Of a DNA stretch of 64,000 nucleotides, positions 1 through 64,000 are shown piece by piece. This stretch comes from Thermanaerothrix daxensis. GTDB taxonomy: Bacteria > Chloroflexota > Anaerolineae > Anaerolineales > Anaerolineaceae. The notes beneath the pieces are model-generated. The model searched no databases, was not told the DNA's origin, and saw only the letters and a list, made by a program, of their open reading frames with translations. Position numbers and translations under genes: made by a program. Where the stretch lies: the NCBI RefSeq assembly GCF_001306145.1, contig NZ_LGKO01000004.1, positions 248,001 to 312,000 on the forward strand. Reading direction: 5' to 3'. Position 1 is the stretch's first letter. Each line of letters begins with the position of its first letter.

Positions 1-690
1 CGCAGCAAAGAGGCGATCATTCAAGTCCCAGAACTTTTGCGGATCCTGTTTATAAGCACAATAGCCCACCTTTGCCAGGTAATCACTGTGTTCCTTAACA
101 GGGTAATAAAGAAACACCAACTCCGCACCGTACTTCTGGGCCAATCGTCGGATCATGGGATAGGCTTTACGCGAGTAATCACAGCCATAAGATCCGATGA
201 AGACAATTGATTTGGCATTCGGGTTGCCTGCAAGTTTTGGAAAACCGCCCAGGTCCACTCCCTCAAGAGTCAAGTTGAGAACATTGCCTTCGGATGATAC
301 CGGGCAACTCTCATCCACACCGGAGAATTGGGTGTTTTGCCCGGTAGGGTCAAACACACAAAACCCGCCCTGATTAAGACCGTTACAACTCCCCGTGGTG
401 TAGTAGAGGTAGACTCCTCGCACCGCAAAAAATGTACTCCCAACCAGAAGGAAAAAGAAAATCCACGAAAGTGGCTCGAAATAGCGATTGAGAAAACGGG
501 CGCCGGCTTCAGAACGCGTGATCACATACCCCAATATCTTAGCCTTCATTTTTTCATCAAAGCCGGTAGTGCATGGGCGCAGGGTTACCCGACGTAAAAC
601 ACAATCCAGAGCCTCCCTGGCCAATTGGCGATTGGAAGCGCTAAAAATGCCTAGAATTGAAAGCACAATAAACGCAATGATGCAAAACAT
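1..690 (-). CDS. membrane-anchored thioredoxin-fold (DsbA-like) protein, 3' end cut by window edge
   Basis: The reading frame is open from the ATG at 690 to the left edge (230 codons visible), so the C-terminus is missing. Residues 1-17 are hydrophobic (MFCIIAFIVLSILGIF), and a second membrane segment lies at about 72-90. A Cys-rich linker follows, then a thioredoxin-like domain whose active-site region reads FIGSYGCDYSRKAYPMI, with Cys170 and Ser173. It is therefore CxxS rather than the CxxC of DsbA/thioredoxin oxidases. The start lies 3 bases after the stop of the cysteine desulfurase gene, so the two are probably co-transcribed and coupled. The fold call rests on the motif context and the following PMIRRLAQKYGAELVFLYYP stretch. 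The exact family is not certain. Confidence 0.7.
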   Translation of the reverse strand, partial: MFCIIAFIVLSILGIFSASNRQLAREALDCVLRRVTLRPCTTGFDEKMKAKILGYVITRSEAGARFLNRYFEPLSWIFFFLLVGSTFFAVRGVYLYYTTGSCNGLNQGGFCVFDPTGQNTQFSGVDESCPVSSEGNVLNLTLEGVDLGGFPKLAGNPNAKSIVFIGSYGCDYSRKAYPMIRRLAQKYGAELVFLYYPVKEHSDYLAKVGYCAYKQDPQKFWDLNDRLFAA

Positions 691-693
691 GGC

Positions 694-1911
694 TTACAGG
701 ACCTTTCGTATCTTGATAAGTGAGTCGAGAAACAATTTAGCCTCTTCCAGGGTGTTATAAACATAAACTGAAGCTCGAACCGAACCAATCACGCCTCGTG
801 CGTTGAACCAGGAATGAACACAATGCTGCCCGGAACGCACGGCGATATTTGCCATCTGATCCAGCATTAAAGCAATGCGATGGTGGTCAATCCCTTCAAC
901 ATAGAAAGAAATAATCCCGCCCCGCAGACGTGGATCCGAAGGCCCAATGATCCTAACACCCGGGATTTCCTCAAGACCCTCGCTTAAGAATTCGTTGAGC
1001 ATCCTCTCTTGTTTCTCAATGGCTTCGTAACCGATGCTCTGTAAGTACTGTACGGCAGCCGCTAACCCCATTATTCCGGCGTAATCTTGTAATCCGGCTT
1101 CAAACTTCTCGGGTGGTGGTAAAAACTGACACGAGTCATAAGTGGAGGTTGAGACAGTATCCCCACCCACCAGGAAAGGCTCTAGTTGTTCCAACAGACG
1201 ATATTTTCCATACAACACACCCGTTCCAGAAGGCCCTAGCATCTTGTGCCCCGAGAACGCCAGGAAATCCACATCCAGGGCTCGTACATTTACTCGTTGA
1301 TGGGGCACGGTCTGGGCTGCATCCAGAAACACCAAAGCCCCTTGACGATGAGCCCGCTTGATTATTTCAGCAGCAGGGATTGTGACTCCATCCAGATTGG
1401 AGGTATACCCCATCGCAACCAGCCTGACCGGGCCTGCTTTCAGAGCCTGCTCGAATGCCTCCATATCAAATGTATTGTCCTCGCAAGTGCGGACGATGCG
1501 CAAGATGGCACCATGCCGTTTGGCTACCATCTGCCAGGGAATTAAGTTTGAATTATGTTCTTTATCCGACACCAGGATCACATCACCGGTTTTCCAATTC
1601 AGGGTTGAAGCGATTAAGTTGACTCCTTCAGTGGTATTTCGGGTAAAAATGATCTCCTCTTTGCGCCCCGCGTTCAGGAACTTAGCCACCCGTTCGCGGG
1701 CCTGGTCAACTTCACGCGTCACTTCGGCGGCCATGCGATGCATGCTTCGACCACTACACGCCGGAAATTCCTGATAATAACGCTGAATGGTTTCAATCAC
1801 CTGGCGCGGCCTCAGTGTCTGGCAGGCGTTGTCAAAGTAAATTACTGGCTTACGCCCATCTCGGGCTTCCAGGGTTGGAAAATCGGCACGAATCTTGGCT
1901 GCAATATCCAT
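694..1911 (-). CDS. cysteine desulfurase, SufS/CsdA-like (class V aminotransferase)
   Basis: PLP-dependent enzyme of 405 residues that removes sulfur from cysteine to give alanine and an enzyme persulfide, for Fe-S cluster or other sulfur transfer in the cytoplasm. The PLP lysine is in AFSGHKMLGPSGTGVLYGK and the group II active-site cysteine is in RSGQHCVHSWF. The length matches the SufS/CsdA family (about 400-410). The frame is open to a TTG at 1926, but ATG 1911 (MDIAAKIRADFP) has GGGAG 8 bases upstream and fits the family N-terminus. No sufBCD, sufU or sufE gene is visible nearby. The next gene downstream is the CxxS thioredoxin-fold protein, which could be a partner. Confidence 0.92.
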   Translation of the reverse strand: MDIAAKIRADFPTLEARDGRKPVIYFDNACQTLRPRQVIETIQRYYQEFPACSGRSMHRMAAEVTREVDQARERVAKFLNAGRKEEIIFTRNTTEGVNLIASTLNWKTGDVILVSDKEHNSNLIPWQMVAKRHGAILRIVRTCEDNTFDMEAFEQALKAGPVRLVAMGYTSNLDGVTIPAAEIIKRAHRQGALVFLDAAQTVPHQRVNVRALDVDFLAFSGHKMLGPSGTGVLYGKYRLLEQLEPFLVGGDTVSTSTYDSCQFLPPPEKFEAGLQDYAGIMGLAAAVQYLQSIGYEAIEKQERMLNEFLSEGLEEIPGVRIIGPSDPRLRGGIISFYVEGIDHHRIALMLDQMANIAVRSGQHCVHSWFNARGVIGSVRASVYVYNTLEEAKLFLDSLIKIRKVL

Positions 1912-1964
1912 GGGCAATGCTCCCAAAGGTTCACTCAGACATTGATGCAGGAATTACCCCCTCA

Positions 1965-1970
1965 ATTATA
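1965..1970 (-). promoter_or_regulatory. possible -10 element for the cysteine desulfurase gene
   Basis: On the minus strand this reads TATAAT, about 54 bases upstream of the desulfurase ATG. No convincing -35 box lies at 16-18 bases, only TTCACG/GTTCAC. The 209-base divergent gap to the phosphomutase gene also holds a plus-strand TATAAT at 2063-2068, 53 bases before that ATG. Both are matches to a -10 consensus only. Confidence 0.3.
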
Positions 1971-2120
1971 AGGCAGATTGTGACCACGTGAACAAACTTA
2001 CCACGGGCCACAAAGGTGTGGACAAAAACCGTTTCACGCCGCCATATCTGCACTTCCCTTGATATAATAAGGTTACTTTTGTTAGGATTATCACATTCAT
2101 TAACACCGGGGAGGACGCTC

Positions 2121-3542
2121 ATGGGACATAAAATCATGTTCGGCACCGACGGATGGCGTGGCGTCATCGCCGAGGATTATACATTTGATAATGTACGTCG
2201 GTGTGCGCAGGGATTCGCCCATTATCTCAAAACCAAGGGGTACAAAGACGAATGGGTCGTAGTTGGCTACGATAAGCGTTTTCATTCCGAGAATTTTGCG
2301 CAAGCAGCCGCCGAAGTTTTGTGTGGGAATGGATTCCGAGTTTACCTCACCGACAAGGCTACTCCCACACCAGTCATTGCCTACGCTGTAGTCGAGCGGA
2401 AGGCCATTGGCGCCGTTAATATTACCGCCTCGCACAACCCGCCCACGGATAACGGTTTCAAGGTACGGGATGCCAGTGGAGGAGCCATTGACCCCGAAGG
2501 ACTTAAACGGATCGAAAGCGCCATCCCTGACGAAATGAGCGCTGTCAAGCGGATGCCCGCCTCTGAGGCCGAAGCTCAAGGACGCCTGGTGCGCTTTGAC
2601 CCCGCCCCTGCCTATATCGAGCATCTCAAATCGCTTATTGATCTACAACCCATTCGAGATGCCGGCTTGAAAATAGTGGTGGATGCCATGTGGGGCAACG
2701 GGGCTGGGTGGTTCCCACGCCTGCTGGCTGGCGGAAAGACCGAAGTATATGAAATCCACAACACGCGCAACCCCATCTTTCCGGAAATGAAACGCCCCGA
2801 GCCCATTCCGCCCAACATTGATGTTGGACTTCGAACAACCGTTGAACGCAGAGCCGATGTACTGGTGGTCACCGATGGCGATGCGGATCGCGTTGGTATT
2901 GGTGATGAGCATGGACGCTTTGTCAATCAATTGCAGGTATATGGGTTACTGGCATTTTATCTTCTTGAAGTACGCGGCGAACGCGGTCCCATCATTAAAA
3001 CGCTTTCAACCACCAGCATGTTAGAAAAACTTGGGGAGATTTACGGGGTTCCCGTTTACGAGACAGGAGTTGGTTTTAAGTACGTCGCCCCCAAATTCCT
3101 CGAAACCAATGCCTTGATCGGGGGCGAGGAATCGGGCGGTTACGCGTTTCGCGGCAATGTGCCGGAACGGGATGGCATTTTAGCCGGGTTATATTTCCTG
3201 GATATGATGGTGCGCCTCAATCGCAAACCCTCCCAACTTCTGGAACTGCTTTTCAGCAAGGTGGGGCCCCATTACTACGACCGGGTTGATCGGCAATTCA
3301 CCGGTGACCGAAAAACCCGCGAAGAGATGATCCTCAATGCTAATCCGCACACTATCGGGGGTCTTAAAGTGGTGGGCCTCAATACACTGGATGGTTTCAA
3401 GTTCCTGTTAGAAGACGGTGGGTGGATGCTTATTCGCTTCTCGGGCACCGAGCCAATTATCCGCGTGTACTGTGAAACCACCCATCCCGATCGCGTTCAG
3501 CCCATTTTGCAGGATGGATTACGCATTGCCGGACTTGCCTGA
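2121..3542 (+). CDS. phosphoglucomutase/phosphomannomutase (alpha-D-phosphohexomutase family)
   Basis: Interconverts hexose 1- and 6-phosphates through a phosphoserine enzyme. It feeds nucleotide-sugar synthesis and fits the nucleotide-sugar epimerase and GT-C genes nearby. The 473 residues show all four family signatures: the phosphoserine loop NITASHNPP (Ser104), the metal loop DGDADRVGI, the sugar loop GGEESGG, and the phosphate-binding [12 protein letters not shown] near the C-terminus. An in-frame start at 2016 exists, but ATG 2121 follows GGGGAGG by 6 bases and gives the usual N-terminus ([10 protein letters not shown]). Whether glucose, mannose or glucosamine phosphate is preferred cannot be read from the sequence. 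The 3' end overlaps the tatD start. Confidence 0.93.
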
Positions 3543-4359
3543 GATTTTTTGGATAGACACACATTGTCACCTCTACCTGGAACCGTTCCAGCAAGATTTG
3601 CACGAGGTGATGTTGCGGGCCCAATCTCATGGGGTAGATGTGTGGATCGTGCCGGGAATTGACCTCGAAACAAGCCGGGCCGCCATTGCGCTCAGTGAGC
3701 AATACCCCGGGATTTTCGCCGCGGTTGGCGTTCATCCCAATCACGCAACTTCCTGGAACGCCACTACCCTTTCAGAACTCCGCGCCCTTTGTACACACCC
3801 CAAAGTGGTGGCCATTGGTGAAATAGGACTGGATTATTACCGAGATTATGCCCCGCCCGACTTGCAACGCGTGGTCCTGAAGGCCCAGTTAGATCTGGCG
3901 GCTGAGCAGGGGCTACCAGTGATCTTGCATCAACGCGCCTCTTTTCAGGATCTACAAGCAATGATAGGACAATGGGTGGAAGCCCTACACACTTCCAAGG
4001 CACCTTTGGCGCAATCCCCTGGGGTTTTCCATGCATTTGAAGGTGACCTCAGCGAAATGACCTGGATCACCCAGCAAGGCTTCTGCCTCGGCCTGGCGGG
4101 CTCTATTACCTATCGCACTCCCGAGCGAATTAACGGTATTATCCAGAACGCACCGCTGGAAAATCTGGTCCTTGAGACCGACTCCCCATACTTGACCCCC
4201 GTACCCCATCGAGGAAAGCGTAATGAACCCTCTAACCTGGTGCTGATAGCCGAAAAGATCTGCTCTCTTCGCAATATCCCCCATCCTGATCTGGCGCGAA
4301 TGACCAGTGCCAACGCCATTCGTCTTTTCAATCTGCCTCTATATCGGAGTTTGCTTTGA
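3514..4359 (+). CDS. tatD: TatD family metal-dependent deoxyribonuclease
   Basis: TIM-barrel metallo-hydrolase of 281 residues, cytoplasmic, related to E. coli TatD/YcfH. The metal-binding DTHCHL motif is near the N-terminus, GEIGLDYY in the middle and ETDSPYLTP near the C-terminus. The frame is open upstream to 3418. ATG 3514 ([20 protein letters not shown]) lies 29 bases inside the end of the phosphomutase gene, which points to translational coupling, and gives a normal family length. The shared 4-base stop/start with the next gene puts it in an operon with the polyprenyl synthase. Confidence 0.9.
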
Positions 4360-5327
4360 GCACCATGACCTCTTTCTTCGTTCCTGTCCTAGATCAAATT
4401 CATCAGGTCGAGGAATTAATCAGAGTCCAGGCCGAAGGTTACCACACCGATTTGCAGGCTGCGCTTGAGCATCTTTTGAAATCAGGTGGAAAACGAATCC
4501 GTCCCACCCTCACCCTGTTGGTTGGGCGAATGTTGGGAGCCGCTGAATCTCAATTGATTACCCTGGCGGCTTCGATTGAATTATTACACACGGCAACCTT
4601 AGTGCACGACGATCTCATTGATGGCGCCTTACTCCGCCGTGGCATTCCCACCCTTAATGCACGTTGGTCACCCGGAGCAACGGTCCTCACGGGCGACTTT
4701 CTCTTTGCACGTGCGGCAAAACTGGCCGCCGAAACCAATTCCATCCCGGTGATGCGTCTTTTTGCTGAGACCCTGACCATCATTGTCAATGGCGAAATTA
4801 GCCAGATGTTTGGTCAGCCGTGTCAAACTGCACTGGATCACTACTATCGGCGCATTTATGCCAAAACGGCCTCACTGTTTGAGGCATCTACAGGCTGTGC
4901 TGCAATGATCAGTACCGCGGACGATGCTTTGATTGCCCGTCTGCGCCACTTTGGTCGTGAATTGGGAATGGCATTTCAGATTGTAGATGATATTCTTGAC
5001 CTCACTGGCGAAGAAGCCCAATTGGGCAAACCGATTGGCAATGACCTGCGCCAGGGAATTGTGACCCTACCTGTTATTAACTACTTGCATACTTACCCTG
5101 AAGATCCGCTTTCTCAGGTCCTGCTTCAAGGAAAATGTCTACAAAATGAGGCAGATATATTGGGCCTGATCGAGCGCATTCGCCAGAGCCCGGCCATTGA
5201 AGAGGCCCATCAAGAAGCAGAACGTTTCATCAAAAATGCGTTAGATGATTTGTATACCCTGCCCGAAAGCCCAGAACGTCAATATCTGGAGGAATTAACC
5301 TGGTTTGTTACTCGCCGGAGAACGTAA
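4356..5327 (+). CDS. polyprenyl diphosphate synthase (trans-isoprenyl type)
   Basis: Condenses IPP with allylic diphosphates to make a long prenyl chain, probably for a quinone side chain. Of the 323 residues, the first aspartate-rich motif is HDDLIDGALLRRG and the second is FQIVDDILDLTGEE, followed by KPIGNDLRQG. Residues before the first Asp motif set chain length, but this cannot be read reliably by eye. The TTG at 4356 overlaps the tatD stop (TTGA) and has GGAG 6 bases upstream. An ATG at 4365 is the alternative and is 15 bases from that GGAG. The gene points at a convergent tRNA-Leu gene across a hairpin. Confidence 0.9.
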   Translation: MSTMTSFFVPVLDQIHQVEELIRVQAEGYHTDLQAALEHLLKSGGKRIRPTLTLLVGRMLGAAESQLITLAASIELLHTATLVHDDLIDGALLRRGIPTLNARWSPGATVLTGDFLFARAAKLAAETNSIPVMRLFAETLTIIVNGEISQMFGQPCQTALDHYYRRIYAKTASLFEASTGCAAMISTADDALIARLRHFGRELGMAFQIVDDILDLTGEEAQLGKPIGNDLRQGIVTLPVINYLHTYPEDPLSQVLLQGKCLQNEADILGLIERIRQSPAIEEAHQEAERFIKNALDDLYTLPESPERQYLEELTWFVTRRRT

Positions 5328-5351
5328 AAAGACCCACCTGACAGGTGGGTC
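5326..5351 (-). terminator. rho-independent terminator of tRNA-Leu
   Basis: Perfect hairpin (GACCCACCTG / CAGGTGGGTC, 5331-5351, one-base loop). On the minus strand it is followed by TTTTT (5330-5326). It starts 8 bases after the tRNA 3' end. It may also slow plus-strand transcription from the polyprenyl synthase gene, but there is no T-run on that side. Confidence 0.85.
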
Positions 5352-5359
5352 CCTTCCTG

Positions 5360-5441
5360 TGCGCTGGGCGGGAGTTGAACCCGCACGCCTTTCGGCACAT
5401 GGCCCTCAACCATGCCTGTCTGCCAGTTCCAGCACCAGCGC
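5360..5441 (-). tRNA. tRNA-Leu (anticodon GAG)
   Basis: 82 bases fold into a class II cloverleaf: acceptor GCGCTGG/CCAGCGC; D arm CTG/CAG; anticodon stem CATGG/CCATG with loop TTGAGGG, so the anticodon is GAG (reads CUC/CUU); a 13-base variable arm with GCC/GGC stem; T arm GCGGG-TTCAACT-CCCGC. Discriminator base is A. CCA is not encoded (the next bases are CAGG), so it must be added by a CCA-adding enzyme. Confidence 0.97.
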
Positions 5442-5455
5442 GTCATCCGCGGCTT

Positions 5456-5485
5456 ATTATATAATTCACTGGGTATTAATGTCAA
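5456..5485 (-). promoter_or_regulatory. consensus promoter of tRNA-Leu
   Basis: On the minus strand: TTGACA (5485-5480), 18-base spacer, TATAAT (5461-5456). The -10 box ends 14 bases before the mature tRNA 5' end. It matches the housekeeping consensus at all 12 positions. Confidence 0.85.
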
Positions 5486-5529
5486 GCCGATGAACCCCTA
5501 ATCTACACCAACCTCAAAAAGGAGTGACC

Positions 5530-6555
5530 ATGGCAATCGCACTTGATGCAATGGGGAGCGATCACTATCCCGAGCCCGAAATCCAGGGAGCGCTAATGGC
5601 GGCGGAGGCCTTGGGCATTGAGGTCATCCTGGTCGGTGATCAATCTCGCCTGGAACCCCGTCTCAGTGTCCTGAATACTCGCAACCTACCCGTATCTGTT
5701 GAGCACGCCCCAGACGTGCTGGAAATGGCGGATAAACCCGTTGAGGCGGCACGTCTCAAACCTCGGAATTCCATGGCTGTCGGGCTTGAACTGGTCAAAA
5801 AAGGCACGGCTGAGGCTTTTGTCAGTGCTGGCAATACAGGCGGGGTCATGTTCAATGCCCTCCGGGTCCTCGGTCGCATCCCCGGCGTGGCTCGTCCAGC
5901 CCTGACTGCCATGTTCCCAGTTCGAGGTGGCCACTGTGTTGTATTAGACATCGGGGCAAATGCCGATTGTCGCCCAGAGTTCTTGCTCCAGTTCGCCATC
6001 ATGGGAAGTGTTTACGCCGAGAAAGTGCTGCATAAACCCCAGCCGCGGGTTGGGTTGCTTTCTAACGGTGAAGAACCTGGAAAAGGCAATCAATTGGTTA
6101 AAGAAACCTATCCTCTCCTGGTAAAAAGTGGCTTGAATTTCATCGGCAATGTAGAGGGGAAAGAAGTCTTCAATGGGGAAGCCGACGTTGTGGTTACCGA
6201 TGGTTTTACCGGTAATATCATGCTCAAGTCCAGCGAGGCGGTAGCCAAACTGATTACCGATGTATTGCGCGAGGCGCTCATGGCCTCATGGCGCACCAAA
6301 TTGGGAGCCCTATTAGCCAAACCGGCTTTCAACCATATTCGAAAATTGCTTGACCCTTCAGAGGTTGGTGCCGCTCCCCTTTTGGGCATTGATGGACTGG
6401 TGTTCGTTGGGCACGGTCGTTCAGATGCCCGTGCAATTATGAATGCATTGCGAGTTGCCCACGAGGCGATTCAGGCCAATCTCTTGGTAAACATCCGCGA
6501 TGCTTTGAAGGAAAAACTTTCCAACCTTGAAACCTCTACCCCAGAAAACTCCTGA
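5530..6555 (+). CDS. plsX: phosphate acyltransferase PlsX
   Basis: Converts acyl-ACP plus phosphate into acyl-phosphate, the donor for PlsY in phospholipid synthesis. It can also run in reverse, linking to the fatty-acid kinase FakA encoded at 57.4 kb. The 341 residues start MAIALDAMGSDHYPEPE, the conserved PlsX N-terminus, and contain SAGNTGG and GFTGNI motifs. ATG 5530 is chosen over GTG 5524 because the AAAAAGGAG block (5516-5524) would overlap the GTG. No fab genes or rpmF are adjacent, unlike the common Firmicutes arrangement. The gene is followed 8 bases later by a NERD-like membrane protein. Confidence 0.95.
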   Translation: MAIALDAMGSDHYPEPEIQGALMAAEALGIEVILVGDQSRLEPRLSVLNTRNLPVSVEHAPDVLEMADKPVEAARLKPRNSMAVGLELVKKGTAEAFVSAGNTGGVMFNALRVLGRIPGVARPALTAMFPVRGGHCVVLDIGANADCRPEFLLQFAIMGSVYAEKVLHKPQPRVGLLSNGEEPGKGNQLVKETYPLLVKSGLNFIGNVEGKEVFNGEADVVVTDGFTGNIMLKSSEAVAKLITDVLREALMASWRTKLGALLAKPAFNHIRKLLDPSEVGAAPLLGIDGLVFVGHGRSDARAIMNALRVAHEAIQANLLVNIRDALKEKLSNLETSTPENS

Positions 6556-6563
6556 GGTCATCC

Positions 6564-7274
6564 ATGAAAGTCATTCGTAACTCACGCCTGATTCAACGCA
6601 ACCGCCGCATCGGCCAAATTGCTACCATTATTGCACTGGTCATCCTCGGATTCGGGCTTTACATCTCCTTCGCCCATCCTGAACAATACACTTTAAGTCT
6701 AACGGCCCTGATTATTGGCTTCGTTCTCTCACAAGCCGGAATTTACTTTGGCAACCGCTGGGGGCGTTCCCCTCGCCCGGATGAACTACTAACCAATGCC
6801 CTTAAAGGCCTGGAAGACAAATACGCGCTGTATCACTACGTTTCGGGCATCCCTCATATGTTGATCGGACCGGCAGGCGTTTGGGCTCTGATTCCGGTCA
6901 TGGTGGCCGGCACGATTACTTACGACCCCGGCAAGCGCCGCTTTCGCCAAAAAGGTGGTAATCTCTATCTTAGAATTTTTGGACAGGAAAACCTTGGCCG
7001 TCCCGACCTGGAAGCCGCATATGCAATCGAGGACCTGAACAAGTTCCTCAAGCAGACTCTGGGTGATGCCAACCCGCTCCCCACCCCCAAAGCCATCCTG
7101 GTCTTCACCAATCCCAACGCCGCCCTAGATGTAGAAGAATCTCCCATACCAGCAGTGCCATTGGCCAAACTCAAGGAGTTTATGCGTCGCCAGGCCAAGG
7201 AAAGCCCGGCACCAGCGGCACTTATTCAAGAACTGCAAAAAGCGCTCCCCAATGAAAAATGGGAGGGTCGTTAA
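6564..7274 (+). CDS. NERD-like two-helix membrane protein of unknown function
   Basis: 236 residues. A basic N-terminus (RNSRLIQRNRR) is followed by two hydrophobic helices at about 18-38 and 46-65. A cytoplasmic domain contains KYALYHYV..HMLIGPAGVWALIP and GTITYDPGKRRFRQ. This resembles the start of the NERD nuclease-related domain (usually a GPxGVFxIETK pattern), but the acidic-lysine pair expected after the GV strand is replaced by hydrophobic residues. Nuclease activity is therefore doubtful. The gene is 8 bases after plsX, so probably co-transcribed. The family resemblance is a motif-level judgement, and the function is unknown. Confidence 0.65.
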   Translation: MKVIRNSRLIQRNRRIGQIATIIALVILGFGLYISFAHPEQYTLSLTALIIGFVLSQAGIYFGNRWGRSPRPDELLTNALKGLEDKYALYHYVSGIPHMLIGPAGVWALIPVMVAGTITYDPGKRRFRQKGGNLYLRIFGQENLGRPDLEAAYAIEDLNKFLKQTLGDANPLPTPKAILVFTNPNAALDVEESPIPAVPLAKLKEFMRRQAKESPAPAALIQELQKALPNEKWEGR

Positions 7275-7281
7275 ACACCCT

Positions 7282-8055
7282 CTAAACGGCTCGTACCCGG
7301 CGGGTGCGTCTTGCGCCTGAACGAAGCGACTCGCTCATCGCGTAAGCCCTTAGGCGCTCCACCTCGTCTGGCGTCAGGTGTCGCCACTCGCCGGGCTTCA
7401 AATTTCCAAGCTCGATGGGCCCAATTCGCGTCCGCACCAATCTCCGCACGGGCAAGCCAATCGTACGGGCTATTTCGCGAATTTCGCGCTTACGCCCTTC
7501 GCACATCACGACTCGTAGCCAGGCCCCTTCTCGAACTACACCTTCCAAAGTGACTTCGGCTGGGGCCGCCCTTCGCCCATCTGGTAAGACTACGCCATGG
7601 CGCCAGGCTTCTAATTGTTTTTCATCAGGACGCTTTGCTACTAGAACCCGATACTCTTTTTCCTTACCGTAGCGCGGATGAGTAAGGCGGTTTGCTAACT
7701 CCCCATCATTGGTAAGCAGGATCAACCCCTCGCTCTCGTAATCCAGCCGGCCCACAACGAAAAGATGTCCCGGAAACGGCACCAGATCGTAAACAGTACG
7801 CCGCTTTTCATGGAGCGCATGATCTGAGAGCACCCCCTGGGGCTTATTGAGGATGATGTAGGTAAATTGGGATACCGGCTTGGGAATTGGGTGACCATCC
7901 ACGGTAATTTGGTCCCTTTCTGGATCGGCCTTCATTCCCAGAGTGGCCGTAACACCATTGACTTTGACCCGCCCTTGCGCGATGAGCGTTTCCGCTTCAC
8001 GCCGTGAGCCCAAACCTGCACGGGCTAAAATCTTCTGCAAACGTTCTTCAACCAT
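7282..8055 (-). CDS. 23S rRNA pseudouridine synthase, RluB/RsuA family
   Basis: Isomerises a specific uridine in rRNA. 257 residues: an N-terminal S4 RNA-binding domain (residues 1-60, RLQKILARAGLGSRREAETL) and a catalytic domain with the Asp in GRLDYESEGLILLTNDG. EGRKREIREI is the conserved late motif. ATG 8055 (MVEERLQK) has AAGGA 7 bases upstream. The TTG at 8064, which overlaps the scpB stop, has no usable ribosome site. The scpB-rluB order is a common bacterial pairing. RluB is favoured over RsuA by that context only. Confidence 0.9.
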   Translation of the reverse strand: MVEERLQKILARAGLGSRREAETLIAQGRVKVNGVTATLGMKADPERDQITVDGHPIPKPVSQFTYIILNKPQGVLSDHALHEKRRTVYDLVPFPGHLFVVGRLDYESEGLILLTNDGELANRLTHPRYGKEKEYRVLVAKRPDEKQLEAWRHGVVLPDGRRAAPAEVTLEGVVREGAWLRVVMCEGRKREIREIARTIGLPVRRLVRTRIGPIELGNLKPGEWRHLTPDEVERLRAYAMSESLRSGARRTRRVRAV

Positions 8056-8060
8056 ATATA

Positions 8061-8624
8061 TCAATCCTTCAGTAAAGAGGTATCGGAAGGTTCTTCGTTG
8101 GCCTCCTCAAGCGGTGGCAATTGATCGAGAGATTCTAAGCCAAAATAAGCGAGAAAATCCGCTGTGGTACCGTAGAGCAGCGGACGCCCCGGCAAATCAG
8201 CACGCCCACGTTCCTCGATCAGCCCTTTAGCCAGCAAACTACGCACCACCGAATCGCTATTCACCCCGCGAATGGCTTCGATCCCCGCACGGGTAATAGG
8301 TTGACGATAGGCAATAATAGCAAGGGTTTCCAATGCCGCCTTGCTCAACCGGGACCCGACCTCAAGCCCTAACAGGCGTTCCACGTAAGGCGACACCTCT
8401 GGCGCGGTGGTGAGTTCATAATGCCCCCGATGAATACGCAGACGCAATCCTCGCTGGCAATAGGACTCTTGAAGGCGTAACAAAGCTGCCTTAACCTCCT
8501 CTTCACTCACCCCAATGGCCGTTGCCAGTTGAGCCACAGAAAGGGGGGAAGAAGCCACAAAGATCAGGGCTTCCACAATGCTTTCAAGCGGGAGAGAGAG
8601 CGCGTCAAGATTATCCTGCTGCAT
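8061..8624 (-). CDS. scpB: segregation and condensation protein ScpB
   Basis: Kleisin-interacting subunit of the SMC-ScpA-ScpB condensin that organises and segregates the chromosome. 187 residues with the two winged-helix layout: LESIVEALIFVASSPLSVAQLA at the N-terminus, and KAALETLAIIAYRQPITRAGIEAIRGV, the family signature, in the second wing. The last third is acidic and low in complexity. scpA is not adjacent, since the upstream gene is divergent. rluB follows, overlapping at the level of its possible TTG start. Confidence 0.93.
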   Translation of the reverse strand: MQQDNLDALSLPLESIVEALIFVASSPLSVAQLATAIGVSEEEVKAALLRLQESYCQRGLRLRIHRGHYELTTAPEVSPYVERLLGLEVGSRLSKAALETLAIIAYRQPITRAGIEAIRGVNSDSVVRSLLAKGLIEERGRADLPGRPLLYGTTADFLAYFGLESLDQLPPLEEANEEPSDTSLLKD

Positions 8625-8626
8625 GC

Positions 8627-8632
8627 TATAAT
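8627..8632 (+). promoter_or_regulatory. possible -10 element for the lipoprotein gene
   Basis: TATAAT in the 33-base gap between divergent scpB and the lipoprotein gene, 25 bases before the ATG at 8658. No good -35 box is visible because the upstream bases are scpB coding sequence. Confidence 0.35.
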
Positions 8633-8657
8633 TGAAACCGCCTAAGAATCTTCCTCT

Positions 8658-10262
8658 ATGAACCCTATGAACTCAACGACGATGGAAATCTTCCGCCGTA
8701 TCGGCTTTGTCCCTTTGTTGCTCCTGATCCTCGCACTAATGGTGCTGCATGCTTGCACGCCTTTATCAACCTCCAGTCATGAGATCAGCGTCACCGTCGA
8801 GGATAACGGGCAACTATATGAGGCTAAGGTACCTAATGGCACTAACGTCCAGACGGTCCTTGAACGGCTGGGGCTTACCTTGGGAGTGTTGGACCGCACC
8901 GAACCGCCCACATATACCATTCTGAATAGTGCTTCGAGGATTACTATTATACGCGTTAAAGAGGTTTTTGAGACCGAAGAGGTTGTGGTTCCCTTTGAAC
9001 AGCAGATCGTAAAAAACGAATCGCTCGCTGAGGGAGAAACGCGCCTGGTACAGCCAGGAGAAAACGGCCTGCAGCAGATCACCTACCGCCGCTTGCTGGA
9101 GAACGGCAAAGAGGTTGCGCGCACTGTGTTCAAGGTGGAAATCCTGAGTGAACCGCGCCCTGAGATTGTCATGGTGGGAGTCCAATCCCCCCTTGCCCCC
9201 GTTGATCTGCCGGGTCATTTGGTGTATCTGGCAGGAGGGAACGCCTGGTTAATCCGCGAGAGCACTGGCAATCGTTACCCATTGGTCACTTCTGGAGACC
9301 TGGACGGGCGCATCTTTTCGCTCTCCCCAGATGGAAAATGGCTCCTCTACACGCGGCAGAGCAAAGAGGCCGGACAAATCAATACTCTCTGGGTCGTCAA
9401 CCTCACCACAGAGCGACCTCAACCGATTAACCTCAAGGTCAATAATGTCGTTCACTATGCTGAGTGGGTGCCCGGTACTTCATTAACGATCACCTACTCC
9501 ACTGTTGAACCGCGTAGCGCACCCCCAGGATGGCAAGCCAATAATGATCTTTACCGATTGATCATATCACCAGATGGTCGCGTCTTAAAAAATGACAGAC
9601 TGATCGACTCCAATGCTGGCGGAATTTACGGGTGGTGGGGTACCACATTTGCCTGGTCGCCCAACGGGAACTATCTGGCCTACGCACGCCCCGACTCGGT
9701 AGGATGGGTTAACCTGAAAGAACAAACTTTCGAACCGCTTTTATCGCTTCAACCGTTGGAAACCGGAGGGGATTGGGCGTGGGTGCCCACCCTGGGATGG
9801 ACGGCCGATGGGCGCTTTCTTTTTACTATTGCCAATGGGTCCCAGGGGGAAGCCGGTGCCTCGTCATTCACTCTCAAAGCCCTGTCTTTTGATCCCCTGA
9901 TGATGCTAGATATCGTCAAAGATACGGGCATGTTTGCCAACCCGGTGCCTGTCCCTGAAACCCAGAGTTCCCCCCAGTGGGTGGCTTATTTGCAGGCTAT
10001 TTTTCCCTCTCAAAGCGAAACAAGCCGCTATCGCCTGATGTTAATGGATCGTGATGGATCGGACCAGCGTGCCCTCTTTCCTCCCGAAGGGTCAATCGGT
10101 CTTGAACCCCAGCGTCCGGTTTGGTCCCCTCTTTCTTCATCCAACTCGCCGCGCTGGATTGCGATTATCTATCAAGGTAACTTGTGGCTGGTTGAAATCC
10201 CTTCTGGACAGGCCCGTCAAATCACAGGCGATGGCCTAACCCGCCGAATAGATTGGAAATAG
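8658..10262 (+). CDS. lipoprotein with G5 domain and TolB-like beta-propeller
   Basis: 534 residues. The signal peptide ends in a lipobox (VLHACTPL, lipid-modified Cys33), so the protein should be anchored outside the cytoplasmic membrane. Residues about 40-95 resemble the DUF348/ubiquitin-like repeats that precede G5 domains. Residues about 100-165 form a G5 domain (VVPFEQQIVKNESLAEGE..., ending FKVEILSEPRPEIV). The remainder contains repeated WSP/LSPDGKWLLY-type blades like TolB/WD40-like propellers. Such proteins usually bind cell-wall glycans or act in envelope maintenance, and no enzyme motif is visible. Function unknown beyond that. It is followed by a sugar-nucleotide gene. Confidence 0.8.
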   Translation: MNPMNSTTMEIFRRIGFVPLLLLILALMVLHACTPLSTSSHEISVTVEDNGQLYEAKVPNGTNVQTVLERLGLTLGVLDRTEPPTYTILNSASRITIIRVKEVFETEEVVVPFEQQIVKNESLAEGETRLVQPGENGLQQITYRRLLENGKEVARTVFKVEILSEPRPEIVMVGVQSPLAPVDLPGHLVYLAGGNAWLIRESTGNRYPLVTSGDLDGRIFSLSPDGKWLLYTRQSKEAGQINTLWVVNLTTERPQPINLKVNNVVHYAEWVPGTSLTITYSTVEPRSAPPGWQANNDLYRLIISPDGRVLKNDRLIDSNAGGIYGWWGTTFAWSPNGNYLAYARPDSVGWVNLKEQTFEPLLSLQPLETGGDWAWVPTLGWTADGRFLFTIANGSQGEAGASSFTLKALSFDPLMMLDIVKDTGMFANPVPVPETQSSPQWVAYLQAIFPSQSETSRYRLMLMDRDGSDQRALFPPEGSIGLEPQRPVWSPLSSSNSPRWIAIIYQGNLWLVEIPSGQARQITGDGLTRRIDWK

Positions 10263-10289
10263 ATCCAGAATTTTTACAAGGAGAGGCAT

Positions 10290-11246
10290 ATGCGAATTCT
10301 CGTTACCGGTGCGGCAGGGTTTTTGGGTTCCCATCTATGTGACTACCTGCTCCAACAGGGCCACGAAGTCATTGGGATGGATAATTTCATCACCGGCAGC
10401 CCTGACAACCTTGCTCATTTAGCGGGAAATCCTCGTTTTCTCTTTATTCGTCACGACGTGTCCAACTTTATCTTCGTACCCGGCAAAGTTGATGCCGTGC
10501 TCCACTTTGCTTCTCCGGCCAGCCCGAATCCGAACTCTCCGTACGGGTACACCAACCTCCCCATTCAAACCATGAAGGCAGGAGCCCTGGGGACTCATAA
10601 TACCCTGGGGGTTGCTCGAGCACATAATGCTCGTTATCTTCTAGCCTCCACCAGCGAAATTTACGGTGACCCCCTTGAACATCCACAGAAGGAGAGCTAC
10701 TGGGGACATGTGGATCCCATTGGGGTGCGTTCCGTTTACGACGAAGCCAAGCGGTTTGCCGAAGCGCTAACCATGGCTTACCACCGCTACCACGGTCTGG
10801 ATACGCGCATTGTGCGTATTTTCAACACCTATGGCCCCCGTATGCGCCTGGACGATGGGCGCGTCGTGCCCAATTTTATTCAGCAGGCACTGCGCGGCGA
10901 ACCCCTTACCGTATATGGAGATGGATCACAAACCCGCAGTTTCTGCTACGTGGATGACTTAATCGAAGGGATATACCGCCTTCTGCTTTCCGATGAACAT
11001 TATCCGGTCAACCTGGGTAATCCCCAGGAAATTACCATCCTGGAATTCGCCGAGGTTATCAACCGTCTGACTGGGAACAAGGCTGGGATTGTCTTTAAAC
11101 CGGAGAACCGCCTGGGAGACGACCCCCAACGTCGGCAACCCGATATTACCCGCGCCCGCCAGATCCTGGGATGGGCACCAAAAACATCCTTAGAGGAGGG
11201 CATACGGCTGACCATACCGTATTTCCGCCAAAAAATGGGGTTGTGA
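10290..11246 (+). CDS. UDP-glucuronate decarboxylase-like NAD-dependent epimerase (SDR)
   Basis: 318 residues, extended short-chain dehydrogenase. NAD-binding [15 protein letters not shown] at the N-terminus, catalytic YDEAK (YxxxK) with upstream STSEIYG, and FNTYGPRM, which closely match UDP-xylose synthase (UXS). UXS turns UDP-glucuronate into UDP-xylose for surface glycans. A strong ribosome site (AAGGAGAGG) precedes ATG 10290. The stop overlaps the gtrA start (GTGA), so it is coupled to a lipid-linked sugar flippase candidate. Other dTDP/UDP-sugar epimerases are possible but fit less well. Confidence 0.88.
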
Positions 11247-11707
11247 TCGCTCTTTTCATTGATCCCAAAGAGCAAGGGCGTTTTCTGCGCTTTGCCGTTG
11301 TCGGTGCTATTGGGGCGGTCATAGACTTTGGAATTTTCAACGCCCTAACCCAGGCATTTGCCTTCTTCCAGCATAATGCAGTCTGGGCAAGCGTGATCTC
11401 ATTTATTGCCGCCGTGTTAAGTAACTTCACCTGGAACCGCTTCTGGACCTACCCCGATTCACGCAGTAAGCCCCTTGCTCAGCAGGGCATTCAGTTCTTC
11501 CTGGTCAGCACAGCGGGATTGCTAATTCGCACTCTACTCTTTGCTTTTCTCGAACCGATACTGATCCGTTTTTTCCAGGGATGGTGGAAACTGGCCATTC
11601 TCTCCCCCATTGTGGTGGCTCACAATTTTGCACTGGCTATTGTGATTGGAATTGTGATGATTTGGAACTTCTTTGCCAACCGCTATTGGACATATAATGA
11701 CGTTTAA
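11243..11707 (+). CDS. GtrA family membrane protein
   Basis: 154 residues with four predicted membrane helices. The family is linked to translocation of polyprenyl-phosphate sugars for surface polysaccharides. The signature N-terminus [20 protein letters not shown] and WNRFWTY / [10 protein letters not shown] are typical. The frame is open from 11171, but GTG 11243 ([17 protein letters not shown]) overlaps the epimerase stop as GTGA and gives the expected length. Context with the UDP-xylose synthase suggests cell-surface sugar transfer. Confidence 0.88.
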
Positions 11708-11716
11708 CCATCACCT

Positions 11717-12949
11717 ATGAACGACGTACCTGCATTATCCAAAAACGAGCAATCCTCAACCAGTCCCCCTCAGCCGCGTTCGCTACGGGAACTGATTGAC
11801 ATTGCATCCGGACGCGCTCTTAAGGACATCTATCCTCAAGAAGACGCAGGGCTGGCCGAACCACTACCGTTCCCCTTCCTGGCCATTGTCGGTCAATTTG
11901 AAATGCGGTTGGCATTGTGTCTAAATCTCATCAATCCCGCCATCGGCGGGGTACTTTTGATTGGACCACGCGGTACTGGCAAGACCACCGCCGTACGCAG
12001 TTTATTAGATTTGCTCCCCGAAATCGAACGGAGTGCATGCTTTTATGGTTGTCTTCCCGAGGACATTGAAACTGGCGGAATGGATGCCGTATGCCCGGAC
12101 TGCGCTCGCAAGTACGCCGAAGGGCGCCCCCTTACCGTCAAAGACCGGGTTAAACTGATCGAACTTCCCCTCAATGCTCGTTTGGAGGATGTGGTCGGTG
12201 GTTTGGATGAACGTGCTGTAGCGCATGAGCGCTTTCGCCTCAAGCGGGGCATTCTAGCCCAGGCAGACCGCAACATCCTTTATGTGGATGAGGTAAATTT
12301 GTTGCCTGATGAGATTGTGGATGCCATCCTGGATGCCGCCTCTAGTGGTACCTACACCGTACGGCGAGGGCCTCTCTCAGCAACTTACCGCGCCCGCTTC
12401 GCGCTGATTGGCTCCATGAATCCCGAGGAAGGCAATCTCCGCCCCCAAATCCTGGACCGTTTCGGATTACGGGTCCTGGTGCATGGATTGAAAGATGCCC
12501 ACCAACGGCTGGAAGCCTATCGCCGCAGCCTGTATTATCGTATCAACCCACGTGCGACGGTGGCCCATTATGCCGAAGAAACGGCTTTAATGCGAGAGGA
12601 AATTACGGCTGCTCGTCGCCTGCTCCCTTCAGTGCAGATCTCCGATCAGGTGGCTCTTAAGGCTATTGCGCTTATTCAGGGCCTCCGAATTGACTCACTG
12701 CGAGCAGAGATCACCCTGTTGGAAGCCGCCCGCGCTTATGCGGCTGCTGATAATCGAACGGAGGTGACGCTGGAGGATATCCGCCAAGTAGCACCAATGG
12801 CCCTACGAATGCGTCGCTCGGCTTTCATGGAGAAATATATCGAAAGCCAGAGTAATGAGGATGAGGAAATCTTAAGCCGCTTCTCAACCTTGATTCTGTC
12901 CCATTTAGAGGTTTCGCCTTCAAAGGAGGATGAGAATGTCAACGCTTGA
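11717..12949 (+). CDS. ChlI/BchI-like AAA+ ATPase (magnesium-chelatase subunit I family)
   Basis: 410 residues. Walker A GPRGTGKTT (83-91), Walker B ILYVDEVNLL, and the ChlI pattern DRFGLRV with SLRAEITLLEAARAYAA. A Cys-containing insert (CFYGC...CPDC) is present, as in ChlI proteins. In chlorophyll or cobalamin biosynthesis this subunit drives metal insertion together with ChlD (AAA/VWA) and ChlH/CobN, and neither is encoded here. A different client is therefore likely, as for many ChlI/MoxR-like ATPases. The first 55 residues are poorly conserved. Its 3' end overlaps the URO-D-like gene by 14 bases. Confidence 0.88.
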   Translation: MNDVPALSKNEQSSTSPPQPRSLRELIDIASGRALKDIYPQEDAGLAEPLPFPFLAIVGQFEMRLALCLNLINPAIGGVLLIGPRGTGKTTAVRSLLDLLPEIERSACFYGCLPEDIETGGMDAVCPDCARKYAEGRPLTVKDRVKLIELPLNARLEDVVGGLDERAVAHERFRLKRGILAQADRNILYVDEVNLLPDEIVDAILDAASSGTYTVRRGPLSATYRARFALIGSMNPEEGNLRPQILDRFGLRVLVHGLKDAHQRLEAYRRSLYYRINPRATVAHYAEETALMREEITAARRLLPSVQISDQVALKAIALIQGLRIDSLRAEITLLEAARAYAAADNRTEVTLEDIRQVAPMALRMRRSAFMEKYIESQSNEDEEILSRFSTLILSHLEVSPSKEDENVNA

Positions 12950-13925
12950 TCATTTCACGCGCCTGGAGCGCTGTCTGGCAGGCGAACCGGTGGATCGGAT
13001 CCCGGTAGCCCTATGGCGTCATTTCCCGGTGGATGATCAAAGCCCTGATGGGCTGGCAGCCGCCATTATCGCCTTTCAGGATACCTACGACTTCGACCTC
13101 ATTAAAGTGACACCGGCTTCCTCCTATTGTTTGCACGATTGGGGTGTTACTGACCGCTGGGAGGGCGATCCCGAAGGCACACGCACCTATATACATCATC
13201 CTATTCAGAATCCCGAAGACTGGGATCGGCTCCCCCTCCTGGATCCTCAGCGTGGCGCCCTTGGTGACATGCTGAGGACCTTACACCTTCTCAAAAAATA
13301 TTATGGGAGCAAGGTACCCATCCTGCAGACCATTTTCTCCCCCTTGGCCCAGGCTAAGAACCTGGCCGGGGAAGATCGCCTCATCCTTCATCTTCGCACA
13401 GCGCCTGATGCGTTGCATGCAGGCTTGAAACGGATCACCGAAACAACCCTTACATTTGTTGAGGCCCTAAAGGGCATCGGTATAGATGGCATCTTTTTCG
13501 CTGTCCAGCATGCCCGCTTTAGCGTGCTTTCCGCTTCCGAATTTAGAGAATTTGGGCGGGCTTACGACCTGAACATACTGGACGCCGTTCGGGATTTCTG
13601 GCTTAACATAGGGCACATTCATGGCGAAAACATCATGTTCGAACAGATACGTGGCTATCCGGTTCAGGTCCTGAACTGGCACGATCAACAAACACCCCCT
13701 TCGCTCAAAGAAGCGCTGGAACAGGTGCCAGTTGCCGTATGCGGCGGATTATCCCAATGGAGCACCATGGCGCTGGGCACTCCTGAAGATGTACGACGCG
13801 AAGCCTCCAAAGCCATTCAAGAAACCCAAGGCAGGCGGTTTATTCTGGGCACAGGATGTGTCTTACCCATCATCACGCCTCATGGAAACATCAGAGCCGC
13901 TCGCGAAGCCGCAGCGGCCATTTAG
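12936..13925 (+). CDS. uroporphyrinogen decarboxylase (URO-D) superfamily protein
   Basis: 329 residues of the URO-D/HemE-MtaA fold. The N-terminus reads ERCLAGEPVDRIPVALWRHF, whereas HemE has PVWxMRQAGR, so the invariant arginine-rich substrate loop is changed. A later HGENIMFEQIRGYPVQVLNWHD matches the family core. This subgroup is usually annotated as uroporphyrinogen-III decarboxylase-like and includes corrinoid methyltransferases. True HemE activity is doubtful. ATG 12936 lies 7 bases from GGAGG, whereas ATG 12930 touches it. It overlaps the ChlI-like gene, a pairing that hints at tetrapyrrole or corrinoid work. Confidence 0.82.
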   Translation: MSTLDHFTRLERCLAGEPVDRIPVALWRHFPVDDQSPDGLAAAIIAFQDTYDFDLIKVTPASSYCLHDWGVTDRWEGDPEGTRTYIHHPIQNPEDWDRLPLLDPQRGALGDMLRTLHLLKKYYGSKVPILQTIFSPLAQAKNLAGEDRLILHLRTAPDALHAGLKRITETTLTFVEALKGIGIDGIFFAVQHARFSVLSASEFREFGRAYDLNILDAVRDFWLNIGHIHGENIMFEQIRGYPVQVLNWHDQQTPPSLKEALEQVPVAVCGGLSQWSTMALGTPEDVRREASKAIQETQGRRFILGTGCVLPIITPHGNIRAAREAAAAI

Positions 13926-13935
13926 GGCAGTTGAT

Positions 13936-14538
13936 ATGGCTCCCCCGCGCATCATCAGCGGCAAGGCAGGAGGTATTCGTCTTCGTAGCGTTCCGGGTAG
14001 TGGAACCCGTCCGATCACTGATCGGGTCAAAGAAGCGCTGTTTAACATCATTGGCCCTGAAATTGAGGGAGCCTCATTCCTGGATTTATTTGCTGGGACC
14101 GGCAGTGTGGGAATCGAAGCCCTCAGCCGGGGAGCCTCCTACGTGTGCTTCCTCGATACTAGCCGGCAAGCAATCGCCACCATCAGAGAAAACCTCCGCC
14201 TCACCCATCTGGAACAGGGTGCGGAGGTTCTACATATGGATGCATTCGTCTTTCTAAAGCGTTCTCCAACCCGGGCCTTTGACTTTATCTTTATTGCGCC
14301 CCCCCAATACAAGGGCTTATGGGAAAAAGCCCTACAAACTCTGGATTCAAACCCTGCCTGGCTATCCCCGGATGGCACAGTTATTGTGCAGATTGATCCC
14401 AACGAATATAAACCGCTTGAACAACTAACCCATCTGGAAGAAATCGAGCAACGTCACTATGGCTCCACCGAACTGGTTTTTTACCGTTGTAAGACTACTC
14501 AGGAAGCCAGTGCTGCCGCTTCGTACGAAGAAGACTAA
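13936..14538 (+). CDS. rsmD: 16S rRNA (guanine966-N2)-methyltransferase RsmD-like
   Basis: SAM-dependent methyltransferase of 200 residues acting on 16S rRNA. PPRIISGKAGGIRLRSVPG is the typical RsmD N-terminus, with RPITDRVKEALFNII and the SAM loop LDLFAGTGSVGIEALSRGA. Motif IV, usually DPPY, reads IAPPQYKG here. The frame is open from 13732 inside the URO-D-like gene. ATG 13936 gives the family N-terminus. coaD, its common neighbour, is instead 48 kb away. The stop codon interlocks with that of the convergent Nudix gene (CTAA). Confidence 0.9.
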   Translation: MAPPRIISGKAGGIRLRSVPGSGTRPITDRVKEALFNIIGPEIEGASFLDLFAGTGSVGIEALSRGASYVCFLDTSRQAIATIRENLRLTHLEQGAEVLHMDAFVFLKRSPTRAFDFIFIAPPQYKGLWEKALQTLDSNPAWLSPDGTVIVQIDPNEYKPLEQLTHLEEIEQRHYGSTELVFYRCKTTQEASAAASYEED

Positions 14539-15041
14539 GAAATTTCAAACCGAATTTGGAGCATGTCCCGATCATCATAAAAGTAATGGGCTACAAAAAC
14601 CGGATCATTTTCGCCATGGGCTAGCACGCGGGGTAATAAAGTGAAAAGGTCCGGCACAAGGGGCAAATCAGATAAGGTTTCTTGCCGAACCCACTCGGCT
14701 GTTCCCTCAGGTGAAGGCTTCACGTCCCCCCCGTCATAGTTCCCACGAAAGACATATAACCCAATGCCGATGGCTTCGCCAGTATCTATCATCACCACTC
14801 CGCATAACCGCAGGTTAGCGACATTCAATCCGGTTTCCTCGCGCACCTCGCGCCTGGCCGCCGCCAGAATGCCCTCTCCGCGTTCTATGTGCCCCCCAAT
14901 CCCATTGTAAAGCCCAGCCCACAGGCGTTTGGTCGGCGCCCCCTTTAAAAGCAAAACCTCCTGCCCACGAGTAATAAATACCAAGGTACGCGGGATGATC
15001 ATGTACCGATCGTGAGTGACACCTTGCTCCTCTCGACCCAT
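14535..15041 (-). CDS. Nudix hydrolase
   Basis: 168 residues. The Nudix box is complete: GGHIERGEGILAAARREVREETGL (G..5..E..7..REVREETG pattern), which binds metal and cleaves X-linked diphosphates. The preceding KRLWAGLYNGIGG resembles MutT/8-oxo-dGTPase-type members, but the substrate cannot be told. ATG 15041 has AGGAAAGG upstream. A later ATG at 15002 would remove only the first 13 residues. It converges with rsmD and is followed by no separate terminator. Confidence 0.88.
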   Translation of the reverse strand: MGREEQGVTHDRYMIIPRTLVFITRGQEVLLLKGAPTKRLWAGLYNGIGGHIERGEGILAAARREVREETGLNVANLRLCGVVMIDTGEAIGIGLYVFRGNYDGGDVKPSPEGTAEWVRQETLSDLPLVPDLFTLLPRVLAHGENDPVFVAHYFYDDRDMLQIRFEIS

Positions 15042-15080
15042 CGGCCCCTTTCCTAACTCCCAAAAATTAAAATAAACTGC

Positions 15081-15105
15081 AGGCCCTGGCCAGAAGCCAG
15101 GGCCT
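15081..15105 (-). terminator. terminator hairpin of the phosphofructokinase gene
   Basis: Perfect 10-bp stem AGGCCCTGGC / GCCAGGGCCT with a 5-base loop. On the minus strand it lies 11 bases after the phosphofructokinase stop and is followed by a T-rich stretch (GCAGTTTATTTTAATTTTT). Confidence 0.75.
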
Positions 15106-15115
15106 GGAAAACCGA

Positions 15116-16285
15116 CTAACTCAAGAACATTGGCACGCCCATAAAATCCTTGACGCGCGGGCGATAACTTTCAATATCATAATAACTGGGTACATCTACC
15201 CGCTTGCGCCCCGCCATCACAATCTCAACCGGCACGGTCGTATATTTGCCGCCGTGGAGGGCCACCATCTTACCAGTTTCTTTGCGCCGGATCAATTGAA
15301 TGGCCAGATTGCCAAATGACATGGCAACCATCCGATCGAGAGAGTCCGGTGCACCTGAACGCATCAGGTACCCGAGTTGTTGATACATGGTATTTTGTCC
15401 GGTGCGGCGCTTGATTTCCTCGCTTACAATCATTCCAATCCCACCGAGTTTGCGATGACCATAAGCATCGGCTTCCCCGGTTACGAAGAGCTCTCCCCCC
15501 TCCATGATGGCGCCTTCTGAAATGGTCATAATGGCATAATTTGAGGGGTTATTACGCTTGTCGTACATCAAAAAGTCGCATAACTTCTGGATATCAAACG
15601 GGACTTCTGGAATGACGGCGCGATCCACATAAGCCAGATATCCACTGATCAGGCAGGTCTCACCACAATAGCGGCCAAATAACTCCACCACGCCAATCCG
15701 CTCATGCGATCCCACCGAGGTACGCATATTCGTAATAAATTCCACACTCCGCGTTACCGCGGTTGAAAAACCAATGCAGTAATCGGTACCAAAAACGTCG
15801 TTGTCCATCGTTTTGGGGATGGCAACCACAGGAAAACCCTCACGATGCAAACGCACAGCGAATGAAAGGGTGTCATCTCCACCAATAGGGACCAAAACAT
15901 CAATCCCTAGATGGCCCAAGACGTTAAGCACATAATCCGTATAGTCGGTTTTCCCCTCCTCGGGAATGGGTTTGCCCCATTTGGAATTCTTTAGGAAATC
16001 CGGTGTATCCTTGGGCGAAACGCGCTGTGGATTGGTTCGCGATGTGTGCAACACTGTTCCACCTGTGCGGTCAATTGTGCGCACATCTTCCGCATGAAGT
16101 TCCCGGATGTAATAATCACGGGTGGAGGGTTCGTCCGGATTGTAGTGCAGCAACCCGGCCCATCCTCGGCGAATACCAATGACGCGATAGCCCAATTCAA
16201 GCGCCCCCATCACTACCGATTTGATGCAGGGATTCAACCCTGGCACATCCCCACCACCGGTCAAAATCCCAATCGTCAGTGTCAT
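15116..16285 (-). CDS. 6-phosphofructokinase, pyrophosphate-type residues (PFP)
   Basis: 389 residues. Phosphorylates fructose 6-phosphate in glycolysis. The glycine-rich start ([13 protein letters not shown]) and GFSTAV are PFK family motifs. The phosphate-donor site reads GGDD (135-138) and PKTMDND (157-163). ATP-dependent PfkA has Gly at both variable positions (GGDGS, PGTIDND). Asp and Lys there mark PPi-dependent enzymes, whose reaction is reversible and can serve gluconeogenesis. GGGAGG precedes ATG 16285. The gene follows the histidine-kinase gene by 40 bases. Some enzymes with these residues use ATP, so the donor needs an assay. Confidence 0.88.
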
Positions 16286-16325
16286 AAGCAGATCCTCCCG
16301 TGAAAGATTTCGATCGTGTTTAGTC

Positions 16326-17387
16326 TCAGAGTGTAATGTTATTTAAGGGGATTTGCAAGGTCACCCGACACCCCTGTCCCGGTGCAGTATCAATGTCCAC
16401 GCTTCCGCCCAACATCTCCACTCGCTCCCGGATCAAGCGCAATCCCAATCCTCCGCTTTCTTGCAATTGGCGCGGATCAAACCCCTTCCCATCATCCCGA
16501 ACCACAACCCGGATGAACTGATCTCCCACCTCCAAGAAGACCTCAATATTAATCTTGCGCAGTGCATCCTGATTGTGACGGTAGGCGTTATTCATTAATT
16601 CCTGGATAGCGCGGAAGATCATGACCTCGGCAAAAGGAGCGAAGCGCTGCTGAGCCCCCCGCGTTATTACGTTGACTTCCGCGCCGGTCTCACTACTGAA
16701 TGTTTCACCATATCGTTGTACGGTAATGAACAACCCCAGGTCGTCTAACATCATCGGTCGTAAACCTGCGATGAAGAGACGAACCTTTTGGAACGTTGCC
16801 ATGGCAGCATTCTTGAGGTTTTCCAGTTCTTCCCTGGCCTTAAGCGGGTCTAGATCAAATAAGCGAGCCACAATCTCGGCTTGCACAATAAAATTCGAAA
16901 GGTCCTGAGCTGGGCCATCGTGCATCTGGCGAGAGAGTTTCTGCCGCTCGGCTTCTTGGGCATCAATGAGCTTTTCCAGCATGGCCATTCCCCCATCACG
17001 CCCTTGCCTGCCTCCCGCTGATGCGCCCTCTCCGACAAAGCCCTGAACTTTCTCGAGCAATTGGATGTATTTTTCCAGGTGCGCCTGATCACTTTGCAGT
17101 TTCTCAACCTGACTGCGCATGACCAAAAGCCGCCGCTGGGCATCTAGCGCCGAATCATACACTGTGCGGATGTCACTGCGTGGCACCGCGTCAAACTGAG
17201 CGTGGAGTTGCTGTAAATGGGCGTTAATATTAGCATTCCGCTGTGTCAGGCGGGTTAATTCCACCTGACTGCGTTCAATCATCTCGGCCACTTCATCACG
17301 AGCGCGTCGCGCTTCCTCGAGTTCTGAAGCAATGAAGTCTATGAAGGACTCCCACGCATTTTTTTCATTAGCCGCCTGAATCTCCAT
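16326..17387 (-). CDS. DegS-like cytoplasmic sensor histidine kinase (HisKA_3 type)
   Basis: 353 residues, no membrane segment. Residues about 15-115 form a long coiled coil, like the N-terminal sensor of Bacillus DegS. The H-box is [18 protein letters not shown] (His156), typical of the HisKA_3/NarX-DegS group. An HATPase_c domain follows with N-box [12 protein letters not shown] and G-boxes DDGKGFD and [13 protein letters not shown]. The frame is open from 17438, but ATG 17387 has GGAG 6 bases upstream and the earlier start has none. No NarL/DegU-type regulator is beside it. The OmpR-type regulator at 42.6 kb is of the wrong class for a natural partner. Confidence 0.88.
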
Positions 17388-17488
17388 GCTCGTCTCCGCT
17401 CTATGCTGCTCCGGCACTCGGATCGGATTTTGAGGCATCCAAAATCAGGTGTAAGTATAGCACAATTGTCTAAGCCTGTTTGCAAAAA

Positions 17489-19114
17489 TCAGCGACAAGT
17501 CGCAGCCGCATCCCGTAACTGCAGAAGGTGAACCCCGTGCACTGTTCCCAGATACACAAGTGCCTCAACCTCGGTGGGGTGCGCGTACAGCCAGGCAAGA
17601 TTTTCCTGGTCTCGCTCCAACACAATATAATTGGCTCTATAACGGCACACCGCGGCTAATAATTGCGAGATATCTCCCCCTGGTATTACAATACTGGGTC
17701 GTCCGGTCAAAACAAAAAACGTAGGTGGGTTATTGACTGCCCCTAGCGAACTTTCGGGATCGTATCCTAACTCAAGCAATTTCTGATGAACGGCCAGGTA
17801 CGTCTCCTGTGTCATCTTCCAGGTTGGAGGCGAACCGCTTACCCCTGACACCCGGCGGATATAAATGCCCGTTGACGCCATGAGGAGGATGAGCAAAAGC
17901 CCTACCCCTAAAACCCTCTGACTGATTTTCCGATCCCAACCGCGTTTTTCCACCCCCCATTCAATCCAATACCAGAAACCCCACCACCCCAGCATCCACA
18001 GGAAAGGCTGCAAAGCCGCGCCAGAGTGGAAAAACCCTCCCCTCACTCCGGCAAAGGGGAAGAGAATCGAGAAAACCAGCCATAATCCCCCCCACATTCC
18101 TATCCCAAATCTGGTTTCAAGGCGATCACGCCCTTTCCAGAATCCCAGAAGGATCAGCGGAAAGAGCACGATTTGCCCTTGAACTGCGATTGCACTCAGC
18201 AAGTTTTGCCCTAAGGCCCATAAACGGTCTCTTAATATGGCAAGCCACCCCTGGTCAAGCCAGCGGGCAAACGTCAATTCAGAGGCCGGGAAAAAAAACA
18301 ACTCATTGTATTCTCGGATCCACAAAGCTCGCCCAGAGCCCGGCTGTAAAAACGTACCGAACGCGCTTAAATTATGCAGTACCCAGGGGGCAATGACTAA
18401 CCCGTATCCAACCCCCACCCCTGCTCCATTAATAACGGCTATACGAAGTTCATCAGTCAACTTATGCTTGTTCTCACTCAGCACTTGCCGCAGCGAAACG
18501 CCCACAAGCAAGAAACTTGCCACTAACCAGAGCAAGCCATCGGCTCGAGCCAAATGCAAAAGACCACATAGTCCCCCTACCCCGATTGAACGCCCTGGGC
18601 TCAACCGCTCCGCCCACACTCTCTCCCCTTCAAAAACAGTCAAAAAATACAAGGTCCCCAAAGTCATGAGCGGGGCAAACGACTCAGGAAGCGAGATAAA
18701 ACTGGCGTAGAAAAGCGGGATGGAAGCGCTAAGCCCCCCCAACCAGGCAAGGAAGGTTTGTTTCGTGCGTTGATGGATCAAATAAGCCACCAGCGCCACA
18801 TTAACGCCGTGCAACACGATAAACGGCAAACGTGCTGCCCATAAGACTTGTACCCCCGTTATCCCCATGCCCAAGGCAGCTACAAAGGCCGGCAAGGGCA
18901 TCCAGTAATCGAAGGAGGGCATTGGCACCCCAGGCGGATCGGCTAAATAATTCCAGATGAAAGGTTGTTCATCCCCTCGCCCCTGCACAATTTGTCGACC
19001 CAGTGCATAGTAGTAATCACTATCCATTGAAGCAGACAGGGGCTGGATCCATACCATTGCACCCGCGATAAGCCCTCCGATAAGCACCAGCATCCCGTAA
19101 TGAAAACGCCTCAT
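17489..19114 (-). CDS. polytopic GT-C-like membrane glycosyltransferase candidate
   Basis: 541 residues with about 11-12 hydrophobic helices. After the first helix (MLVLIGGLIAGAMVWIQPL) comes an extracytoplasmic loop with SASMDSDYYYALGRQIVQG, which carries the acidic pair typical of GT-C enzymes that use polyprenyl-phosphate sugars. The C-terminal soluble part (about 440-541) carries no recognisable motif. It is followed in the same direction by nothing close, and preceded 9 bases upstream by the GT87-like gene, so the pair is one transcription unit. The donor and acceptor are unknown. Confidence 0.68.
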   Translation of the reverse strand: MRRFHYGMLVLIGGLIAGAMVWIQPLSASMDSDYYYALGRQIVQGRGDEQPFIWNYLADPPGVPMPSFDYWMPLPAFVAALGMGITGVQVLWAARLPFIVLHGVNVALVAYLIHQRTKQTFLAWLGGLSASIPLFYASFISLPESFAPLMTLGTLYFLTVFEGERVWAERLSPGRSIGVGGLCGLLHLARADGLLWLVASFLLVGVSLRQVLSENKHKLTDELRIAVINGAGVGVGYGLVIAPWVLHNLSAFGTFLQPGSGRALWIREYNELFFFPASELTFARWLDQGWLAILRDRLWALGQNLLSAIAVQGQIVLFPLILLGFWKGRDRLETRFGIGMWGGLWLVFSILFPFAGVRGGFFHSGAALQPFLWMLGWWGFWYWIEWGVEKRGWDRKISQRVLGVGLLLILLMASTGIYIRRVSGVSGSPPTWKMTQETYLAVHQKLLELGYDPESSLGAVNNPPTFFVLTGRPSIVIPGGDISQLLAAVCRYRANYIVLERDQENLAWLYAHPTEVEALVYLGTVHGVHLLQLRDAAATCR

Positions 19115-19123
19115 CCCCTTGCC

Positions 19124-20392
19124 TTATTCCTCAAGCAACGGCTCAATGTCTTCCTGCTGAATAAGGTCCATCCACACGCTGGGAGGGCGGATAGCCCACC
19201 AACGCACCCAGTATAGGAGCGCTATGCCTATCAAGGGAACAAACAGCACATTTAAGGCCAGGTTCTGAGGGGGAAGTTTTTCCACAATTTGCCAGCCAGC
19301 CACACCCCACGTTCCCACGCCCAAAGCCACTAGCGCTGCTCCAATCAGGAAAAGACCGGTATAGCGCCAACGCTCGTTCCATAAGCTTCCTACCAGGACA
19401 ATGGCGGGCAAAAAGAGGCTAAGATCCTCTGGCCGCAGGCGCACCCCTAACCAGGGAGTCGCCACCAGGCTTAATGAAGCCAGCCATAAGAACGCTCGGC
19501 TACCTGTCCGACGATGAAACATCAGTTCCACTAGAAACACTACCCCCATCACCCCACTAACTGCCACCCCCAATCGCATTCCAACGCCCGGGAAAAACAC
19601 CTTTAGCGCCTCCCCCACTGCCAGCCCCGGCAGAGGACGCTGACGGGTGATGAGCATCGCCAGATATTCGATTGGCCAGGAAGGCACAAATAGAGCAAAA
19701 AAGAGGCTTAGAAGTGCCACGGTGATAAAAAACCATAAGACAATCAGGCCACGCCGATTGAATATGGCCCATAAAAGGATCATCCCGATCAAGATGCCCG
19801 CCACATGCGGACGCACCGTGGCAAGGCCCAGAGCCACCCCGGCAATTTCGTCGCGCCGCATCCGCACTGCCCATAGGGCCAACGCCACGATTAGCACAAG
19901 GGCCGGTATAACACTGCCGCTCAATAGGGCCATAGCGCTGGGGAACCACCCCACCCCGAAAATTATTAGTGCGCCCCACATCCATGCCTTGGGGCGCCAT
20001 GTGGTCAGGCGCAGGCTCAGAAAGAGCGCCAGCCCCATTGAGATTTCGGCTACACTCAGCGCTAGCGCACGGGCCAAACTAAAATCCTTTACGATGGCAA
20101 AGGGTAAGTATAAAATCAAAGCATATAGCGGTGCATTAAAGGGCGCCAAAATGCCGTCCAGGCCGATTTCTGTAGCCATCTGCTCAATTCGCTGAGCAGT
20201 ACCATTAGCGTAAGGGCTAACCCCCTCTTGCAACAGCAAACGTACGGACTGCCAGCCCACGAAAAATTCTGATCCAGTTTGACGCTGGTACTGCACCAGG
20301 CGGTAGTTCAAGAAAACAACCAGGCCGATTGAAACTGCCAGGGTCAGGAAGATAAGGCCATAAATCCAAAAATTAGAGCGCTTCAATGTCAA
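19124..20392 (-). CDS. GT87/DUF2029-like membrane glycosyltransferase
   Basis: 422 residues, about 10 hydrophobic helices. The periplasmic segment SEFFVGWQSVRLLLQEGVSPYA after helix 1, and LGLATVRPHVAGILIG in the middle, resemble the DUF2029/GT87 family, which includes the mycobacterial mannosyltransferase PimE. It probably uses a polyprenyl-phosphate sugar. The short acidic C-terminus (DLIQQEDIEPLLEE) is cytoplasmic. It precedes the GT-C-like gene by 9 bases and is divergent from the amidase gene at 20452. Confidence 0.7.
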   Translation of the reverse strand: MTLKRSNFWIYGLIFLTLAVSIGLVVFLNYRLVQYQRQTGSEFFVGWQSVRLLLQEGVSPYANGTAQRIEQMATEIGLDGILAPFNAPLYALILYLPFAIVKDFSLARALALSVAEISMGLALFLSLRLTTWRPKAWMWGALIIFGVGWFPSAMALLSGSVIPALVLIVALALWAVRMRRDEIAGVALGLATVRPHVAGILIGMILLWAIFNRRGLIVLWFFITVALLSLFFALFVPSWPIEYLAMLITRQRPLPGLAVGEALKVFFPGVGMRLGVAVSGVMGVVFLVELMFHRRTGSRAFLWLASLSLVATPWLGVRLRPEDLSLFLPAIVLVGSLWNERWRYTGLFLIGAALVALGVGTWGVAGWQIVEKLPPQNLALNVLFVPLIGIALLYWVRWWAIRPPSVWMDLIQQEDIEPLLEE

Positions 20393-20451
20393 GGTATCCT
20401 AAGAAATCGAGGGAATTATTGGCTATAAATCAATTATAACGTGAGGAGATC

Positions 20452-21243
20452 ATGGAACTAACCGTATCTCTCGCCCAAATGAACATTCAGATCGGCAATC
20501 TGGAGAAGAATTACCTCAAAGCGCTTGAGTTCCTTAAGGAAGCCCGCAAGAGCCACACGCAACTCATCCTTTTTCCGGAATTGTGGAGCAGCGGGTACGA
20601 TCTAAAAAATCAGGCTCAATATGCTCGCCAGAACCAGGAACTGATCTCCGAATTGTGCCGCCAGGCACAGGAAAATGGGCTTTACATCGGTGGCTCTTTC
20701 ATTACATATGAGGCAGATCACTACTACAACACCTTCACCTTAATCGCGCCTTCTGGGCAGGTCATTGGGCGCTATCATAAGATACATCTCTTCGGCCCCC
20801 TTAATGAAGATCGGTACTTTTCACCCGGACATGCTCCCACTGTGACACCGGTGGCTGGTTTAACCAGCGGGCTGACCATCTGCTACGATCTACGCTTCCC
20901 CGAACTCTTCCGTGCCTACCTTAACCACAATGTCGATTCATTCTTACTCGTGGCCCAGTGGCCTGCTCCTCGCTTGGAACACTGGGAAACCTTACTGCGC
21001 GCTCGCGCCATCGAAAACCTGGCGCTCGTGGCCGCCTGCAACGCAGTCGGAACCACCGGCAAGGTAACCAACGGCGGGGGTAGTATGATTGTTTCCCCCT
21101 GGGGGGAGGTCCTTGCTCGGGGCAGCACTCGAGAAGAGGACTTTGTCCGAGCAACAATTGACCCTGCCAGCATCGGCGAGATTCGCTCCAATTTTCCTGC
21201 GCTTCAGGATCGGCAGCAGTTACACCTCACCATACGTCATTAA
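20452..21243 (+). CDS. nitrilase-fold amidase (carbon-nitrogen hydrolase family)
   Basis: 263 residues. The Glu-Lys-Cys triad is visible: Glu43 in LILFPELW, Lys110 in GRYHKIHLFG, Cys144 in LTICYDLRFPELFR. The RFPELFR context and length resemble YafV/omega-amidase (Nit2-like) enzymes, which hydrolyse alpha-ketoglutaramate-type amides in the cytoplasm. The precise substrate is open. GAGGAG lies 4 bases before the ATG. It sits between GT-C-type membrane genes to which it has no obvious link. The stop interlocks with the convergent gene (TTAA). Confidence 0.88.
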   Translation: MELTVSLAQMNIQIGNLEKNYLKALEFLKEARKSHTQLILFPELWSSGYDLKNQAQYARQNQELISELCRQAQENGLYIGGSFITYEADHYYNTFTLIAPSGQVIGRYHKIHLFGPLNEDRYFSPGHAPTVTPVAGLTSGLTICYDLRFPELFRAYLNHNVDSFLLVAQWPAPRLEHWETLLRARAIENLALVAACNAVGTTGKVTNGGGSMIVSPWGEVLARGSTREEDFVRATIDPASIGEIRSNFPALQDRQQLHLTIRH

Positions 21244-22883
21244 GGGCGGGTTTCCCCCAAGCCAATCTCTTGTGGGTGAACCGGCCTGGAAAGGCGGTAG
21301 TAAATCCGGTAATCACCAATGTGTGCCTCCTGGTAACTGATGCCCAAACGGGTAAACGCTTGCTTCAAATAATCATCCAGAGCAGGGTTGTTAGTAGTAA
21401 CATAAGCCACCCGCTCACTTTGGCTCACCATTAATGCATACGGTGGGTAGCGATCGTCTCGGCTTGTGTATCGCAAATCCAGGTGATAAGGTAAGCGGGG
21501 GGTGAAAATCAATTCTTCCTGCGAAATGAAAGCCAGTGGATAGGCAACCCAGTAGTTCGAATACCCCCGAGTTTCCCCGGTCTGCTTTAAAAAGGCCGAA
21601 AGAGCAGGTAGGTGGCGCTGATCAATCTGGGTTGGTGCATAAAACTGAGTCGTGATCCCGGGGGGATTCTGCGCCGCACAAGCCACAATACCCCACAAGT
21701 GATAAAGTGGGATCAGCCCTGCACATGCCAGGCGAAGACCTTTAGGTTGCAGACGAAGGATCCAACGCGCTGCCCAAAAAGCCAGTGGGAGAGCCAGGGG
21801 CAGAAAATAGCGCCCCGAAGGGTCCACACCAAATGACGTAAATAAGAACCCCGCTACTAAAGTCAATCCGATACCTGCAAAAAGCATGTCGGCAAAGGAG
21901 ATGGACTTTTTGGATCTCCAGTACCGAATTCCATCCCACGCCACAAACATCCACAAACTCAACACAAAAGGCATCAGCGGCAGACCCAGCCATTGCACAG
22001 CCCAGGGGGGACGAAATCCCAAGGTAACCGTTGATCCCAGAATCACCAGGTTAAAGGCATGCTGAAGGAGTTTCTGCCACCATGATCCTGCCTCAACCGC
22101 TACCGCGCTGCCCAACAGTTCCGTCAGCAGGGGCTTCCATCCCTGGGTCAGGGCAAAATACCACCAGGGCCAGGCCCCCACAACAAATCCCACTCCTAAA
22201 AGCGCAAGTTGCTTCGCCATCCTGCGTTGATGCTTAAGATGCCAGAGCAGCACCCCAACGGCCGGTACGCTATAAACCAACGTTAGTCCATGGACCCATA
22301 ATCCTAAACCCATCCAAAACCCTAACAGCCCCCACAATTCCCACGGATCTCGCACAGTCGCGGCCTGATGCTGAGCCTTTCGAGCCAGCGTTACCGTGGT
22401 CATCAAGATCAAATTACCGATGAGTAGGGCTTCACCATATCCCCCCAGACTGACCGTAGTGTATAGGGTGACATTCACATTTGGAATTGCGAGAAACACC
22501 CCTGCCAGCACCCCGATGCGACGGTCCTCCCAAAGCATCCAGCCCAAAAGAATCGCACTGAAAACGGTTAACGCGTACAATAATATTTGGACTAGGCGGA
22601 TAACCTCGACATGCTCACCAAGGAGTGCAAAACCCAGCGCGACCAGCCAGGCATCCAGGCTCCCCATGTAAGCCTGGCCATAAAAAAAGATGGGGTGGGC
22701 ACCTTGTAAGATATGGCGCGCCATAAGACCAACCACCGCCTCATCTGCATTGAAAGGGAAGGCCCCAATAGTTAGTAGAACAATCTTGAGAACAATGCTT
22801 AAGCCGGTTATCCCCAGGGCCAACCCCAGCCGAATTCTCTTAGATGAATGATTTGGCCACCATGAGTGCTTTATTGCCATCAT
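21240..22883 (-). CDS. polytopic GT39-like membrane glycosyltransferase candidate
   Basis: 547 residues, about 11 helices. After helix 1, FPFNADEAVVGLMARHILQG carries the Asp-Glu pair of GT-C (ArnT/PMT-like) enzymes, and GQAYMGSLDAWLVALG matches the second loop. A soluble extracytoplasmic C-terminus of about 140 residues ends the protein. The frame is open to a GTG at 22913. ATG 22883 (or 22880) lies 9 bases from GGAG. The 5' end overlaps the start of the divergent gene, so one of the two starts may be misplaced. Confidence 0.68.
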   Translation of the reverse strand: MMAIKHSWWPNHSSKRIRLGLALGITGLSIVLKIVLLTIGAFPFNADEAVVGLMARHILQGAHPIFFYGQAYMGSLDAWLVALGFALLGEHVEVIRLVQILLYALTVFSAILLGWMLWEDRRIGVLAGVFLAIPNVNVTLYTTVSLGGYGEALLIGNLILMTTVTLARKAQHQAATVRDPWELWGLLGFWMGLGLWVHGLTLVYSVPAVGVLLWHLKHQRRMAKQLALLGVGFVVGAWPWWYFALTQGWKPLLTELLGSAVAVEAGSWWQKLLQHAFNLVILGSTVTLGFRPPWAVQWLGLPLMPFVLSLWMFVAWDGIRYWRSKKSISFADMLFAGIGLTLVAGFLFTSFGVDPSGRYFLPLALPLAFWAARWILRLQPKGLRLACAGLIPLYHLWGIVACAAQNPPGITTQFYAPTQIDQRHLPALSAFLKQTGETRGYSNYWVAYPLAFISQEELIFTPRLPYHLDLRYTSRDDRYPPYALMVSQSERVAYVTTNNPALDDYLKQAFTRLGISYQEAHIGDYRIYYRLSRPVHPQEIGLGETRP

Positions 22884-24226
22884 CCTTCCCCACTCCGTCG
22901 AAGTGGATACCACACCTTTCTAAGTGGACTCACACTCACGCAGAGCACCTCGGCGTAGTTGTCGTGGTAAGTCTAATAACTCTATTTTATACGCTCGGGA
23001 TACCACATATCCCTTTTCATCCCGATGAAAGCACCCAAATTTACATGAGCCAAGACTGGAGTGACTATCTGAGGAATCCTTCTAATCTGGCCTGGCAGCC
23101 CGGGGTGCCGCTCAGCGACCGCATGGTCTATCGCCTTCTTGACCCTCCGCTGACTCGCTATTGGATTGGTTTTCTACTTACACTGACCAACCAGCCGACC
23201 CCATCCCAGGATTGGAATTGGAGCCAAGACTGGGAAACCAACGTACAAGCAGGGGCTCTTCCCTCGCCTGCCACCCTCTTCATCGCTCGCCTGGGGATGA
23301 CCCTGCTACTGCCCGTTTCCCTGCTGAGCATATACGCCTTAGGACGTATCCTGCGTGGGCGCCGTACTGCCTGGATGGTTTTAATTCTTACCAGCACTAA
23401 CGCTCTGGTGCTTCTTCACACCCGCCGTGCCATGGCAGAAGCCCTGCTCCTGAGTGGAAGCACATTAACCCTATGGCTTCTCAGTCTCCCCACCCCTAAC
23501 CCCTGGCTACTCGGGCTGAGTGCAGGGCTGGTCTTCAACGCCAAGTACACAGCGGCGCCGCTGATAGGTTTGGGGCTTTTGCGTTTAGGCCTACTAGGGC
23601 AGGTCAATTCTGCTAATCCGTTTCGAGCTCGCCTGGGCACCATCCTGGCTTTTCTGGGCACCTTTTTAGTGCTCACTCTGGCGCTTAACCCCTTCCTCTG
23701 GAAACATCCCATTGAAGCCCTTAGACAGGCAGCCGCAGCGCGTCAACGTTTGCTTACCGCCCAGGTGGCAGATTTCAAGATTGCCAATCCCCTGATGGTA
23801 GCCGAAACCGTTCCGAGCCGCTTGCAAAACATGCTGCTACAAATCTTTTTCGCCCCACCCCAGCTCAGTGAAGCCGCTAATTACAAAGAGGCATTAGCGA
23901 CTTCCTATCAGGCTTATGAGGAAAAACCATTTCACAACCTGCTGAGAGGCGGAACAGGAGGGGGGCTCATGCTTGCCATAACCCTCCTGGGGATCCTCAC
24001 CTTACCCATCGAACGACGCGAGGATGCTTCCTCTTCTCGCCTTCCCACCCAGATCGTGACTTTGGGAACCCTCTTCCAGGCTGGCTTTTTCCTGGGCTGG
24101 CTTCCACTCTCGTTTCAGCGCTACTACATCCCCTTAGTCCCTTATGTGATGCTGTGGGCAGCCATGGGAATGGATAGCCTCATAAACGCCTTAATTCGTC
24201 TGGCCGATCAGATATGGCGGAAATAG
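22844..24226 (+). CDS. polytopic GT39-like membrane glycosyltransferase candidate
   Basis: 460 residues, about 10 helices. HIPFHPDESTQIYMSQDW after the first helix is the acidic GT-C signature loop, and LLHTRRAMAEALLLSGSTL resembles the ArnT/PMT second conserved region. The N-terminal 35 residues before the first helix (which contains GVVVVVSLITLFYTLGI) are of uncertain extent: ATG 22844 and 22862 both lack a ribosome site and overlap the divergent gene's start. The 3' end overlaps the convergent GNAT-like gene by 19 bases. The sugar and acceptor are unknown. Confidence 0.65.
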   Translation: MNDLATMSALLPSSFPTPSKWIPHLSKWTHTHAEHLGVVVVVSLITLFYTLGIPHIPFHPDESTQIYMSQDWSDYLRNPSNLAWQPGVPLSDRMVYRLLDPPLTRYWIGFLLTLTNQPTPSQDWNWSQDWETNVQAGALPSPATLFIARLGMTLLLPVSLLSIYALGRILRGRRTAWMVLILTSTNALVLLHTRRAMAEALLLSGSTLTLWLLSLPTPNPWLLGLSAGLVFNAKYTAAPLIGLGLLRLGLLGQVNSANPFRARLGTILAFLGTFLVLTLALNPFLWKHPIEALRQAAAARQRLLTAQVADFKIANPLMVAETVPSRLQNMLLQIFFAPPQLSEAANYKEALATSYQAYEEKPFHNLLRGGTGGGLMLAITLLGILTLPIERREDASSSRLPTQIVTLGTLFQAGFFLGWLPLSFQRYYIPLVPYVMLWAAMGMDSLINALIRLADQIWRK

Positions 24227-25338
24227 ACACGATGATTCTTATAAGCCTTACCGCCAATGGTGATCAGATCTTTGCGTATCTGCACAGCCGATTCAGCCAC
24301 CTGGGTAAGTTCAGCGTGTTCAAAACCATGATCTAAGACCGTTTTCTGCATCTCGGCATAGAGCAAAGCATTCCCGCCTCGCCCATGGTACTCTGGGAGC
24401 ACCCCCGCCCCATTGAGGGAAATCCATTTGGTCCGCCGCATCTCCAGCAGCAGATCAACGATGGCCCAGGGGGTTAAGCGCCCACGCGCCCGTTGCAAAG
24501 CCGCAGAGACATCCGGAAAACCGAAGAGGAACCCAACTACTCTGTCCTTACTCAAAATAATCTTGATCAAGCGAGGGTTAGCAACGGTAATGAGGGTGTC
24601 TACGACAAAATCCACTTCACGCTCGGTTAACGGGTAATATTCCCAATTATTAATAAAAGTTTCGTTGTAAGCCTTACCAATCTTTTTTGCCCATTGGCGT
24701 AATTCGGCTTTAGTCTCAAAACTTTTGACCTCAAAATACCCCCGTTCCTGAACCCGCCTGGCAACCTCGCGCACTTTCTCGGGTAAGTTGAAATTGCTAC
24801 GGTGTAAATAACAGGAAACAAAATCTACTTCCTTCTGAAAACCCAAGGCCTCCATGAACTGAGGATAATAAGGCGGGTTGTAATTCATCATGGTCATCAT
24901 CTGACGATGCTCAAATCCCTCAATGAGGATCCCATAGCCATCAAAAGGGCTGAACCCCTTGGGACCAACAATTTCATTCAGTCCGCGTTGATGAGCCCAC
25001 TCATACGCTCGTTCAAATAAGGCCCGTGCTACTTCAAGGTCTTCGATACTCTCAAAGAGATAGAACTGGGCTTGCTGAGTCCCATGGTACTGGTTATATG
25101 GGCGATTCTCCATGACCGCGATCCGCCCTACAATCTCACCCCCGTCTCGTGCAATGAAAAAGTCGGCATCGGAATGCTCATAAAAAGGATGCTTTTTTCG
25201 ATTGAGCATCAATCGAATATCGCTTAAGATCGGCGGTACCCATTGAGGGCAGTCCTTATAGATCTTGAATGGAAATCGCACAAATGCTTCAACCTGTGCC
25301 TTATTTGCCGTATCCAATTGCTCAATCTGGATCGCCAT
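24208..25338 (-). CDS. GNAT-superfamily-like N-acyltransferase protein of unknown substrate
   Basis: 376 residues, soluble. The N-terminal part reads FVRFPFKIYKDCPQWVPPIL, and FFIARDGGEIVGRIAVMENR looks like the first half of a GNAT fold. The later RVVGFLFGFPDVS and NGAGVLPEYHGRGGNALLYAEM (acetyl-CoA pyrophosphate loop, RGxGxA-like) resemble the second half. Proteins of this kind are conserved in many bacteria without a defined substrate. A good promoter precedes it (25377-25404). Confidence 0.7.
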   Translation of the reverse strand: MAIQIEQLDTANKAQVEAFVRFPFKIYKDCPQWVPPILSDIRLMLNRKKHPFYEHSDADFFIARDGGEIVGRIAVMENRPYNQYHGTQQAQFYLFESIEDLEVARALFERAYEWAHQRGLNEIVGPKGFSPFDGYGILIEGFEHRQMMTMMNYNPPYYPQFMEALGFQKEVDFVSCYLHRSNFNLPEKVREVARRVQERGYFEVKSFETKAELRQWAKKIGKAYNETFINNWEYYPLTEREVDFVVDTLITVANPRLIKIILSKDRVVGFLFGFPDVSAALQRARGRLTPWAIVDLLLEMRRTKWISLNGAGVLPEYHGRGGNALLYAEMQKTVLDHGFEHAELTQVAESAVQIRKDLITIGGKAYKNHRVYFRHI

Positions 25339-25376
25339 AAGACCTCGCTTGGTGTTTGGGGTTTGGAATAATCCTC

Positions 25377-25404
25377 AGTATACCCACATTTACATGATTA
25401 GCAA
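25377..25404 (-). promoter_or_regulatory. probable promoter of the GNAT-like gene
   Basis: On the minus strand: TTGCTA (25404-25399), 16-base spacer, TATACT (25382-25377), 38 bases upstream of the ATG at 25338. Confidence 0.55.
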
Positions 25405-25500
25405 GGGGGGTTCTCTCACATTATTCTTAAACACCGGAACCCAAGATGCGTTTTATTCGACTATAATAGGATAAACATTATCTGAATACCGGGTCACATC

Positions 25501-27534
25501 ATGAATCGCTTACAGCATTCCGCCTCTCCCTACCTTTTGCAACACGCCCATAACCCCGTAGATTGGCATCCCTGGGGCGAAGAGGCGATTAACAAGGCCC
25601 GCCGCGAAAATAAACCTATCTTTCTCAGCATCGGCTACTCCGCATGTCACTGGTGCCATGTGATGGCGCACGAATCCTTTGAAAATGAGCAAGTGGCGGC
25701 CTTTCTCAACGCCCACTTTATTCCAATCAAAGTGGACCGCGAAGAACATCCCGATGTGGATGCCCTCTACATGAATGCCGTCATTGCAATGACCGGGCAA
25801 GGTGGATGGCCCCTTTCGGTTTTCCTGACGCCATCCCTAGAACCTTTTTTCGGCGGTACCTATTTTCCCCCCGTACCCCGGCATGGGCTACCTTCGTTTT
25901 TACAGGTATTGCAAGCGGTTCATCACACCTGGGTGCATGATCGGCAAAGCCTTCAGGCCCTGGCCAGCAAAGTGTACGAGCACCTGCATCAATCATACAC
26001 CTGGCAACCCACCCCGCAAGCCATCAATTATGAAGCCGTGCTCACAACGGCCCTGAACGAACTCGAGCGCACTTACGACTGGCAGCATGGTGGCTGGGGA
26101 CGGGCTCCCAAATTTCCTCAACCCCTTGCTATTGAATTTCTCTTAAGCCAGGCCAGCCGTGGTCATTCTCAAGCCGGGAGCCTTGCTTTCCATGCTCTGC
26201 ACATGATGGCAACTGGTGGGATATTTGACCTTGTTGGCGGAGGATTTCATCGTTATAGCACCGATGCTGACTGGTGCATACCTCACTTTGAGAAGATGCT
26301 TTACGATAATGCTCAACTCGCTACCGTTTACCTCCAGGCCTACCTTCTATCAAGAGACGAAACCTTTCGTTATATCGCTGAACGCACTCTGGATTTCATT
26401 TTGAATGAACTCGCCCATCCTCCAGGTGCATTCTATGCCAGCCTGGACGCTGATTCAGAAGGAGAGGAAGGGAAATTCTACACCTGGCCGATAGAGGACC
26501 TCAAAACTCTCCTAACCCAAGCCGCTACCTGGGAGGATTTCACCCGGTTATTTCGCCTGGATGAGAGAGTCACTCACGAGGGAAAATGGGTGCTTAAAGC
26601 CAGGTCCACCTGGCCCGAACTGGCACAAATCCAGGGCCTTACAGTGTCAAAATGTCTGGAACACGCCCAAAACCTCCTGCATTCACTCTTTATTCACCGC
26701 CAGCAACGGCCACGCCCGGCCACCGACGATAAGATCATTGTGGCCTGGAATGCGCTGGCTATCCGGGCATTTGCTCTGGCCAGCCGTTGTTTAGGACGTC
26801 CGCAGTATCTAAAGGCGGCCCAAGATGCCGCTAGATTTATTCTGGAAAACCTGTATCAAGATCACCATCTTTACCGCTCATGGCGCCAAGGCACACTTGG
26901 CCCCTTTGCCCGCCTGGAAGACTATGCCTCGCTTATTATTGCCTTGCTTGAACTTTATCAGGCTGATTTCGATAATACCTGGTTCATTCAAGCCAAATCA
27001 CTGGCCCACGAAATGCTGGAACGCTTTCGCGATCATGAGGGTGGCTTCTTCGATACCCCCCAAGAGGATACCTCCCTGCCTCTTCGCCCCAAAGAAATTC
27101 AGGATAGCGCCACCCCTTCAGGTAACGCTCTGGCAACCCACGCTCTACTTCTCCTCTCGTACCTGGACGAACATGAAGAATGGATGGCCATGGCGCAAAA
27201 TCTCTTAACCTGGATTGCAAATGCCTGCCGGCGTTACCCACTGGGATTCGCATCTTTTTTACGTTGCATAGATTTGGCCTTCGGGCCAGTCCAACAAATC
27301 GCATTGCTATGGAGAGACTCGCAGAGCGCACTCCCCTACCTAAATCACCTGCACACTCAGTATCGCCCACGGATGATCCTAGCGGGGAGCACAATACCCC
27401 CCGCTCCCAGCGCCCCTACCTTGGTGCGCATTAACTACCCTGCTCCCGAGGCACCGCTAACGGCTTTCATTTGTAACAATTTCGTGTGCCTGCGCCCTCT
27501 CACCTCGTTTGCAGAGTTTGTCGCGCAGGTCTAG
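25501..27534 (+). CDS. thioredoxin-domain protein, DUF255/YyaL (SPATA20-like) family
   Basis: 677 residues. An N-terminal thioredoxin-like domain (DUF255, residues 1-165) contains [20 protein letters not shown] with a CHWC active site and [15 protein letters not shown]. It is followed by an (alpha/alpha) barrel of six-hairpin glycosidase type from about 180 to the end ([37 protein letters not shown]). The family is widespread and its enzymatic role is not settled. ATG 25501 follows CACATC without a clear ribosome site. TATAAT at 25462-25467 may be its -10 box. The stop interlocks with the convergent dhaM stop (CTAG). Confidence 0.9.
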
Positions 27535-30071
27535 CCCCCCACACCCAGTGCTTGTAAGAACTTGGTGGCCATACGGCGTACTTCGGAGGCTTTGGCGCAC
27601 TTCACTGCCTTTTGGGCCAGACTTTGAGCCTCACTCATGGTCATGGCGCGAAGGATCGCTTTAACCTTTGGAATACCGGCAGGGTTAATGCTCAATTCGT
27701 CAACACCCAATCCCACCAGGATAGGCACTGCTTCCGCTTCGCCGGCCAGTTCTCCACATACTCCCACCCATTTTCCCTCTTGATGAGCGGCCTGCACCAC
27801 CTGCTCGATCAACCGCAACACAGCCGGATGCAAGCCATCCCCCAGATAAGCCAGATGGGGATTTCCCCGCTCGGCTGCCAGCGTGTACTGAGTCAGGTCA
27901 TTCGTACCGATACTGAAGAAATCCACTGCAGGAGCCAGGGCTTCCGCTTTGATGGCCGCCGAGGGTATTTCAACCATGATGCCGGTCTCAATCGGCCAAG
28001 CATGCACAATACCCTCACTCTCAAGATCACTATGAACCTGAGACAGGAACTCGCGTGCCTGCTCGACCTCTTCCAGAGTAGCAACCATGGGGAACATAAT
28101 TCTCAAATTGGCCAATGCCCCCGCGCGCAAAATTGCCCGCAACTGGGTGCGAAACAAATCAGGCTGCTGAAGGGAAAGGCGCAAAGCCCGCACCCCCAGA
28201 AACGGATTGGCTTCCGGTTCCATTGGAATGTACGGCAATGGCTTATCCCCACCCACGTCCAGGGTGCGCACGATAACCGGCTGGCCTTTTAAGGCTAATC
28301 CAATGTCACGTATCGCCTGAAACTGCTCCTCCTCCGAAGGAGGCGTTTGCCGCGTCAAGAAGAGAAACTCGGTGCGTAGTAACCCAATACCCTTTGCCCC
28401 ATTCTGAGCCGCCAGCTGGGCATCGGTCAGGTTACCAGCATTGGCCACCACCTCAACCCGCTTGCCATCGCGCGTTACTGCAGGTTGCAGACTGCTAGCA
28501 AGAAGTTTTTGGCGTTCCTCAAGCCAGCGCCTCCGCTCGACCTCCAGTTCATTTCGCACCCGTTCATCGGGGTTGACCCAAACACGCCCGCGGAAACCAT
28601 TCAGCCCCAATTCGGTCTCTGAAGACAACCGCTTGATGGCAGGGGGCAATCCGGTCACAGCCGGGATACCCAACGACCGCGCCAAAATAGCACTGTGCGA
28701 CGTTGGCCCTCCACTCAGAGTAATAATCCCTTGAATGTGTTCGAGATCCAGTTGAGCCGTCTCGGAGGGCGTAAGTTCATCCGCAACCAGGATTACGGGA
28801 TATTCAAAAACGATTTTCTCCCGGCTCTCCCCACTCAAGGCCCGCAATACTTGATTACCCACGTCCTGAACATCCTGAGCCCGCTGACGCAGGTAAGGGT
28901 CGTCCAGGCTCTGATATTGGGCTACCATAGCCTCCACGCTGGTCTGCCATGCCCATGCCGCGTTATAACGTTGCTCAAAAATGAGCCGTCGAGCAGGTTG
29001 AAGCAGGTCCGGATCATCTAACAGCAAAGCATGAGCCTCAAAAATCGCTGCCTCCTCCGGACCGACGCGGGCCACCATTTCACGATAACGAGCCTGGATG
29101 GCTCCACGCACTTTTTCAAGGGCATCCTGTAAACGCTCCCATTCGGCCTCTGGGTCGGAGGTATAGTCGTGAGGTACCATTGGGGGTAGGGATTCATAGT
29201 GATAGAGTCGCGCTACCGCCACCCCATCGGAGACGGGAAGGCCCACAAACACGCCCTCTTCCCCCTGCACCTCAACCTCTGCCTCTGCAACAACCGGCTG
29301 TATCGGAGGAGGCCCGCCTTCGGCAGCACCCACAGGCTCACCAAAGCGATCCTCAACCAGCCGCCGCAGAGCCTCCAGTGCCTCAGTTGCCTGCTTACCA
29401 CGTGCCATAATACGGATGCGGTGATCACGTAAAGCCCCCAGAGTTGCCAACGCGTTTAAACTCTTTGCCGAGACAGGGCCCTTCTGGTTGGTTAAATTTG
29501 TCACCAGAATTTCGGCATCAAATTTCGAAGCCAATTGCACAAAACGCGCCGCCGGACGTGCATGGAGTCCGTGCGCGTTCTTGAGCACGACTTCTACTTG
29601 GTGAAAGTCTTGGGCTTCCAATGGAGGAGCAACCTCTACAACCGGCGCCACCCCCTCAACGCTACCCTCCAATTGCTCCGCTTTGGGTTGCAGAGCTCGA
29701 TGGGCTTCACGACATACAGTCTCAATATCACTGCCCAGGCTAGCCTGAACTCCAGCGGCAATCCCCCCTTCCACCAGGGGGCCGGGGCAGAAGCGAACCC
29801 GTTGGCGTATGTCGGGAGGAATCAACTCCAGAGCCATCTCTGCGCTCAGGATGGCACTGCCCAAGTCCATCAGCACCAGAACCCCGTCGGGGCTATCCAC
29901 TTCGGTGATGGCTCGCGCAATGTCGGTTGCGTCGGTCCCAAATTCCTCGTGGTCAGGCCCGGCGCCTGCGGCTACGCCAATCTTGAGTTCCCGGCCGGCC
30001 ATCTGTCGAATCAATCCCACCAGTGATTCGGCCAGAGATTTGCTATGAGAAACCAGAACGAGGCTCACCAT
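27531..30071 (-). CDS. dhaM: DhaM-HPr-Enzyme I fusion (PEP-dependent dihydroxyacetone kinase phosphoryl donor)
   Basis: 846 residues carrying three phosphotransfer units in one chain. A DhaM EIIA-Man-like domain comes first (1-130, phospho-His9 in [12 protein letters not shown]). An HPr domain follows (about 155-245, phospho-His170 in [14 protein letters not shown]), then Enzyme I (about 275-846, phospho-His459 in [15 protein letters not shown]-site [23 protein letters not shown]). It should relay phosphate from PEP to DhaL-bound ADP, so that DhaK can phosphorylate dihydroxyacetone. No separate ptsH/ptsI or EIIBC gene is in the window. The frame is open to 30164, but ATG 30071 begins the conserved [12 protein letters not shown]. 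It is the last gene after sdhD, 10 bases away. Confidence 0.95.
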
Positions 30072-30081
30072 AAAAGGCGAC

Positions 30082-30459
30082 TCATGCTCCCCAATTGATG
30101 ACGGCAAACAATAACCAGATGCCATAGCCGGTGGCCACCAAACCAATAGCCACCAGCAGAGCATCTATAACCCGCATGATATTTTTCTTAAGGTTCAAAT
30201 CTAGCAGGATGCTCCGCGTACCGATCAAGGAGTGAGATACCACAAAGACGAGGAAAAACCCCTCCATAATAGGCACGATGGGGTAGTTCCGGTAGTAGGC
30301 AACGACTTCAGCGTGGGAAAGCAACCCCTCGGGTGCCAGATAGTGATTGACCAAAAAGTGAATGAACAAGATCACTATGATCAGCAACCCGGTCACGATT
30401 TTGATAAACCATAAGAGGTAACTCTCACCAGCTTTGGGTTGGGAAACTGCGTTTTGCAT
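30082..30459 (-). CDS. SdhD-like haem b membrane anchor subunit
   Basis: 125 residues with three hydrophobic helices (about 17-38, 62-84, 96-120). Histidines 34 and 39 (LFIHFLVNHY) and His76 with Arg82 (VVSHSLIGTRSILLD) fit haem ligands and the quinone-site pattern of SdhD/FrdD. GAGGAGG stands just before ATG 30459. It lies 13 bases after sdhC and 10 bases before dhaM. Because no SdhA is encoded and a GlpA gene heads the group, it may anchor a glycerol-3-phosphate dehydrogenase rather than a succinate dehydrogenase (inference). Confidence 0.82.
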   Translation of the reverse strand: MQNAVSQPKAGESYLLWFIKIVTGLLIIVILFIHFLVNHYLAPEGLLSHAEVVAYYRNYPIVPIMEGFFLVFVVSHSLIGTRSILLDLNLKKNIMRVIDALLVAIGLVATGYGIWLLFAVINWGA

Positions 30460-30472
30460 GGTACCTCCTCAT

Positions 30473-30868
30473 TTAGTGCGCTGCGAGCATGCGCAGTCCA
30501 AAAATAAGCGAACCCACCAGCGTGAGCCCCAGCACCCCATATAACAACTGTTTTTGGGCCGGCACAGCCACTCCAAAACTATTGAGTGCAATGCGCACGC
30601 CGTTCAAGCCATGATACAGACCGCCGATGATCACCAGCATCTCTCCGAACATGATCAGGGGTTGCTTGGCAAAAGCGATAAAAGAATCATAGGCTTCTGG
30701 TCCCTGGGCTAATTTACCTAACATGACCAGGTGAAGATAAAGGTACACGGTTAAGCCAATAGCGGTCAAGCGGTTAAGAATGAACCCCCATCCACCAACC
30801 TGCCGCCCGCGTGGATCAAACCAATCCAGAATGCCCCGAGTGTTGGGTTTCTTTGCAGGACTTTCCAT
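30473..30868 (-). CDS. SdhC-like cytochrome b membrane anchor subunit
   Basis: 131 residues, three helices. NRLTAIGLTVYLYLHLVML carries the first conserved His (46), and GGLYHGLNGVRIALNSFG carries His86 and Arg92, the classic SdhC haem/quinone pattern HxxNGxR. Together with the SdhD-like partner there are enough histidines for two haems b (type A membrane module). AAAGGAG lies 9 bases before ATG 30868. It is co-transcribed with sdhB-like (23 bases) and sdhD-like (13 bases) genes. The electron donor is probably the GlpA-type flavoprotein (see findings). Confidence 0.85.
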   Translation of the reverse strand: MESPAKKPNTRGILDWFDPRGRQVGGWGFILNRLTAIGLTVYLYLHLVMLGKLAQGPEAYDSFIAFAKQPLIMFGEMLVIIGGLYHGLNGVRIALNSFGVAVPAQKQLLYGVLGLTLVGSLIFGLRMLAAH

Positions 30869-30891
30869 GGTAGTACACTCCTTTTCCTGGG

Positions 30892-31638
30892 TTAGGCTCC
30901 TCCAAACCAGCGTTTAATACGCTGGGCCAGTACCTGCCGCCGCAGATCCATGATCCGCCAGCCCGGATCCACGTTAGAGGGACACACCGCTGTACATTCG
31001 TAAGCACTATGACAGCGCCAGACGCCATCCACGCAATCCACCACTTCCGCCAAGTCAGGAGCACGTTTCAGCCCCTGCAGTTGCGCCGCCGCGAGGACAG
31101 CCGGCCCAAGGTACTCTTCAGCAGTACCAGCCACCGGACAGGCACTTATGCATAGTCCACATTCTATGCAATCTGCCAAACGCAGGTATTCCTTTCCACC
31201 ATCCATCGGCACGTCACGGGGTGGCTTAATCCCTTCCCCCTCCAACGGTGCCAGCGAGAGCGGGTGAACGGCAGGAGCATGAACTTTGTCCATCCCTACG
31301 TAAAGGCGGCTCATATCAACGACCAAATCGCTTATGACAGGGAAATTGCGCAAAGGTTCAATCCGCAAGGTGCCGCCATTTTTGGTGACATCTCGAATGC
31401 GAGTAATGCAGGTTAACTTTTCCACCCCATTGACCCGCATTCCACACGCGCCGCAGGTGGAATGATGGCAAGCGTGGGCAAAGACTAATGACCGATCATG
31501 AAATGCCCAGATACGTTCAACCCCATCAATAACATACTCATCGGGGCTGACCTCAAGTGTAAACGTCTGATAATGGGGTTCTCCATCCCCTTTCTTGCGA
31601 TACACCACAAAATTAACGGTCCACTTTTCCTCGCTCAT
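30892..31638 (-). CDS. SdhB/FrdB-like iron-sulfur subunit
   Basis: 248 residues with exactly the eleven cluster cysteines of SdhB. [2Fe-2S] Cys57, 62, 65 and 77 lie in HACHHSTCGACG...LTC. The two C-terminal clusters use Cys157, 160, 163 and 167 (CIECGLCISACP) and Cys209, 215 and 219 (CHSAYECTAVCP). The second of these groups lacks a Cys at the third position, as expected for a [3Fe-4S] centre. The segment 112-150 is an insert or linker not typical of E. coli SdhB. GGAG precedes ATG 31638. It lies 39 bases after glpA, and no sdhA gene is present. GlpC, the usual GlpAB partner, has a different arrangement without the N-terminal [2Fe-2S] domain. Confidence 0.88.
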   Translation of the reverse strand: MSEEKWTVNFVVYRKKGDGEPHYQTFTLEVSPDEYVIDGVERIWAFHDRSLVFAHACHHSTCGACGMRVNGVEKLTCITRIRDVTKNGGTLRIEPLRNFPVISDLVVDMSRLYVGMDKVHAPAVHPLSLAPLEGEGIKPPRDVPMDGGKEYLRLADCIECGLCISACPVAGTAEEYLGPAVLAAAQLQGLKRAPDLAEVVDCVDGVWRCHSAYECTAVCPSNVDPGWRIMDLRRQVLAQRIKRWFGGA

Positions 31639-31677
31639 AGGTGTGCTCCATGCAAGAGTATGGGCTGGTTCGGGGGA

Positions 31678-32841
31678 TTAATCCACGTAAAATTTACGAT
31701 ACGATATCAACGGCGTTTCGGCTGTGGTACAGGGAACATTCACACCCAGTTTCTTGCATACCAGATCCACAGTCTTTTCCGCCATTAGGCGCAAGGTAGT
31801 CGCCTTCCCGCCGGTAATGGTGACCAACCCCTCGATGTTATCGGTTTCTTTGTGGTCATAGGCTTTGAAGGTGCGCGAAATACTTCGGCCAGGCGCCCCA
31901 CTACCGATCAGCGGACGGGTAGCCATATAGGCACCCCGTTCTTTAGTCTGTCGCAGGGCGGGGATTAATTCGGACCCACGCTCAATCATCAAGGCGACAT
32001 GATCCGGTAAAACCGGCACATAATCTGGATCTTCAATGGAGAACGAGGTGGTCCCGACCACCATCATCCGCCGCTGAGGCAAAACGATATCTCCATCGCC
32101 CGGTTTGTTCAACCGATTGATGGCTCGTTGGGTCAAGCGCTTGTCATAAGCCACCATGACACCAGGAGTCGGTGCAATTGGCACCCGAATACCCGCCATG
32201 GAGGTAATCTGCCCCACCCAGGCACCGGTAGCATTGACCACAATATCCCCTTCGATCTCAAAGCGCTTATCATTGGCGCGATTCCAAACCTTCACTCCCT
32301 TGATATTCCCCTGACCATCGGTAAGCAAATCCACCACATCGGTGTACAGATGAAATACGGCTCCATTCGATTTAGCCGTGGCCGCAAAGGCCAGTGCCAG
32401 GCGTAGAGGATCAAAAGTACCATCAGGTACGGTAAAGGCGGTCAACAGTTTGGGGTTCAGGTTGGGCTCAATGCGCAATGCTTCCTTCGGGGTCAGCTCA
32501 CGGATCGGAATTTTGCATTCCTCACAGCCCTGGATGAATTTTTCGCGATATTCCAAATCACTCTCGTCTACAGCAATGAACAATCCCCCATTGGGCTCAA
32601 TCGCATCCGGAACTATTAATCGCAAGATTTGATTTTCCTGGATACACTCAATTGCCGATTCTTGATCATTCACAGCATAACGTGCCCCCGAGTGTAGCAG
32701 CCCATGGGTGCGTCCGGAAGTCCCATTGGCAATCGGTCCACGTTCAACCACTGTGACGCGGAAACCACGCAATGCCAGATCATGAGCAATTGCCACACCC
32801 GTGAAGCCAGCCCCTATCACAATCGCATGAAATTGGCTCAT
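31678..32841 (-). CDS. glpA: GlpA-type FAD glycerol-3-phosphate dehydrogenase
   Basis: 387 residues. The FAD Rossmann loop is IVIGAGFTGVAIAHDLALRG, and the following GTSGRTHGLLHSGARYA is typical of GlpA/GlpD. VVNATGAWVGQI and TITGGKATTLRLMAE are the late FAD/substrate motifs. It oxidises glycerol 3-phosphate to DHAP at the membrane. E. coli GlpA is near 540 residues and ends in a BFD-like [2Fe-2S] domain. That domain is absent here, so electrons must go to another protein, presumably the SdhB-like subunit encoded next. AGGAG lies 8 bases before ATG 32841. glpB and glpC are not present. Confidence 0.9.
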   Translation of the reverse strand: MSQFHAIVIGAGFTGVAIAHDLALRGFRVTVVERGPIANGTSGRTHGLLHSGARYAVNDQESAIECIQENQILRLIVPDAIEPNGGLFIAVDESDLEYREKFIQGCEECKIPIRELTPKEALRIEPNLNPKLLTAFTVPDGTFDPLRLALAFAATAKSNGAVFHLYTDVVDLLTDGQGNIKGVKVWNRANDKRFEIEGDIVVNATGAWVGQITSMAGIRVPIAPTPGVMVAYDKRLTQRAINRLNKPGDGDIVLPQRRMMVVGTTSFSIEDPDYVPVLPDHVALMIERGSELIPALRQTKERGAYMATRPLIGSGAPGRSISRTFKAYDHKETDNIEGLVTITGGKATTLRLMAEKTVDLVCKKLGVNVPCTTAETPLISYRKFYVD

Positions 32842-32902
32842 AGATACACTCCTCTACTCGAGAACTTCTAGCCTTGTGAAAACGTGCCTAACTTCCATTT
32901 GC

Positions 32903-33148
32903 CTACCGTCGAAATAGACGATGAATGAGCAAAAACAACAAAAACACAATCCACAGGCTTCCACCGAAGACCAGCCCCCACAATAAACTTTCTCCCAGGG
33001 GCTTAGAATAAGAACCCTGCCAGGTCACCCACACCACCATCAAGACACTGACAACCGCCATGGTAATAATGCCGCTCTTCATAGATAGCCAGGGTTGTCC
33101 GGTTGCAAAAGGATCTTGTTCAACCTGGCGTTTCTTTTTTTTGCTCAT
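32903..33148 (-). CDS. small two-helix membrane protein of unknown function
   Basis: 81 residues. A Lys-rich N-terminus (MSKKKKRQVEQ) is followed by hydrophobic helices at about 24-44 and 51-76, ending in HRLFRR. I recognise no family. It lies 61 bases before glpA in the same direction and behind a candidate promoter, making it the first gene of the glpA-sdhBCD-like-dhaM unit. It could be an accessory subunit or simply a neighbour. The reading frame is supported by the positive-inside charge pattern and the lack of any competing frame. Confidence 0.6.
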   Translation of the reverse strand: MSKKKKRQVEQDPFATGQPWLSMKSGIITMAVVSVLMVVWVTWQGSYSKPLGESLLWGLVFGGSLWIVFLLFLLIHRLFRR

Positions 33149-33172
33149 GAATCACCATCCAGCCGTATGTGA

Positions 33173-33181
33173 ATTTTATCA
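33173..33181 (-). promoter_or_regulatory. extended -10 element for the glpA operon
   Basis: On the minus strand this reads TGATAAAAT, the same extended -10 form as the rpmB promoter in this window, 25 bases before the small membrane protein ATG. A TTGGAT lies 20 bases upstream, too far for an ordinary -35 box. The position after the glpK hairpin suggests a separate start for the downstream genes. Confidence 0.4.
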
Positions 33182-33310
33182 TTAATGGAGAGCGTCTCAT
33201 CCAACTTTCAAAAAAATCACCCGTGCAACTGGCATATAAAGGGCGGTCACCGGTCAATCGGGCTTTGCCGTCTTGACCACACCGCCCTGCGCCTCTAGGG
33301 CGCACATGCT

Positions 33311-33335
33311 GGGGGGCAGGAATGGCCTGCCCCCC
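33311..33335 (-). terminator. strong hairpin after glpK
   Basis: Perfect 10-bp stem GGGGGGCAGG / CCTGCCCCCC with a 5-base loop, 21 bases after the glpK stop. No T-run follows (AGCATGTG), so it may be an RNA-stability or partial termination element rather than a full terminator. Confidence 0.5.
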
Positions 33336-33356
33336 ACAACAGACACTCAGAACGAC

Positions 33357-34853
33357 TTACTCGACCCACCCAAAGGTGCGCTGGACGGCCTTCTTCCAAC
33401 CAGCATAGAGCCGCTCGCGTTCCTCAGCTCTCATTTGCGGTTGCCAGACCTTATCCACCTGCCAGTTGGCGCGCAGTTCGTCAAAGTTGGTCCAGAAGCC
33501 CACGGCCATACCGGCTGCATACGCCGCACCCAGTGAGGTGGTCTCGGCTACCTTCGGACGAATGACCGGTACACCCAGGATGTCCGCCTGGAACTGCATC
33601 AGCAGTTCATTGTACACCATGCCACCGTCCACCTTGAGGGCGGTTAGCGGCACGCCAGAGTCGGCGTTCATCGCATCCAGCACCTCGCGGGTCTGGTAAG
33701 CCGTGGCTTCCAACGCCGCCCGTGCAATGTGACCGCGGTTAATGTAGCGGGTCAGACCCACAATCACGCCGCGGGCATCGCTGCGCCAGTAGGGTGCGAA
33801 CAAGCCGGAGAAAGCAGGCACAAAGTAGATGCCACCGTTGTCCTCAACCGTGCGGGCCAGCGGTTCAACATCCTTTGAGGACTCAATCATCTTTAGGTTG
33901 TCGCGCAGCCACTGCACCAGCGCCCCCGTGATGGCGATCGAGCCTTCCAGCGCGTAGACAGCCGGTTGATCACCAATCTTGTAGGCCAGCGTGGTCAACA
34001 AACCGCTCTTGCTGGGCACCGGGCGCGTACCGGTATTGAGCAGCATGAAGCAGCCGGTACCGTACGTGTTCTTTGCCTCGCCAGGGCTGTAGCAGGCCTG
34101 CCCAAAGAGAGCCGCTTGCTGATCGCCAAGGTCACCGGCAACCGGAATGCCATCCAGCAAGCCCTTGGCATAGCCATAGACCTCAGAGGACGGGCGAATG
34201 GCCGGCAGCATCGCGCGCGGAATTCCCAGGATACCCAAGATTTCATCATCCCAATCCAGCGTTTCCAGGTTCATGAGCATGGTGCGCGAGGCATTCGATA
34301 CATCCGTCACATGCACACCGCCCTGCGGACCGCCGGTCAGATTCCAGATCACCCAGGTATCAATGTTGCCGAAAATCACTTCTCCCTTCTCGGCTTTTTC
34401 GCGCACTCCCGGCACATTGTCCAGGATCCACTTGATCTTGGGTCCCGAGAAGTAAGTGGCCAGCGGCAGACCGGTCTTGGGGCGGAAGCGGTCCTGTCCA
34501 CCATCGGCGGCAAGCTCGTTGCAGATTTTGTCAGTGCGGGTATCCTGCCAGACGATAGCGTTGTATACTGGCTTGCCGGTTGCCTTTTCCCATACAATGG
34601 TGGTTTCGCGCTGATTGGTCACACCAACCGCGGCGATATCCTTGGGGCTCACCCCACTCCTGCGCAACGCGCCTTCGATCACCTCTTGTGTTCGCGTCCA
34701 GATTTCCATCGGGTCATGTTCGACCCAACCCGGCTTGGGGTAAATCTGCTCATGCTCTTTCTGATCAACCCCTACCACGTTGCCGCTGTGGTCGAAGATC
34801 ATAAAGCGAGTACTGGTCGTACCCTGATCAATAGCGGCAGCATACTTGGCCAT
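33357..34853 (-). CDS. glpK: glycerol kinase
   Basis: 498 residues, FGGY kinase family. Makes glycerol 3-phosphate from glycerol and [19 protein letters not shown] is the ATP/Mg N-terminal motif, followed by [21 protein letters not shown] and [13 protein letters not shown] typical of Glp[18 protein letters not shown] and [21 protein letters not shown] complete the FGGY signatures. GGAGG lies near ATG 34853. It sits between dhaL (44 bases upstream) and the glpA unit, feeding the glycerol 3-phosphate dehydrogenase. Confidence 0.97.
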
Positions 34854-34897
34854 ACCACACCTCCTGAAGATTTTAGTTTTGGGATTGAGAAGTTCTT

Positions 34898-35533
34898 TTA
34901 CGCGTCACGCCAAACATCGGCGGCCGCCCGCAACATAAGATAGGACGAAGTTGCCCCTGGATCTTGATGACCAGCGCTGCGTTCGCCCAGATAACTGGCA
35001 CGACCTTTCCGCGCCACCAGCGGGATCGTGGCTTTCATTCCCTCCTCGGCAGCACGTGCACACCGCTCCAGGGCCTCGCCCAGGTTACTACCGTTTTCTG
35101 CGGCTTGCTTGAGCGCATTCCAGGCCGGTACCAGGGCATCAATCATGGTCTTATCGCCCAACTCGGCTTTGCCACGGTTCTTTACCCCCGTGATCCCAGC
35201 CTCCAAGGCGTTGATCCAGTCCTCTAATGTCATTTCCATTTTGCCGGTAGTCTTCATCCCGGCCTGGAGGAAGAGGGTGCCGTAAAGAGGACCACCCGCA
35301 CCGCCAACGGTAGCCAATAGCGTCATGCCCACCGTCTTCAGGATCGTGCCAATATCCTTGTCGGCCATTTCCGGCATTTTGCTCAGTACGGCCTTAAAGC
35401 CGCGATCCATATTGGCCCCATGGTCGGCATCACCAATAGCCGCATCCAGTTGGGTCAGGTAATCACGGTTCTCCGCCAGAAGATCGGCGTAACGCTTAAT
35501 CCAATCCAGTACTTTGTCCCGAGTAATGACCAT
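34898..35533 (-). CDS. dhaL: dihydroxyacetone kinase subunit DhaL
   Basis: 211 residues. Carries the tightly bound ADP that receives phosphate from DhaM and passes it to dihydroxyacetone on Dha[21 protein letters not shown] holds the Mg/ADP-binding aspartates, with [15 protein letters not shown] and [16 protein letters not shown] as further conserved loops. The frame is open from 35563, but ATG 35533 has GGAG 6 bases upstream. Lies 60 bases after dhaK and 44 before glpK. The final motif HQDPGA is typical of PEP-dependent DhaL. Confidence 0.94.
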
Positions 35534-35593
35534 ACGACGCTCCGTTATGGCCGGGGGCATCATCAGGCAAACCCCGGCAAGTCTTCATGGGTA

Positions 35594-36595
35594 TTACATG
35601 CCCCAGCGCAGGCCCGGGGTCTTGACCGGCGCATCCCACAACTTAATCATGTCCTCATCCATCTTGAGGAGCGTGATCGAAGTACCGGCCATCTCCAGGC
35701 TGGTAATATAGGACCCGATCAGATTGCGCACCACCTTTAGCCCGTGCTTGGTCGCAATCTGATGCGCCTTGCGGTACACAATGTACAATTCGATGAGTGG
35801 CGTGCCTCCCATGCCGTTGACAAAGAGCAACACCTCATCGCCTGCTTTGTAGGGGATATCATTGATGATCGGCTCCATCAGCATTTCAACAATTTCATCA
35901 GCCGGTTTTAGCTTCATGCGCGTGCGCCCCGGCTCCCCATGGATGCCGATCCCGATTTCCATTTCGTCTTCGGGAAGGTCAAAGGTTGGGCGCCCCACAT
36001 GAGGCACGGTGCATGAGGTCAACGCCATGCCCATGCTGCGTCCCCAATCCTTCACTTTGCGACAGACATCCGCTACTTCTTTGAGCGAGCGCCCCTGCTC
36101 GGCAGCCGCCCCGCACAACTTTTCGGCCAACACAGTGCTCCCAACCCCACGGCGACCAGCCGTGTAGAGGCTATCCTTCACCGCCACGTCATCATCAATG
36201 ACGACGGACTCGACCTCAATCCCCTCGGCACGTGCCAGGTCTGCTGCCATTTCGAAGTTCATGATGTCGCCAGTGTAGTTTTTAACAATGTGCAGCACAC
36301 CAGCGCCGCCGTTGATTGCCCGCGTGGCTTCCAGCATCTGGTCGGGGGTGGGAGAGGTAAACACTGCTCCAGGGCAGGCGGCATCCAGCATACCGATGCC
36401 CACAAAACCACCGTGCATGGGCTCGTGCCCCGAACCACCTCCGGAGAGGACCCCTACTTTCCCCTTGACCGGTGCATCTACACGCACAACGTAATTAGGA
36501 TCAAAGTGCACCCGAATCAGGTCGGGATGAGCCAGCGCCATCCCCTCCAGTTCCTCTCGTACAACATCTTCGGGTTTATTGATTAACTTCTTCAT
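35594..36595 (-). CDS. dhaK: dihydroxyacetone kinase subunit DhaK
   Basis: 333 residues. Binds dihydroxyacetone covalently through a histidine (GIGIHGEPG) and hands the phosphorylated product on as [20 protein letters not shown] is the substrate-loop signature and [14 protein letters not shown] a further conserved block. It matches the stand-alone PEP-dependent form (DhaK plus DhaL plus DhaM), not the fused ATP-dependent kinase. AAGGA precedes ATG 36595. In Enterobacteria DhaK and DhaL also modulate the DhaR regulator, and a DhaR-like gene is encoded upstream here. Confidence 0.95.
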
Positions 36596-36693
36596 CTCTC
36601 ACTCTTCCTTTCTAGCACTCTAGCACCCTGTGGTGGAGGCGCTTTTGGACACCTTTTCCACCCCTACCTATAGCATGCCCGCTCTTTTTAGAT

Positions 36694-36724
36694 GGGCCTG
36701 CCCCTCAAGAAAAGGAGCAGGCCC
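36694..36724 (-). promoter_or_regulatory. imperfect hairpin between glpF and dhaK
   Basis: GGGCCTGC.CCT / AGG.GCAGGCCC, 12-bp stem with one mismatch and a 7-base loop, 19 bases after the glpF stop. It is not followed by T residues. It could lower expression of downstream genes or stabilise the glpF message. Confidence 0.4.
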
Positions 36725-36743
36725 AATCCCAAACTCATGAAAA

Positions 36744-37538
36744 TTACTCACTCTTCTCGGGCAAGAAGGCGGTGACGAACCAATCGTAAAGCAGCACGCC
36801 CAAAATACCGCCGATGATCGGCATAATCACGGGGGCGACGATCCAGTAGGAGCCATCGAAGAGGCCTTGCGTCCCAACCAGAGCGCCGAAGATGCGCGGA
36901 CCCAGGTCACGAGCCGGGTTGATGGCATAACCGCTCGGGCCACCCAGGCTCAGACCGACCGAGAGCACCGTGCCACCCACCAGGAACGGCCCCATATTGA
37001 ACTTCAGGCCCAGGTTGCGCTGATCACCGCTGGCAAGCACACCGAAGAGCAGCACCATGGTGCCAAAAATTTCCGCAATGCTGGCATTCAGCAGCGAATA
37101 GGAGCCCTGTGCCGCAGCACCCTGGCCGCCCCAGAAGGCCTGCCCGAATACCGAGCCGGGGCCAGTGCACCACACATTGGGCATGCCCGCTGCCACCAGA
37201 CCCTCACGGTAGACCAGGTACACACCCAGCGCGCCCAGGAACGCACCCACCAATTGGCCCAAGATATAGGTGGGCACTTTGGACCACGGGAAGCCGCGCT
37301 TAACCGCCAGCGCAATGGTCACCGCAGGATTGAGATGGGCGCCCGAAACGCCACCCGCAACATAAACCGCAACAATGACTGCGAAGGCCCAGCCGATGGT
37401 GATGGTGTTCCAGTTATAGGCTGGTGCTGCCAAGCGCGGGGCAAGCCCCACATTGGCGACCACACCATCACCCAGCAAGATCAGGGTGAAAGTACCAATG
37501 ACTTCGCCCAGAAACTCGCCTAAACCTTTGGATTTCAT
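36744..37538 (-). CDS. glpF: glycerol facilitator / aquaglyceroporin (MIP family)
   Basis: 264 residues, six helices and two half-helices. NPA boxes at 70-72 (SGAHLNPAVT) and 207-209 (GYAINPARDLGPR). The Asp directly after NPAR marks the glycerol-conducting subgroup. Brings glycerol, and possibly dihydroxyacetone, across the membrane. GGAGAGG lies 6 bases before ATG 37538. It heads the run glpF-dhaK-dhaL-glpK and follows a terminator that separates it from dhaR. A possible short leader ORF overlaps its start. Confidence 0.95.
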   Translation of the reverse strand: MKSKGLGEFLGEVIGTFTLILLGDGVVANVGLAPRLAAPAYNWNTITIGWAFAVIVAVYVAGGVSGAHLNPAVTIALAVKRGFPWSKVPTYILGQLVGAFLGALGVYLVYREGLVAAGMPNVWCTGPGSVFGQAFWGGQGAAAQGSYSLLNASIAEIFGTMVLLFGVLASGDQRNLGLKFNMGPFLVGGTVLSVGLSLGGPSGYAINPARDLGPRIFGALVGTQGLFDGSYWIVAPVIMPIIGGILGVLLYDWFVTAFLPEKSE

Positions 37539-37594
37539 GTCGGACCTCTCCTTTCATAAAGGATTTGAAGAATGGGATTATGGGTGAAGAACAA
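37535..37594 (-). other. possible leader ORF overlapping the glpF start
   Basis: A TTG at 37594 lies 7 bases after GGAGG and opens a 19-codon frame (FFTHNPILQILYERRGPT after the start) whose TGA overlaps the glpF ATG (ATGA). A second strong ribosome-like site, AAAGGAGG, lies at 37624-37631 without a usable start codon. Translation is unproven. Confidence 0.25.
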
Positions 37595-37670
37595 AGTGCT
37601 ACCTCCGCTCGTCTCTCCGTTCACCTCCTTTGGTATGAAATTGAGCAACCAGAAAAACAATGGGTTTTGC

Positions 37671-37709
37671 AAAAAATACCGCCTATCAGGAACTTCCTAA
37701 TGGCGGTAT
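37671..37709 (-). terminator. rho-independent terminator after dhaR
   Basis: On the minus strand: stem ATACCGCC / GGCGGTAT (37709-37702 with 37683-37676), with an inner palindrome AGGAAGTTCCT in the loop, followed directly by TTTTTT (37676-37671). It is about 195 bases after the dhaR stop and separates dhaR from the glpF unit. Confidence 0.8.
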
Positions 37710-37860
37710 CTCTTGCCTAAAGAAAGAACACCAACATGGCATTCCGCACCCCACAACATTACCGCAGGGCACATCGGCATCACCCAACTACCTTGAAGCC
37801 ACATTGCGCAGGACATCACAATCCATTGTAAGGCGTACGCCCGTCCTGTCAAATTAATCC

Positions 37861-37917
37861 CCGATTAATGTATCGGTTTGAAACATTTTAGCGACATTGT
37901 GTTTCATAATGAAACAC
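37861..37917. promoter_or_regulatory. tandem palindromes, candidate DhaR operator
   Basis: Three inverted repeats stand in a row: CCGAT-TAATGT-ATCGG (37861-37876), GTTTGAAAC (37876-37884) and GTGTTTCAT-A-ATGAAACAC (37899-37917). The last two share the GTTTC/GAAAC core with centres 28 bases apart. The last one covers the dhaR stop codon. They lie about 320-380 bases upstream of glpF. The rest of the 365-base gap holds the dhaR terminator and the glpF leader. Confidence 0.45.
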
Positions 37918-39889
37918 CGCTTTCGCGCCGCCCATCTTCACGATAGGAATCCAGTGAGATATTCATGCGCCGTAAGTGGCGCCACAAGGTAGTTCGTCCC
38001 ACCCCCAACAGACGCGCCATTTGAGAAACATTGCCATGGCATTGTTGGGCAGCCTGGAGAATGGCCTGCCGCTCAATCTCTTCCAGGCGGGGGAGATTGG
38101 GCATCCACATGGGAACACCTGCATCAGTACTGGTTTGCAGAGGGGGCAAGTGTGCCGGCATGATAATCTGGGAGGGACTGGCCTGCACCGCCGCCCGCGT
38201 CAATACCGACTCCAGTTCTCGCACATTCCCCGGCCAGGAATGTGCTCTCAGGATGGCCAGGGTATCCTTGCTCAGACTAAGCGGATGCCCTAATTGCCTT
38301 GCCAGGCGCTGCAACACCTGTTCGATCAACAATTCCAGGTCCTGTTTGCGTTCCCGCAAAGGGGGAAGAACGATCTCAAACAGGCTTAGACGATAAAAGA
38401 GATCGGCTCGAAAGTTACCCTCAGCCACCAGGTGTTCCAGATTGGCCGAACTCGAAGCAATGATGCGAACATCCACCTCAATCGGCTTGCGGCTGCCAAT
38501 GCGCTGGATAATCCCTAACTCCAGGTAATTCAGCAATACCGACTGCGCCTCCAGGGGTAGCGCCTCTACATCCTGAAAGAAGAGGGTACCCCCGTCAGCC
38601 AGTTCAAATTTGCTGGCATGTGAAATGCCCTCCCCCACACCGCGCTCCACCCCCAGCAACTCGGGCAAGACCAATTCACTGGGCACCGCGGTACAAGCAA
38701 ACACCACAAAAGGCCCATGACTGCGCGGGCTGTGGTAATGGATGGCACGGGCGAGCAAATTTTTACCGGTTCCACTTTCTCCCCGGATAAGCACACACCC
38801 CCGTGCTGCAGCCGCGCTGCGTGCCAGGCGCCGCACGCGGCGAATGGCGGGTGACTCGCCAATTAGATTCTGAAGATCAAAAGTGGGAGAACCCACCTGA
38901 CGCTGGACGTACTCGCGCAGACTCTTGAGCGGACGTAAAACTGCCAGAATGGCTCGCAGACCACGCCGTCCACGGACATATTGCAGGCTCAGCAAGCAGG
39001 AAACTGTTTCCCCTAATACCGAAAGTTGAACCTCTAGATCCGAGACCGGAATTTGGCGATGGAGGGCATCCAGCACATATGGCGGGAATTTCACAAAAGC
39101 ATCCAGATGAGCCCCCATGAGCGACTCCTGGGGAACCTTGAGAATTTCAGCCGCAGTGGGATTAGCGTGGATCACAATTCCCTCTGTATTCCACGCCAGA
39201 ATGCCTTCGTTGATACTGGCCAGAATGGCATTTATTCCGGCCAACTGGCTGTTTTGCTCTTCCAACAACTGATCTGACTGACGTTGGGCTTCAATGGCGC
39301 GCGCACCTGCCACCACCATACCCAACGCATACGGGTGGAAATTACTGACCCGCGTCACCACTCCTAATGCCCCGAGCAACTTGCCGCTGATATCAAAAAC
39401 CGGCGCTGCTGCCCAACCAAAATCGTGCAACGGCTGACAAAAATGTTCATACCCGACCACTTGAACGGGCTCACGTTCAAGCAGTGCCACGCCAATGGCA
39501 TTGGTGCCCAATTCGCTCTCGGCCAGCAACGTACCTGGTTCAATCTGCATGCTCTCCAGGGTAGCCAACATCCCCGGATCTCCTACCCAATCCAGCAAGT
39601 ACCCCACGCTGTTGGTAAAAAGCACCGCTGAATTTGAGTTTTCAATGTACTGATAAATGTCCTCCATGACGGGCCGGGCAATAGCCATTAACTCAAAATA
39701 ATTAACTTGCATGGAAAACAAATGCTGGTCAGACAACCGCGGCGGCTTTAGGGAAGTATAGGGGTCCACCCGTGCCCAACAGCGCCGCCATGACGCTGCG
39801 ATTATAGGTCGCACTTGGGGCATAACGATATGACGAGTTATAAATGCATGCCATGCATCGTAAAGTTGCTCTTTGATCGCCCGATCCAT
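37904..39889 (-). CDS. dhaR: DhaR/AcoR-like enhancer-binding-type transcriptional activator
   Basis: 661 residues: GAF-like sensor (about 60-200), PAS (about 215-300), AAA+ core (about 340-565), and a Fis-type helix-turn-helix (VSQMARLLGVGRTTLWRHLRR, 621-641). Walker A is intact (GESGTGKN, 370-377) and so is the arginine-finger region (FRADLFYRL). The sigma-54 contact loop GAFTGA reads GVGEGI (417-422), and Walker B, usually LFLDE, reads LFFQD. As I recall, E. coli DhaR is similarly degenerate and works with sigma-70, controlled by DhaK and DhaL. Position upstream of glpF-dhaKL-glpK and the C-terminal helix support the DhaR call. It is divergent from murA. Confidence 0.85.
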   Translation of the reverse strand: MDRAIKEQLYDAWHAFITRHIVMPQVRPIIAASWRRCWARVDPYTSLKPPRLSDQHLFSMQVNYFELMAIARPVMEDIYQYIENSNSAVLFTNSVGYLLDWVGDPGMLATLESMQIEPGTLLAESELGTNAIGVALLEREPVQVVGYEHFCQPLHDFGWAAAPVFDISGKLLGALGVVTRVSNFHPYALGMVVAGARAIEAQRQSDQLLEEQNSQLAGINAILASINEGILAWNTEGIVIHANPTAAEILKVPQESLMGAHLDAFVKFPPYVLDALHRQIPVSDLEVQLSVLGETVSCLLSLQYVRGRRGLRAILAVLRPLKSLREYVQRQVGSPTFDLQNLIGESPAIRRVRRLARSAAAARGCVLIRGESGTGKNLLARAIHYHSPRSHGPFVVFACTAVPSELVLPELLGVERGVGEGISHASKFELADGGTLFFQDVEALPLEAQSVLLNYLELGIIQRIGSRKPIEVDVRIIASSSANLEHLVAEGNFRADLFYRLSLFEIVLPPLRERKQDLELLIEQVLQRLARQLGHPLSLSKDTLAILRAHSWPGNVRELESVLTRAAVQASPSQIIMPAHLPPLQTSTDAGVPMWMPNLPRLEEIERQAILQAAQQCHGNVSQMARLLGVGRTTLWRHLRRMNISLDSYREDGRRESGVSL

Positions 39890-39978
39890 TCCAGCACCCT
39901 CTTTTTATCCGCTCATCCATCATCTCCCCCGTGGTTTCTATTGTAGCAAAAACCCGCCCATTATGCCAAAGGTGTAGA

Positions 39979-39984
39979 TATAAT
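39979..39984 (+). promoter_or_regulatory. possible -10 element for murA
   Basis: TATAAT 16 bases before the murA ATG, giving a very short leader that still includes GGAGG (39991-39995). No clear -35 box is seen. Confidence 0.35.
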
Positions 39985-40000
39985 AACTCTGGAGGTGACA

Positions 40001-41281
40001 ATGGAAAAGTTTGTGATCGAAGGTGGTTATCCTCTTCACGGCGAAGTGACCCCCTCTGGAAACAAAAACGCCGCCTTACCCCTGCTGGCCGCCTGTCTCC
40101 TAACCGATGAACCGATTATCCTGCACAACATCCCCAACATCCTTGATGTGCGCACGATGCGAGCCCTCCTCGAATCATTGGGAGTGGAATTTACGGACTT
40201 AGACGAGCACACCTGGAAGGTTCAGGCCAGGGAGGTCCGCCCAGCGGATCTGGACCCCGATCTCTGCCGCAAGATACGCGCTTCCATCCTACTGGCCGGA
40301 CCCATGAGCGCGCGCACCGGGGTGCTGCGCTTGCCCCCTCCCGGGGGGGACGTAATTGGACGGCGTCGGGTAGATACCCACCTGCTAGCGCTCAAAAAAC
40401 TGGGAGTGGAAGTATCTTACGATCGCTACTTCCACTTCCATGCCAATGGGTTGCATGGCGCTAACATCCTCCTCGATGAAGCCAGTGTAACCGCAACCGA
40501 AAACGCCATCATGGCAGCCGTCATAGCTAAAGGCGAGAGCGTGATCCGCAACGCCGCCTCAGAGCCGCACATTCAGGAACTCTGCCATTTCTTAAACTCT
40601 CTGGGCGCTAAAATTGAGAATATTGGCTCCAATACCCTGCACATCACCGGGGTGGATCACCTGCACGGCGGGGAATTCACCATCGGCCCTGATTATCTGG
40701 AAGTGGTGTCCTTCATCGGGGCGGCCGCAGTTACCCGTGGAGAAATTACAATCCGCAAGGCCGGACCGGAGTACCTGGACATGATTCAGCTGGTTTTCGG
40801 TCGGCTGGGCGTCCACTGGGAAGTACGGGGCGAGGATATCTTCGTCCCGCGCGAGCAACGCCTGACTATCGAGCCCGATTTGGGGGGCGCTATCCCCGAA
40901 ATTAGCGTCATGCCCTGGCCGGCCTTTCCCACCGATCTGATGAGTATTGCCCTGGTCGTTGCCACCCAATCCAAAGGAACGGTGCTATTTCACGATTGGA
41001 TGTACCCCAGCCGCATGTTCTTCACCGACAAGTTAGTCAGCATGGGCGCTCAAATTGTCCTGTGTGACCCCCATCGTTGCATTGTCCAAGGCCCCACCGA
41101 GCTCTACGGCGAGAAACTAGAAAGCCCGGATATTCGCGCGGGCATGGCACTGGTGTTAGCGGCCCTTTCCGCCCACGGCACCTCGGTCATCCGTAACATT
41201 GGGCAAATTGATCGGGGATACGAACGAGTGGACGAAAAGCTGGCGGCACTGGGCGCACACATTCAGCGTGTACGTGAGTGA
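40001..41281 (+). CDS. murA: UDP-N-acetylglucosamine 1-carboxyvinyltransferase MurA, Cys-to-Asp form
   Basis: 426 residues. Transfers enolpyruvate from PEP to UDP-GlcNAc, the first committed step of peptidoglycan synthesis. Conserved PSGNKNAALPLLAA, RASILLAGP and GYERVDEKLAALGA are present. The active-site loop reads PPPGGDVIGRRRVD, with Asp117 where E. coli has Cys115, the residue alkylated by fosfomycin. Asp is known at this position in naturally fosfomycin-resistant MurA enzymes (Mycobacterium, Chlamydia). GGAGG lies 5 bases before ATG 40001. It stands alone between dhaR and trx, with its own terminator. Confidence 0.95.
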   Translation: MEKFVIEGGYPLHGEVTPSGNKNAALPLLAACLLTDEPIILHNIPNILDVRTMRALLESLGVEFTDLDEHTWKVQAREVRPADLDPDLCRKIRASILLAGPMSARTGVLRLPPPGGDVIGRRRVDTHLLALKKLGVEVSYDRYFHFHANGLHGANILLDEASVTATENAIMAAVIAKGESVIRNAASEPHIQELCHFLNSLGAKIENIGSNTLHITGVDHLHGGEFTIGPDYLEVVSFIGAAAVTRGEITIRKAGPEYLDMIQLVFGRLGVHWEVRGEDIFVPREQRLTIEPDLGGAIPEISVMPWPAFPTDLMSIALVVATQSKGTVLFHDWMYPSRMFFTDKLVSMGAQIVLCDPHRCIVQGPTELYGEKLESPDIRAGMALVLAALSAHGTSVIRNIGQIDRGYERVDEKLAALGAHIQRVRE

Positions 41282-41303
41282 GTGGCCGCTCGCCCCCAAG
41301 TAG

Positions 41304-41331
41304 GAAAGCCCGGTTTGGTTACCGGGCTTTC
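41304..41331 (+). terminator. terminator shared by murA and thioredoxin genes
   Basis: 11-bp stem GAAAGCCCGGT / ACCGGGCTTTC with a 6-base loop, 22 bases after the murA stop, followed on the plus strand by CGCTCATTTTC. The convergent thioredoxin gene ends 25 bases beyond. Confidence 0.7.
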
Positions 41332-41356
41332 GCTCATTTTCATCACGAGGGGTAAT

Positions 41357-41719
41357 TCAGGACTTGGTTTGGGTTGAAGCCGTCTGAACCACTTCCAGGA
41401 ACTGCTCCACGACATCTCGCAACATACCTTCAGGCAAGGCGCCTACCTGACGATGGATCACCTTACCATTGGCAACAAAGAGAAGCGTGGGAATCCCTTG
41501 AACACCAAAACGTGTGGCCCATTCCGGATTCTCATCTGTGTTGACCTTGGCTACGATCAACTTACCAGCGTAATCCTTGGCAATCTTCTCAAGGGCTGGC
41601 GCGATGAGACGACAAGGTCCACACCATGGAGCCCAAAAATCCACAATTACCGGTAAAGCCGACTGCAACACCGTTTTCTCAAACGCTGCATCCGTCACGT
41701 GAATAGGTGCATCTATCAT
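41357..41719 (-). CDS. thioredoxin
   Basis: 120 residues, single thioredoxin fold with DFWAPWCGPCRLIAP (WCGPC redox site) and the cis-proline loop GIPTLLFVANGKV. Reduces protein disulfides in the cytoplasm using thioredoxin reductase, which is not encoded in this window. The C-terminal tail (TASTQTKS) is slightly long. The gene shares a terminator with convergent murA. Confidence 0.95.
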   Translation of the reverse strand: MIDAPIHVTDAAFEKTVLQSALPVIVDFWAPWCGPCRLIAPALEKIAKDYAGKLIVAKVNTDENPEWATRFGVQGIPTLLFVANGKVIHRQVGALPEGMLRDVVEQFLEVVQTASTQTKS

Positions 41720-41802
41720 TCTATAATCTCCCTTCTGATACCCAAAGCTAAATCGGGTTTAGTATATCACAGTTCAGGCCCGATACCGTCTAATATGACT
41801 TA

Positions 41803-42006
41803 TTATTTCTCCTCGCTTGAAGGCTTAGGACGATGGTCCGTGCTATACCAACCACTCCCCTTAAAAATCACCGCAGGTGCCTGGTACACCTTACGCACTC
41901 GAGTATGTCCACGCGGACATTGGGGCAGGTGGCCGTTATGAGAAAAATGAGCAAAGTGCTCAAAGGGCACCCCACACTCCTCGCACACGTACTGGTAAAT
42001 TGGCAT
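41803..42006 (-). CDS. FmdB family zinc-ribbon protein
   Basis: 67 residues starting MPIYQYVCEECGVPFEHF, the FmdB/CxxC_CXXC_SSSS signature, with a second, altered pair (CPRGH). Followed by VRKVYQAPAVIFKGSGWYSTD, typical of the family. Thought to be regulatory, with the role not established. AGGAGG lies 4 bases before the ATG. It follows hsp20 after a hairpin. Confidence 0.85.
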   Translation of the reverse strand: MPIYQYVCEECGVPFEHFAHFSHNGHLPQCPRGHTRVRKVYQAPAVIFKGSGWYSTDHRPKPSSEEK

Positions 42007-42032
42007 CTCAACCTCCTGTTTGCCAGAAATGT

Positions 42033-42062
42033 CAGCCGCCCCATCATTCTTCGGGGCGGCTG
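42033..42062 (-). terminator. hairpin after hsp20
   Basis: Perfect 10-bp stem CAGCCGCCCC / GGGGCGGCTG with a 10-base loop, 10 bases after the hsp20 stop. The bases after it (ACATTTC) are only weakly T-rich, so termination may be partial before the FmdB gene. Confidence 0.5.
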
Positions 42063-42072
42063 CTCCTCAGAC

Positions 42073-42513
42073 TTACTTCGCTTTCACCGTAATGGTTTTC
42101 GGTCGCACAGCTTCGGCTTTAGGCAAGGTTAGGGTCAAAACCCCATTCTCATACTCGGCCTTCGCCTTATCTACTTCGACCGGCACCGGCAGAGTAAGGC
42201 TGCGGGAATATTGCCCATAGCGGCGCTCACGCAAGTGATACACCGCGTTCTTGACTTCCTCTTCCTGCTTCACCTCACCCGCAATAGTCAACACATTGTT
42301 GTTCACCGTGACGTGGATGTCTTCGGGCTTTACCCCGGGCATGGTGGCTTTCACCACTACCTCGTTGTCGGTCTGATACATATCTACTGCTATCCACTCC
42401 GTCCCCCGCAGCCAGTCCACCTGCCGGGTGAAGAGATCGTCAAAGAGTTGATCTACCGTTGAACGCAAAGCGGCAATCTCACGCATCGGATCAAAAACCA
42501 TCAAGTTGGCCAT
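42073..42513 (-). CDS. Hsp20 / alpha-crystallin small heat-shock protein
   Basis: 146 residues. An ATP-independent chaperone that holds unfolding proteins. The alpha-crystallin domain runs about 38-135 (VVVKATMPGVKPEDIHVTV, GVLTLTLPKAE) with the AxxxxGVL motif present, and a short tail RPKTITVKAK. GAAGGAGG precedes ATG 42513. No CIRCE element is seen upstream. The 77-base gap to the response regulator holds no clear promoter. Confidence 0.94.
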   Translation of the reverse strand: MANLMVFDPMREIAALRSTVDQLFDDLFTRQVDWLRGTEWIAVDMYQTDNEVVVKATMPGVKPEDIHVTVNNNVLTIAGEVKQEEEVKNAVYHLRERRYGQYSRSLTLPVPVEVDKAKAEYENGVLTLTLPKAEAVRPKTITVKAK

Positions 42514-42590
42514 CGTCCACCTCCTTCTCAGAAGGTTTTGATGACACCCTTTTTATATGCCCGATGCATAAGATTTGTGCTAGAGAAATA

Positions 42591-43343
42591 TCAATTTTTT
42601 GTAGATTCTCGGCTCTGCTCACCGGGTTTCTGGCGTCGAAAATCCACAAAACGATAGCCCACTCCGCGTTCGGTCAGAATGTACTTGGGATTGGAAGGAT
42701 CCTTCTCAATCTTTTGGCGGAGATAATTGATATACAACCGCACATAGTGGGGCTCATCACGATATTCATACCCCCAAACCTTCGACAATATTTGATCGTA
42801 GGTGAGAACCCAGCCAGCGTTTTGCACCAAGTGATATAACAAGCGGTACTCCGTAGGACGCAACTTGACCAATTTTCCTTCTACCCATACCTCACGTCGC
42901 CCAAAGTCAATCCTCAAACGGTCATCAACCTCTACCACCTCTTTGGAAATTGGGCTGGCCATTTCGGTCCTCCGTAGAACCGCCCGCACCCGGCTGACCA
43001 GTTCACGTGGGCTGAAAGGCTTGGTCACATAATCATCTGCCCCCAATTCCAATCCCCGAATGCGATCTTCTTCTTCTCCCTTGGCAGTCACCATAATAAC
43101 CGGAACCTGGCTGATCTCACGAATGAGTTGGAGCACTTCAAAGCCGTCCATATCCGGCAGCATCACATCCAGAATCACCAAGTCGGGCAGGGCATCGCGC
43201 AATACGCGAATGGCTTCTTCACCGCGATGAGCCTCTACCACGCGGAATCCATCGTGCTCCAGGTTGAGGCGAATGAAACGTGCCATTTTCTCCTCGTCAT
43301 CTACCACGAGGATCAGGCGGTCCCTCAGGCTCATATCGCTCAT
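42591..43343 (-). CDS. OmpR-family response regulator
   Basis: 250 residues: receiver domain (10-125, phospho-Asp59 in [16 protein letters not shown] at about 109-111) and an OmpR/PhoB winged-helix DNA-binding domain ([36 protein letters not shown]). It looks like KdpE/MtrA-type regulators. No histidine kinase is adjacent. The upstream neighbours are a small conserved protein and FHA/J-VWA/PP2C/kinase genes, so crosstalk with Ser/Thr phosphorylation is possible but unproven. The basic tail ([16 protein letters not shown]) is unusual in length. Confidence 0.93.
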
Positions 43344-43350
43344 GGACGGG

Positions 43351-43590
43351 TTACTCCCTCACAAAGGAGATGACTTCCTCTTCTTCAGCCGCTGGCAGAA
43401 CCTCAATGAAATTGATGCGGCTCACTGGCCAGATCACGGTGGTCACATTGGCTTCAATATAATGAAGATCCTTGCCATCCCGTTTGCGCGGATTTTTGAC
43501 AATGATCAAATAATCCGTTGGGGCGGGTAAAGCGTCAATCTCACCCAATACAGGATCCTCATTATTCAAATGGATGATCACGCTCGGCAT
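43351..43590 (-). CDS. small conserved protein of unknown function
   Basis: 79 residues, soluble, no Cys. The sequence [30 protein letters not shown] followed by [15 protein letters not shown] suggests a small all-beta fold. I recall similar proteins in other Chloroflexota but cannot assign a function. It lies 7 bases before the response regulator start and 14 bases after the FHA gene, so it belongs to this operon. Confidence 0.7.
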
Positions 43591-43604
43591 AGCTCCCTCA
43601 TCTC

Positions 43605-44123
43605 TTATTGAATAATAACCTGGATTTTAAGCTTCCCCAAGGCAATAACATCGTGATTCTTCAGCGGATAATCCACGTGAGGAACAATCTTCTGACCGTT
43701 GACACGGGTGCCGTTAGATGATCCCAGATCCATAATGGAAATACGCTGAGGGGTAATTTTAATTGCCGCATGCAACCGTGAAACCCCATGAGCATAGGCT
43801 TCGTAGGGGGTAAGATCAATGTCGGGAAGAATGGGCTGACCTTCTACAACTCGCCCTAGAGTTACTTCTGAGCGCCCACTCAGGTGAATTACTTCGTCAG
43901 AATCAATGACCCGCAGGGCAATGCTTAATGCCGCGACCGGAGCCGCATTTTCCTCTGGAAGCGGAGGCAACGGCTTAGAGCGCTTCCGTTCAAAGTAGTC
44001 CGACTGAATCATATCCAGGGTTTGGGTGGCGCTTCGGTCCACAACCACCAGTTGAGCCCCACATTCACTACAAAATAACGCGCCAGGCAATTCTTGATGA
44101 TGACAATTGGGACAGGTGATCAT
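43605..44123 (-). CDS. FHA-domain protein with N-terminal zinc ribbon
   Basis: 172 residues. A zinc ribbon (MITCPNCHHQ...CSECGAQL) at the N-terminus, then a linker with TQTLDMIQSDYF, then an FHA domain (about 75-170) with the phosphothreonine-binding residues in VTLGR, VSRLHAAI and DLGSSNGTRVNG. The TQT in the linker is a possible phosphorylation site read by another FHA or the same one. ATG 44123 (with AAGGA upstream) gives the zinc ribbon start. The longer frame to 44201 overlaps the J-VWA gene. Likely reads the kinase output encoded upstream. Confidence 0.85.
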   Translation of the reverse strand: MITCPNCHHQELPGALFCSECGAQLVVVDRSATQTLDMIQSDYFERKRSKPLPPLPEENAAPVAALSIALRVIDSDEVIHLSGRSEVTLGRVVEGQPILPDIDLTPYEAYAHGVSRLHAAIKITPQRISIMDLGSSNGTRVNGQKIVPHVDYPLKNHDVIALGKLKIQVIIQ

Positions 44124-44127
44124 AGCC

Positions 44128-45612
44128 TTAATCCTTACGGGGTTCGGGTAGCATGAGAAGGGATCGCGTGCCATATTTGATCTGTTTCCCGCGCTCACCA
44201 CTGAGTTGGTGGGTGCGTTGTAGATGTTCCGCCTCCAAAAGCACCGTCCGGGCCAAACTACGTTCGCCCTTTGCTAGCAGGTGAGTCGCTAGATATTGTA
44301 ATCGGCGAGCCGCTCTTGATACCTCTCCGGTAGCAATCTCCTGACGGGCTTTCTCTTGCATGCGATAAAGCGTGAGGCGCGAAAGGGCTTGAAGTAAGGT
44401 TTCAGGAACAATCATTGATCCAACCTCCTCGCCCACCTCGCAACTGATCGTAAAGGGTAACCGCCAGTAGCGTGCCTCAAAAGCGGGGACCTCCATCATT
44501 AACTTACCCCACATTAAATTTAGACTTGTGATCTCAGGGGACAAAGGGGGAAGCAAAAATTCCAGCGCAATGCTCATCTTTTCGTCATAATATAAATCCC
44601 CCATTGGAATGGGAATTTCCAGAGGGAGCGGCGCAACATCTCCTGCGACTTTAAAGGCATAACGCAGGTTGCCTCCCCCTTCACTTATAAAATGGAGTTC
44701 CAGACCTCGCGCAAAGACTTGACGAGCACTCCTTCCCTTACGCTCAAAGTATGCAAGCAGATCTTCAGGGCTTCGCACATAGTGGGTATTGCCGCCGGCA
44801 ATGCTCGTTAAGGCATCCAAAAAATCATCATTCCAATCCTCACCAATCCCAAATGCGTTGATTACAATCCCATCGCGGCGTACTGTTGCAGCCAGTTCAA
44901 CACAGGCCTGCTCATCACCATAGGTGTGACCATCGGTAATCAACCATACCTGAGTAAATATGTTATTTGCGTGATTGGCATACCGCGAAAGGTTAATCGC
45001 CGTTTCCAGCCCGTGTAATATCTCCGTGCCCCCGCCCACTTGAATTTGATTGATGTGATGCAATATATCAATTTGATGCTGGGCAGGCGTCGCGTGCAGA
45101 ATGACTTCTGCCCGATCACTAAATGCAATTAACGAAATCAAATCATTGGGTCTCAGATTCTGCACCAAATGGGCAATGCTCCGCTTGACCATTTCAATCC
45201 GCTCGCCTCGCATCGAGGTTGAGCGGTCTACTACCAGGCAAATATGAGCAGGCGGGGCTTTAGAAGGATCTGCAGGCGTTGTTACCCGCAGGTTGAGCAG
45301 CGCGTAAACCAGTTGGGGCTCCCTCAGACGGGGTAACACCTGGCGGCTGAGAACCCACTCGATAGCAATCGGCGGGGGTTGACGATAATCCGGGGGAATG
45401 CCAGCATCATAAGTGGCGCGACGTTGGGGATTGGAAAGCACTTCATACGCTTCCTGCACCCGAATAAACATTTGTCGGGCTTCGGGCGAGGGGTTGACAT
45501 CTGGGTGATAGGCTCGTGTAGCAGAAAAGTAGGCAGCCCGAATTTCCTCGGCGGTTGCATCCAGAGGTATCTTGAGAATGTTATAGTACTCCGCTACACC
45601 AGTTGCCATCAT
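44128..45612 (-). CDS. J-domain / von Willebrand factor A fusion protein
   Basis: 494 residues. Residues 7-72 form a DnaJ J-domain (EYYNILKIPLDATAEEIRAA, HPD at 36-38), which should stimulate a DnaK partner. Residues about 120-300 form a VWA domain with a metal-ion-dependent adhesion site (DRSTS, 129-133) and further GGGTEI and TDGHTYGD motifs. The C-terminal 190 residues are mixed beta then helical (ARRLQYLATHLLAKGERSLA). No membrane segment. The fusion is unusual. The ATG 45612 lacks a ribosome site but lies 6 bases after the PP2C stop, so coupling is likely. Confidence 0.85.
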   Translation of the reverse strand: MMATGVAEYYNILKIPLDATAEEIRAAYFSATRAYHPDVNPSPEARQMFIRVQEAYEVLSNPQRRATYDAGIPPDYRQPPPIAIEWVLSRQVLPRLREPQLVYALLNLRVTTPADPSKAPPAHICLVVDRSTSMRGERIEMVKRSIAHLVQNLRPNDLISLIAFSDRAEVILHATPAQHQIDILHHINQIQVGGGTEILHGLETAINLSRYANHANNIFTQVWLITDGHTYGDEQACVELAATVRRDGIVINAFGIGEDWNDDFLDALTSIAGGNTHYVRSPEDLLAYFERKGRSARQVFARGLELHFISEGGGNLRYAFKVAGDVAPLPLEIPIPMGDLYYDEKMSIALEFLLPPLSPEITSLNLMWGKLMMEVPAFEARYWRLPFTISCEVGEEVGSMIVPETLLQALSRLTLYRMQEKARQEIATGEVSRAARRLQYLATHLLAKGERSLARTVLLEAEHLQRTHQLSGERGKQIKYGTRSLLMLPEPRKD

Positions 45613-45618
45613 CTATTT

Positions 45619-46521
45619 TCAAAGATATTGAACCAGAATCACACTAATATTGTCCGGCCCACCCGCTGCATTGGCTGCATCAACCAGATTCTTGCACGCA
45701 ATTGCAGGGTTACGTGCCGCAGCGATGATTTGGAACATTTCGTCATCCGAAAGCACACCCCACAATCCATCACTGCAAATCAGCAAGAATCCAGGATGGG
45801 GCATTGGGTGAGTGTGAATGTCCGGTCGAAAGGGTTCCGACTGGCCTAGCGCACGATAGAGCACGTTCCGCTGTGGGTGACTTTGTGCCTCCTGTTCCGA
45901 GATCTGCCCCAGCTCGACCAAACGATGAACCAAAGAATGGTCCTGGGTGATCACCTGCATCCGTCCATCTGGATGAACAAAGTAGGCTCGGCTATCTCCC
46001 ACATGAGCCAGTGTAACCTGCTCGCCGACAACCAGGGCAGCGGTTAGGGTAGTACCACCACCCGGCGCATACCTTACCACCGCTTGTTGGGCTTGCACAA
46101 CCCCGTTTTCCATTACCTCTTGTAGACTGCTGCGTTGACGCTCTTCCATGGATAAAAATGGAAGATAAGAACGCGATAGAATGTATTCTGCCATTGTCCG
46201 CACAGCAACTCCACTGGCAATCTCACCATGCTCATGCCCTCCCATCCCATCGGCTACGATGAAAACCCCGAATGGCAACTCAGTATTTCCATCCGCCAAA
46301 ATAGAAGTGAGCGAGAACAGAGCATCCTCATTGCGCTCACGCTGCAAGCCCACCGACTGCCCAACTCCCACCAAAAGGTGCCCGGGGGTTATAACCACAG
46401 GGGTCATCGTAACGGGTTGTAACTGCTCATCCGTTAGAGGGGCTGTTTGAACAAACTTGCTCTCGCTTTCCGGAAGCGTGGATTTGCGCCGGTTGAAAAT
46501 ACGCTCAAAAAACTTAACCAC
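45619..46521 (-). CDS. PP2C-family Ser/Thr protein phosphatase
   Basis: 300 residues. Metal-dependent PPM fold with all core motifs: GLQRERNEDA, VADGMGGHEHGE, GTTLTAALV, HVGDSRAYFV, SDGLWGVLSDDE and GGPDNISVILV. It should remove phosphate from targets of the neighbouring kinase. GTG 46521 has GGAGG 5 bases upstream. A GTG at 46533 has none and is not chosen. The N-terminal 50 residues before the domain are basic then low complexity. The gene is 23 bases after the kinase stop. Confidence 0.92.
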   Translation of the reverse strand: MVKFFERIFNRRKSTLPESESKFVQTAPLTDEQLQPVTMTPVVITPGHLLVGVGQSVGLQRERNEDALFSLTSILADGNTELPFGVFIVADGMGGHEHGEIASGVAVRTMAEYILSRSYLPFLSMEERQRSSLQEVMENGVVQAQQAVVRYAPGGGTTLTAALVVGEQVTLAHVGDSRAYFVHPDGRMQVITQDHSLVHRLVELGQISEQEAQSHPQRNVLYRALGQSEPFRPDIHTHPMPHPGFLLICSDGLWGVLSDDEMFQIIAAARNPAIACKNLVDAANAAGGPDNISVILVQYL

Positions 46522-46544
46522 CTCTACCTCCACCTGGCTGGGGA

Positions 46545-48437
46545 TCAGGCAAGCAAAGCATACACCATATGATCGGCTGAACCGAAATAAATAATGTTAT
46601 TAAAAGCAGCAGGTGTACCGGTAATCGGGCCGTCGGTTGCAAACTTCCAACGCAACTTACCCGTCTTGTAGTCCAGACAGTACAAGTTACCATCCGCCGA
46701 GCCACAGTACAGGCTGTCCTTATACACAATTGGTGAGCCACTCACCTGGTGATCTGTCTGGAAGCGCCAAATTTCTTTAGATGTATTGGCATCCAGGCAG
46801 TAGATAAACCCATCTGCCGACCCGGCAAAGACGAAATTATCCACTCGATAGGGAGACGACACCGAGCCCTTACCCATTCGAAAACGCCAGATCATCCACC
46901 CCGACTTAGAGTCCAGGGCATAGAATGAGGCATCCAAGGAAGTAAAATACACCATTCCCTGGGTCACCGTGGGCGAAGAGGTAATGGCCCGTTTGGCTCG
47001 AAATCGCCACTTGATCTGCCCGCGATAATCTACGCAGTAAAATTCCCCTCCCTCAGTGCCAAAGTAGATGTATTCATTAGTCAAGAAAGGGGTTGAACGG
47101 ATGGCTTCGCCCGTATCCAAACGCCAGGCCCGACGCGCAGAGGTGAGGTTGACTGCATACAGGTAGCCATCGTCACTACCGAAGAAAACATGCCCCTCGC
47201 TCACCCGCGGAGAGCTGTGAATTGCACCATCTGTCTTGTGATTCCACAGCAGTTTCCCGGTCTTGGCGGAAATACAGTACAAGAAAGCGTCCTTGGAACC
47301 GATCAGCACCATGTCTTGAGAGACGATAGGCCGTCCAACAATTGGACCTTCAGTGGGGAATTTCCAACGGAAGTCCCCATTGGTAGCATCCAAAGCATAC
47401 AAATTATTGTCATAAGAGCCAATGTAGATCACACCGTTATCATAGAAAGGAGACCCTCGCACCTCATCTTCACACTTAAAAGCCCATAACGGCTTGATCT
47501 TTTCTTCTTTCATTGTGGCAGGCAAAGTGATGCGAGAAAGAATTCCCGTCTTGCGCGCCACAGCAAGCAAGGCTTCCTTCATTGCCGCCGCCGAAGGAAA
47601 ACGATCTTCAGGATTGTATTGAAGGGCCGTGTTAACAACCGCCTCTAATTCTGGCGATACCGCGGGGTTAATTTTGCGGATTGGACGCTCTGAGAAAGAG
47701 AAAGGTGGTTCAAGTCGTGGATCACGCTTGGTTAGTAAATGATGCAGGGTAGCCCCCAGCGCATAGATATCTGCCAACGGCGTTGCCTCACCTCGATACT
47801 GTTCCGGAGGGCTGTATCCCTCTGTACCGATCATGGTGCCTTTTTGGCCCTCGCGAAAGATCTTGGCAATGCCAAAATCAATGAGCATAACATGGCCGTT
47901 GTGATTAATCATTATATTTGAGGGCTTCATATCCCGAAAGATGATCGGCTCGGGTTTGTGATTGTGCAGATAATCTAAAACATCACAAATCTCAATCGCC
48001 CATTTGACTACTTGATCTTCGGGTAAGAAGCCCTCGGTTTCATTTAAGATGGCTTCCAGGTCCTTGCCGTTAATATATTCCAGGACCAAGTAAGAACGTT
48101 CATCATACGAGAAGTAGTCAAATATTTTGGGGATGGCAACATGATTCAGCGTGACCAACAAATTGGCCTCGCGCTCAAAATTTTGCAGGATGGTCTGGCG
48201 CACCATCGGATCGCGTGCCTGATTGATCATCTCTTTAACGGCTACAATCTTGACCACATTCGGGAAGTGTAAATCGCGGGCTCGATAAACAGAGCCCATC
48301 CCCCCGACTCCAATGACTTCTTGGATCAGGTAGCGATCCACCAGTACATGACCTGGGGGTAGTTGCCGATTTGCTCCGCCACCACTAAAGCTTTGGGTAA
48401 TACGTTGGGTCTCCAGGGCTACCTCCTCCAAAACCAA
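46545..48437 (-). CDS. Ser/Thr protein kinase with C-terminal PQQ-type beta-propeller
   Basis: 630 residues from the TTG at 48437. Hanks-type kinase domain about 35-300: GVGGMGSVY glycine loop, Lys68 in AVKEM, FRDMKPSN catalytic loop (Phe in place of His in HRD), DFG at 187-189, GTEGYSPPEQY. Then a propeller of about seven repeats of the form IYIGSYDNNLYALDATNGDFRWKF, as in PQQ-binding-like proteins. No membrane segment lies between the two, so the propeller is cytoplasmic. The start is unclear: GGAGGAGG sits inside the frame at 48422-48429, with a CTG 5 bases later at 48416. It is the first gene of the signalling island. Confidence 0.88.
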   Translation of the reverse strand: MVLEEVALETQRITQSFSGGGANRQLPPGHVLVDRYLIQEVIGVGGMGSVYRARDLHFPNVVKIVAVKEMINQARDPMVRQTILQNFEREANLLVTLNHVAIPKIFDYFSYDERSYLVLEYINGKDLEAILNETEGFLPEDQVVKWAIEICDVLDYLHNHKPEPIIFRDMKPSNIMINHNGHVMLIDFGIAKIFREGQKGTMIGTEGYSPPEQYRGEATPLADIYALGATLHHLLTKRDPRLEPPFSFSERPIRKINPAVSPELEAVVNTALQYNPEDRFPSAAAMKEALLAVARKTGILSRITLPATMKEEKIKPLWAFKCEDEVRGSPFYDNGVIYIGSYDNNLYALDATNGDFRWKFPTEGPIVGRPIVSQDMVLIGSKDAFLYCISAKTGKLLWNHKTDGAIHSSPRVSEGHVFFGSDDGYLYAVNLTSARRAWRLDTGEAIRSTPFLTNEYIYFGTEGGEFYCVDYRGQIKWRFRAKRAITSSPTVTQGMVYFTSLDASFYALDSKSGWMIWRFRMGKGSVSSPYRVDNFVFAGSADGFIYCLDANTSKEIWRFQTDHQVSGSPIVYKDSLYCGSADGNLYCLDYKTGKLRWKFATDGPITGTPAAFNNIIYFGSADHMVYALLA

Positions 48438-48542
48438 GAGACTGGAAGATAGTTTTGTTTATTATATGCCAAGCAAACTTTCCCGGGACCAATCTATGCA
48501 AACTAATTCTCCCCTGCTAGTAACACCACACCTTTAATAAAT

Positions 48543-48548
48543 TATAAT
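48543..48548 (+). promoter_or_regulatory. possible -10 element for purB
   Basis: TATAAT 44 bases before the purB ATG in an AT-rich 155-base divergent gap. No good -35 box at 16-18 bases. Confidence 0.3.
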
Positions 48549-48592
48549 TTCAAACAGAGTTTTTGCGATTTCGCAATTCAAGGTCATTTTTC

Positions 48593-50017
48593 ATGGATCC
48601 TTCCCTTTATCAATCTCCCTTTTCATGGCGATACGGCAGCCCGGACATGCGGACGCTTTGGAGTGAACACACCAAGCGCCGCTTGTGGCGTAAGGTGTGG
48701 GTGGCTCTGGCTGAGGCACAGGCAGAGTTTGGATTGGTAACCCCGTCCCAGATTCAGGACCTACATGATCATCAAGAAGATATTGACCTAAAGCGAGCCT
48801 TCGAAATAGAAGCCGAGATTCAACATGACCTCATGGCCGAACTTAAAACCTTTGCAGAGCAATGCCCCATAGGAGGGAAGATTCTTCATCTTGGCGCCAC
48901 CTCTATGGATATTGAGGACAATGCCGAGGCCATACGATTACGCCAGGGAGTCAGCCTGCTCCTGAGCCGCCTCTCCGATCTCCTTCTGGCTCTGGTGGAT
49001 AAGATTGAACGTTACGCCCGTCTGCCGATAATTGGTTACACGCATCTTCAGCCTGCCGAGCCGCTGACTTTGGGCTATCGTCTGGCTCTTTATGCTCAGG
49101 ATTTGCTTGAGGATCATCAGACACTGACAGACCTGCATCACAAAATTCGCGGCAAAGGCTTCAAAGGAGCCGTAGGAAGTGCCGCCTCCTACGCTGACTT
49201 GCTCGGCCTCGAAAACTTAGAGCGTTTCGAATCGCTCCTCAGCCAAAAACTTGACTTGCCTTTCTACCCCGTAGCCAGCCAAACCTATCCTCGAAAACAA
49301 GATTTTCTGATCCTGAGTGCCTTAGCGGGCGTGGGAGCCTCTATTTACAAATTCGCTTTTGATCTCCGTCTGCTTCAGAATCCTATGATCGGCGAGTGGC
49401 GCGAGCCATTTGGAAGAGCCCAAGTGGGTTCCTCTGCCATGCCTTTCAAACGCAATCCAATTCGCGCCGAACGCATTAATTCTCTGGCTCGTCTACTGGC
49501 CACCTACCCATCTATTGCCTGGCAAAATGCCGCCCATTCGCTTCTTGAACGCACATTGGACGATTCAGCCAATCGCCGCATTATCCTCCCCGAGGCTTTT
49601 CTGGCGACAGACGAACTCTTGCTAACCGCGCTTACCATCGTAAGAGGACTTGAAGTGGACGAGGTGGCTATCCAGCGTAATCTACATAACTATCTCCCTT
49701 TTGCGGCTACAGAACGCGTGCTCATGGCGTTAGCCAAGAAGGGAGCAGATCGTCAAGCCATGCACGAGCGACTACGTCAGCACGCTCTGAAGGCGTGGCA
49801 AGCCCTTCAACAGGGAAAGGCCAATCCCTTACCTCAATACCTCAGCCAGGATGAAGCCATTTTGCGTTATTTGAGAGTCGAGGAGATCCTCGATCTTTTC
49901 CAGAACGCCGAGCATTATCTAGGCTCCTCTGCCCAGCGCGCCTTGCAGATGGCTGACTTTATCCGCAATAAATTAAAGCCTATGGCCTCCGAATCTGGAA
50001 ACCAGGGTGATGAATGA
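48593..50017 (+). CDS. purB: adenylosuccinate lyase
   Basis: 474 residues. Cleaves SAICAR and adenylosuccinate in purine synthesis. HLGATSMDIEDN and the signature loop SSAMPFKRNPIRAE are present, with GYTHLQPAEPLTLGYR carrying the catalytic His. The frame is open from 48563, but ATG 48593 (MDPSLYQSPFSWRYGSP) has AAGG 9 bases upstream. No other pur genes nearby. Other fumarase/aspartase-family members are excluded by the MPFKRNP form of the loop. Confidence 0.94.
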   Translation: MDPSLYQSPFSWRYGSPDMRTLWSEHTKRRLWRKVWVALAEAQAEFGLVTPSQIQDLHDHQEDIDLKRAFEIEAEIQHDLMAELKTFAEQCPIGGKILHLGATSMDIEDNAEAIRLRQGVSLLLSRLSDLLLALVDKIERYARLPIIGYTHLQPAEPLTLGYRLALYAQDLLEDHQTLTDLHHKIRGKGFKGAVGSAASYADLLGLENLERFESLLSQKLDLPFYPVASQTYPRKQDFLILSALAGVGASIYKFAFDLRLLQNPMIGEWREPFGRAQVGSSAMPFKRNPIRAERINSLARLLATYPSIAWQNAAHSLLERTLDDSANRRIILPEAFLATDELLLTALTIVRGLEVDEVAIQRNLHNYLPFAATERVLMALAKKGADRQAMHERLRQHALKAWQALQQGKANPLPQYLSQDEAILRYLRVEEILDLFQNAEHYLGSSAQRALQMADFIRNKLKPMASESGNQGDE

Positions 50018-50116
50018 ACAGGGATAGCATGATAAAAACAACTAGACTTGCACCCTGGCCACGGCTAAAATGCTAGTGGAGTTCATCACTGACTTTATTG
50101 AAGGAGGTTCTTAGGC

Positions 50117-51337
50117 GTGAGCCAGTTTCCTGGTAAGGGCCGTGTGGCTGTTCTAAAAACCACCCCAGCCACAGTCCTAGAAGACATTGAACAATTAATG
50201 CGCATGGCAGGGGTAGAACAAGCCCTTCCGCATGGAGTTACCACCGGATTGAAGATCAATATCTCCTGGCAGACCTGGTATCCCGCCTGTTCCACAACCC
50301 CTTGGCAACTAGAAGGGGTGATCCTCGCTTTGCGCAAGATGGGATATCAGGACTTGGTGGGCATTCACAACGACACCGTCGTGGTAGATACCCGCGTGGG
50401 CGAATACAATAATAAGCACCGCTTTGTGACCGACAAACACCAGGTGCCCTGCCTCTATCTCTACCAGGATCAATTCGAGTGGATACGCTATCAACCCCGC
50501 TCACGCCCATTTTTGGTGCTCGATAAAGTCTATCCCGAGGGGGTGTACATACCCAAAGCCCTGATTGGGAAAAACATCGTCCATCTTCCCACTGTTAAGA
50601 CCCATGTTTTCACCACCATTACCGGCGCGATGAAGAATGCGTTTGGTGGACTCCTCCATCGCAATCGCCACTGGACACACGGTGTCATCCACGAAACTTT
50701 AGTGGACTTGCTGGTCATTCAACAGGAAATTCACCCCGGGATCTTTGCCGTCATGGACGGAACCTTCGCAGGTGATGGCCCTGGTCCGCGCGCTATGCGC
50801 TGGCATGAAAAAGACATTCTGCTTGCCTCTGCCGACCAGGTAGCCATTGATGCCGTCTCGGCGCGATTACAAGGGTTTGACCCATTGCGCATCCCATTCA
50901 TTCGGATTGCCCACGAACTTGACCTGGGAATAGGCGACCCTCGTCAAATTGAAATTGTTGGATACGATATCAACCAGGAACCCCCCTGGAATTTTGTACA
51001 AGAAGATACCTTCGCCTCTCGTGGGCAAAAGATGATCTACCACGGGCCGCTCAAGCCTTTTGAAAAAATTCTTTTACAAAGCCCCTTGGTGCCCTGGAGT
51101 TATTTTGCCAGCAATTTTTATCATAATGTCTACTGGTATCCTTTTGTTGGGCGCAAGCGTGTAGAAGCCGCCCTGCAAACCAAGTGGGGAAAGCTCTTCA
51201 AAGAATACGGCGATGGCCAAGTCGTCATGCCTGGAATGGAGCCTAAAACGGTAATCCAGGCGATTATAGCCCTTGGAGGAGTGGGTTTGTTGTTAGGTTT
51301 GTTGGGATATAGACGATATCGGCGATCCCGCCATTAG
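50117..51337 (+). CDS. DUF362 domain protein with C-terminal membrane helix
   Basis: 406 residues. The DUF362 core spans about 40-290 (HLPTVKTHVFTTITGAMKNAFGG is its hallmark, with MDGTFAGDGPGPR). Family members often carry ferredoxin-like cysteines, but none are present here. A single hydrophobic helix (AIIALGGVGLLLGLLG, about 382-398) followed by RRYRRSRH anchors the protein with its bulk on one side. GTG 50117 has GGAGG 9 bases upstream. Function is unknown. Lies between purB and glnA. Confidence 0.82.
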   Translation: MSQFPGKGRVAVLKTTPATVLEDIEQLMRMAGVEQALPHGVTTGLKINISWQTWYPACSTTPWQLEGVILALRKMGYQDLVGIHNDTVVVDTRVGEYNNKHRFVTDKHQVPCLYLYQDQFEWIRYQPRSRPFLVLDKVYPEGVYIPKALIGKNIVHLPTVKTHVFTTITGAMKNAFGGLLHRNRHWTHGVIHETLVDLLVIQQEIHPGIFAVMDGTFAGDGPGPRAMRWHEKDILLASADQVAIDAVSARLQGFDPLRIPFIRIAHELDLGIGDPRQIEIVGYDINQEPPWNFVQEDTFASRGQKMIYHGPLKPFEKILLQSPLVPWSYFASNFYHNVYWYPFVGRKRVEAALQTKWGKLFKEYGDGQVVMPGMEPKTVIQAIIALGGVGLLLGLLGYRRYRRSRH

Positions 51338-51347
51338 CCCATCTCCT

Positions 51348-51374
51348 CACAGCCTGTGGTCAGCACAGGCTGTG
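51348..51374 (+). promoter_or_regulatory. perfect hairpin upstream of glnA
   Basis: 11-bp stem CACAGCCTGTG / CACAGGCTGTG with a 5-base loop, 10 bases after the DUF362 stop and 24 bases before the glnA ATG. No T-run follows, so it is either a weak terminator or a control element of glnA. Confidence 0.45.
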
Positions 51375-51398
51375 AAATTCATACCTCCCGGAGCCAAT

Positions 51399-52817
51399 AT
51401 GTTCAAAAATTTTACCGAGGCCCAAACTTACATCACCGAACATCATATCCGTCAGGTGGACCTGAAGTTTTGTGATTTATGGGGTGCCTGGCATCACGTC
51501 ACAATCACCGCGCGTGAATTTACCCCAGGATTGTTCGCTCGGGGCGTTGGTTTTGATGGTTCCAGCGTAGGCTTCAAGAGCGTGCGGGCAGGAGATATGG
51601 TGCTTATTCCCGACCTGGGTACTGCCTTCCTGGATCCCTTCTGGGAGATCCCCACGCTCAGTTTTATCTGTGACATTTACGAAGCAGATACTCGCGAGCC
51701 GTTTTCCCGCGACCCGCGTGGAATTGCTCGCCGTGCAGAAATCTACTTGTGTCAAACCGGCATTGCCGATCAATCCATATGGGGGCCAGAGTTCGAATTC
51801 TACGTATTTAGCAATGTCCAGTTCGAGAACGGTGTCAACACTGCCTGCTATCGCCTGGATTCGATAGAATCGGCCTGGAAGAGCGGCACCGGTGGCCATG
51901 GCCATTACATTGCCCTCCATGAGGGCTATCACGCCATTCCTCCTAAGGATCAGCTCTATAACCTCAGAGCCGAGATGGTAGATCACCTCGAAGCGCTGGG
52001 ACTTCCAGTTAAGTATCATCATCATGAAGTGGGCGGACCCGGTCAGTGCGAAATTGAAACACCTCTAATGGAATTCCTCCCGGCCGCCGATGCTGCGCTG
52101 ATCCTCAAATACGTGACTAAAATGACTGCTTTGCGTATGGGATTATCAGTAACCTTTCTTCCCAAACCCCTCTACGGTGAAGCCGGCAATGGCATGCACT
52201 TCCACCAATTACTGAGGCTGAAAGGCCAAAACGTATTCTACGACCCTGACGCCCCTTATCACCTTAGTCCCATCGCACGTTATTACATTGGAGGGCTTCT
52301 CTTCCACGCACCAGCCCTCCTGGCTTTCACAAATCCCACCACCAATTCTTACCGTCGCTTGGTACCCGGATTTGAGGCACCAGTCAACTGCTTCTTTTCC
52401 AGTGGCAATCGCAGTGCCGCCATCCGCATTCCCAAATACGCCACTGAACCCGAAAGTTTTCGATTCGAATTCCGCCCCCCAGATGCAACTTGCAACCCCT
52501 ACCTGGCAATGGCCGCCATGCTTATGGCAGGAATTGATGGCATTCGCCAGCAAATAGATCCCTCCGCTCATGGATTTGGCCCGATAGATGATGATATTTT
52601 TAGCTGGCCTCCCGAAAGGCGTAAGTCCATTAAGAGCCTGCCCACTTCACTAGGAGAAGCGCTTCAAGCTCTTGAAGCCGACCATGACTTCCTGCTAGCC
52701 GGTGGTGTATTTACTCCCGACTTGATTCAGGATTGGATTCGTAGAAAATCTGCTGAGGAAGCCCAGGTGCGTCTTCGCCCCCACCCTTATGAGATTGAGC
52801 TCTATTATAGCGTGTAG
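51399..52817 (+). CDS. glnA: glutamine synthetase type I, no adenylylation tyrosine
   Basis: 472 residues. Makes glutamine from glutamate, ammonia and ATP. GFDGSSVGFKSV, GPEFEFYVF, NGMHFHQ and NRSAAIRIP are GS-I motifs. At the position of Tyr397 in the E. coli loop NLYDLPPEE the sequence is SIKSLPTSL, so control by adenylylation is not expected (GS-I alpha-like). ATG 51399 has CCGGAG 5 bases upstream. The frame is open from 51372. Stands alone without glnB or amtB. Confidence 0.94.
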   Translation: MFKNFTEAQTYITEHHIRQVDLKFCDLWGAWHHVTITAREFTPGLFARGVGFDGSSVGFKSVRAGDMVLIPDLGTAFLDPFWEIPTLSFICDIYEADTREPFSRDPRGIARRAEIYLCQTGIADQSIWGPEFEFYVFSNVQFENGVNTACYRLDSIESAWKSGTGGHGHYIALHEGYHAIPPKDQLYNLRAEMVDHLEALGLPVKYHHHEVGGPGQCEIETPLMEFLPAADAALILKYVTKMTALRMGLSVTFLPKPLYGEAGNGMHFHQLLRLKGQNVFYDPDAPYHLSPIARYYIGGLLFHAPALLAFTNPTTNSYRRLVPGFEAPVNCFFSSGNRSAAIRIPKYATEPESFRFEFRPPDATCNPYLAMAAMLMAGIDGIRQQIDPSAHGFGPIDDDIFSWPPERRKSIKSLPTSLGEALQALEADHDFLLAGGVFTPDLIQDWIRRKSAEEAQVRLRPHPYEIELYYSV

Positions 52818-52838
52818 GTAGGCTCGACCACCCAAGCC

Positions 52839-53189
52839 TCACCCAACTGCGCCTGCGCGACATTTTGGGCACGGGCAAAGAGCCCGCAGGTAATCCCAGT
52901 GATAATTGCCAAAGTGGTGTCCGTCTTCCCATTCGATCGTAATGGCATAATTACCAACCGCTTCAACGGTCTTCAGACGCGTGGCTGGGGATTCAGGCAG
53001 TTCCAGTTCAAACACCTCAGGGTCGGGAAAGCGGCTCATACGTTCATGTCCACCTCGACAAACCGCGCAAGAACAGGCGGCTCGCAATAATCCAAAAGAA
53101 TAAACGCTCACATGCCCATCATTCCATGTAATGGTAAGCGTTCGTTCACTCCTGTTAGCAGAGATGGAAAGCGGATAATATGACACCAC
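52839..53189 (-). CDS. DUF971 domain protein (zinc-binding)
   Basis: 116 residues. DUF971 is the N-terminal zinc-binding domain of gamma-butyrobetaine hydroxylase and also occurs alone in bacteria. Two Cys pairs (CSCAVCRGG and CPCPKCRAG) bracket the domain, and ITIEWEDGHHFGNYHWDYLRALCPC is its core. GTG 53189 has GGAGG 6 bases upstream. Stand-alone members are often near iron-sulfur assembly genes, but none are here. Function unknown. Confidence 0.8.
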   Translation of the reverse strand: MVSYYPLSISANRSERTLTITWNDGHVSVYSFGLLRAACSCAVCRGGHERMSRFPDPEVFELELPESPATRLKTVEAVGNYAITIEWEDGHHFGNYHWDYLRALCPCPKCRAGAVG

Positions 53190-53209
53190 GGTCTACCTCC
53201 ATGTCGGGA

Positions 53210-53695
53210 TCAAGGTTGTGGGGTTAGTTCCACAATTCTCAGGAAATCCGCGGCAGCCCACCCACTTCGATTTTTATCGTAGGGAGCCTGAAGGAACCAC
53301 CAAACATAACCATCGGCCGGAACCGGACCATCCAACACCTGGAAGACTTCTTCTTCCATTGCCAGAAACATGACTGGCGAGCCTGTGCCAGGCTTTGCCC
53401 GCAATCGCAACCCCTCACCTCCCGTGCCAGACACCTGCACATACCCCCCAACCCGAATGCCTGTGGGGTTGAGTAGAGGATCAATGGTGGGCGTGGAAGT
53501 AGGCACTTGAAGCACAGCCGGCAATGAAGTTGATGTTGGAGCGGGGATCAGGGTATAAACGGCGGTGGTCTCCCCACCCACGGGCGCGCCTGAACGTAGA
53601 AAGATAAAAGCGGCCACCAGAGTGGCAAATCCCAAAGCCCCCAGACCACCTCCTATGGCGATTAAGATACCCAACGGCATTTTTCGCGTTTGCAT
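53210..53695 (-). CDS. membrane-anchored SH3b-domain protein
   Basis: 161 residues. One N-terminal helix (MPLGILIAIGGGLGALGFATLVAAFIFL region, about 6-33), a Thr/Pro/Ser-rich linker, then a bacterial SH3-like domain (about 85-155: GLRLRAKPGTGSPVMFLAM, YVWWFLQAPYDKNRSGWAAADFL). It should face outward and may bind wall or glycan. ATG 53695 with GGAG 7 bases upstream is preferred over the longer frame to 53743, which overlaps the antiporter gene. Confidence 0.8.
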   Translation of the reverse strand: MQTRKMPLGILIAIGGGLGALGFATLVAAFIFLRSGAPVGGETTAVYTLIPAPTSTSLPAVLQVPTSTPTIDPLLNPTGIRVGGYVQVSGTGGEGLRLRAKPGTGSPVMFLAMEEEVFQVLDGPVPADGYVWWFLQAPYDKNRSGWAAADFLRIVELTPQP

Positions 53696-53705
53696 GGCGA
53701 ATCTC

Positions 53706-54794
53706 CTACACACCCATTGGCAATAGGAAAAATGCCAACCCAAGGATCAGATACACTGCCAGCAAGGTAGCCCCTTCTAGCCAGTTTGACTCCCCATCCA
53801 TCGCCACCAGCGCTGCAATTAAGATGGCAGCAGCAAGTGCAATGAGTTCAAAGGGGTTAAAGATCAGGGTAAGCGGGTTCCCCATCATCAAACTGATGAA
53901 TACCAGCAGGGGTGCCACAAACAGGGCAATTTGAAGGCTGGATGAAACAGCAATTTCAAGGCTTAGATCCATCCGATTCCGCGCAGCCACATTCACAGCC
54001 ACCAAGTGTTCCGCCACGTTGCCGATCACCGGAATAAGGATGATACCAATGAAAAATTCGGAGACTCCCAGCGATTCCACTACCGCTTCAACCACGCTGA
54101 CCAGTAATTCGCTCAAACCCACAACTCCCAGGGTGGCAACCACTAGGATCCCTACTGCAGTGCGTACGCCCCACTGTGGAGCGGTTTCCTTAAGATGTAC
54201 ATCACCAACCACCATCGGGGTCGTGGGACTACGTAAACTGTAAATAAGGCCAGCCATGTAGAGCACCATCATCACCCCGGCCACCCCCAGGCTGAGCCAT
54301 TCAACCTCGAGGCTGGTTTCCGGGCCAATCAAATGGCTAAAGAGGGAGGGGATCAATAAGGCCACGACCGCCATCAGCAGCAATATGGCGTAATTTGAGG
54401 CCTGCCGGCGGTCAAAGGTTTGCACACCGTGCCGCAGGCCACCCACCAGCAGAGCCAATCCCATTACAAACAGCAAGTTACCCAGAATCGAGCCTGTGAT
54501 TGAAGCCTTTACCAATTCTAGCAAGCCCGAGCGAATGGCTACCAGCGTAATGATCAACTCAGCCGCATTACCCAGGGTGGCGTTTAACAAACCACCAACT
54601 CTTGGCCCGGTGTGACTTGCCAGCGCTTCAGTTGCCTCGCCAAGCAAGCCCGCGAGGGGAATCAACCCTAAGGCCGACAACCCAAAGATCCAATAATTCC
54701 CCCAACCTTGTATCTCAGCCCAAATGACCAGCGGGATCGCTACCAACAACCATCTTAGTGGGTTCTTGAATGCATTAGCCATTTTGATCAGCAA
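53706..54794 (-). CDS. calcium/proton antiporter (CaCA superfamily, CAX type)
   Basis: 362 residues, about 11 helices. Repeat motif 1 GEATEALASHTGPRVGGLLNATLGNAAELI and repeat motif 2 IPVIGNVAEHLVAVNVAARN carry the acidic residues of CAX exchangers. Expels Ca2+ in exchange for protons. The TTG at 54794 has AGGA 7 bases upstream. The ATG at 54782 (MANAFKNPL) has no ribosome site but is the other option. Divergent from a Ser/Thr kinase gene. Confidence 0.9.
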   Translation of the reverse strand: MLIKMANAFKNPLRWLLVAIPLVIWAEIQGWGNYWIFGLSALGLIPLAGLLGEATEALASHTGPRVGGLLNATLGNAAELIITLVAIRSGLLELVKASITGSILGNLLFVMGLALLVGGLRHGVQTFDRRQASNYAILLLMAVVALLIPSLFSHLIGPETSLEVEWLSLGVAGVMMVLYMAGLIYSLRSPTTPMVVGDVHLKETAPQWGVRTAVGILVVATLGVVGLSELLVSVVEAVVESLGVSEFFIGIILIPVIGNVAEHLVAVNVAARNRMDLSLEIAVSSSLQIALFVAPLLVFISLMMGNPLTLIFNPFELIALAAAILIAALVAMDGESNWLEGATLLAVYLILGLAFFLLPMGV

Positions 54795-54886
54795 TTCGTC
54801 TTCCTAAACCAGGGAATCCAAAAATCCCCTATAATTTACCACGTTATGAGCCGATGCGCAGGTCGAGATTTTGTTTGGCGCGGGTA

Positions 54887-54895
54887 TGATATAAT
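54887..54895 (+). promoter_or_regulatory. extended -10 promoter of the membrane Ser/Thr kinase
   Basis: TGATATAAT, a perfect extended -10 element, ends 9 bases before the ATG at 54905 (18 before the in-frame ATG 54914). The transcript would be leaderless or nearly so, and no ribosome-binding site is present. Confidence 0.55.
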
Positions 54896-54904
54896 CGGCC
54901 CTGA

Positions 54905-55984
54905 ATGGATGGAATGAATACCGGCACTGAAATGTTGCCCACATTGGGGGGGCGCTACCGCTTGCTCCGGGTTATCGGTAGCGGTGGCATGGCGCTGGTG
55001 TATCTTGCGCATGATTTGACGCTTGACCGCCGAGTAGCAGTCAAAGTTTTGCGCGAGCCCTTTTCCCGCGAACCCGGCTTCCGTGAGCGCTTCCAAAACG
55101 AAGCCAGGGCAGCGGCCAACCTTACTCACCCCAATATCGTCACGGTTTACGATTTCGGATACGATGACAACACGGCCTTCCTCTACCTGGTGATGGAGTA
55201 TATCCCGGGTACCGACCTGAAAAGCATTCTCAAAGAGCGAGGAGCCCTCCCGGTCGAGGAAGCCGTAAGGTTGTTAATCCAAGCCGCTCGAGGGATTGGG
55301 TATGCTCATCGTATGGGGCTCATCCACTGTGATGTCAAACCTCACAACATGCTGGTGACCCCTGATCAGACTTTGAAGGTCACCGATTTGGGGATTGCCC
55401 GAGCCATGGCTTCCATCCAACCGGATGAAAGCCAGGATGTCGTGTGGGGATCGCCCCTTTACTTCTCCCCAGAACAGGCTGCGGGCCGGCCCCCCACCCC
55501 TGCTTCCGATGTCTATTCCCTTGGGGTCGTCCTGTATGAGATGCTCACAGGACAGCCGCCCTTTTATGCTGGTGACGCAGTTGAACTGGCTCGCCTGCAC
55601 CGCGAAGTGCCTCCGCGCTCACCCCGCACACTCAATCCAAGCATTCCACCTTCCCTTGAGTCCATCCTATTGAAACTTCTGGAAAAAGAGCCTGCACGGC
55701 GCTACCGCACTGCGCAGCAACTGGCGCTGGTGCTCGAGGACTGGCTGCAAAAGACCCAATCATTAGACAATGAAGCTACACAACCCCCTCCTTATCCACA
55801 ACCGTGGGTCGTCTCTTCCTCTCCCCCGCCTCCAGTCGAGGCCCCATCTGTCGCCCCAAACGCTGAAGATAACCTCGAAGTGGATTGGATCACTATTCTG
55901 CTTGGGCTCCTGGCCGTTATTGCTGTGGGAGGACTAATCCCCTTCTGGCTGTGGATTTGGCTGACCTTCAACCCACCGCGCTAA
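54905..55984 (+). CDS. Ser/Thr protein kinase with C-terminal membrane helix
   Basis: 359 residues. Hanks-type domain about 15-280: VIGSGGMALVY, Lys47 in AVKVL, HCDVKPHN catalytic loop (141-148, Cys in place of Arg of HRD, so a non-RD kinase), TDLGIA in place of DFG, and GSPLYFSPEQ. A Pro-rich linker (about 295-325) is followed by one membrane helix (332-355) with almost no outer domain. It lacks the PASTA repeats of PknB. The Asp of DLG and the catalytic Asp143 are present, so it may be active. rpe follows after 4 bases. Confidence 0.9.
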   Translation: MDGMNTGTEMLPTLGGRYRLLRVIGSGGMALVYLAHDLTLDRRVAVKVLREPFSREPGFRERFQNEARAAANLTHPNIVTVYDFGYDDNTAFLYLVMEYIPGTDLKSILKERGALPVEEAVRLLIQAARGIGYAHRMGLIHCDVKPHNMLVTPDQTLKVTDLGIARAMASIQPDESQDVVWGSPLYFSPEQAAGRPPTPASDVYSLGVVLYEMLTGQPPFYAGDAVELARLHREVPPRSPRTLNPSIPPSLESILLKLLEKEPARRYRTAQQLALVLEDWLQKTQSLDNEATQPPPYPQPWVVSSSPPPPVEAPSVAPNAEDNLEVDWITILLGLLAVIAVGGLIPFWLWIWLTFNPPR

Positions 55985-55988
55985 AAAT

Positions 55989-56651
55989 ATGGACGAGATC
56001 ATCCTCTCCGCCTCCATTCTCTCCGCTGATTTTGCTCATCTGGCTGATGAAATTCGTCAGGCAGAAGCCGCTGGCGTGGACTGGCTACACATTGATGTCA
56101 TGGATGGACATTTTGTTCCCAATATCACGATGGGTCCCTTCATCGTTGAGACCTGCCGGCGAGTCTCCACTTTACCCCTAGATGTGCACTTAATGATCGA
56201 AAAACCTGAGCGCTACATTGAGGCCTTTATCCATGCGGGAGCCAATTATGTGAGCGTTCATGTGGAGGGTAACCCTAACATTCACCGCACTTTGCAGACC
56301 ATCCGCTCCCTTGGCGCCAAGGCTGGCATAGTCCTTAATCCCGGCACCCCTACCTGCGCGATTAGTGCACTTATCCCCGCGGTGGATTTTATCCTGGTCA
56401 TGACGGTTAATCCCGGCTATTCGGGCCAGACGTTTTTACCCGAGACGTTGAGCAAAATTTCTGAAATAAAAGCGCTACTTGAGAGGTACCAAAGTTCAGC
56501 CCTGATCCAGGTGGATGGAGGCATCAATCCCACAACGCTTCCTCTGGCTTATCAGGCAGGAGCACGTGTGTTTGTGGCTGCGACTGCCATTTTTAAACAC
56601 CCCCAAGGTGTTCAAGAAGGGGTAAAATCATTGCGTGAGGCAATTAAATGA
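55989..56651 (+). CDS. rpe: ribulose-phosphate 3-epimerase
   Basis: 220 residues, TIM barrel. Interconverts ribulose 5-phosphate and xylulose 5-phosphate in the pentose phosphate pathway. SASILSADFAHLADEI, HIDVMDGHFVPNITMGP, DVHLMIEKPE and VDGGINPTT are the family motifs with the metal ligands. No ribosome site of strength is seen, and translation is probably coupled to the kinase gene 4 bases upstream. It ends at a bidirectional terminator. Confidence 0.95.
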   Translation: MDEIILSASILSADFAHLADEIRQAEAAGVDWLHIDVMDGHFVPNITMGPFIVETCRRVSTLPLDVHLMIEKPERYIEAFIHAGANYVSVHVEGNPNIHRTLQTIRSLGAKAGIVLNPGTPTCAISALIPAVDFILVMTVNPGYSGQTFLPETLSKISEIKALLERYQSSALIQVDGGINPTTLPLAYQAGARVFVAATAIFKHPQGVQEGVKSLREAIK

Positions 56652-56654
56652 AAA

Positions 56655-56676
56655 TGCGGCTTGCGCCGCAATTTTT
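56655..56676 (+). terminator. bidirectional terminator between rpe and rpmB
   Basis: Stem TGCGGC / GCCGCA with a 4-base loop, followed by ATTTTTATT on the plus strand and by TTTTCATTT on the minus strand. It serves rpe and the convergent rpmB. Confidence 0.75.
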
Positions 56677-56704
56677 ATTCGAGAGAGCATAAAGATTGGA
56701 GCAA

Positions 56705-56887
56705 CTACTGAGTTTTCGCAAGAGTTTTAATGCACTTAGCGCAGAGGGTTTTGCGTACCTTGCGCCCGTTCACAAAAAGGGTCACCCGCTGGAGATTGGG
56801 TTTGAAAGCCCGATTCGTCGCGCGCATGGAAAAAGAGCGCCGGTGACCAAATGTGGTCGTCTTACCGCAATGCTCACACTTTGCCAT
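56705..56887 (-). CDS. rpmB: 50S ribosomal protein L28
   Basis: 60 residues: AKCEHCGKTTTFGHRRSFSMRA is the L28 N-terminus and TLCAKCIKTLAK the end. The four cysteines (CEHC and CAKC) make it the zinc-binding form. AAGGA precedes the ATG. It has a clear promoter and is divergent from the asp23-fakA operon, a common bacterial layout. Confidence 0.97.
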   Translation of the reverse strand: MAKCEHCGKTTTFGHRRSFSMRATNRAFKPNLQRVTLFVNGRKVRKTLCAKCIKTLAKTQ

Positions 56888-56931
56888 GGTTTACAATCCT
56901 TTCCGCATCCAGATGATATCAGCAAAGGTGC

Positions 56932-56960
56932 ATTTTATCACACTCCGCATCTATTTTCAA
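56932..56960 (-). promoter_or_regulatory. promoter of rpmB
   Basis: On the minus strand: TTGAAA (56960-56955), 17-base spacer ending in TGA, TAAAAT (56937-56932), so an extended -10 promoter, 44 bases upstream of the rpmB ATG. Confidence 0.75.
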
Positions 56961-57006
56961 CCTCCCCTGTTAAATTGATAGAAACAAGAAGGAAGGGTGG
57001 GCAGAG

Positions 57007-57363
57007 ATGAAACAGTCGGTCAATCCATACGGGAACATCTATCTTTCACCAAAAGCAATTGCAACCATAGCCTACCATGCGGCGCTGGAATCCTATGGGG
57101 TTGTGGGGTTGGCCCCCAAAAACATTGCCGAAGGGATTGCCCAGGTACTGGTCAAAGAGCCTGCGCATGGGGTGGATGTTCGCTTTACGGATGATTCAGT
57201 GATAATTGATCTGTATATTATTGTGGAATATGGCACCCGCATTCAAACGGTTGCCTCCAGTGTGGCTGATAATGTACGCTATCAGATTGAGAAAAGCACG
57301 GGCTTGCCCGTGAAGGAAGTCAATGTGCACATCCGCGGTTTGCGCGTTAGCAACACCGATTGA
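57007..57363 (+). CDS. Asp23/Gls24 family protein
   Basis: 118 residues. Small alkaline-shock-like protein, often encoded before fakA. GNIYLSPKAIATIAYHAALESYGVVGLAPK is the family start, and VNVHIRGLRV the end. No membrane helix. Role in envelope stress or lipid homeostasis is inferred from the family and position. The GGGTGGGCAGAG before the ATG serves as a ribosome site. Confidence 0.9.
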   Translation: MKQSVNPYGNIYLSPKAIATIAYHAALESYGVVGLAPKNIAEGIAQVLVKEPAHGVDVRFTDDSVIIDLYIIVEYGTRIQTVASSVADNVRYQIEKSTGLPVKEVNVHIRGLRVSNTD

Positions 57364-57400
57364 TTTCTTGATTCCAGGCTAGAGGTAAGGTTGTAAACCC

Positions 57401-59074
57401 ATGAGCAATGATATTCAGTTTTCACCCATTCCCGACGGACGCCAGTTGCTGGATTCACCCGTTTTGGACGGACAAGGGCTCAAAGCCCTGCTCGAAGCAG
57501 GATTAACCTGGTTGCGAAATAACCAGCAAGCCGTAAATGCCCTAAATGTTTTTCCCGTCCCCGATGGGGATACTGGGACCAATATGGTATTAACCCTTCA
57601 GGCAGCGTACAACGAAATTTTGGGGATGGGGGACCGGAATATTGGAAAAATTGCGCACGCGATTGCTCAGGGAGCTCTTCTTGGCGCCCGCGGCAACTCG
57701 GGGGTTATCCTCTCACAACTCTGGCGTGGATTCGCACGTGCGTTGGACAACCTGGAGGTTATGGATGCTCCCCTTCTGGTAAAGGCCCTGGCAGAGGCGC
57801 GCAACACGGCTTATAAAGGGGTAGTTCGGCCGGTTGAAGGAACGATTCTCACCGTCGCGAAAGACATTGCACAGGCAGCCGAGGCTTTTACCGGCAAAGA
57901 GCTCAAAGTCGAGATGCTTGAAGCCCTGGTCGAGGCTGCCGACCGTTCAGTACAGAAGACTCCCGAATTGCTACCGATCCTTAAACAAGCAGGTGTTGTA
58001 GATGCTGGTGGAAAAGGACTGTACTTCATCTTGGAGGGTATGCTCCGTTTTGTCAAAGGCCTATCGCTGGAGACCCCCCTCACCACCGTGGTACAACCCC
58101 TCGCCTCAATGAGAATGGAAGAGACCATGGAAGAAATCGAGCCTGGGCAAGATTATGAAGTGGTAGTTGATTTTCGTCCTAACGCCCCCATTGATTTGGA
58201 AAAGTTTTACTCTGACCTTGCAGAAATGGGGACTTCCATTCAGGTGGGCGAAGGCGATGGAATGTATCGGATGCACATCCATGTGCCCACCGAGAATCGC
58301 TATCGTCCCATTGATTACGTCATGGGACTTGGCACAATCACCAAAGTTTCCATCGAAAATTTGATTGCCCAGATCGAAGAACGCAGACAAGAACAATCTA
58401 GCGCTACCCGCCTCAATTTGGCAAAAATCGAACCCGGGCAAATTGCTGTGGTAGCCGTGTCGCCAGGGTTAGGTTTAAGCCGCATTTTCGCCAGCCTGGG
58501 AGTTGCAGCCATCGTAGAAGGCGGACAGACCATGAATCCCAGTACCGAGGAAATTCTCAATGCCTTCGAGAATTTGCCCACCGATAAAATTATTATCCTC
58601 CCCAATAACAAAAACATTATCCTGGCTGCCCAGAACGCCGCTAGCATGACCGTCAAAAAGGTGGCTGTGATCCCCTCCAAATCGGTCCCTCAAGGACTGA
58701 GTGCCCTGCTCCGCTATGACCCTGATGGCGATTTTGAAACTGTGGTAAAGGAAATGGAAGAAGCCATTCAAGAGGTAATCACTGGTGAGATCACAACAGC
58801 CACCCGCTCCGTCGAAATTAACGGTGTCAAGGTATCTCAAGGGGAAGTGATCGCCCTATTAAACGGGAATCTCGTAGGCTCTTCCCCAAGTATCCTGGAG
58901 GCATGCCAGACACTTCTGGAAAAAGCCAATGCCCGTGAGCGAGAACGCATCACCATTTTTTACGGCCAAAATATTGCCAAAGCCGAGGTCAATAAAATCG
59001 CGGATAAAATTCGCGAACTCTATCCGCACCACGAAATTGAAATCCACGAGGGGGGCAACCCCACTATCAACTGA
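57401..59074 (+). CDS. fakA: fatty acid kinase subunit FakA (DAK2/YloV family)
   Basis: 557 residues. An N-terminal DAK2 (DhaL-like) nucleotide domain (LNVFPVPDGDTGTNM, RGNSGVILSQLWRGFA, GVVDAGGKGLYF), then a middle and C-terminal domain ending in HEIEIHEGGNPTIN. FakA phosphorylates fatty acids presented by FakB/DegV proteins, and PlsX can convert the acyl-phosphate to acyl-ACP. degV follows within 30 bases. This is a second DhaL-fold protein in the window, distinct from the dihydroxyacetone kinase. Confidence 0.93.
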   Translation: MSNDIQFSPIPDGRQLLDSPVLDGQGLKALLEAGLTWLRNNQQAVNALNVFPVPDGDTGTNMVLTLQAAYNEILGMGDRNIGKIAHAIAQGALLGARGNSGVILSQLWRGFARALDNLEVMDAPLLVKALAEARNTAYKGVVRPVEGTILTVAKDIAQAAEAFTGKELKVEMLEALVEAADRSVQKTPELLPILKQAGVVDAGGKGLYFILEGMLRFVKGLSLETPLTTVVQPLASMRMEETMEEIEPGQDYEVVVDFRPNAPIDLEKFYSDLAEMGTSIQVGEGDGMYRMHIHVPTENRYRPIDYVMGLGTITKVSIENLIAQIEERRQEQSSATRLNLAKIEPGQIAVVAVSPGLGLSRIFASLGVAAIVEGGQTMNPSTEEILNAFENLPTDKIIILPNNKNIILAAQNAASMTVKKVAVIPSKSVPQGLSALLRYDPDGDFETVVKEMEEAIQEVITGEITTATRSVEINGVKVSQGEVIALLNGNLVGSSPSILEACQTLLEKANARERERITIFYGQNIAKAEVNKIADKIRELYPHHEIEIHEGGNPTIN

Positions 59075-59101
59075 TCCTGTCCATTGAATAAACCCGGCTC
59101 T

Positions 59102-59965
59102 ATGGCATCCATTGGGATACTCACCGACACAACGGCTCATTTTCCTCAACCCAAATTTTCCGGGCAAGATCACGTTGCCTTGATTGATTTTACCCTCGTC
59201 TTTCAAGGCAATCATCTTGGGGAGTCCCGCAATCACAAAGCCCTGGATCTTCCCTTATCCTTAATCGGCTGGGAGGCGGAAAAGGCCCCCAGGCTGATTC
59301 CCCCATCGGTAGAAGATTTTTACCAGCATTATCTCCTTCTTCACCAGCGTTTCTCCGGGTTGCTGGTTATCACCCATTCGGCCCAATTGAGCCTCACTTA
59401 TGAAAACGCACTTCAGGCGGCTGAGATTCTGCACGGAACCTCGGAGATCGCCGTGATCAACGCTCAGACCATCTCCGCGGGACTGGGCTTGCTGGTCCAG
59501 GCAACTGCACAACACATTGTACGTGGGTTGTCGTTTGACCAGATTGAAACCATTGTCCGGCGCAACATTCCCAAAATCTATACCCTGATCTGCACACCCG
59601 GCCTCTCCTACCTATCCCATAACGGGCTGCTTACCCATCCCCAGGCCATTGTGGGAGAAATGCTCAATCTTTTGCAAGTATTTTCATTGGAAGAGGACCA
59701 CCTGGTTCCTGTAGAAAAGGTGCGTAATTACCGCCATGCGGCGGAGTTCTTCATTGAGTTCTTAAGCGAGTTCGAGGAATTATCTCACGTCGCCCTCATT
59801 CAGACAGCCAACACCCCTCTGGGCGAAACTCACTTGCTACGCCAATTTATCAATGAGTCTTTCCCAAGGACAGCATTCACCGAGCACAAAGCCAACCCGC
59901 CAATGAGCGCCCTGTTTGGCCCCCGCTTTGTCTGCCTGGTTGCCCTTGAGACCCTGGAGCCCTAA
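59102..59965 (+). CDS. DegV family fatty-acid-binding protein (FakB-like)
   Basis: 287 residues from ATG 59102 (MASIGILTDTTAHFP). DegV proteins bind a fatty acid for phosphorylation by FakA. ILTDTTAHFP, PRLIPPSVEDFYQHY, TICTPGLSYLSHNG-like and the late GPRFVCLVALE fit the fold. The usual TSQPS loop reads LIPPS, which is divergent. The frame also opens at TTG 59084. Position right after fakA supports the FakB role. Confidence 0.88.
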   Translation: MASIGILTDTTAHFPQPKFSGQDHVALIDFTLVFQGNHLGESRNHKALDLPLSLIGWEAEKAPRLIPPSVEDFYQHYLLLHQRFSGLLVITHSAQLSLTYENALQAAEILHGTSEIAVINAQTISAGLGLLVQATAQHIVRGLSFDQIETIVRRNIPKIYTLICTPGLSYLSHNGLLTHPQAIVGEMLNLLQVFSLEEDHLVPVEKVRNYRHAAEFFIEFLSEFEELSHVALIQTANTPLGETHLLRQFINESFPRTAFTEHKANPPMSALFGPRFVCLVALETLEP

Positions 59966-59985
59966 GTTTAGGGTAAAATAAAAAC

Positions 59986-62454
59986 ATGCTACCCGCATTG
60001 CAGAAACTCCAAAAGTTCATAAAGTTGGAAGCCGAACGCGGTTATGACAACCGAGCAGTTCTTGGGGGGTTAGATAAGATTATCCCTCTCTGGCAACAAG
60101 AAGCCCGCGAGAACGGCGTTCCTGAACCCCTTATCCAGGAAGTCACCCGCTGTTTGGAGCGCTATGCTTCGTTGTCTCCCGAGGAGCGTGCTGATTGTCT
60201 GCAAGCACTGCTAGAGAAAATTGATGTCCCCGAATCCTTCGGTCCCACAGACTCCACGCCTCACGAAACTCAGGCAGTAAATATCGCCCCGACGCCAACC
60301 GTTAACGGAGGACGCAATCGAGGTCCCCGGCGTTCGGCCCCCAGGACTTATTCGCTTTCCACCGATTCTCTCCCCGCCCATGGGCTTAAAGCCCCCCTAA
60401 CGGTGCTACCTGGAATTGGTCCACGTTATGCCCAAACCCTGCGCCAGCTCGGGTTAGAAACCCTTGAAGACCTTCTCTATTACTTCCCTCGCCGTTACGA
60501 CGACTACAGCCGCCTAAAACCCATCAACCGCTTGCGCTACGGGGAGGAAGTAACCGTTATAGGAACGGTACAAAGCGTCAACAACCGCGATACTCGTGGG
60601 GGGCGTCTGAATCTAACTGAAGTCATCGTCAGTGATGGTACAGCGGCCCTACGGGTTAATTGGTTTAACCAGCCCTGGCTGGCCAAGTCCATTACACCGG
60701 GAATGCAGATTGTTCTTTCAGGCCGGGTAGATATGTACCTCGGGCGGTTGGTCATGAACAGCCCAGAATGGGAACCCCTGGAGCAGGAACACCTGCATAC
60801 CAACCGTATCGTGCCGGTGTACCCTTTGACGGCCAAAGTAACCCAGAAAATGCTTCGCCGGATTATGTATCAGACGGTTACTTTCTGGGCACCCCGCATC
60901 CAGGACTACCTCCCCGAATGGGTGCGCCAGGCAGGCGAATTGGTTCCGCTTTCTCATGCGCTGCTAAATGTACACTTTCCCGAAAGCCAGGATGATCTGA
61001 AAGCGGCACAAGACCGCCTCGCCTTTGATGAATTATTCCTTCTGCAATTAGGTGTCCTCCAACAAAAGCGTGCTTGGCAAGCCAACACCGCCACGATATT
61101 TGAAGCCCCAGAGGCCTGGCTTGAAGAGATCATCGCAAACCTGCCGTTTGAACTCACTAACGCCCAACGCCGCGTTTTGGAAGAAATCCGTCAGGATCTC
61201 CGGGCTGGCCGCCCAATGAATCGTCTGCTTCAGGGGGATGTGGGTTCCGGAAAAACGATTGTAGCCGCGCTTGCAGTGGCCATAGTGACCCGTGCAGGAG
61301 CACAGGCCGCATTCATGGCGCCTACCAGTATTCTGGCCGAACAACACTACCGCAATCTTCTGAAATTACTGGCGGATTCAGAACGTGGGACGCCTGTACT
61401 TCCTGCTGGGAACATTCGCTTGTTAGTAGGAGACACGCCCGAAACCGAGAAAGAAGAAATCCGGGCCGGTTTAGCAGATGGTTCCATTAAACTTGTCATC
61501 GGCACTCACGCGCTCATCGAAGACCCGGTTACATTTGCCAATCTTCAACTGGTCATTATTGACGAACAACACCGCTTTGGGGTAGAACAGCGCGCCGCGC
61601 TACGTCTCAAAGGGCACAATCCGCACCTGCTGGTGATGACAGCCACCCCCATTCCCCGCTCACTGGCTCTTACTATCTACGGGGACTTAGATCTTTCCGT
61701 CATGGATGAGATGCCACGTGGCCGTCAGCCCGTAGAAACACACCTGCTGTCCCCTCTTGAGCGCGAACGGGCTTATTCCTTAATCCGATCTCAAGTGGAG
61801 AAAGGGTATCAGGCTTTTATCATCTACCCCTTGATCGAAAAGGGCCAAAATGACGAAACCCGGGCAGCGGTTGAGGAACACGAGCGGCTGCAACGGGAGA
61901 TTTTTCCTGACCTCCGGCTGGGTCTTCTGCACGGGCGTTTGCCACCTGCCGAAAAAGAGCGCATCATGCGCGCTTTCCGCAATGGGGAATTCCATATTCT
62001 GGTTTCCACCTCGGTAGTAGAGGTGGGCGTAGATGTCCCCAATGCTACGGTCATGCTGATCGAGGGTGCCAACCGCTTCGGGTTGGCCCAGCTCCACCAG
62101 TTCCGCGGACGTGTTGGACGAGGAAACGCGAAATCGTACTGCCTGCTCATCCCCGAAACTAACGATGATGTTGAAAATGAACGCCTGTTAGCCATGGTTG
62201 AAACTAACGATGGGTTCGTGCTAGCCGAACGTGATCTGCAACAGCGCGGGCCAGGTGAATTTTTGGGCACGCGTCAGGCGGGTTACTCCGAATTGCGCAT
62301 GGCCAGCCTCGCAAATGTCCACCTCATCGAAAAGGCTCGGCGTCTTGCCCAAACCTTGTTTGAAAATGATCCGGATCTATCCCATCCAGAGCATCAGCCT
62401 TTGCGGTTAAACTTTGAGCGCTTCTGGCAGGGAGGCCGGGGAGATATCAGTTGA
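59986..62454 (+). CDS. recG: ATP-dependent DNA helicase RecG
   Basis: 822 residues. Reverses stalled replication forks and moves Holliday junctions. An N-terminal 110 residues (helical, Chloroflexi-like extension) precede a wedge/OB domain (about 135-290; PLTVLPGIGPRYAQTLRQLG, VTVIGTVQSV) and two helicase lobes with Walker A GDVGSGKT, DEQHRFGV (DEQH box), TATPIPRS, SVVEVGVDVPN and FRGRVGRG. ATG 59986 has no ribosome site. TAAAAT at 59974-59979 would make the message leaderless. Stop overlaps the possible coaD TTG. Confidence 0.96.
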   Translation: MLPALQKLQKFIKLEAERGYDNRAVLGGLDKIIPLWQQEARENGVPEPLIQEVTRCLERYASLSPEERADCLQALLEKIDVPESFGPTDSTPHETQAVNIAPTPTVNGGRNRGPRRSAPRTYSLSTDSLPAHGLKAPLTVLPGIGPRYAQTLRQLGLETLEDLLYYFPRRYDDYSRLKPINRLRYGEEVTVIGTVQSVNNRDTRGGRLNLTEVIVSDGTAALRVNWFNQPWLAKSITPGMQIVLSGRVDMYLGRLVMNSPEWEPLEQEHLHTNRIVPVYPLTAKVTQKMLRRIMYQTVTFWAPRIQDYLPEWVRQAGELVPLSHALLNVHFPESQDDLKAAQDRLAFDELFLLQLGVLQQKRAWQANTATIFEAPEAWLEEIIANLPFELTNAQRRVLEEIRQDLRAGRPMNRLLQGDVGSGKTIVAALAVAIVTRAGAQAAFMAPTSILAEQHYRNLLKLLADSERGTPVLPAGNIRLLVGDTPETEKEEIRAGLADGSIKLVIGTHALIEDPVTFANLQLVIIDEQHRFGVEQRAALRLKGHNPHLLVMTATPIPRSLALTIYGDLDLSVMDEMPRGRQPVETHLLSPLERERAYSLIRSQVEKGYQAFIIYPLIEKGQNDETRAAVEEHERLQREIFPDLRLGLLHGRLPPAEKERIMRAFRNGEFHILVSTSVVEVGVDVPNATVMLIEGANRFGLAQLHQFRGRVGRGNAKSYCLLIPETNDDVENERLLAMVETNDGFVLAERDLQQRGPGEFLGTRQAGYSELRMASLANVHLIEKARRLAQTLFENDPDLSHPEHQPLRLNFERFWQGGRGDIS

Positions 62455-62468
62455 AAAAGGAGAAAACC

Positions 62469-62999
62469 ATGGTGCGTGCTTTGTTCCCCGGCACTTTTGA
62501 TCCCATCCATTTTGGACATATTGACATTGCCCGGCGTGCAGCGCGCCTTTTTGACGAATTGATTGTAGCCGTATACGACCGTCCTCTAAAAAATGCACTG
62601 TTCAGCCCAGAGGAGCGCATAAACCTGGTGCGTCAGGCGTTCGAGAGTGAACCGAAAATCCGTGTTGTTGGCTACAGCGGGTTAACCGTAAAATTTTGCC
62701 GCCAGGTGAATGCCCAGGTCATTGTGCGTGGCCTGCGCGTATTCTCAGATTTCGAGCACGAGTTCCGCATGGCGTTGGCCAACCACCGCCTTGACCGAGA
62801 GATTGAAGTCATTGCGCTCATTACCAGTGAAGAACACTCCTTTCTCTCATCCTCAACCGTTCGTGAGATTGCGTCACTGGGTGGGGATGTCTCCACCATG
62901 GTGCCATTTCACGTAGCAGAAGCCTTACGCAGCAAGTTCGGCGCCAATGCGCATCAAACTAACAATTCACCTGTGAGTATTGACTCGCTTCGCGATTGA
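62469..62999 (+). CDS. coaD: phosphopantetheine adenylyltransferase
   Basis: 176 residues. Fourth step of coenzyme A synthesis. FPGTFDPIHFGHIDIARRA holds the T/HxGH nucleotidyltransferase motif, and EHSFLSSSTVREIA the ISSTxVR-like loop. The frame is open from TTG 62451, but ATG 62469 has AAAGGAG 5 bases upstream and gives the family start. Contains the usual R/K substrate residues (RGLRVFSDFEHEFRMA). Slightly long tail (NAHQTNNSPVSIDSLRD). Confidence 0.95.
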   Translation: MVRALFPGTFDPIHFGHIDIARRAARLFDELIVAVYDRPLKNALFSPEERINLVRQAFESEPKIRVVGYSGLTVKFCRQVNAQVIVRGLRVFSDFEHEFRMALANHRLDREIEVIALITSEEHSFLSSSTVREIASLGGDVSTMVPFHVAEALRSKFGANAHQTNNSPVSIDSLRD

Positions 63000-63068
63000 T
63001 TTTTGGGGGTCTCAAGCAAACTGGCCTGAAAATTGCATCAGGATGGGGCAAAGGGTAAGGAGGAGGAT

Positions 63069-63548
63069 ATGGACATCTTGCATCTTGTGGATCGTCTTGA
63101 AGAGCTCTTCAACCAAAGCCGGCAAGTCTGGTTCACTCACAGTGTTCTGGTGGATGAGGATCGCCTGATTGATATTATTGACCAAATGCGCGCCACCATC
63201 CCGGAAGAAATTCGCAAAGCACAGCAATTACTGGCTCAGCGCGATCGCATCCTTGCCCAAGCCCAAGAAGAAGCCAATCGGATCGTCCAGCTGGCCCGGG
63301 AAAAAGCGGAGCAGATGGTTGAGCGCGATGCCATTACCCAAGCCGCACAGGCACGCGCCGAGCAGATCATCAGCCAGGCTCGCCTGGAAGCCGATATGAC
63401 ACGGCGCGAAGCCGATGAATATGTGCTCGAAACCCTCACTCGCCTTGAGACCGAACTCGAACGGTTGCTCAACCAAGTGCGCAATGGGATACGCACCTTG
63501 CAGAGTGACCGTTACCCCACACCACCTTCACCGCCCCCGCCCCAATAA
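63069..63548 (+). CDS. coiled-coil protein of unknown function (ATP-synthase-b-like helix)
   Basis: 159 residues. After 30 residues containing HLVDRLEELFNQSRQVWF, a long coiled coil spans about 40-140 (QQLLAQRDRILAQAQEEANRIVQLAREKAEQM), with an Ala-rich heptad like F0-b or V-type E subunits, then a Pro-rich end. No membrane helix. Proteins like this commonly follow coaD in Chloroflexota, as I recall. AAGGAGGAT precedes ATG 63069. Function is not known. Confidence 0.7.
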   Translation: MDILHLVDRLEELFNQSRQVWFTHSVLVDEDRLIDIIDQMRATIPEEIRKAQQLLAQRDRILAQAQEEANRIVQLAREKAEQMVERDAITQAAQARAEQIISQARLEADMTRREADEYVLETLTRLETELERLLNQVRNGIRTLQSDRYPTPPSPPPPQ

Positions 63549-63553
63549 CCGGC

Positions 63554-64000
63554 TCAAGCCTCCTCACCCTCTGATCCTGAGCGTTCCTCTTCCCGGTCGC
63601 GCCGTTTCTCCCGCGCCAGCGCCTGTGAGACCAGTTTGACCACTGACTTACGCCGCGCATGGCTCTTATCGGGAGGCCGTAAGGCAATCTCTATGACCTG
63701 ATCCATATGCGAAACCGGGATAATCTCTAAGTCTGAGCGTACCTTCTTGGGAATGTCCACCAGGTCTTTCAAATTGCGTTCCGGCAGCAGAACTTTTTTC
63801 AAGCCGGCTCGATGCGCTGCAAGCACCTTTTCACGGATTCCGCCAACTGGTAGAATACGCCCGCGTAAAGTGATCTCCCCTGTCATCCCAATCTCTTTAG
63901 CCACGCCACGGTCAGTAAACGCAGAAATCAGCGCCGTAGCAATGGTGACACCAGCGCTTGGGCCATCTTTGGGCACTGCACCTTCCGGTATGTGGATGTG
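63554..64000 (-). CDS. lon: Lon protease, C-terminal part (5' end beyond window)
   Basis: 148 residues are visible and the frame runs open to the right edge. The proteolytic domain shows [20 protein letters not shown] (catalytic Ser) and [14 protein letters not shown] (catalytic Lys). ATP-dependent degradation of damaged and regulatory proteins. The last 25 residues are a charged tail ([19 protein letters not shown]). The apparent GTG start at 63976 is internal, and the residues before it (HIHIPEGA) match Lon. The stop lies 5 bases from the convergent coiled-coil gene. Confidence 0.95.

Follow-up and report, generated by a model that had tools for sequence, protein, structure and literature searches.

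The closest described system is archaeal. A GlpA-SdhBCD arrangement, in which SdhBCD serves as both anchor and electron path, has been proposed for Thermofilum pendens and its relatives (Schmerling et al. 2025, PMC11962113), and the same paper holds that glpA in bacteria is consistently accompanied by glpBC. Our literature search found nothing beyond this paper on a bacterial GlpA-SdhBCD, and no biochemistry on any member of the type.

Here we describe such an arrangement in the window, a 64,000-nucleotide stretch of the Thermanaerothrix daxensis genome. Four adjacent minus-strand genes, glpA-sdhB-sdhC-sdhD, are separated by gaps of 39, 23 and 13 bases in the open reading frame (ORF) coordinates of the window, as a previous sequence-only reading had described. 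The block is flanked by glpF-dhaK-dhaL-glpK on one side and by dhaM on the other, and the operon contains no gene for SdhA, GlpB or GlpC, again in line with that reading. NCBIfam profiles agree with its naming of the neighbors glpK, dhaK, dhaL and dhaM, and glpF is identified from its ORF only. The features, all on the minus strand, are as follows.

27531..30071, minus: dhaM-HPr-PTS enzyme I fusion gene (TIGR02364 116.5 bits, PTS-HPr, TIGR01417 564 bits)
30082..30459, minus: sdhD-h, three-helix membrane anchor, 125 aa, with His34, His39 and His76
30473..30868, minus: sdhC-h, three-helix membrane anchor, 131 aa, with His46, His86 and Arg33
30892..31638, minus: sdhB-h, SdhB/FrdB-type iron-sulfur subunit, 248 aa, with [2Fe-2S], [4Fe-4S] and [3Fe-4S] ligands
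31678..32841, minus: glpA-h, truncated GlpA-type FAD glycerol-3-phosphate (G3P) dehydrogenase, 387 aa, DAO fold only
32903..33148, minus: two-helix membrane protein of 81 aa, encoded between glpK and glpA, with two hydrophobic segments
33357..34853, minus: glpK, glycerol kinase supplying the G3P substrate (TIGR01311 770 bits, cut-off 590)
34898..35563, minus: dhaL (TIGR02365 254.8 bits, cut-off 138)
35594..36595, minus: dhaK (TIGR02363 493 bits, cut-off 406)
36744..37538, minus: glpF-like aquaglyceroporin for glycerol entry, read from the ORF and its NPA motifs

Judging from where the DhaM profile begins, the start of dhaM is most likely 30071 and not the 30164 of the longest ORF. The fused DhaM-HPr-enzyme I protein is the phosphoryl donor of DhaK. 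The 81-aa protein had no match in a Pfam scan, and homologs were present at 14 of 80 hybrid loci among the matches listed in a genome scan. A scan for sigma-54 promoters gave no signal (7 matches against 6.1 expected).

The flavoprotein is a shortened GlpA. TIGR03377 was the best-scoring NCBIfam family by far, matching at 458.1 bits across profile positions 2-378 of 530; the score falls under the cut-off of 552.8 because the C-terminal part is missing. Pfam DAO matched at 185.6 bits. Pfam detected neither Fer2_BFD, the [2Fe-2S] domain found at 432-484 in E. coli GlpA, nor DAO_C, which the GlpD-like protein of the same genome has. These results bear out the description of a 387-residue GlpA without its C-terminal iron-sulfur domain. 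R54, Y55, R309 and R323 align with R54, Y55, R317 and R332 of E. coli GlpD and are invariant in 127 hybrids, and K346 (K354 in GlpD) is kept in 126 of the 127. DAO-fold enzymes differ in substrate, the hybrid GlpA clade has a long stem, and the kinase adjoining one hybrid locus (L143) is only 29% identical to GlpK, all of which could fit a flavoprotein acting on something other than G3P. Given the near-complete conservation of the GlpD-equivalent residues, the adjoining GlpK at most hybrid loci and the clear preference for TIGR03377, we consider another substrate highly improbable.

The remaining three products resemble the base of a complex II enzyme. SdhB-h matched TIGR00384 at 157.6 bits (cut-off 88) and has Fer2_3 and Fer4_8 domains, and E. 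coli FrdB and SdhB were among the best matches in a PDB search. It had been described as an 11-cysteine protein, which is right for the cluster ligands; the total is 12, with invariant cysteines at 57, 62, 65, 77, 157, 160, 163, 167, 209, 215 and 219. Cys65 stands in place of an Asp found both in E. coli SdhB and in the canonical SdhB of the same genome. Both putative anchors matched Pfam Sdh_cyt (SdhC-h, 52.6 bits; SdhD-h, 33.5 bits) and have three hydrophobic segments each, with conserved His and Arg residues, as previously reported. H46, H86 and R33 of SdhC-h are invariant across 130 rows, with H86 and R33 aligning to H84 and R31 of E. coli SdhC; H34, H39 and H76 of SdhD-h are invariant across 124 rows, with H76 corresponding to H71 of E. 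coli SdhD. Four haem histidines are conserved in the anchor across hybrids, and these would suffice for two bis-His haems b. Also kept are SdhD-h D87 (E. coli SdhD D82) and SdhB-h H210 (E. coli SdhB H207), which, together with SdhC R33, we take to lie at or near the quinone site of E. coli SQR.

Gene content elsewhere in the genome bears on which flavoprotein this base serves. A complete canonical sdhCDAB is present at a separate site, so the SdhA of this genome has its own B, C and D partners; this finding, which the sequence-only reading had named as a check, rules out that the operon's SdhBCD serves that SdhA. The genome contains no GlpB. It also encodes a GlpD/GlpO-like G3P dehydrogenase (L197), so GlpA-SdhBCD is not the sole G3P route here. 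The genome paper for the probable source strain describes complex I, ACIII with a haem-copper oxidase, a bd oxidase and also nitrite reductases. The source of quinone is less clear. MqnA had 0 matches in this 97%-complete genome, and the best MenD match reached 69 bits against a cut-off of 244; both results weigh against our preferred explanation. They would fit a real complex whose main acceptor is not quinone, with electrons leaving to another acceptor through the haems, for which the four histidines permit a transmembrane pair, or with the enzyme running in reverse to make G3P. However, the presumed quinone-site residues are kept, the operon is catabolic (glpF, glpK, dhaKLM) and a quinol oxidase, cydAB, is encoded, and we regard such an alternative acceptor or direction as unlikely.

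The arrangement is widespread in two bacterial phyla, occurring in many Chloroflexota and some Actinomycetota. Among the matches listed in the genome scan, a listing taken up by bacterial loci, glpA lies directly upstream of sdhB at 78 of the 78 testable loci (80 hybrid loci in total), and GlpK was detected within about 4 kb at 64 of the 80. The same linkage was found in a family survey and in a phylum survey (L042-L056), and the surveys together rule out a local accident in one genome. The only exceptions seen were three orphan sdhB genes of the hybrid clade (L057-L059), from three genomes of one family, for which glpA was not found within 1.5 kb. Apart from these, the glpA and sdhBCD-like genes were not separated in relatives. 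The operon is also present in 10 Actinomycetota genomes. A Nitriliruptorales match is unlikely to be Chloroflexota contamination, as WhiB was found in the 10 operon-bearing Actinomycetota genomes and in 0 of 10 Chloroflexota. No SdhA, GlpB or GlpC was found within the flanks read at hybrid loci, with one case (L191) of glpABC adjoining: there, a single run comprises glpK-dhaM-glpA-glpB-glpC followed by glpA (393 aa)-sdhB-sdhC-sdhD, and the canonical 567-aa GlpA carries Fer2_BFD, unlike GlpA-h. Three cultured relatives have a separate SdhAB.

Phylogenies separate both subunits from their canonical counterparts. In the GlpA tree, 60 hybrids form one clade apart from GlpABC (SH-aLRT 100, stem 1.07). 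In the SdhB tree, hybrids and the three orphans form one clade (support 99), with 14 canonical SdhA-linked SdhB on the opposite side (support 99). Mirror-tree correlations were 0.89 for GlpA-SdhB and 0.81 for GlpA-SdhC, compared with 0.51 for GlpA-GlpK and 0.43 for SdhB-GlpK, and the GlpA-SdhB value was 0.86 after GlpK was removed. By this measure GlpA-h and SdhB-h evolve in step, far more closely than GlpA and GlpK.

Structure prediction points the same way. The earlier reading had proposed looking for a confident GlpA/SdhB interface, and AlphaFold returned a confident predicted joint placement for these two of the four subunits when they were joined by a 14-residue linker into one artificial read-through chain (pTM 0.89, pLDDT 86.7). 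The only control was a GlpK-GlpA chain, whose linker was longer and which had fewer paired rows than GlpA-SdhB; it gave a pTM of 0.59 and a pLDDT of 85.9. In a Foldseek search with the fused model, the 50 best rows were all GlpD/GlpO-type or other DAO chains.

GlpA could instead act alone, like GlpD or the CoxG-anchored archaeal enzymes, next to a spare succinate dehydrogenase or fumarate reductase base that is merely co-transcribed. Co-transcription does not prove a complex, and a truncated GlpA from Sulfolobus reduces quinones without Fe-S partners (PMC11962113). However, the genome's SdhA already has its partners, the hybrid SdhB forms a separate clade whose sole constant flavoprotein neighbor is the hybrid GlpA, and both the tight co-evolution and the joint placement, compared with their GlpK controls, tie GlpA to SdhB. 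We judge independent action of GlpA to be very unlikely. Linkage, clades, co-evolution, residues and the AlphaFold model instead support the original proposal that GlpA replaces SdhA on an SQR-type module, and the products of the four genes very probably form a single respiratory complex bound to the membrane, with the truncated GlpA seated on an SdhB-SdhC-SdhD-type base.

In such a complex, glycerol would enter via GlpF, and GlpK would make G3P for GlpA, which would oxidize it to dihydroxyacetone phosphate with FAD. As this GlpA has no C-terminal [2Fe-2S] domain of its own, the next carrier after FAD would be the [2Fe-2S] cluster in SdhB-h, from which electrons would continue through [4Fe-4S] and [3Fe-4S] to quinone at SdhB/SdhC/SdhD. 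The four-subunit assembly, haem content, electron path, quinone acceptor and G3P-to-quinone direction are all features that we infer. We also put forward, as a tentative and rather doubtful extension, that GlpA-SdhBCD is a third bacterial type of respiratory G3P dehydrogenase, major in Anaerolineae and present as well in Actinomycetota and several further classes of Chloroflexota, with a two-haem anchor that may carry electrons from one side of the membrane to the other and so tie G3P oxidation to membrane potential. To our knowledge, neither GlpD nor GlpABC couples G3P oxidation to membrane potential.

These findings suggest a modular respiratory complex, in which a complex II base has had its flavoprotein swapped for one of different substrate. 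They correct the published view that GlpB and GlpC are the consistent partners of GlpA in bacteria. Additionally, annotation can mistake a hybrid SdhB gene for one of succinate dehydrogenase or fumarate reductase, so that the TCA cycle or fumarate respiration would be called too often in genomes of Chloroflexota. The bearers are hard to study, yet they include the cultured type strains Anaerolinea thermolimosa, Longilinea arvoryzae and Levilinea saccharolytica, so activity and complex are directly testable.

Compared with known systems, the locus combines parts of several. It shares with E. coli GlpABC the GlpA DAO domain, the G3P-site residues and a role beside glpK, but its GlpA is without Fer2_BFD and an SdhB-SdhC-SdhD module takes the place of GlpB and GlpC. 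With SdhABCD/FrdABCD it shares an SdhB-type subunit with 11 cluster cysteines and two three-helix anchors with four histidines and quinone-site residues; it differs in having a GlpA-type DAO flavoprotein instead of SdhA and an SdhB of a separate clade. GlpD/GlpO enzymes differ from GlpA-h by their C-terminal DAO_C and by working without Fe-S partners. As described in PMC11962113, GlpA-CoxG of Sulfolobus acidocaldarius similarly has a truncated GlpA without C-terminal Fe-S cysteines and an operon-encoded membrane partner; that CoxG-like anchor, however, is dispensable for in vitro quinone reduction and hence is not an SdhBCD-like electron path. The Thermofilum system is nearest by the same description, with glpA followed by counterparts of sdhB, sdhC and sdhD, and with a GlpA-cluster enzyme whose subcluster is distinct from that of bacterial GlpABC. 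It is archaeal, whereas the present operon occurs in Chloroflexota and Actinomycetota. The GlpA-SdhBCD idea is therefore not wholly new, having been raised for Thermofilum in 2025; its wide occurrence in bacteria is what we add here.

The four minus-strand genes at 30082-32841 that the sequence-only reading had described were confirmed as open reading frames on the same strand and in the same order, separated by 39, 23 and 13 bases. The hybrid GlpA matches TIGR03377 (458 bits) at profile positions 2-378 of 530, with the C-terminal part missing. This part of E. coli GlpA contains the Fer2_BFD [2Fe-2S] domain, and the hybrid protein consists of the DAO domain only; its length ranged from 366 to 402 aa across 131 loci. 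The second subunit is of the SdhB/FrdB type: it scores 157.6 bits against TIGR00384, and E. coli FrdB and SdhB are among its relatives of known structure. The SdhC- and SdhD-type subunits both match Sdh_cyt, with three hydrophobic segments apiece. Upstream of the four-gene set are glpF, dhaK, dhaL and glpK, and downstream is a dhaM-HPr-PtsI fusion. Features around the set include:

27531-30071, minus strand: dhaM-HPr-enzyme I fusion, with DhaM EIIA, HPr and enzyme I in a single protein
32903-33148, minus strand: 81-aa two-helix membrane protein in the glpK/glpA interval, without a family match; related proteins are encoded at 14 of the 80 hybrid loci
37904-39889, minus strand: DhaR-like regulator with GAF, PAS, sigma-54 AAA and Fis domains

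The fusion makes up a self-contained phosphoryl donor for DhaK. We found no excess of -24/-12 (sigma-54) sites in the window.

Linkage of glpA and sdhB was widespread in relatives. When the window SdhB was searched against 101 genomes from its own family, matches fell into two sets, a hybrid set (~40 genomes, roughly 55-100% identity) versus a set near 30%, and every sufficiently long locus among the 30 best had the order glpA-sdhB-sdhC-sdhD (L040 is cut by a contig end). Across 400 genomes of the phylum, SdhB matches down to 177 bits stand behind GlpA (L042-L056; L043 is cut), followed by three orphans (L057-L059), while the lower matches examined (L060-L068) adjoin SdhA. The orphans (genomes G357, G137 and G441, one family) nest with the hybrid clade, and no GlpA, SdhA or SdhC/D match was found within 1.5 kb of them. 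In a scan of 84,980 species, GlpA was present in 78 of the best 80 loci, and the remaining two end at a contig border; SdhC was found in 80 of these loci, SdhD in 76, GlpK in 64 and DhaM in 47. The sequence-only reading had considered that glpA might be parted from the sdhBCD-like genes in relatives, and the linkage holds, bar the three orphans. At one locus (L143), the gene beside the hybrid operon is sugar-kinase-like but shares only 29% identity with GlpK, which may point to a variant substrate.

One match in the species scan was labelled Nitriliruptorales, and the same operon occurred in 10 of 296 genomes of that phylum. WhiB, an actinobacterial family, was found in all 10 operon-bearing genomes of this phylum versus none of 10 Chloroflexota, and the arrangement is therefore present in two bacterial phyla, Chloroflexota and Actinomycetota.

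The hybrid is a family separate from GlpABC, not a broken GlpABC. GlpB was found in 74 of 400 sampled Chloroflexota, only a few of which also had the hybrid. One locus holds both in a single gene run:

L191 (G490:C214:4000-14500), 1592-10499: glpABC then hybrid operon, in the order glpK, DhaM-type gene, 567-aa GlpA with Fer2_BFD, glpB, glpC, 393-aa GlpA, sdhB, sdhC, sdhD

In the GlpA tree, 60 hybrids grouped in a single clade with SH-aLRT 100 on a stem of length 1.07, and 12 canonical GlpA fell outside it. The SdhB tree likewise placed the hybrids and the three orphans in a single clade (support 99), with 14 canonical SdhB outside.

The T. daxensis genome (3.01 Mb, 6 contigs) contains exactly two SdhB genes. 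The sequence-only reading had asked whether a separate complete succinate dehydrogenase exists in this genome, and the second SdhB indeed lies within a full sdhC-sdhD-sdhA-sdhB operon, near which is cydA with a cydB-like gene behind it. A search of the genome for GlpB found none. A further glycerol-3-phosphate (G3P) dehydrogenase lies on a contig other than that of the window:

C2:42601-44220 (L197:2102-3721): GlpD/GlpO-like G3P dehydrogenase, 539 aa, with DAO_C

Beside this gene are an apparent GntR-type regulator and a FAD-linked oxidase resembling GlcD, which may be alkyl-DHAP-synthase-like. The closest named relative of the window locus is an uncultured Thermanaerothrix MAG (L145; 89-99% protein identity). 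The genome paper for T. daxensis GNS-1 lists complex I, alternative complex III with a haem-copper oxidase, bd oxidase and nitrite reductases. In the genome, MqnA was not found and no MenD exceeded the family cut-off, yet a quinol oxidase, succinate dehydrogenase and the hybrid operon are present.

Residues expected of each subunit are conserved. GlpA-h R54, Y55, R309, R323 and K346 align with E. coli GlpD R54, Y55, R317, R332 and K354, which we take to be substrate-site residues, and are invariant in 127 hybrids, bar one K346E (L126). All 11 SdhB cluster cysteines are invariant in hybrids, including C65, whose position is Asp in E. coli SdhB and in the canonical SdhB of T. daxensis. SdhC H46 and H86 and SdhD H34 and H76 are also invariant; in E. 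coli, whose enzyme has a single haem, just the second His of each pair is present, whereas the canonical SdhCD of T. daxensis has all four. Judged from these residues, the hybrid anchor would be compatible with two haems b. SdhC R33, SdhD D87 and SdhB H210 correspond to R31, D82 and H207 of the E. coli subunits, presumably at or near the quinone site.

Correlated pairwise protein distances across 51 loci suggest co-evolution. Correlation with GlpA was 0.89 for SdhB, 0.81 for SdhC, 0.77 for SdhD and 0.51 for GlpK; SdhB and GlpK correlated at 0.43, and the GlpA-SdhB correlation was still 0.86 with GlpK removed. The structure check that the sequence-only reading had proposed was run for GlpA and SdhB as a joined chain encoded by the window itself. 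Its glpA and sdhB share a frame with a 13-codon spacer lacking a stop, so that with Gly in place of the glpA stop the two proteins are connected by 14 residues (61 rows). AlphaFold predicted this chain with pLDDT 86.7 and pTM 0.89, versus pLDDT 85.9 and pTM 0.59 for a control of GlpK and GlpA of L101 joined likewise (34-codon spacer, 61 rows); the control pTM is about what would be expected of two well-folded, unplaced domains.

In the mechanism we propose, glycerol would enter through GlpF and be converted to G3P by GlpK, and GlpA-h, given its residues and neighbours, would oxidize G3P to DHAP. Electrons would pass from FAD through [2Fe-2S], [4Fe-4S] and [3Fe-4S] to quinone, as the SdhB-type ligands and quinone-site residues suggest, and onward to oxidases or nitrite reductases. 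The SdhB [2Fe-2S] cluster could substitute for the domain missing from hybrid GlpA. Textbook potentials are about -190 mV for G3P/DHAP and about -74 mV for menaquinone; G3P oxidation with menaquinone is therefore downhill, and so the second haem is not required to drive the reaction. This haem may link G3P oxidation to membrane potential.

Linkage, clades, residues, co-evolution and the interface prediction lend strong support to the hybrid GlpA-SdhBCD reading, and GlpA very probably sits on an SdhBCD-type base, as first inferred from sequence. The type strains Anaerolinea thermolimosa IMO-1, Longilinea arvoryzae KOME-1 and Levilinea saccharolytica KIBI-1 carry the hybrid operon, each together with canonical SdhAB, and because cultured strains carry it, the complex is worth an experiment.

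From synteny, Schmerling et al. 2025 (PMC11962113) reported that counterparts of sdhB, sdhC and sdhD follow glpA in Thermofilum-related archaea, and they drew a putative GlpA-SdhBCD complex for Thermofilum; this kind of complex has therefore already been proposed. What this analysis adds is that the arrangement is widespread in Chloroflexota and Actinomycetota, together with the clade structure, the evidence of co-evolution and an interface prediction set against a control. E. coli GlpA keeps its own [2Fe-2S] domain, which hybrid GlpA lacks. The complex predicted from the window is a bacterial member of the recently proposed GlpA-SdhBCD kind.
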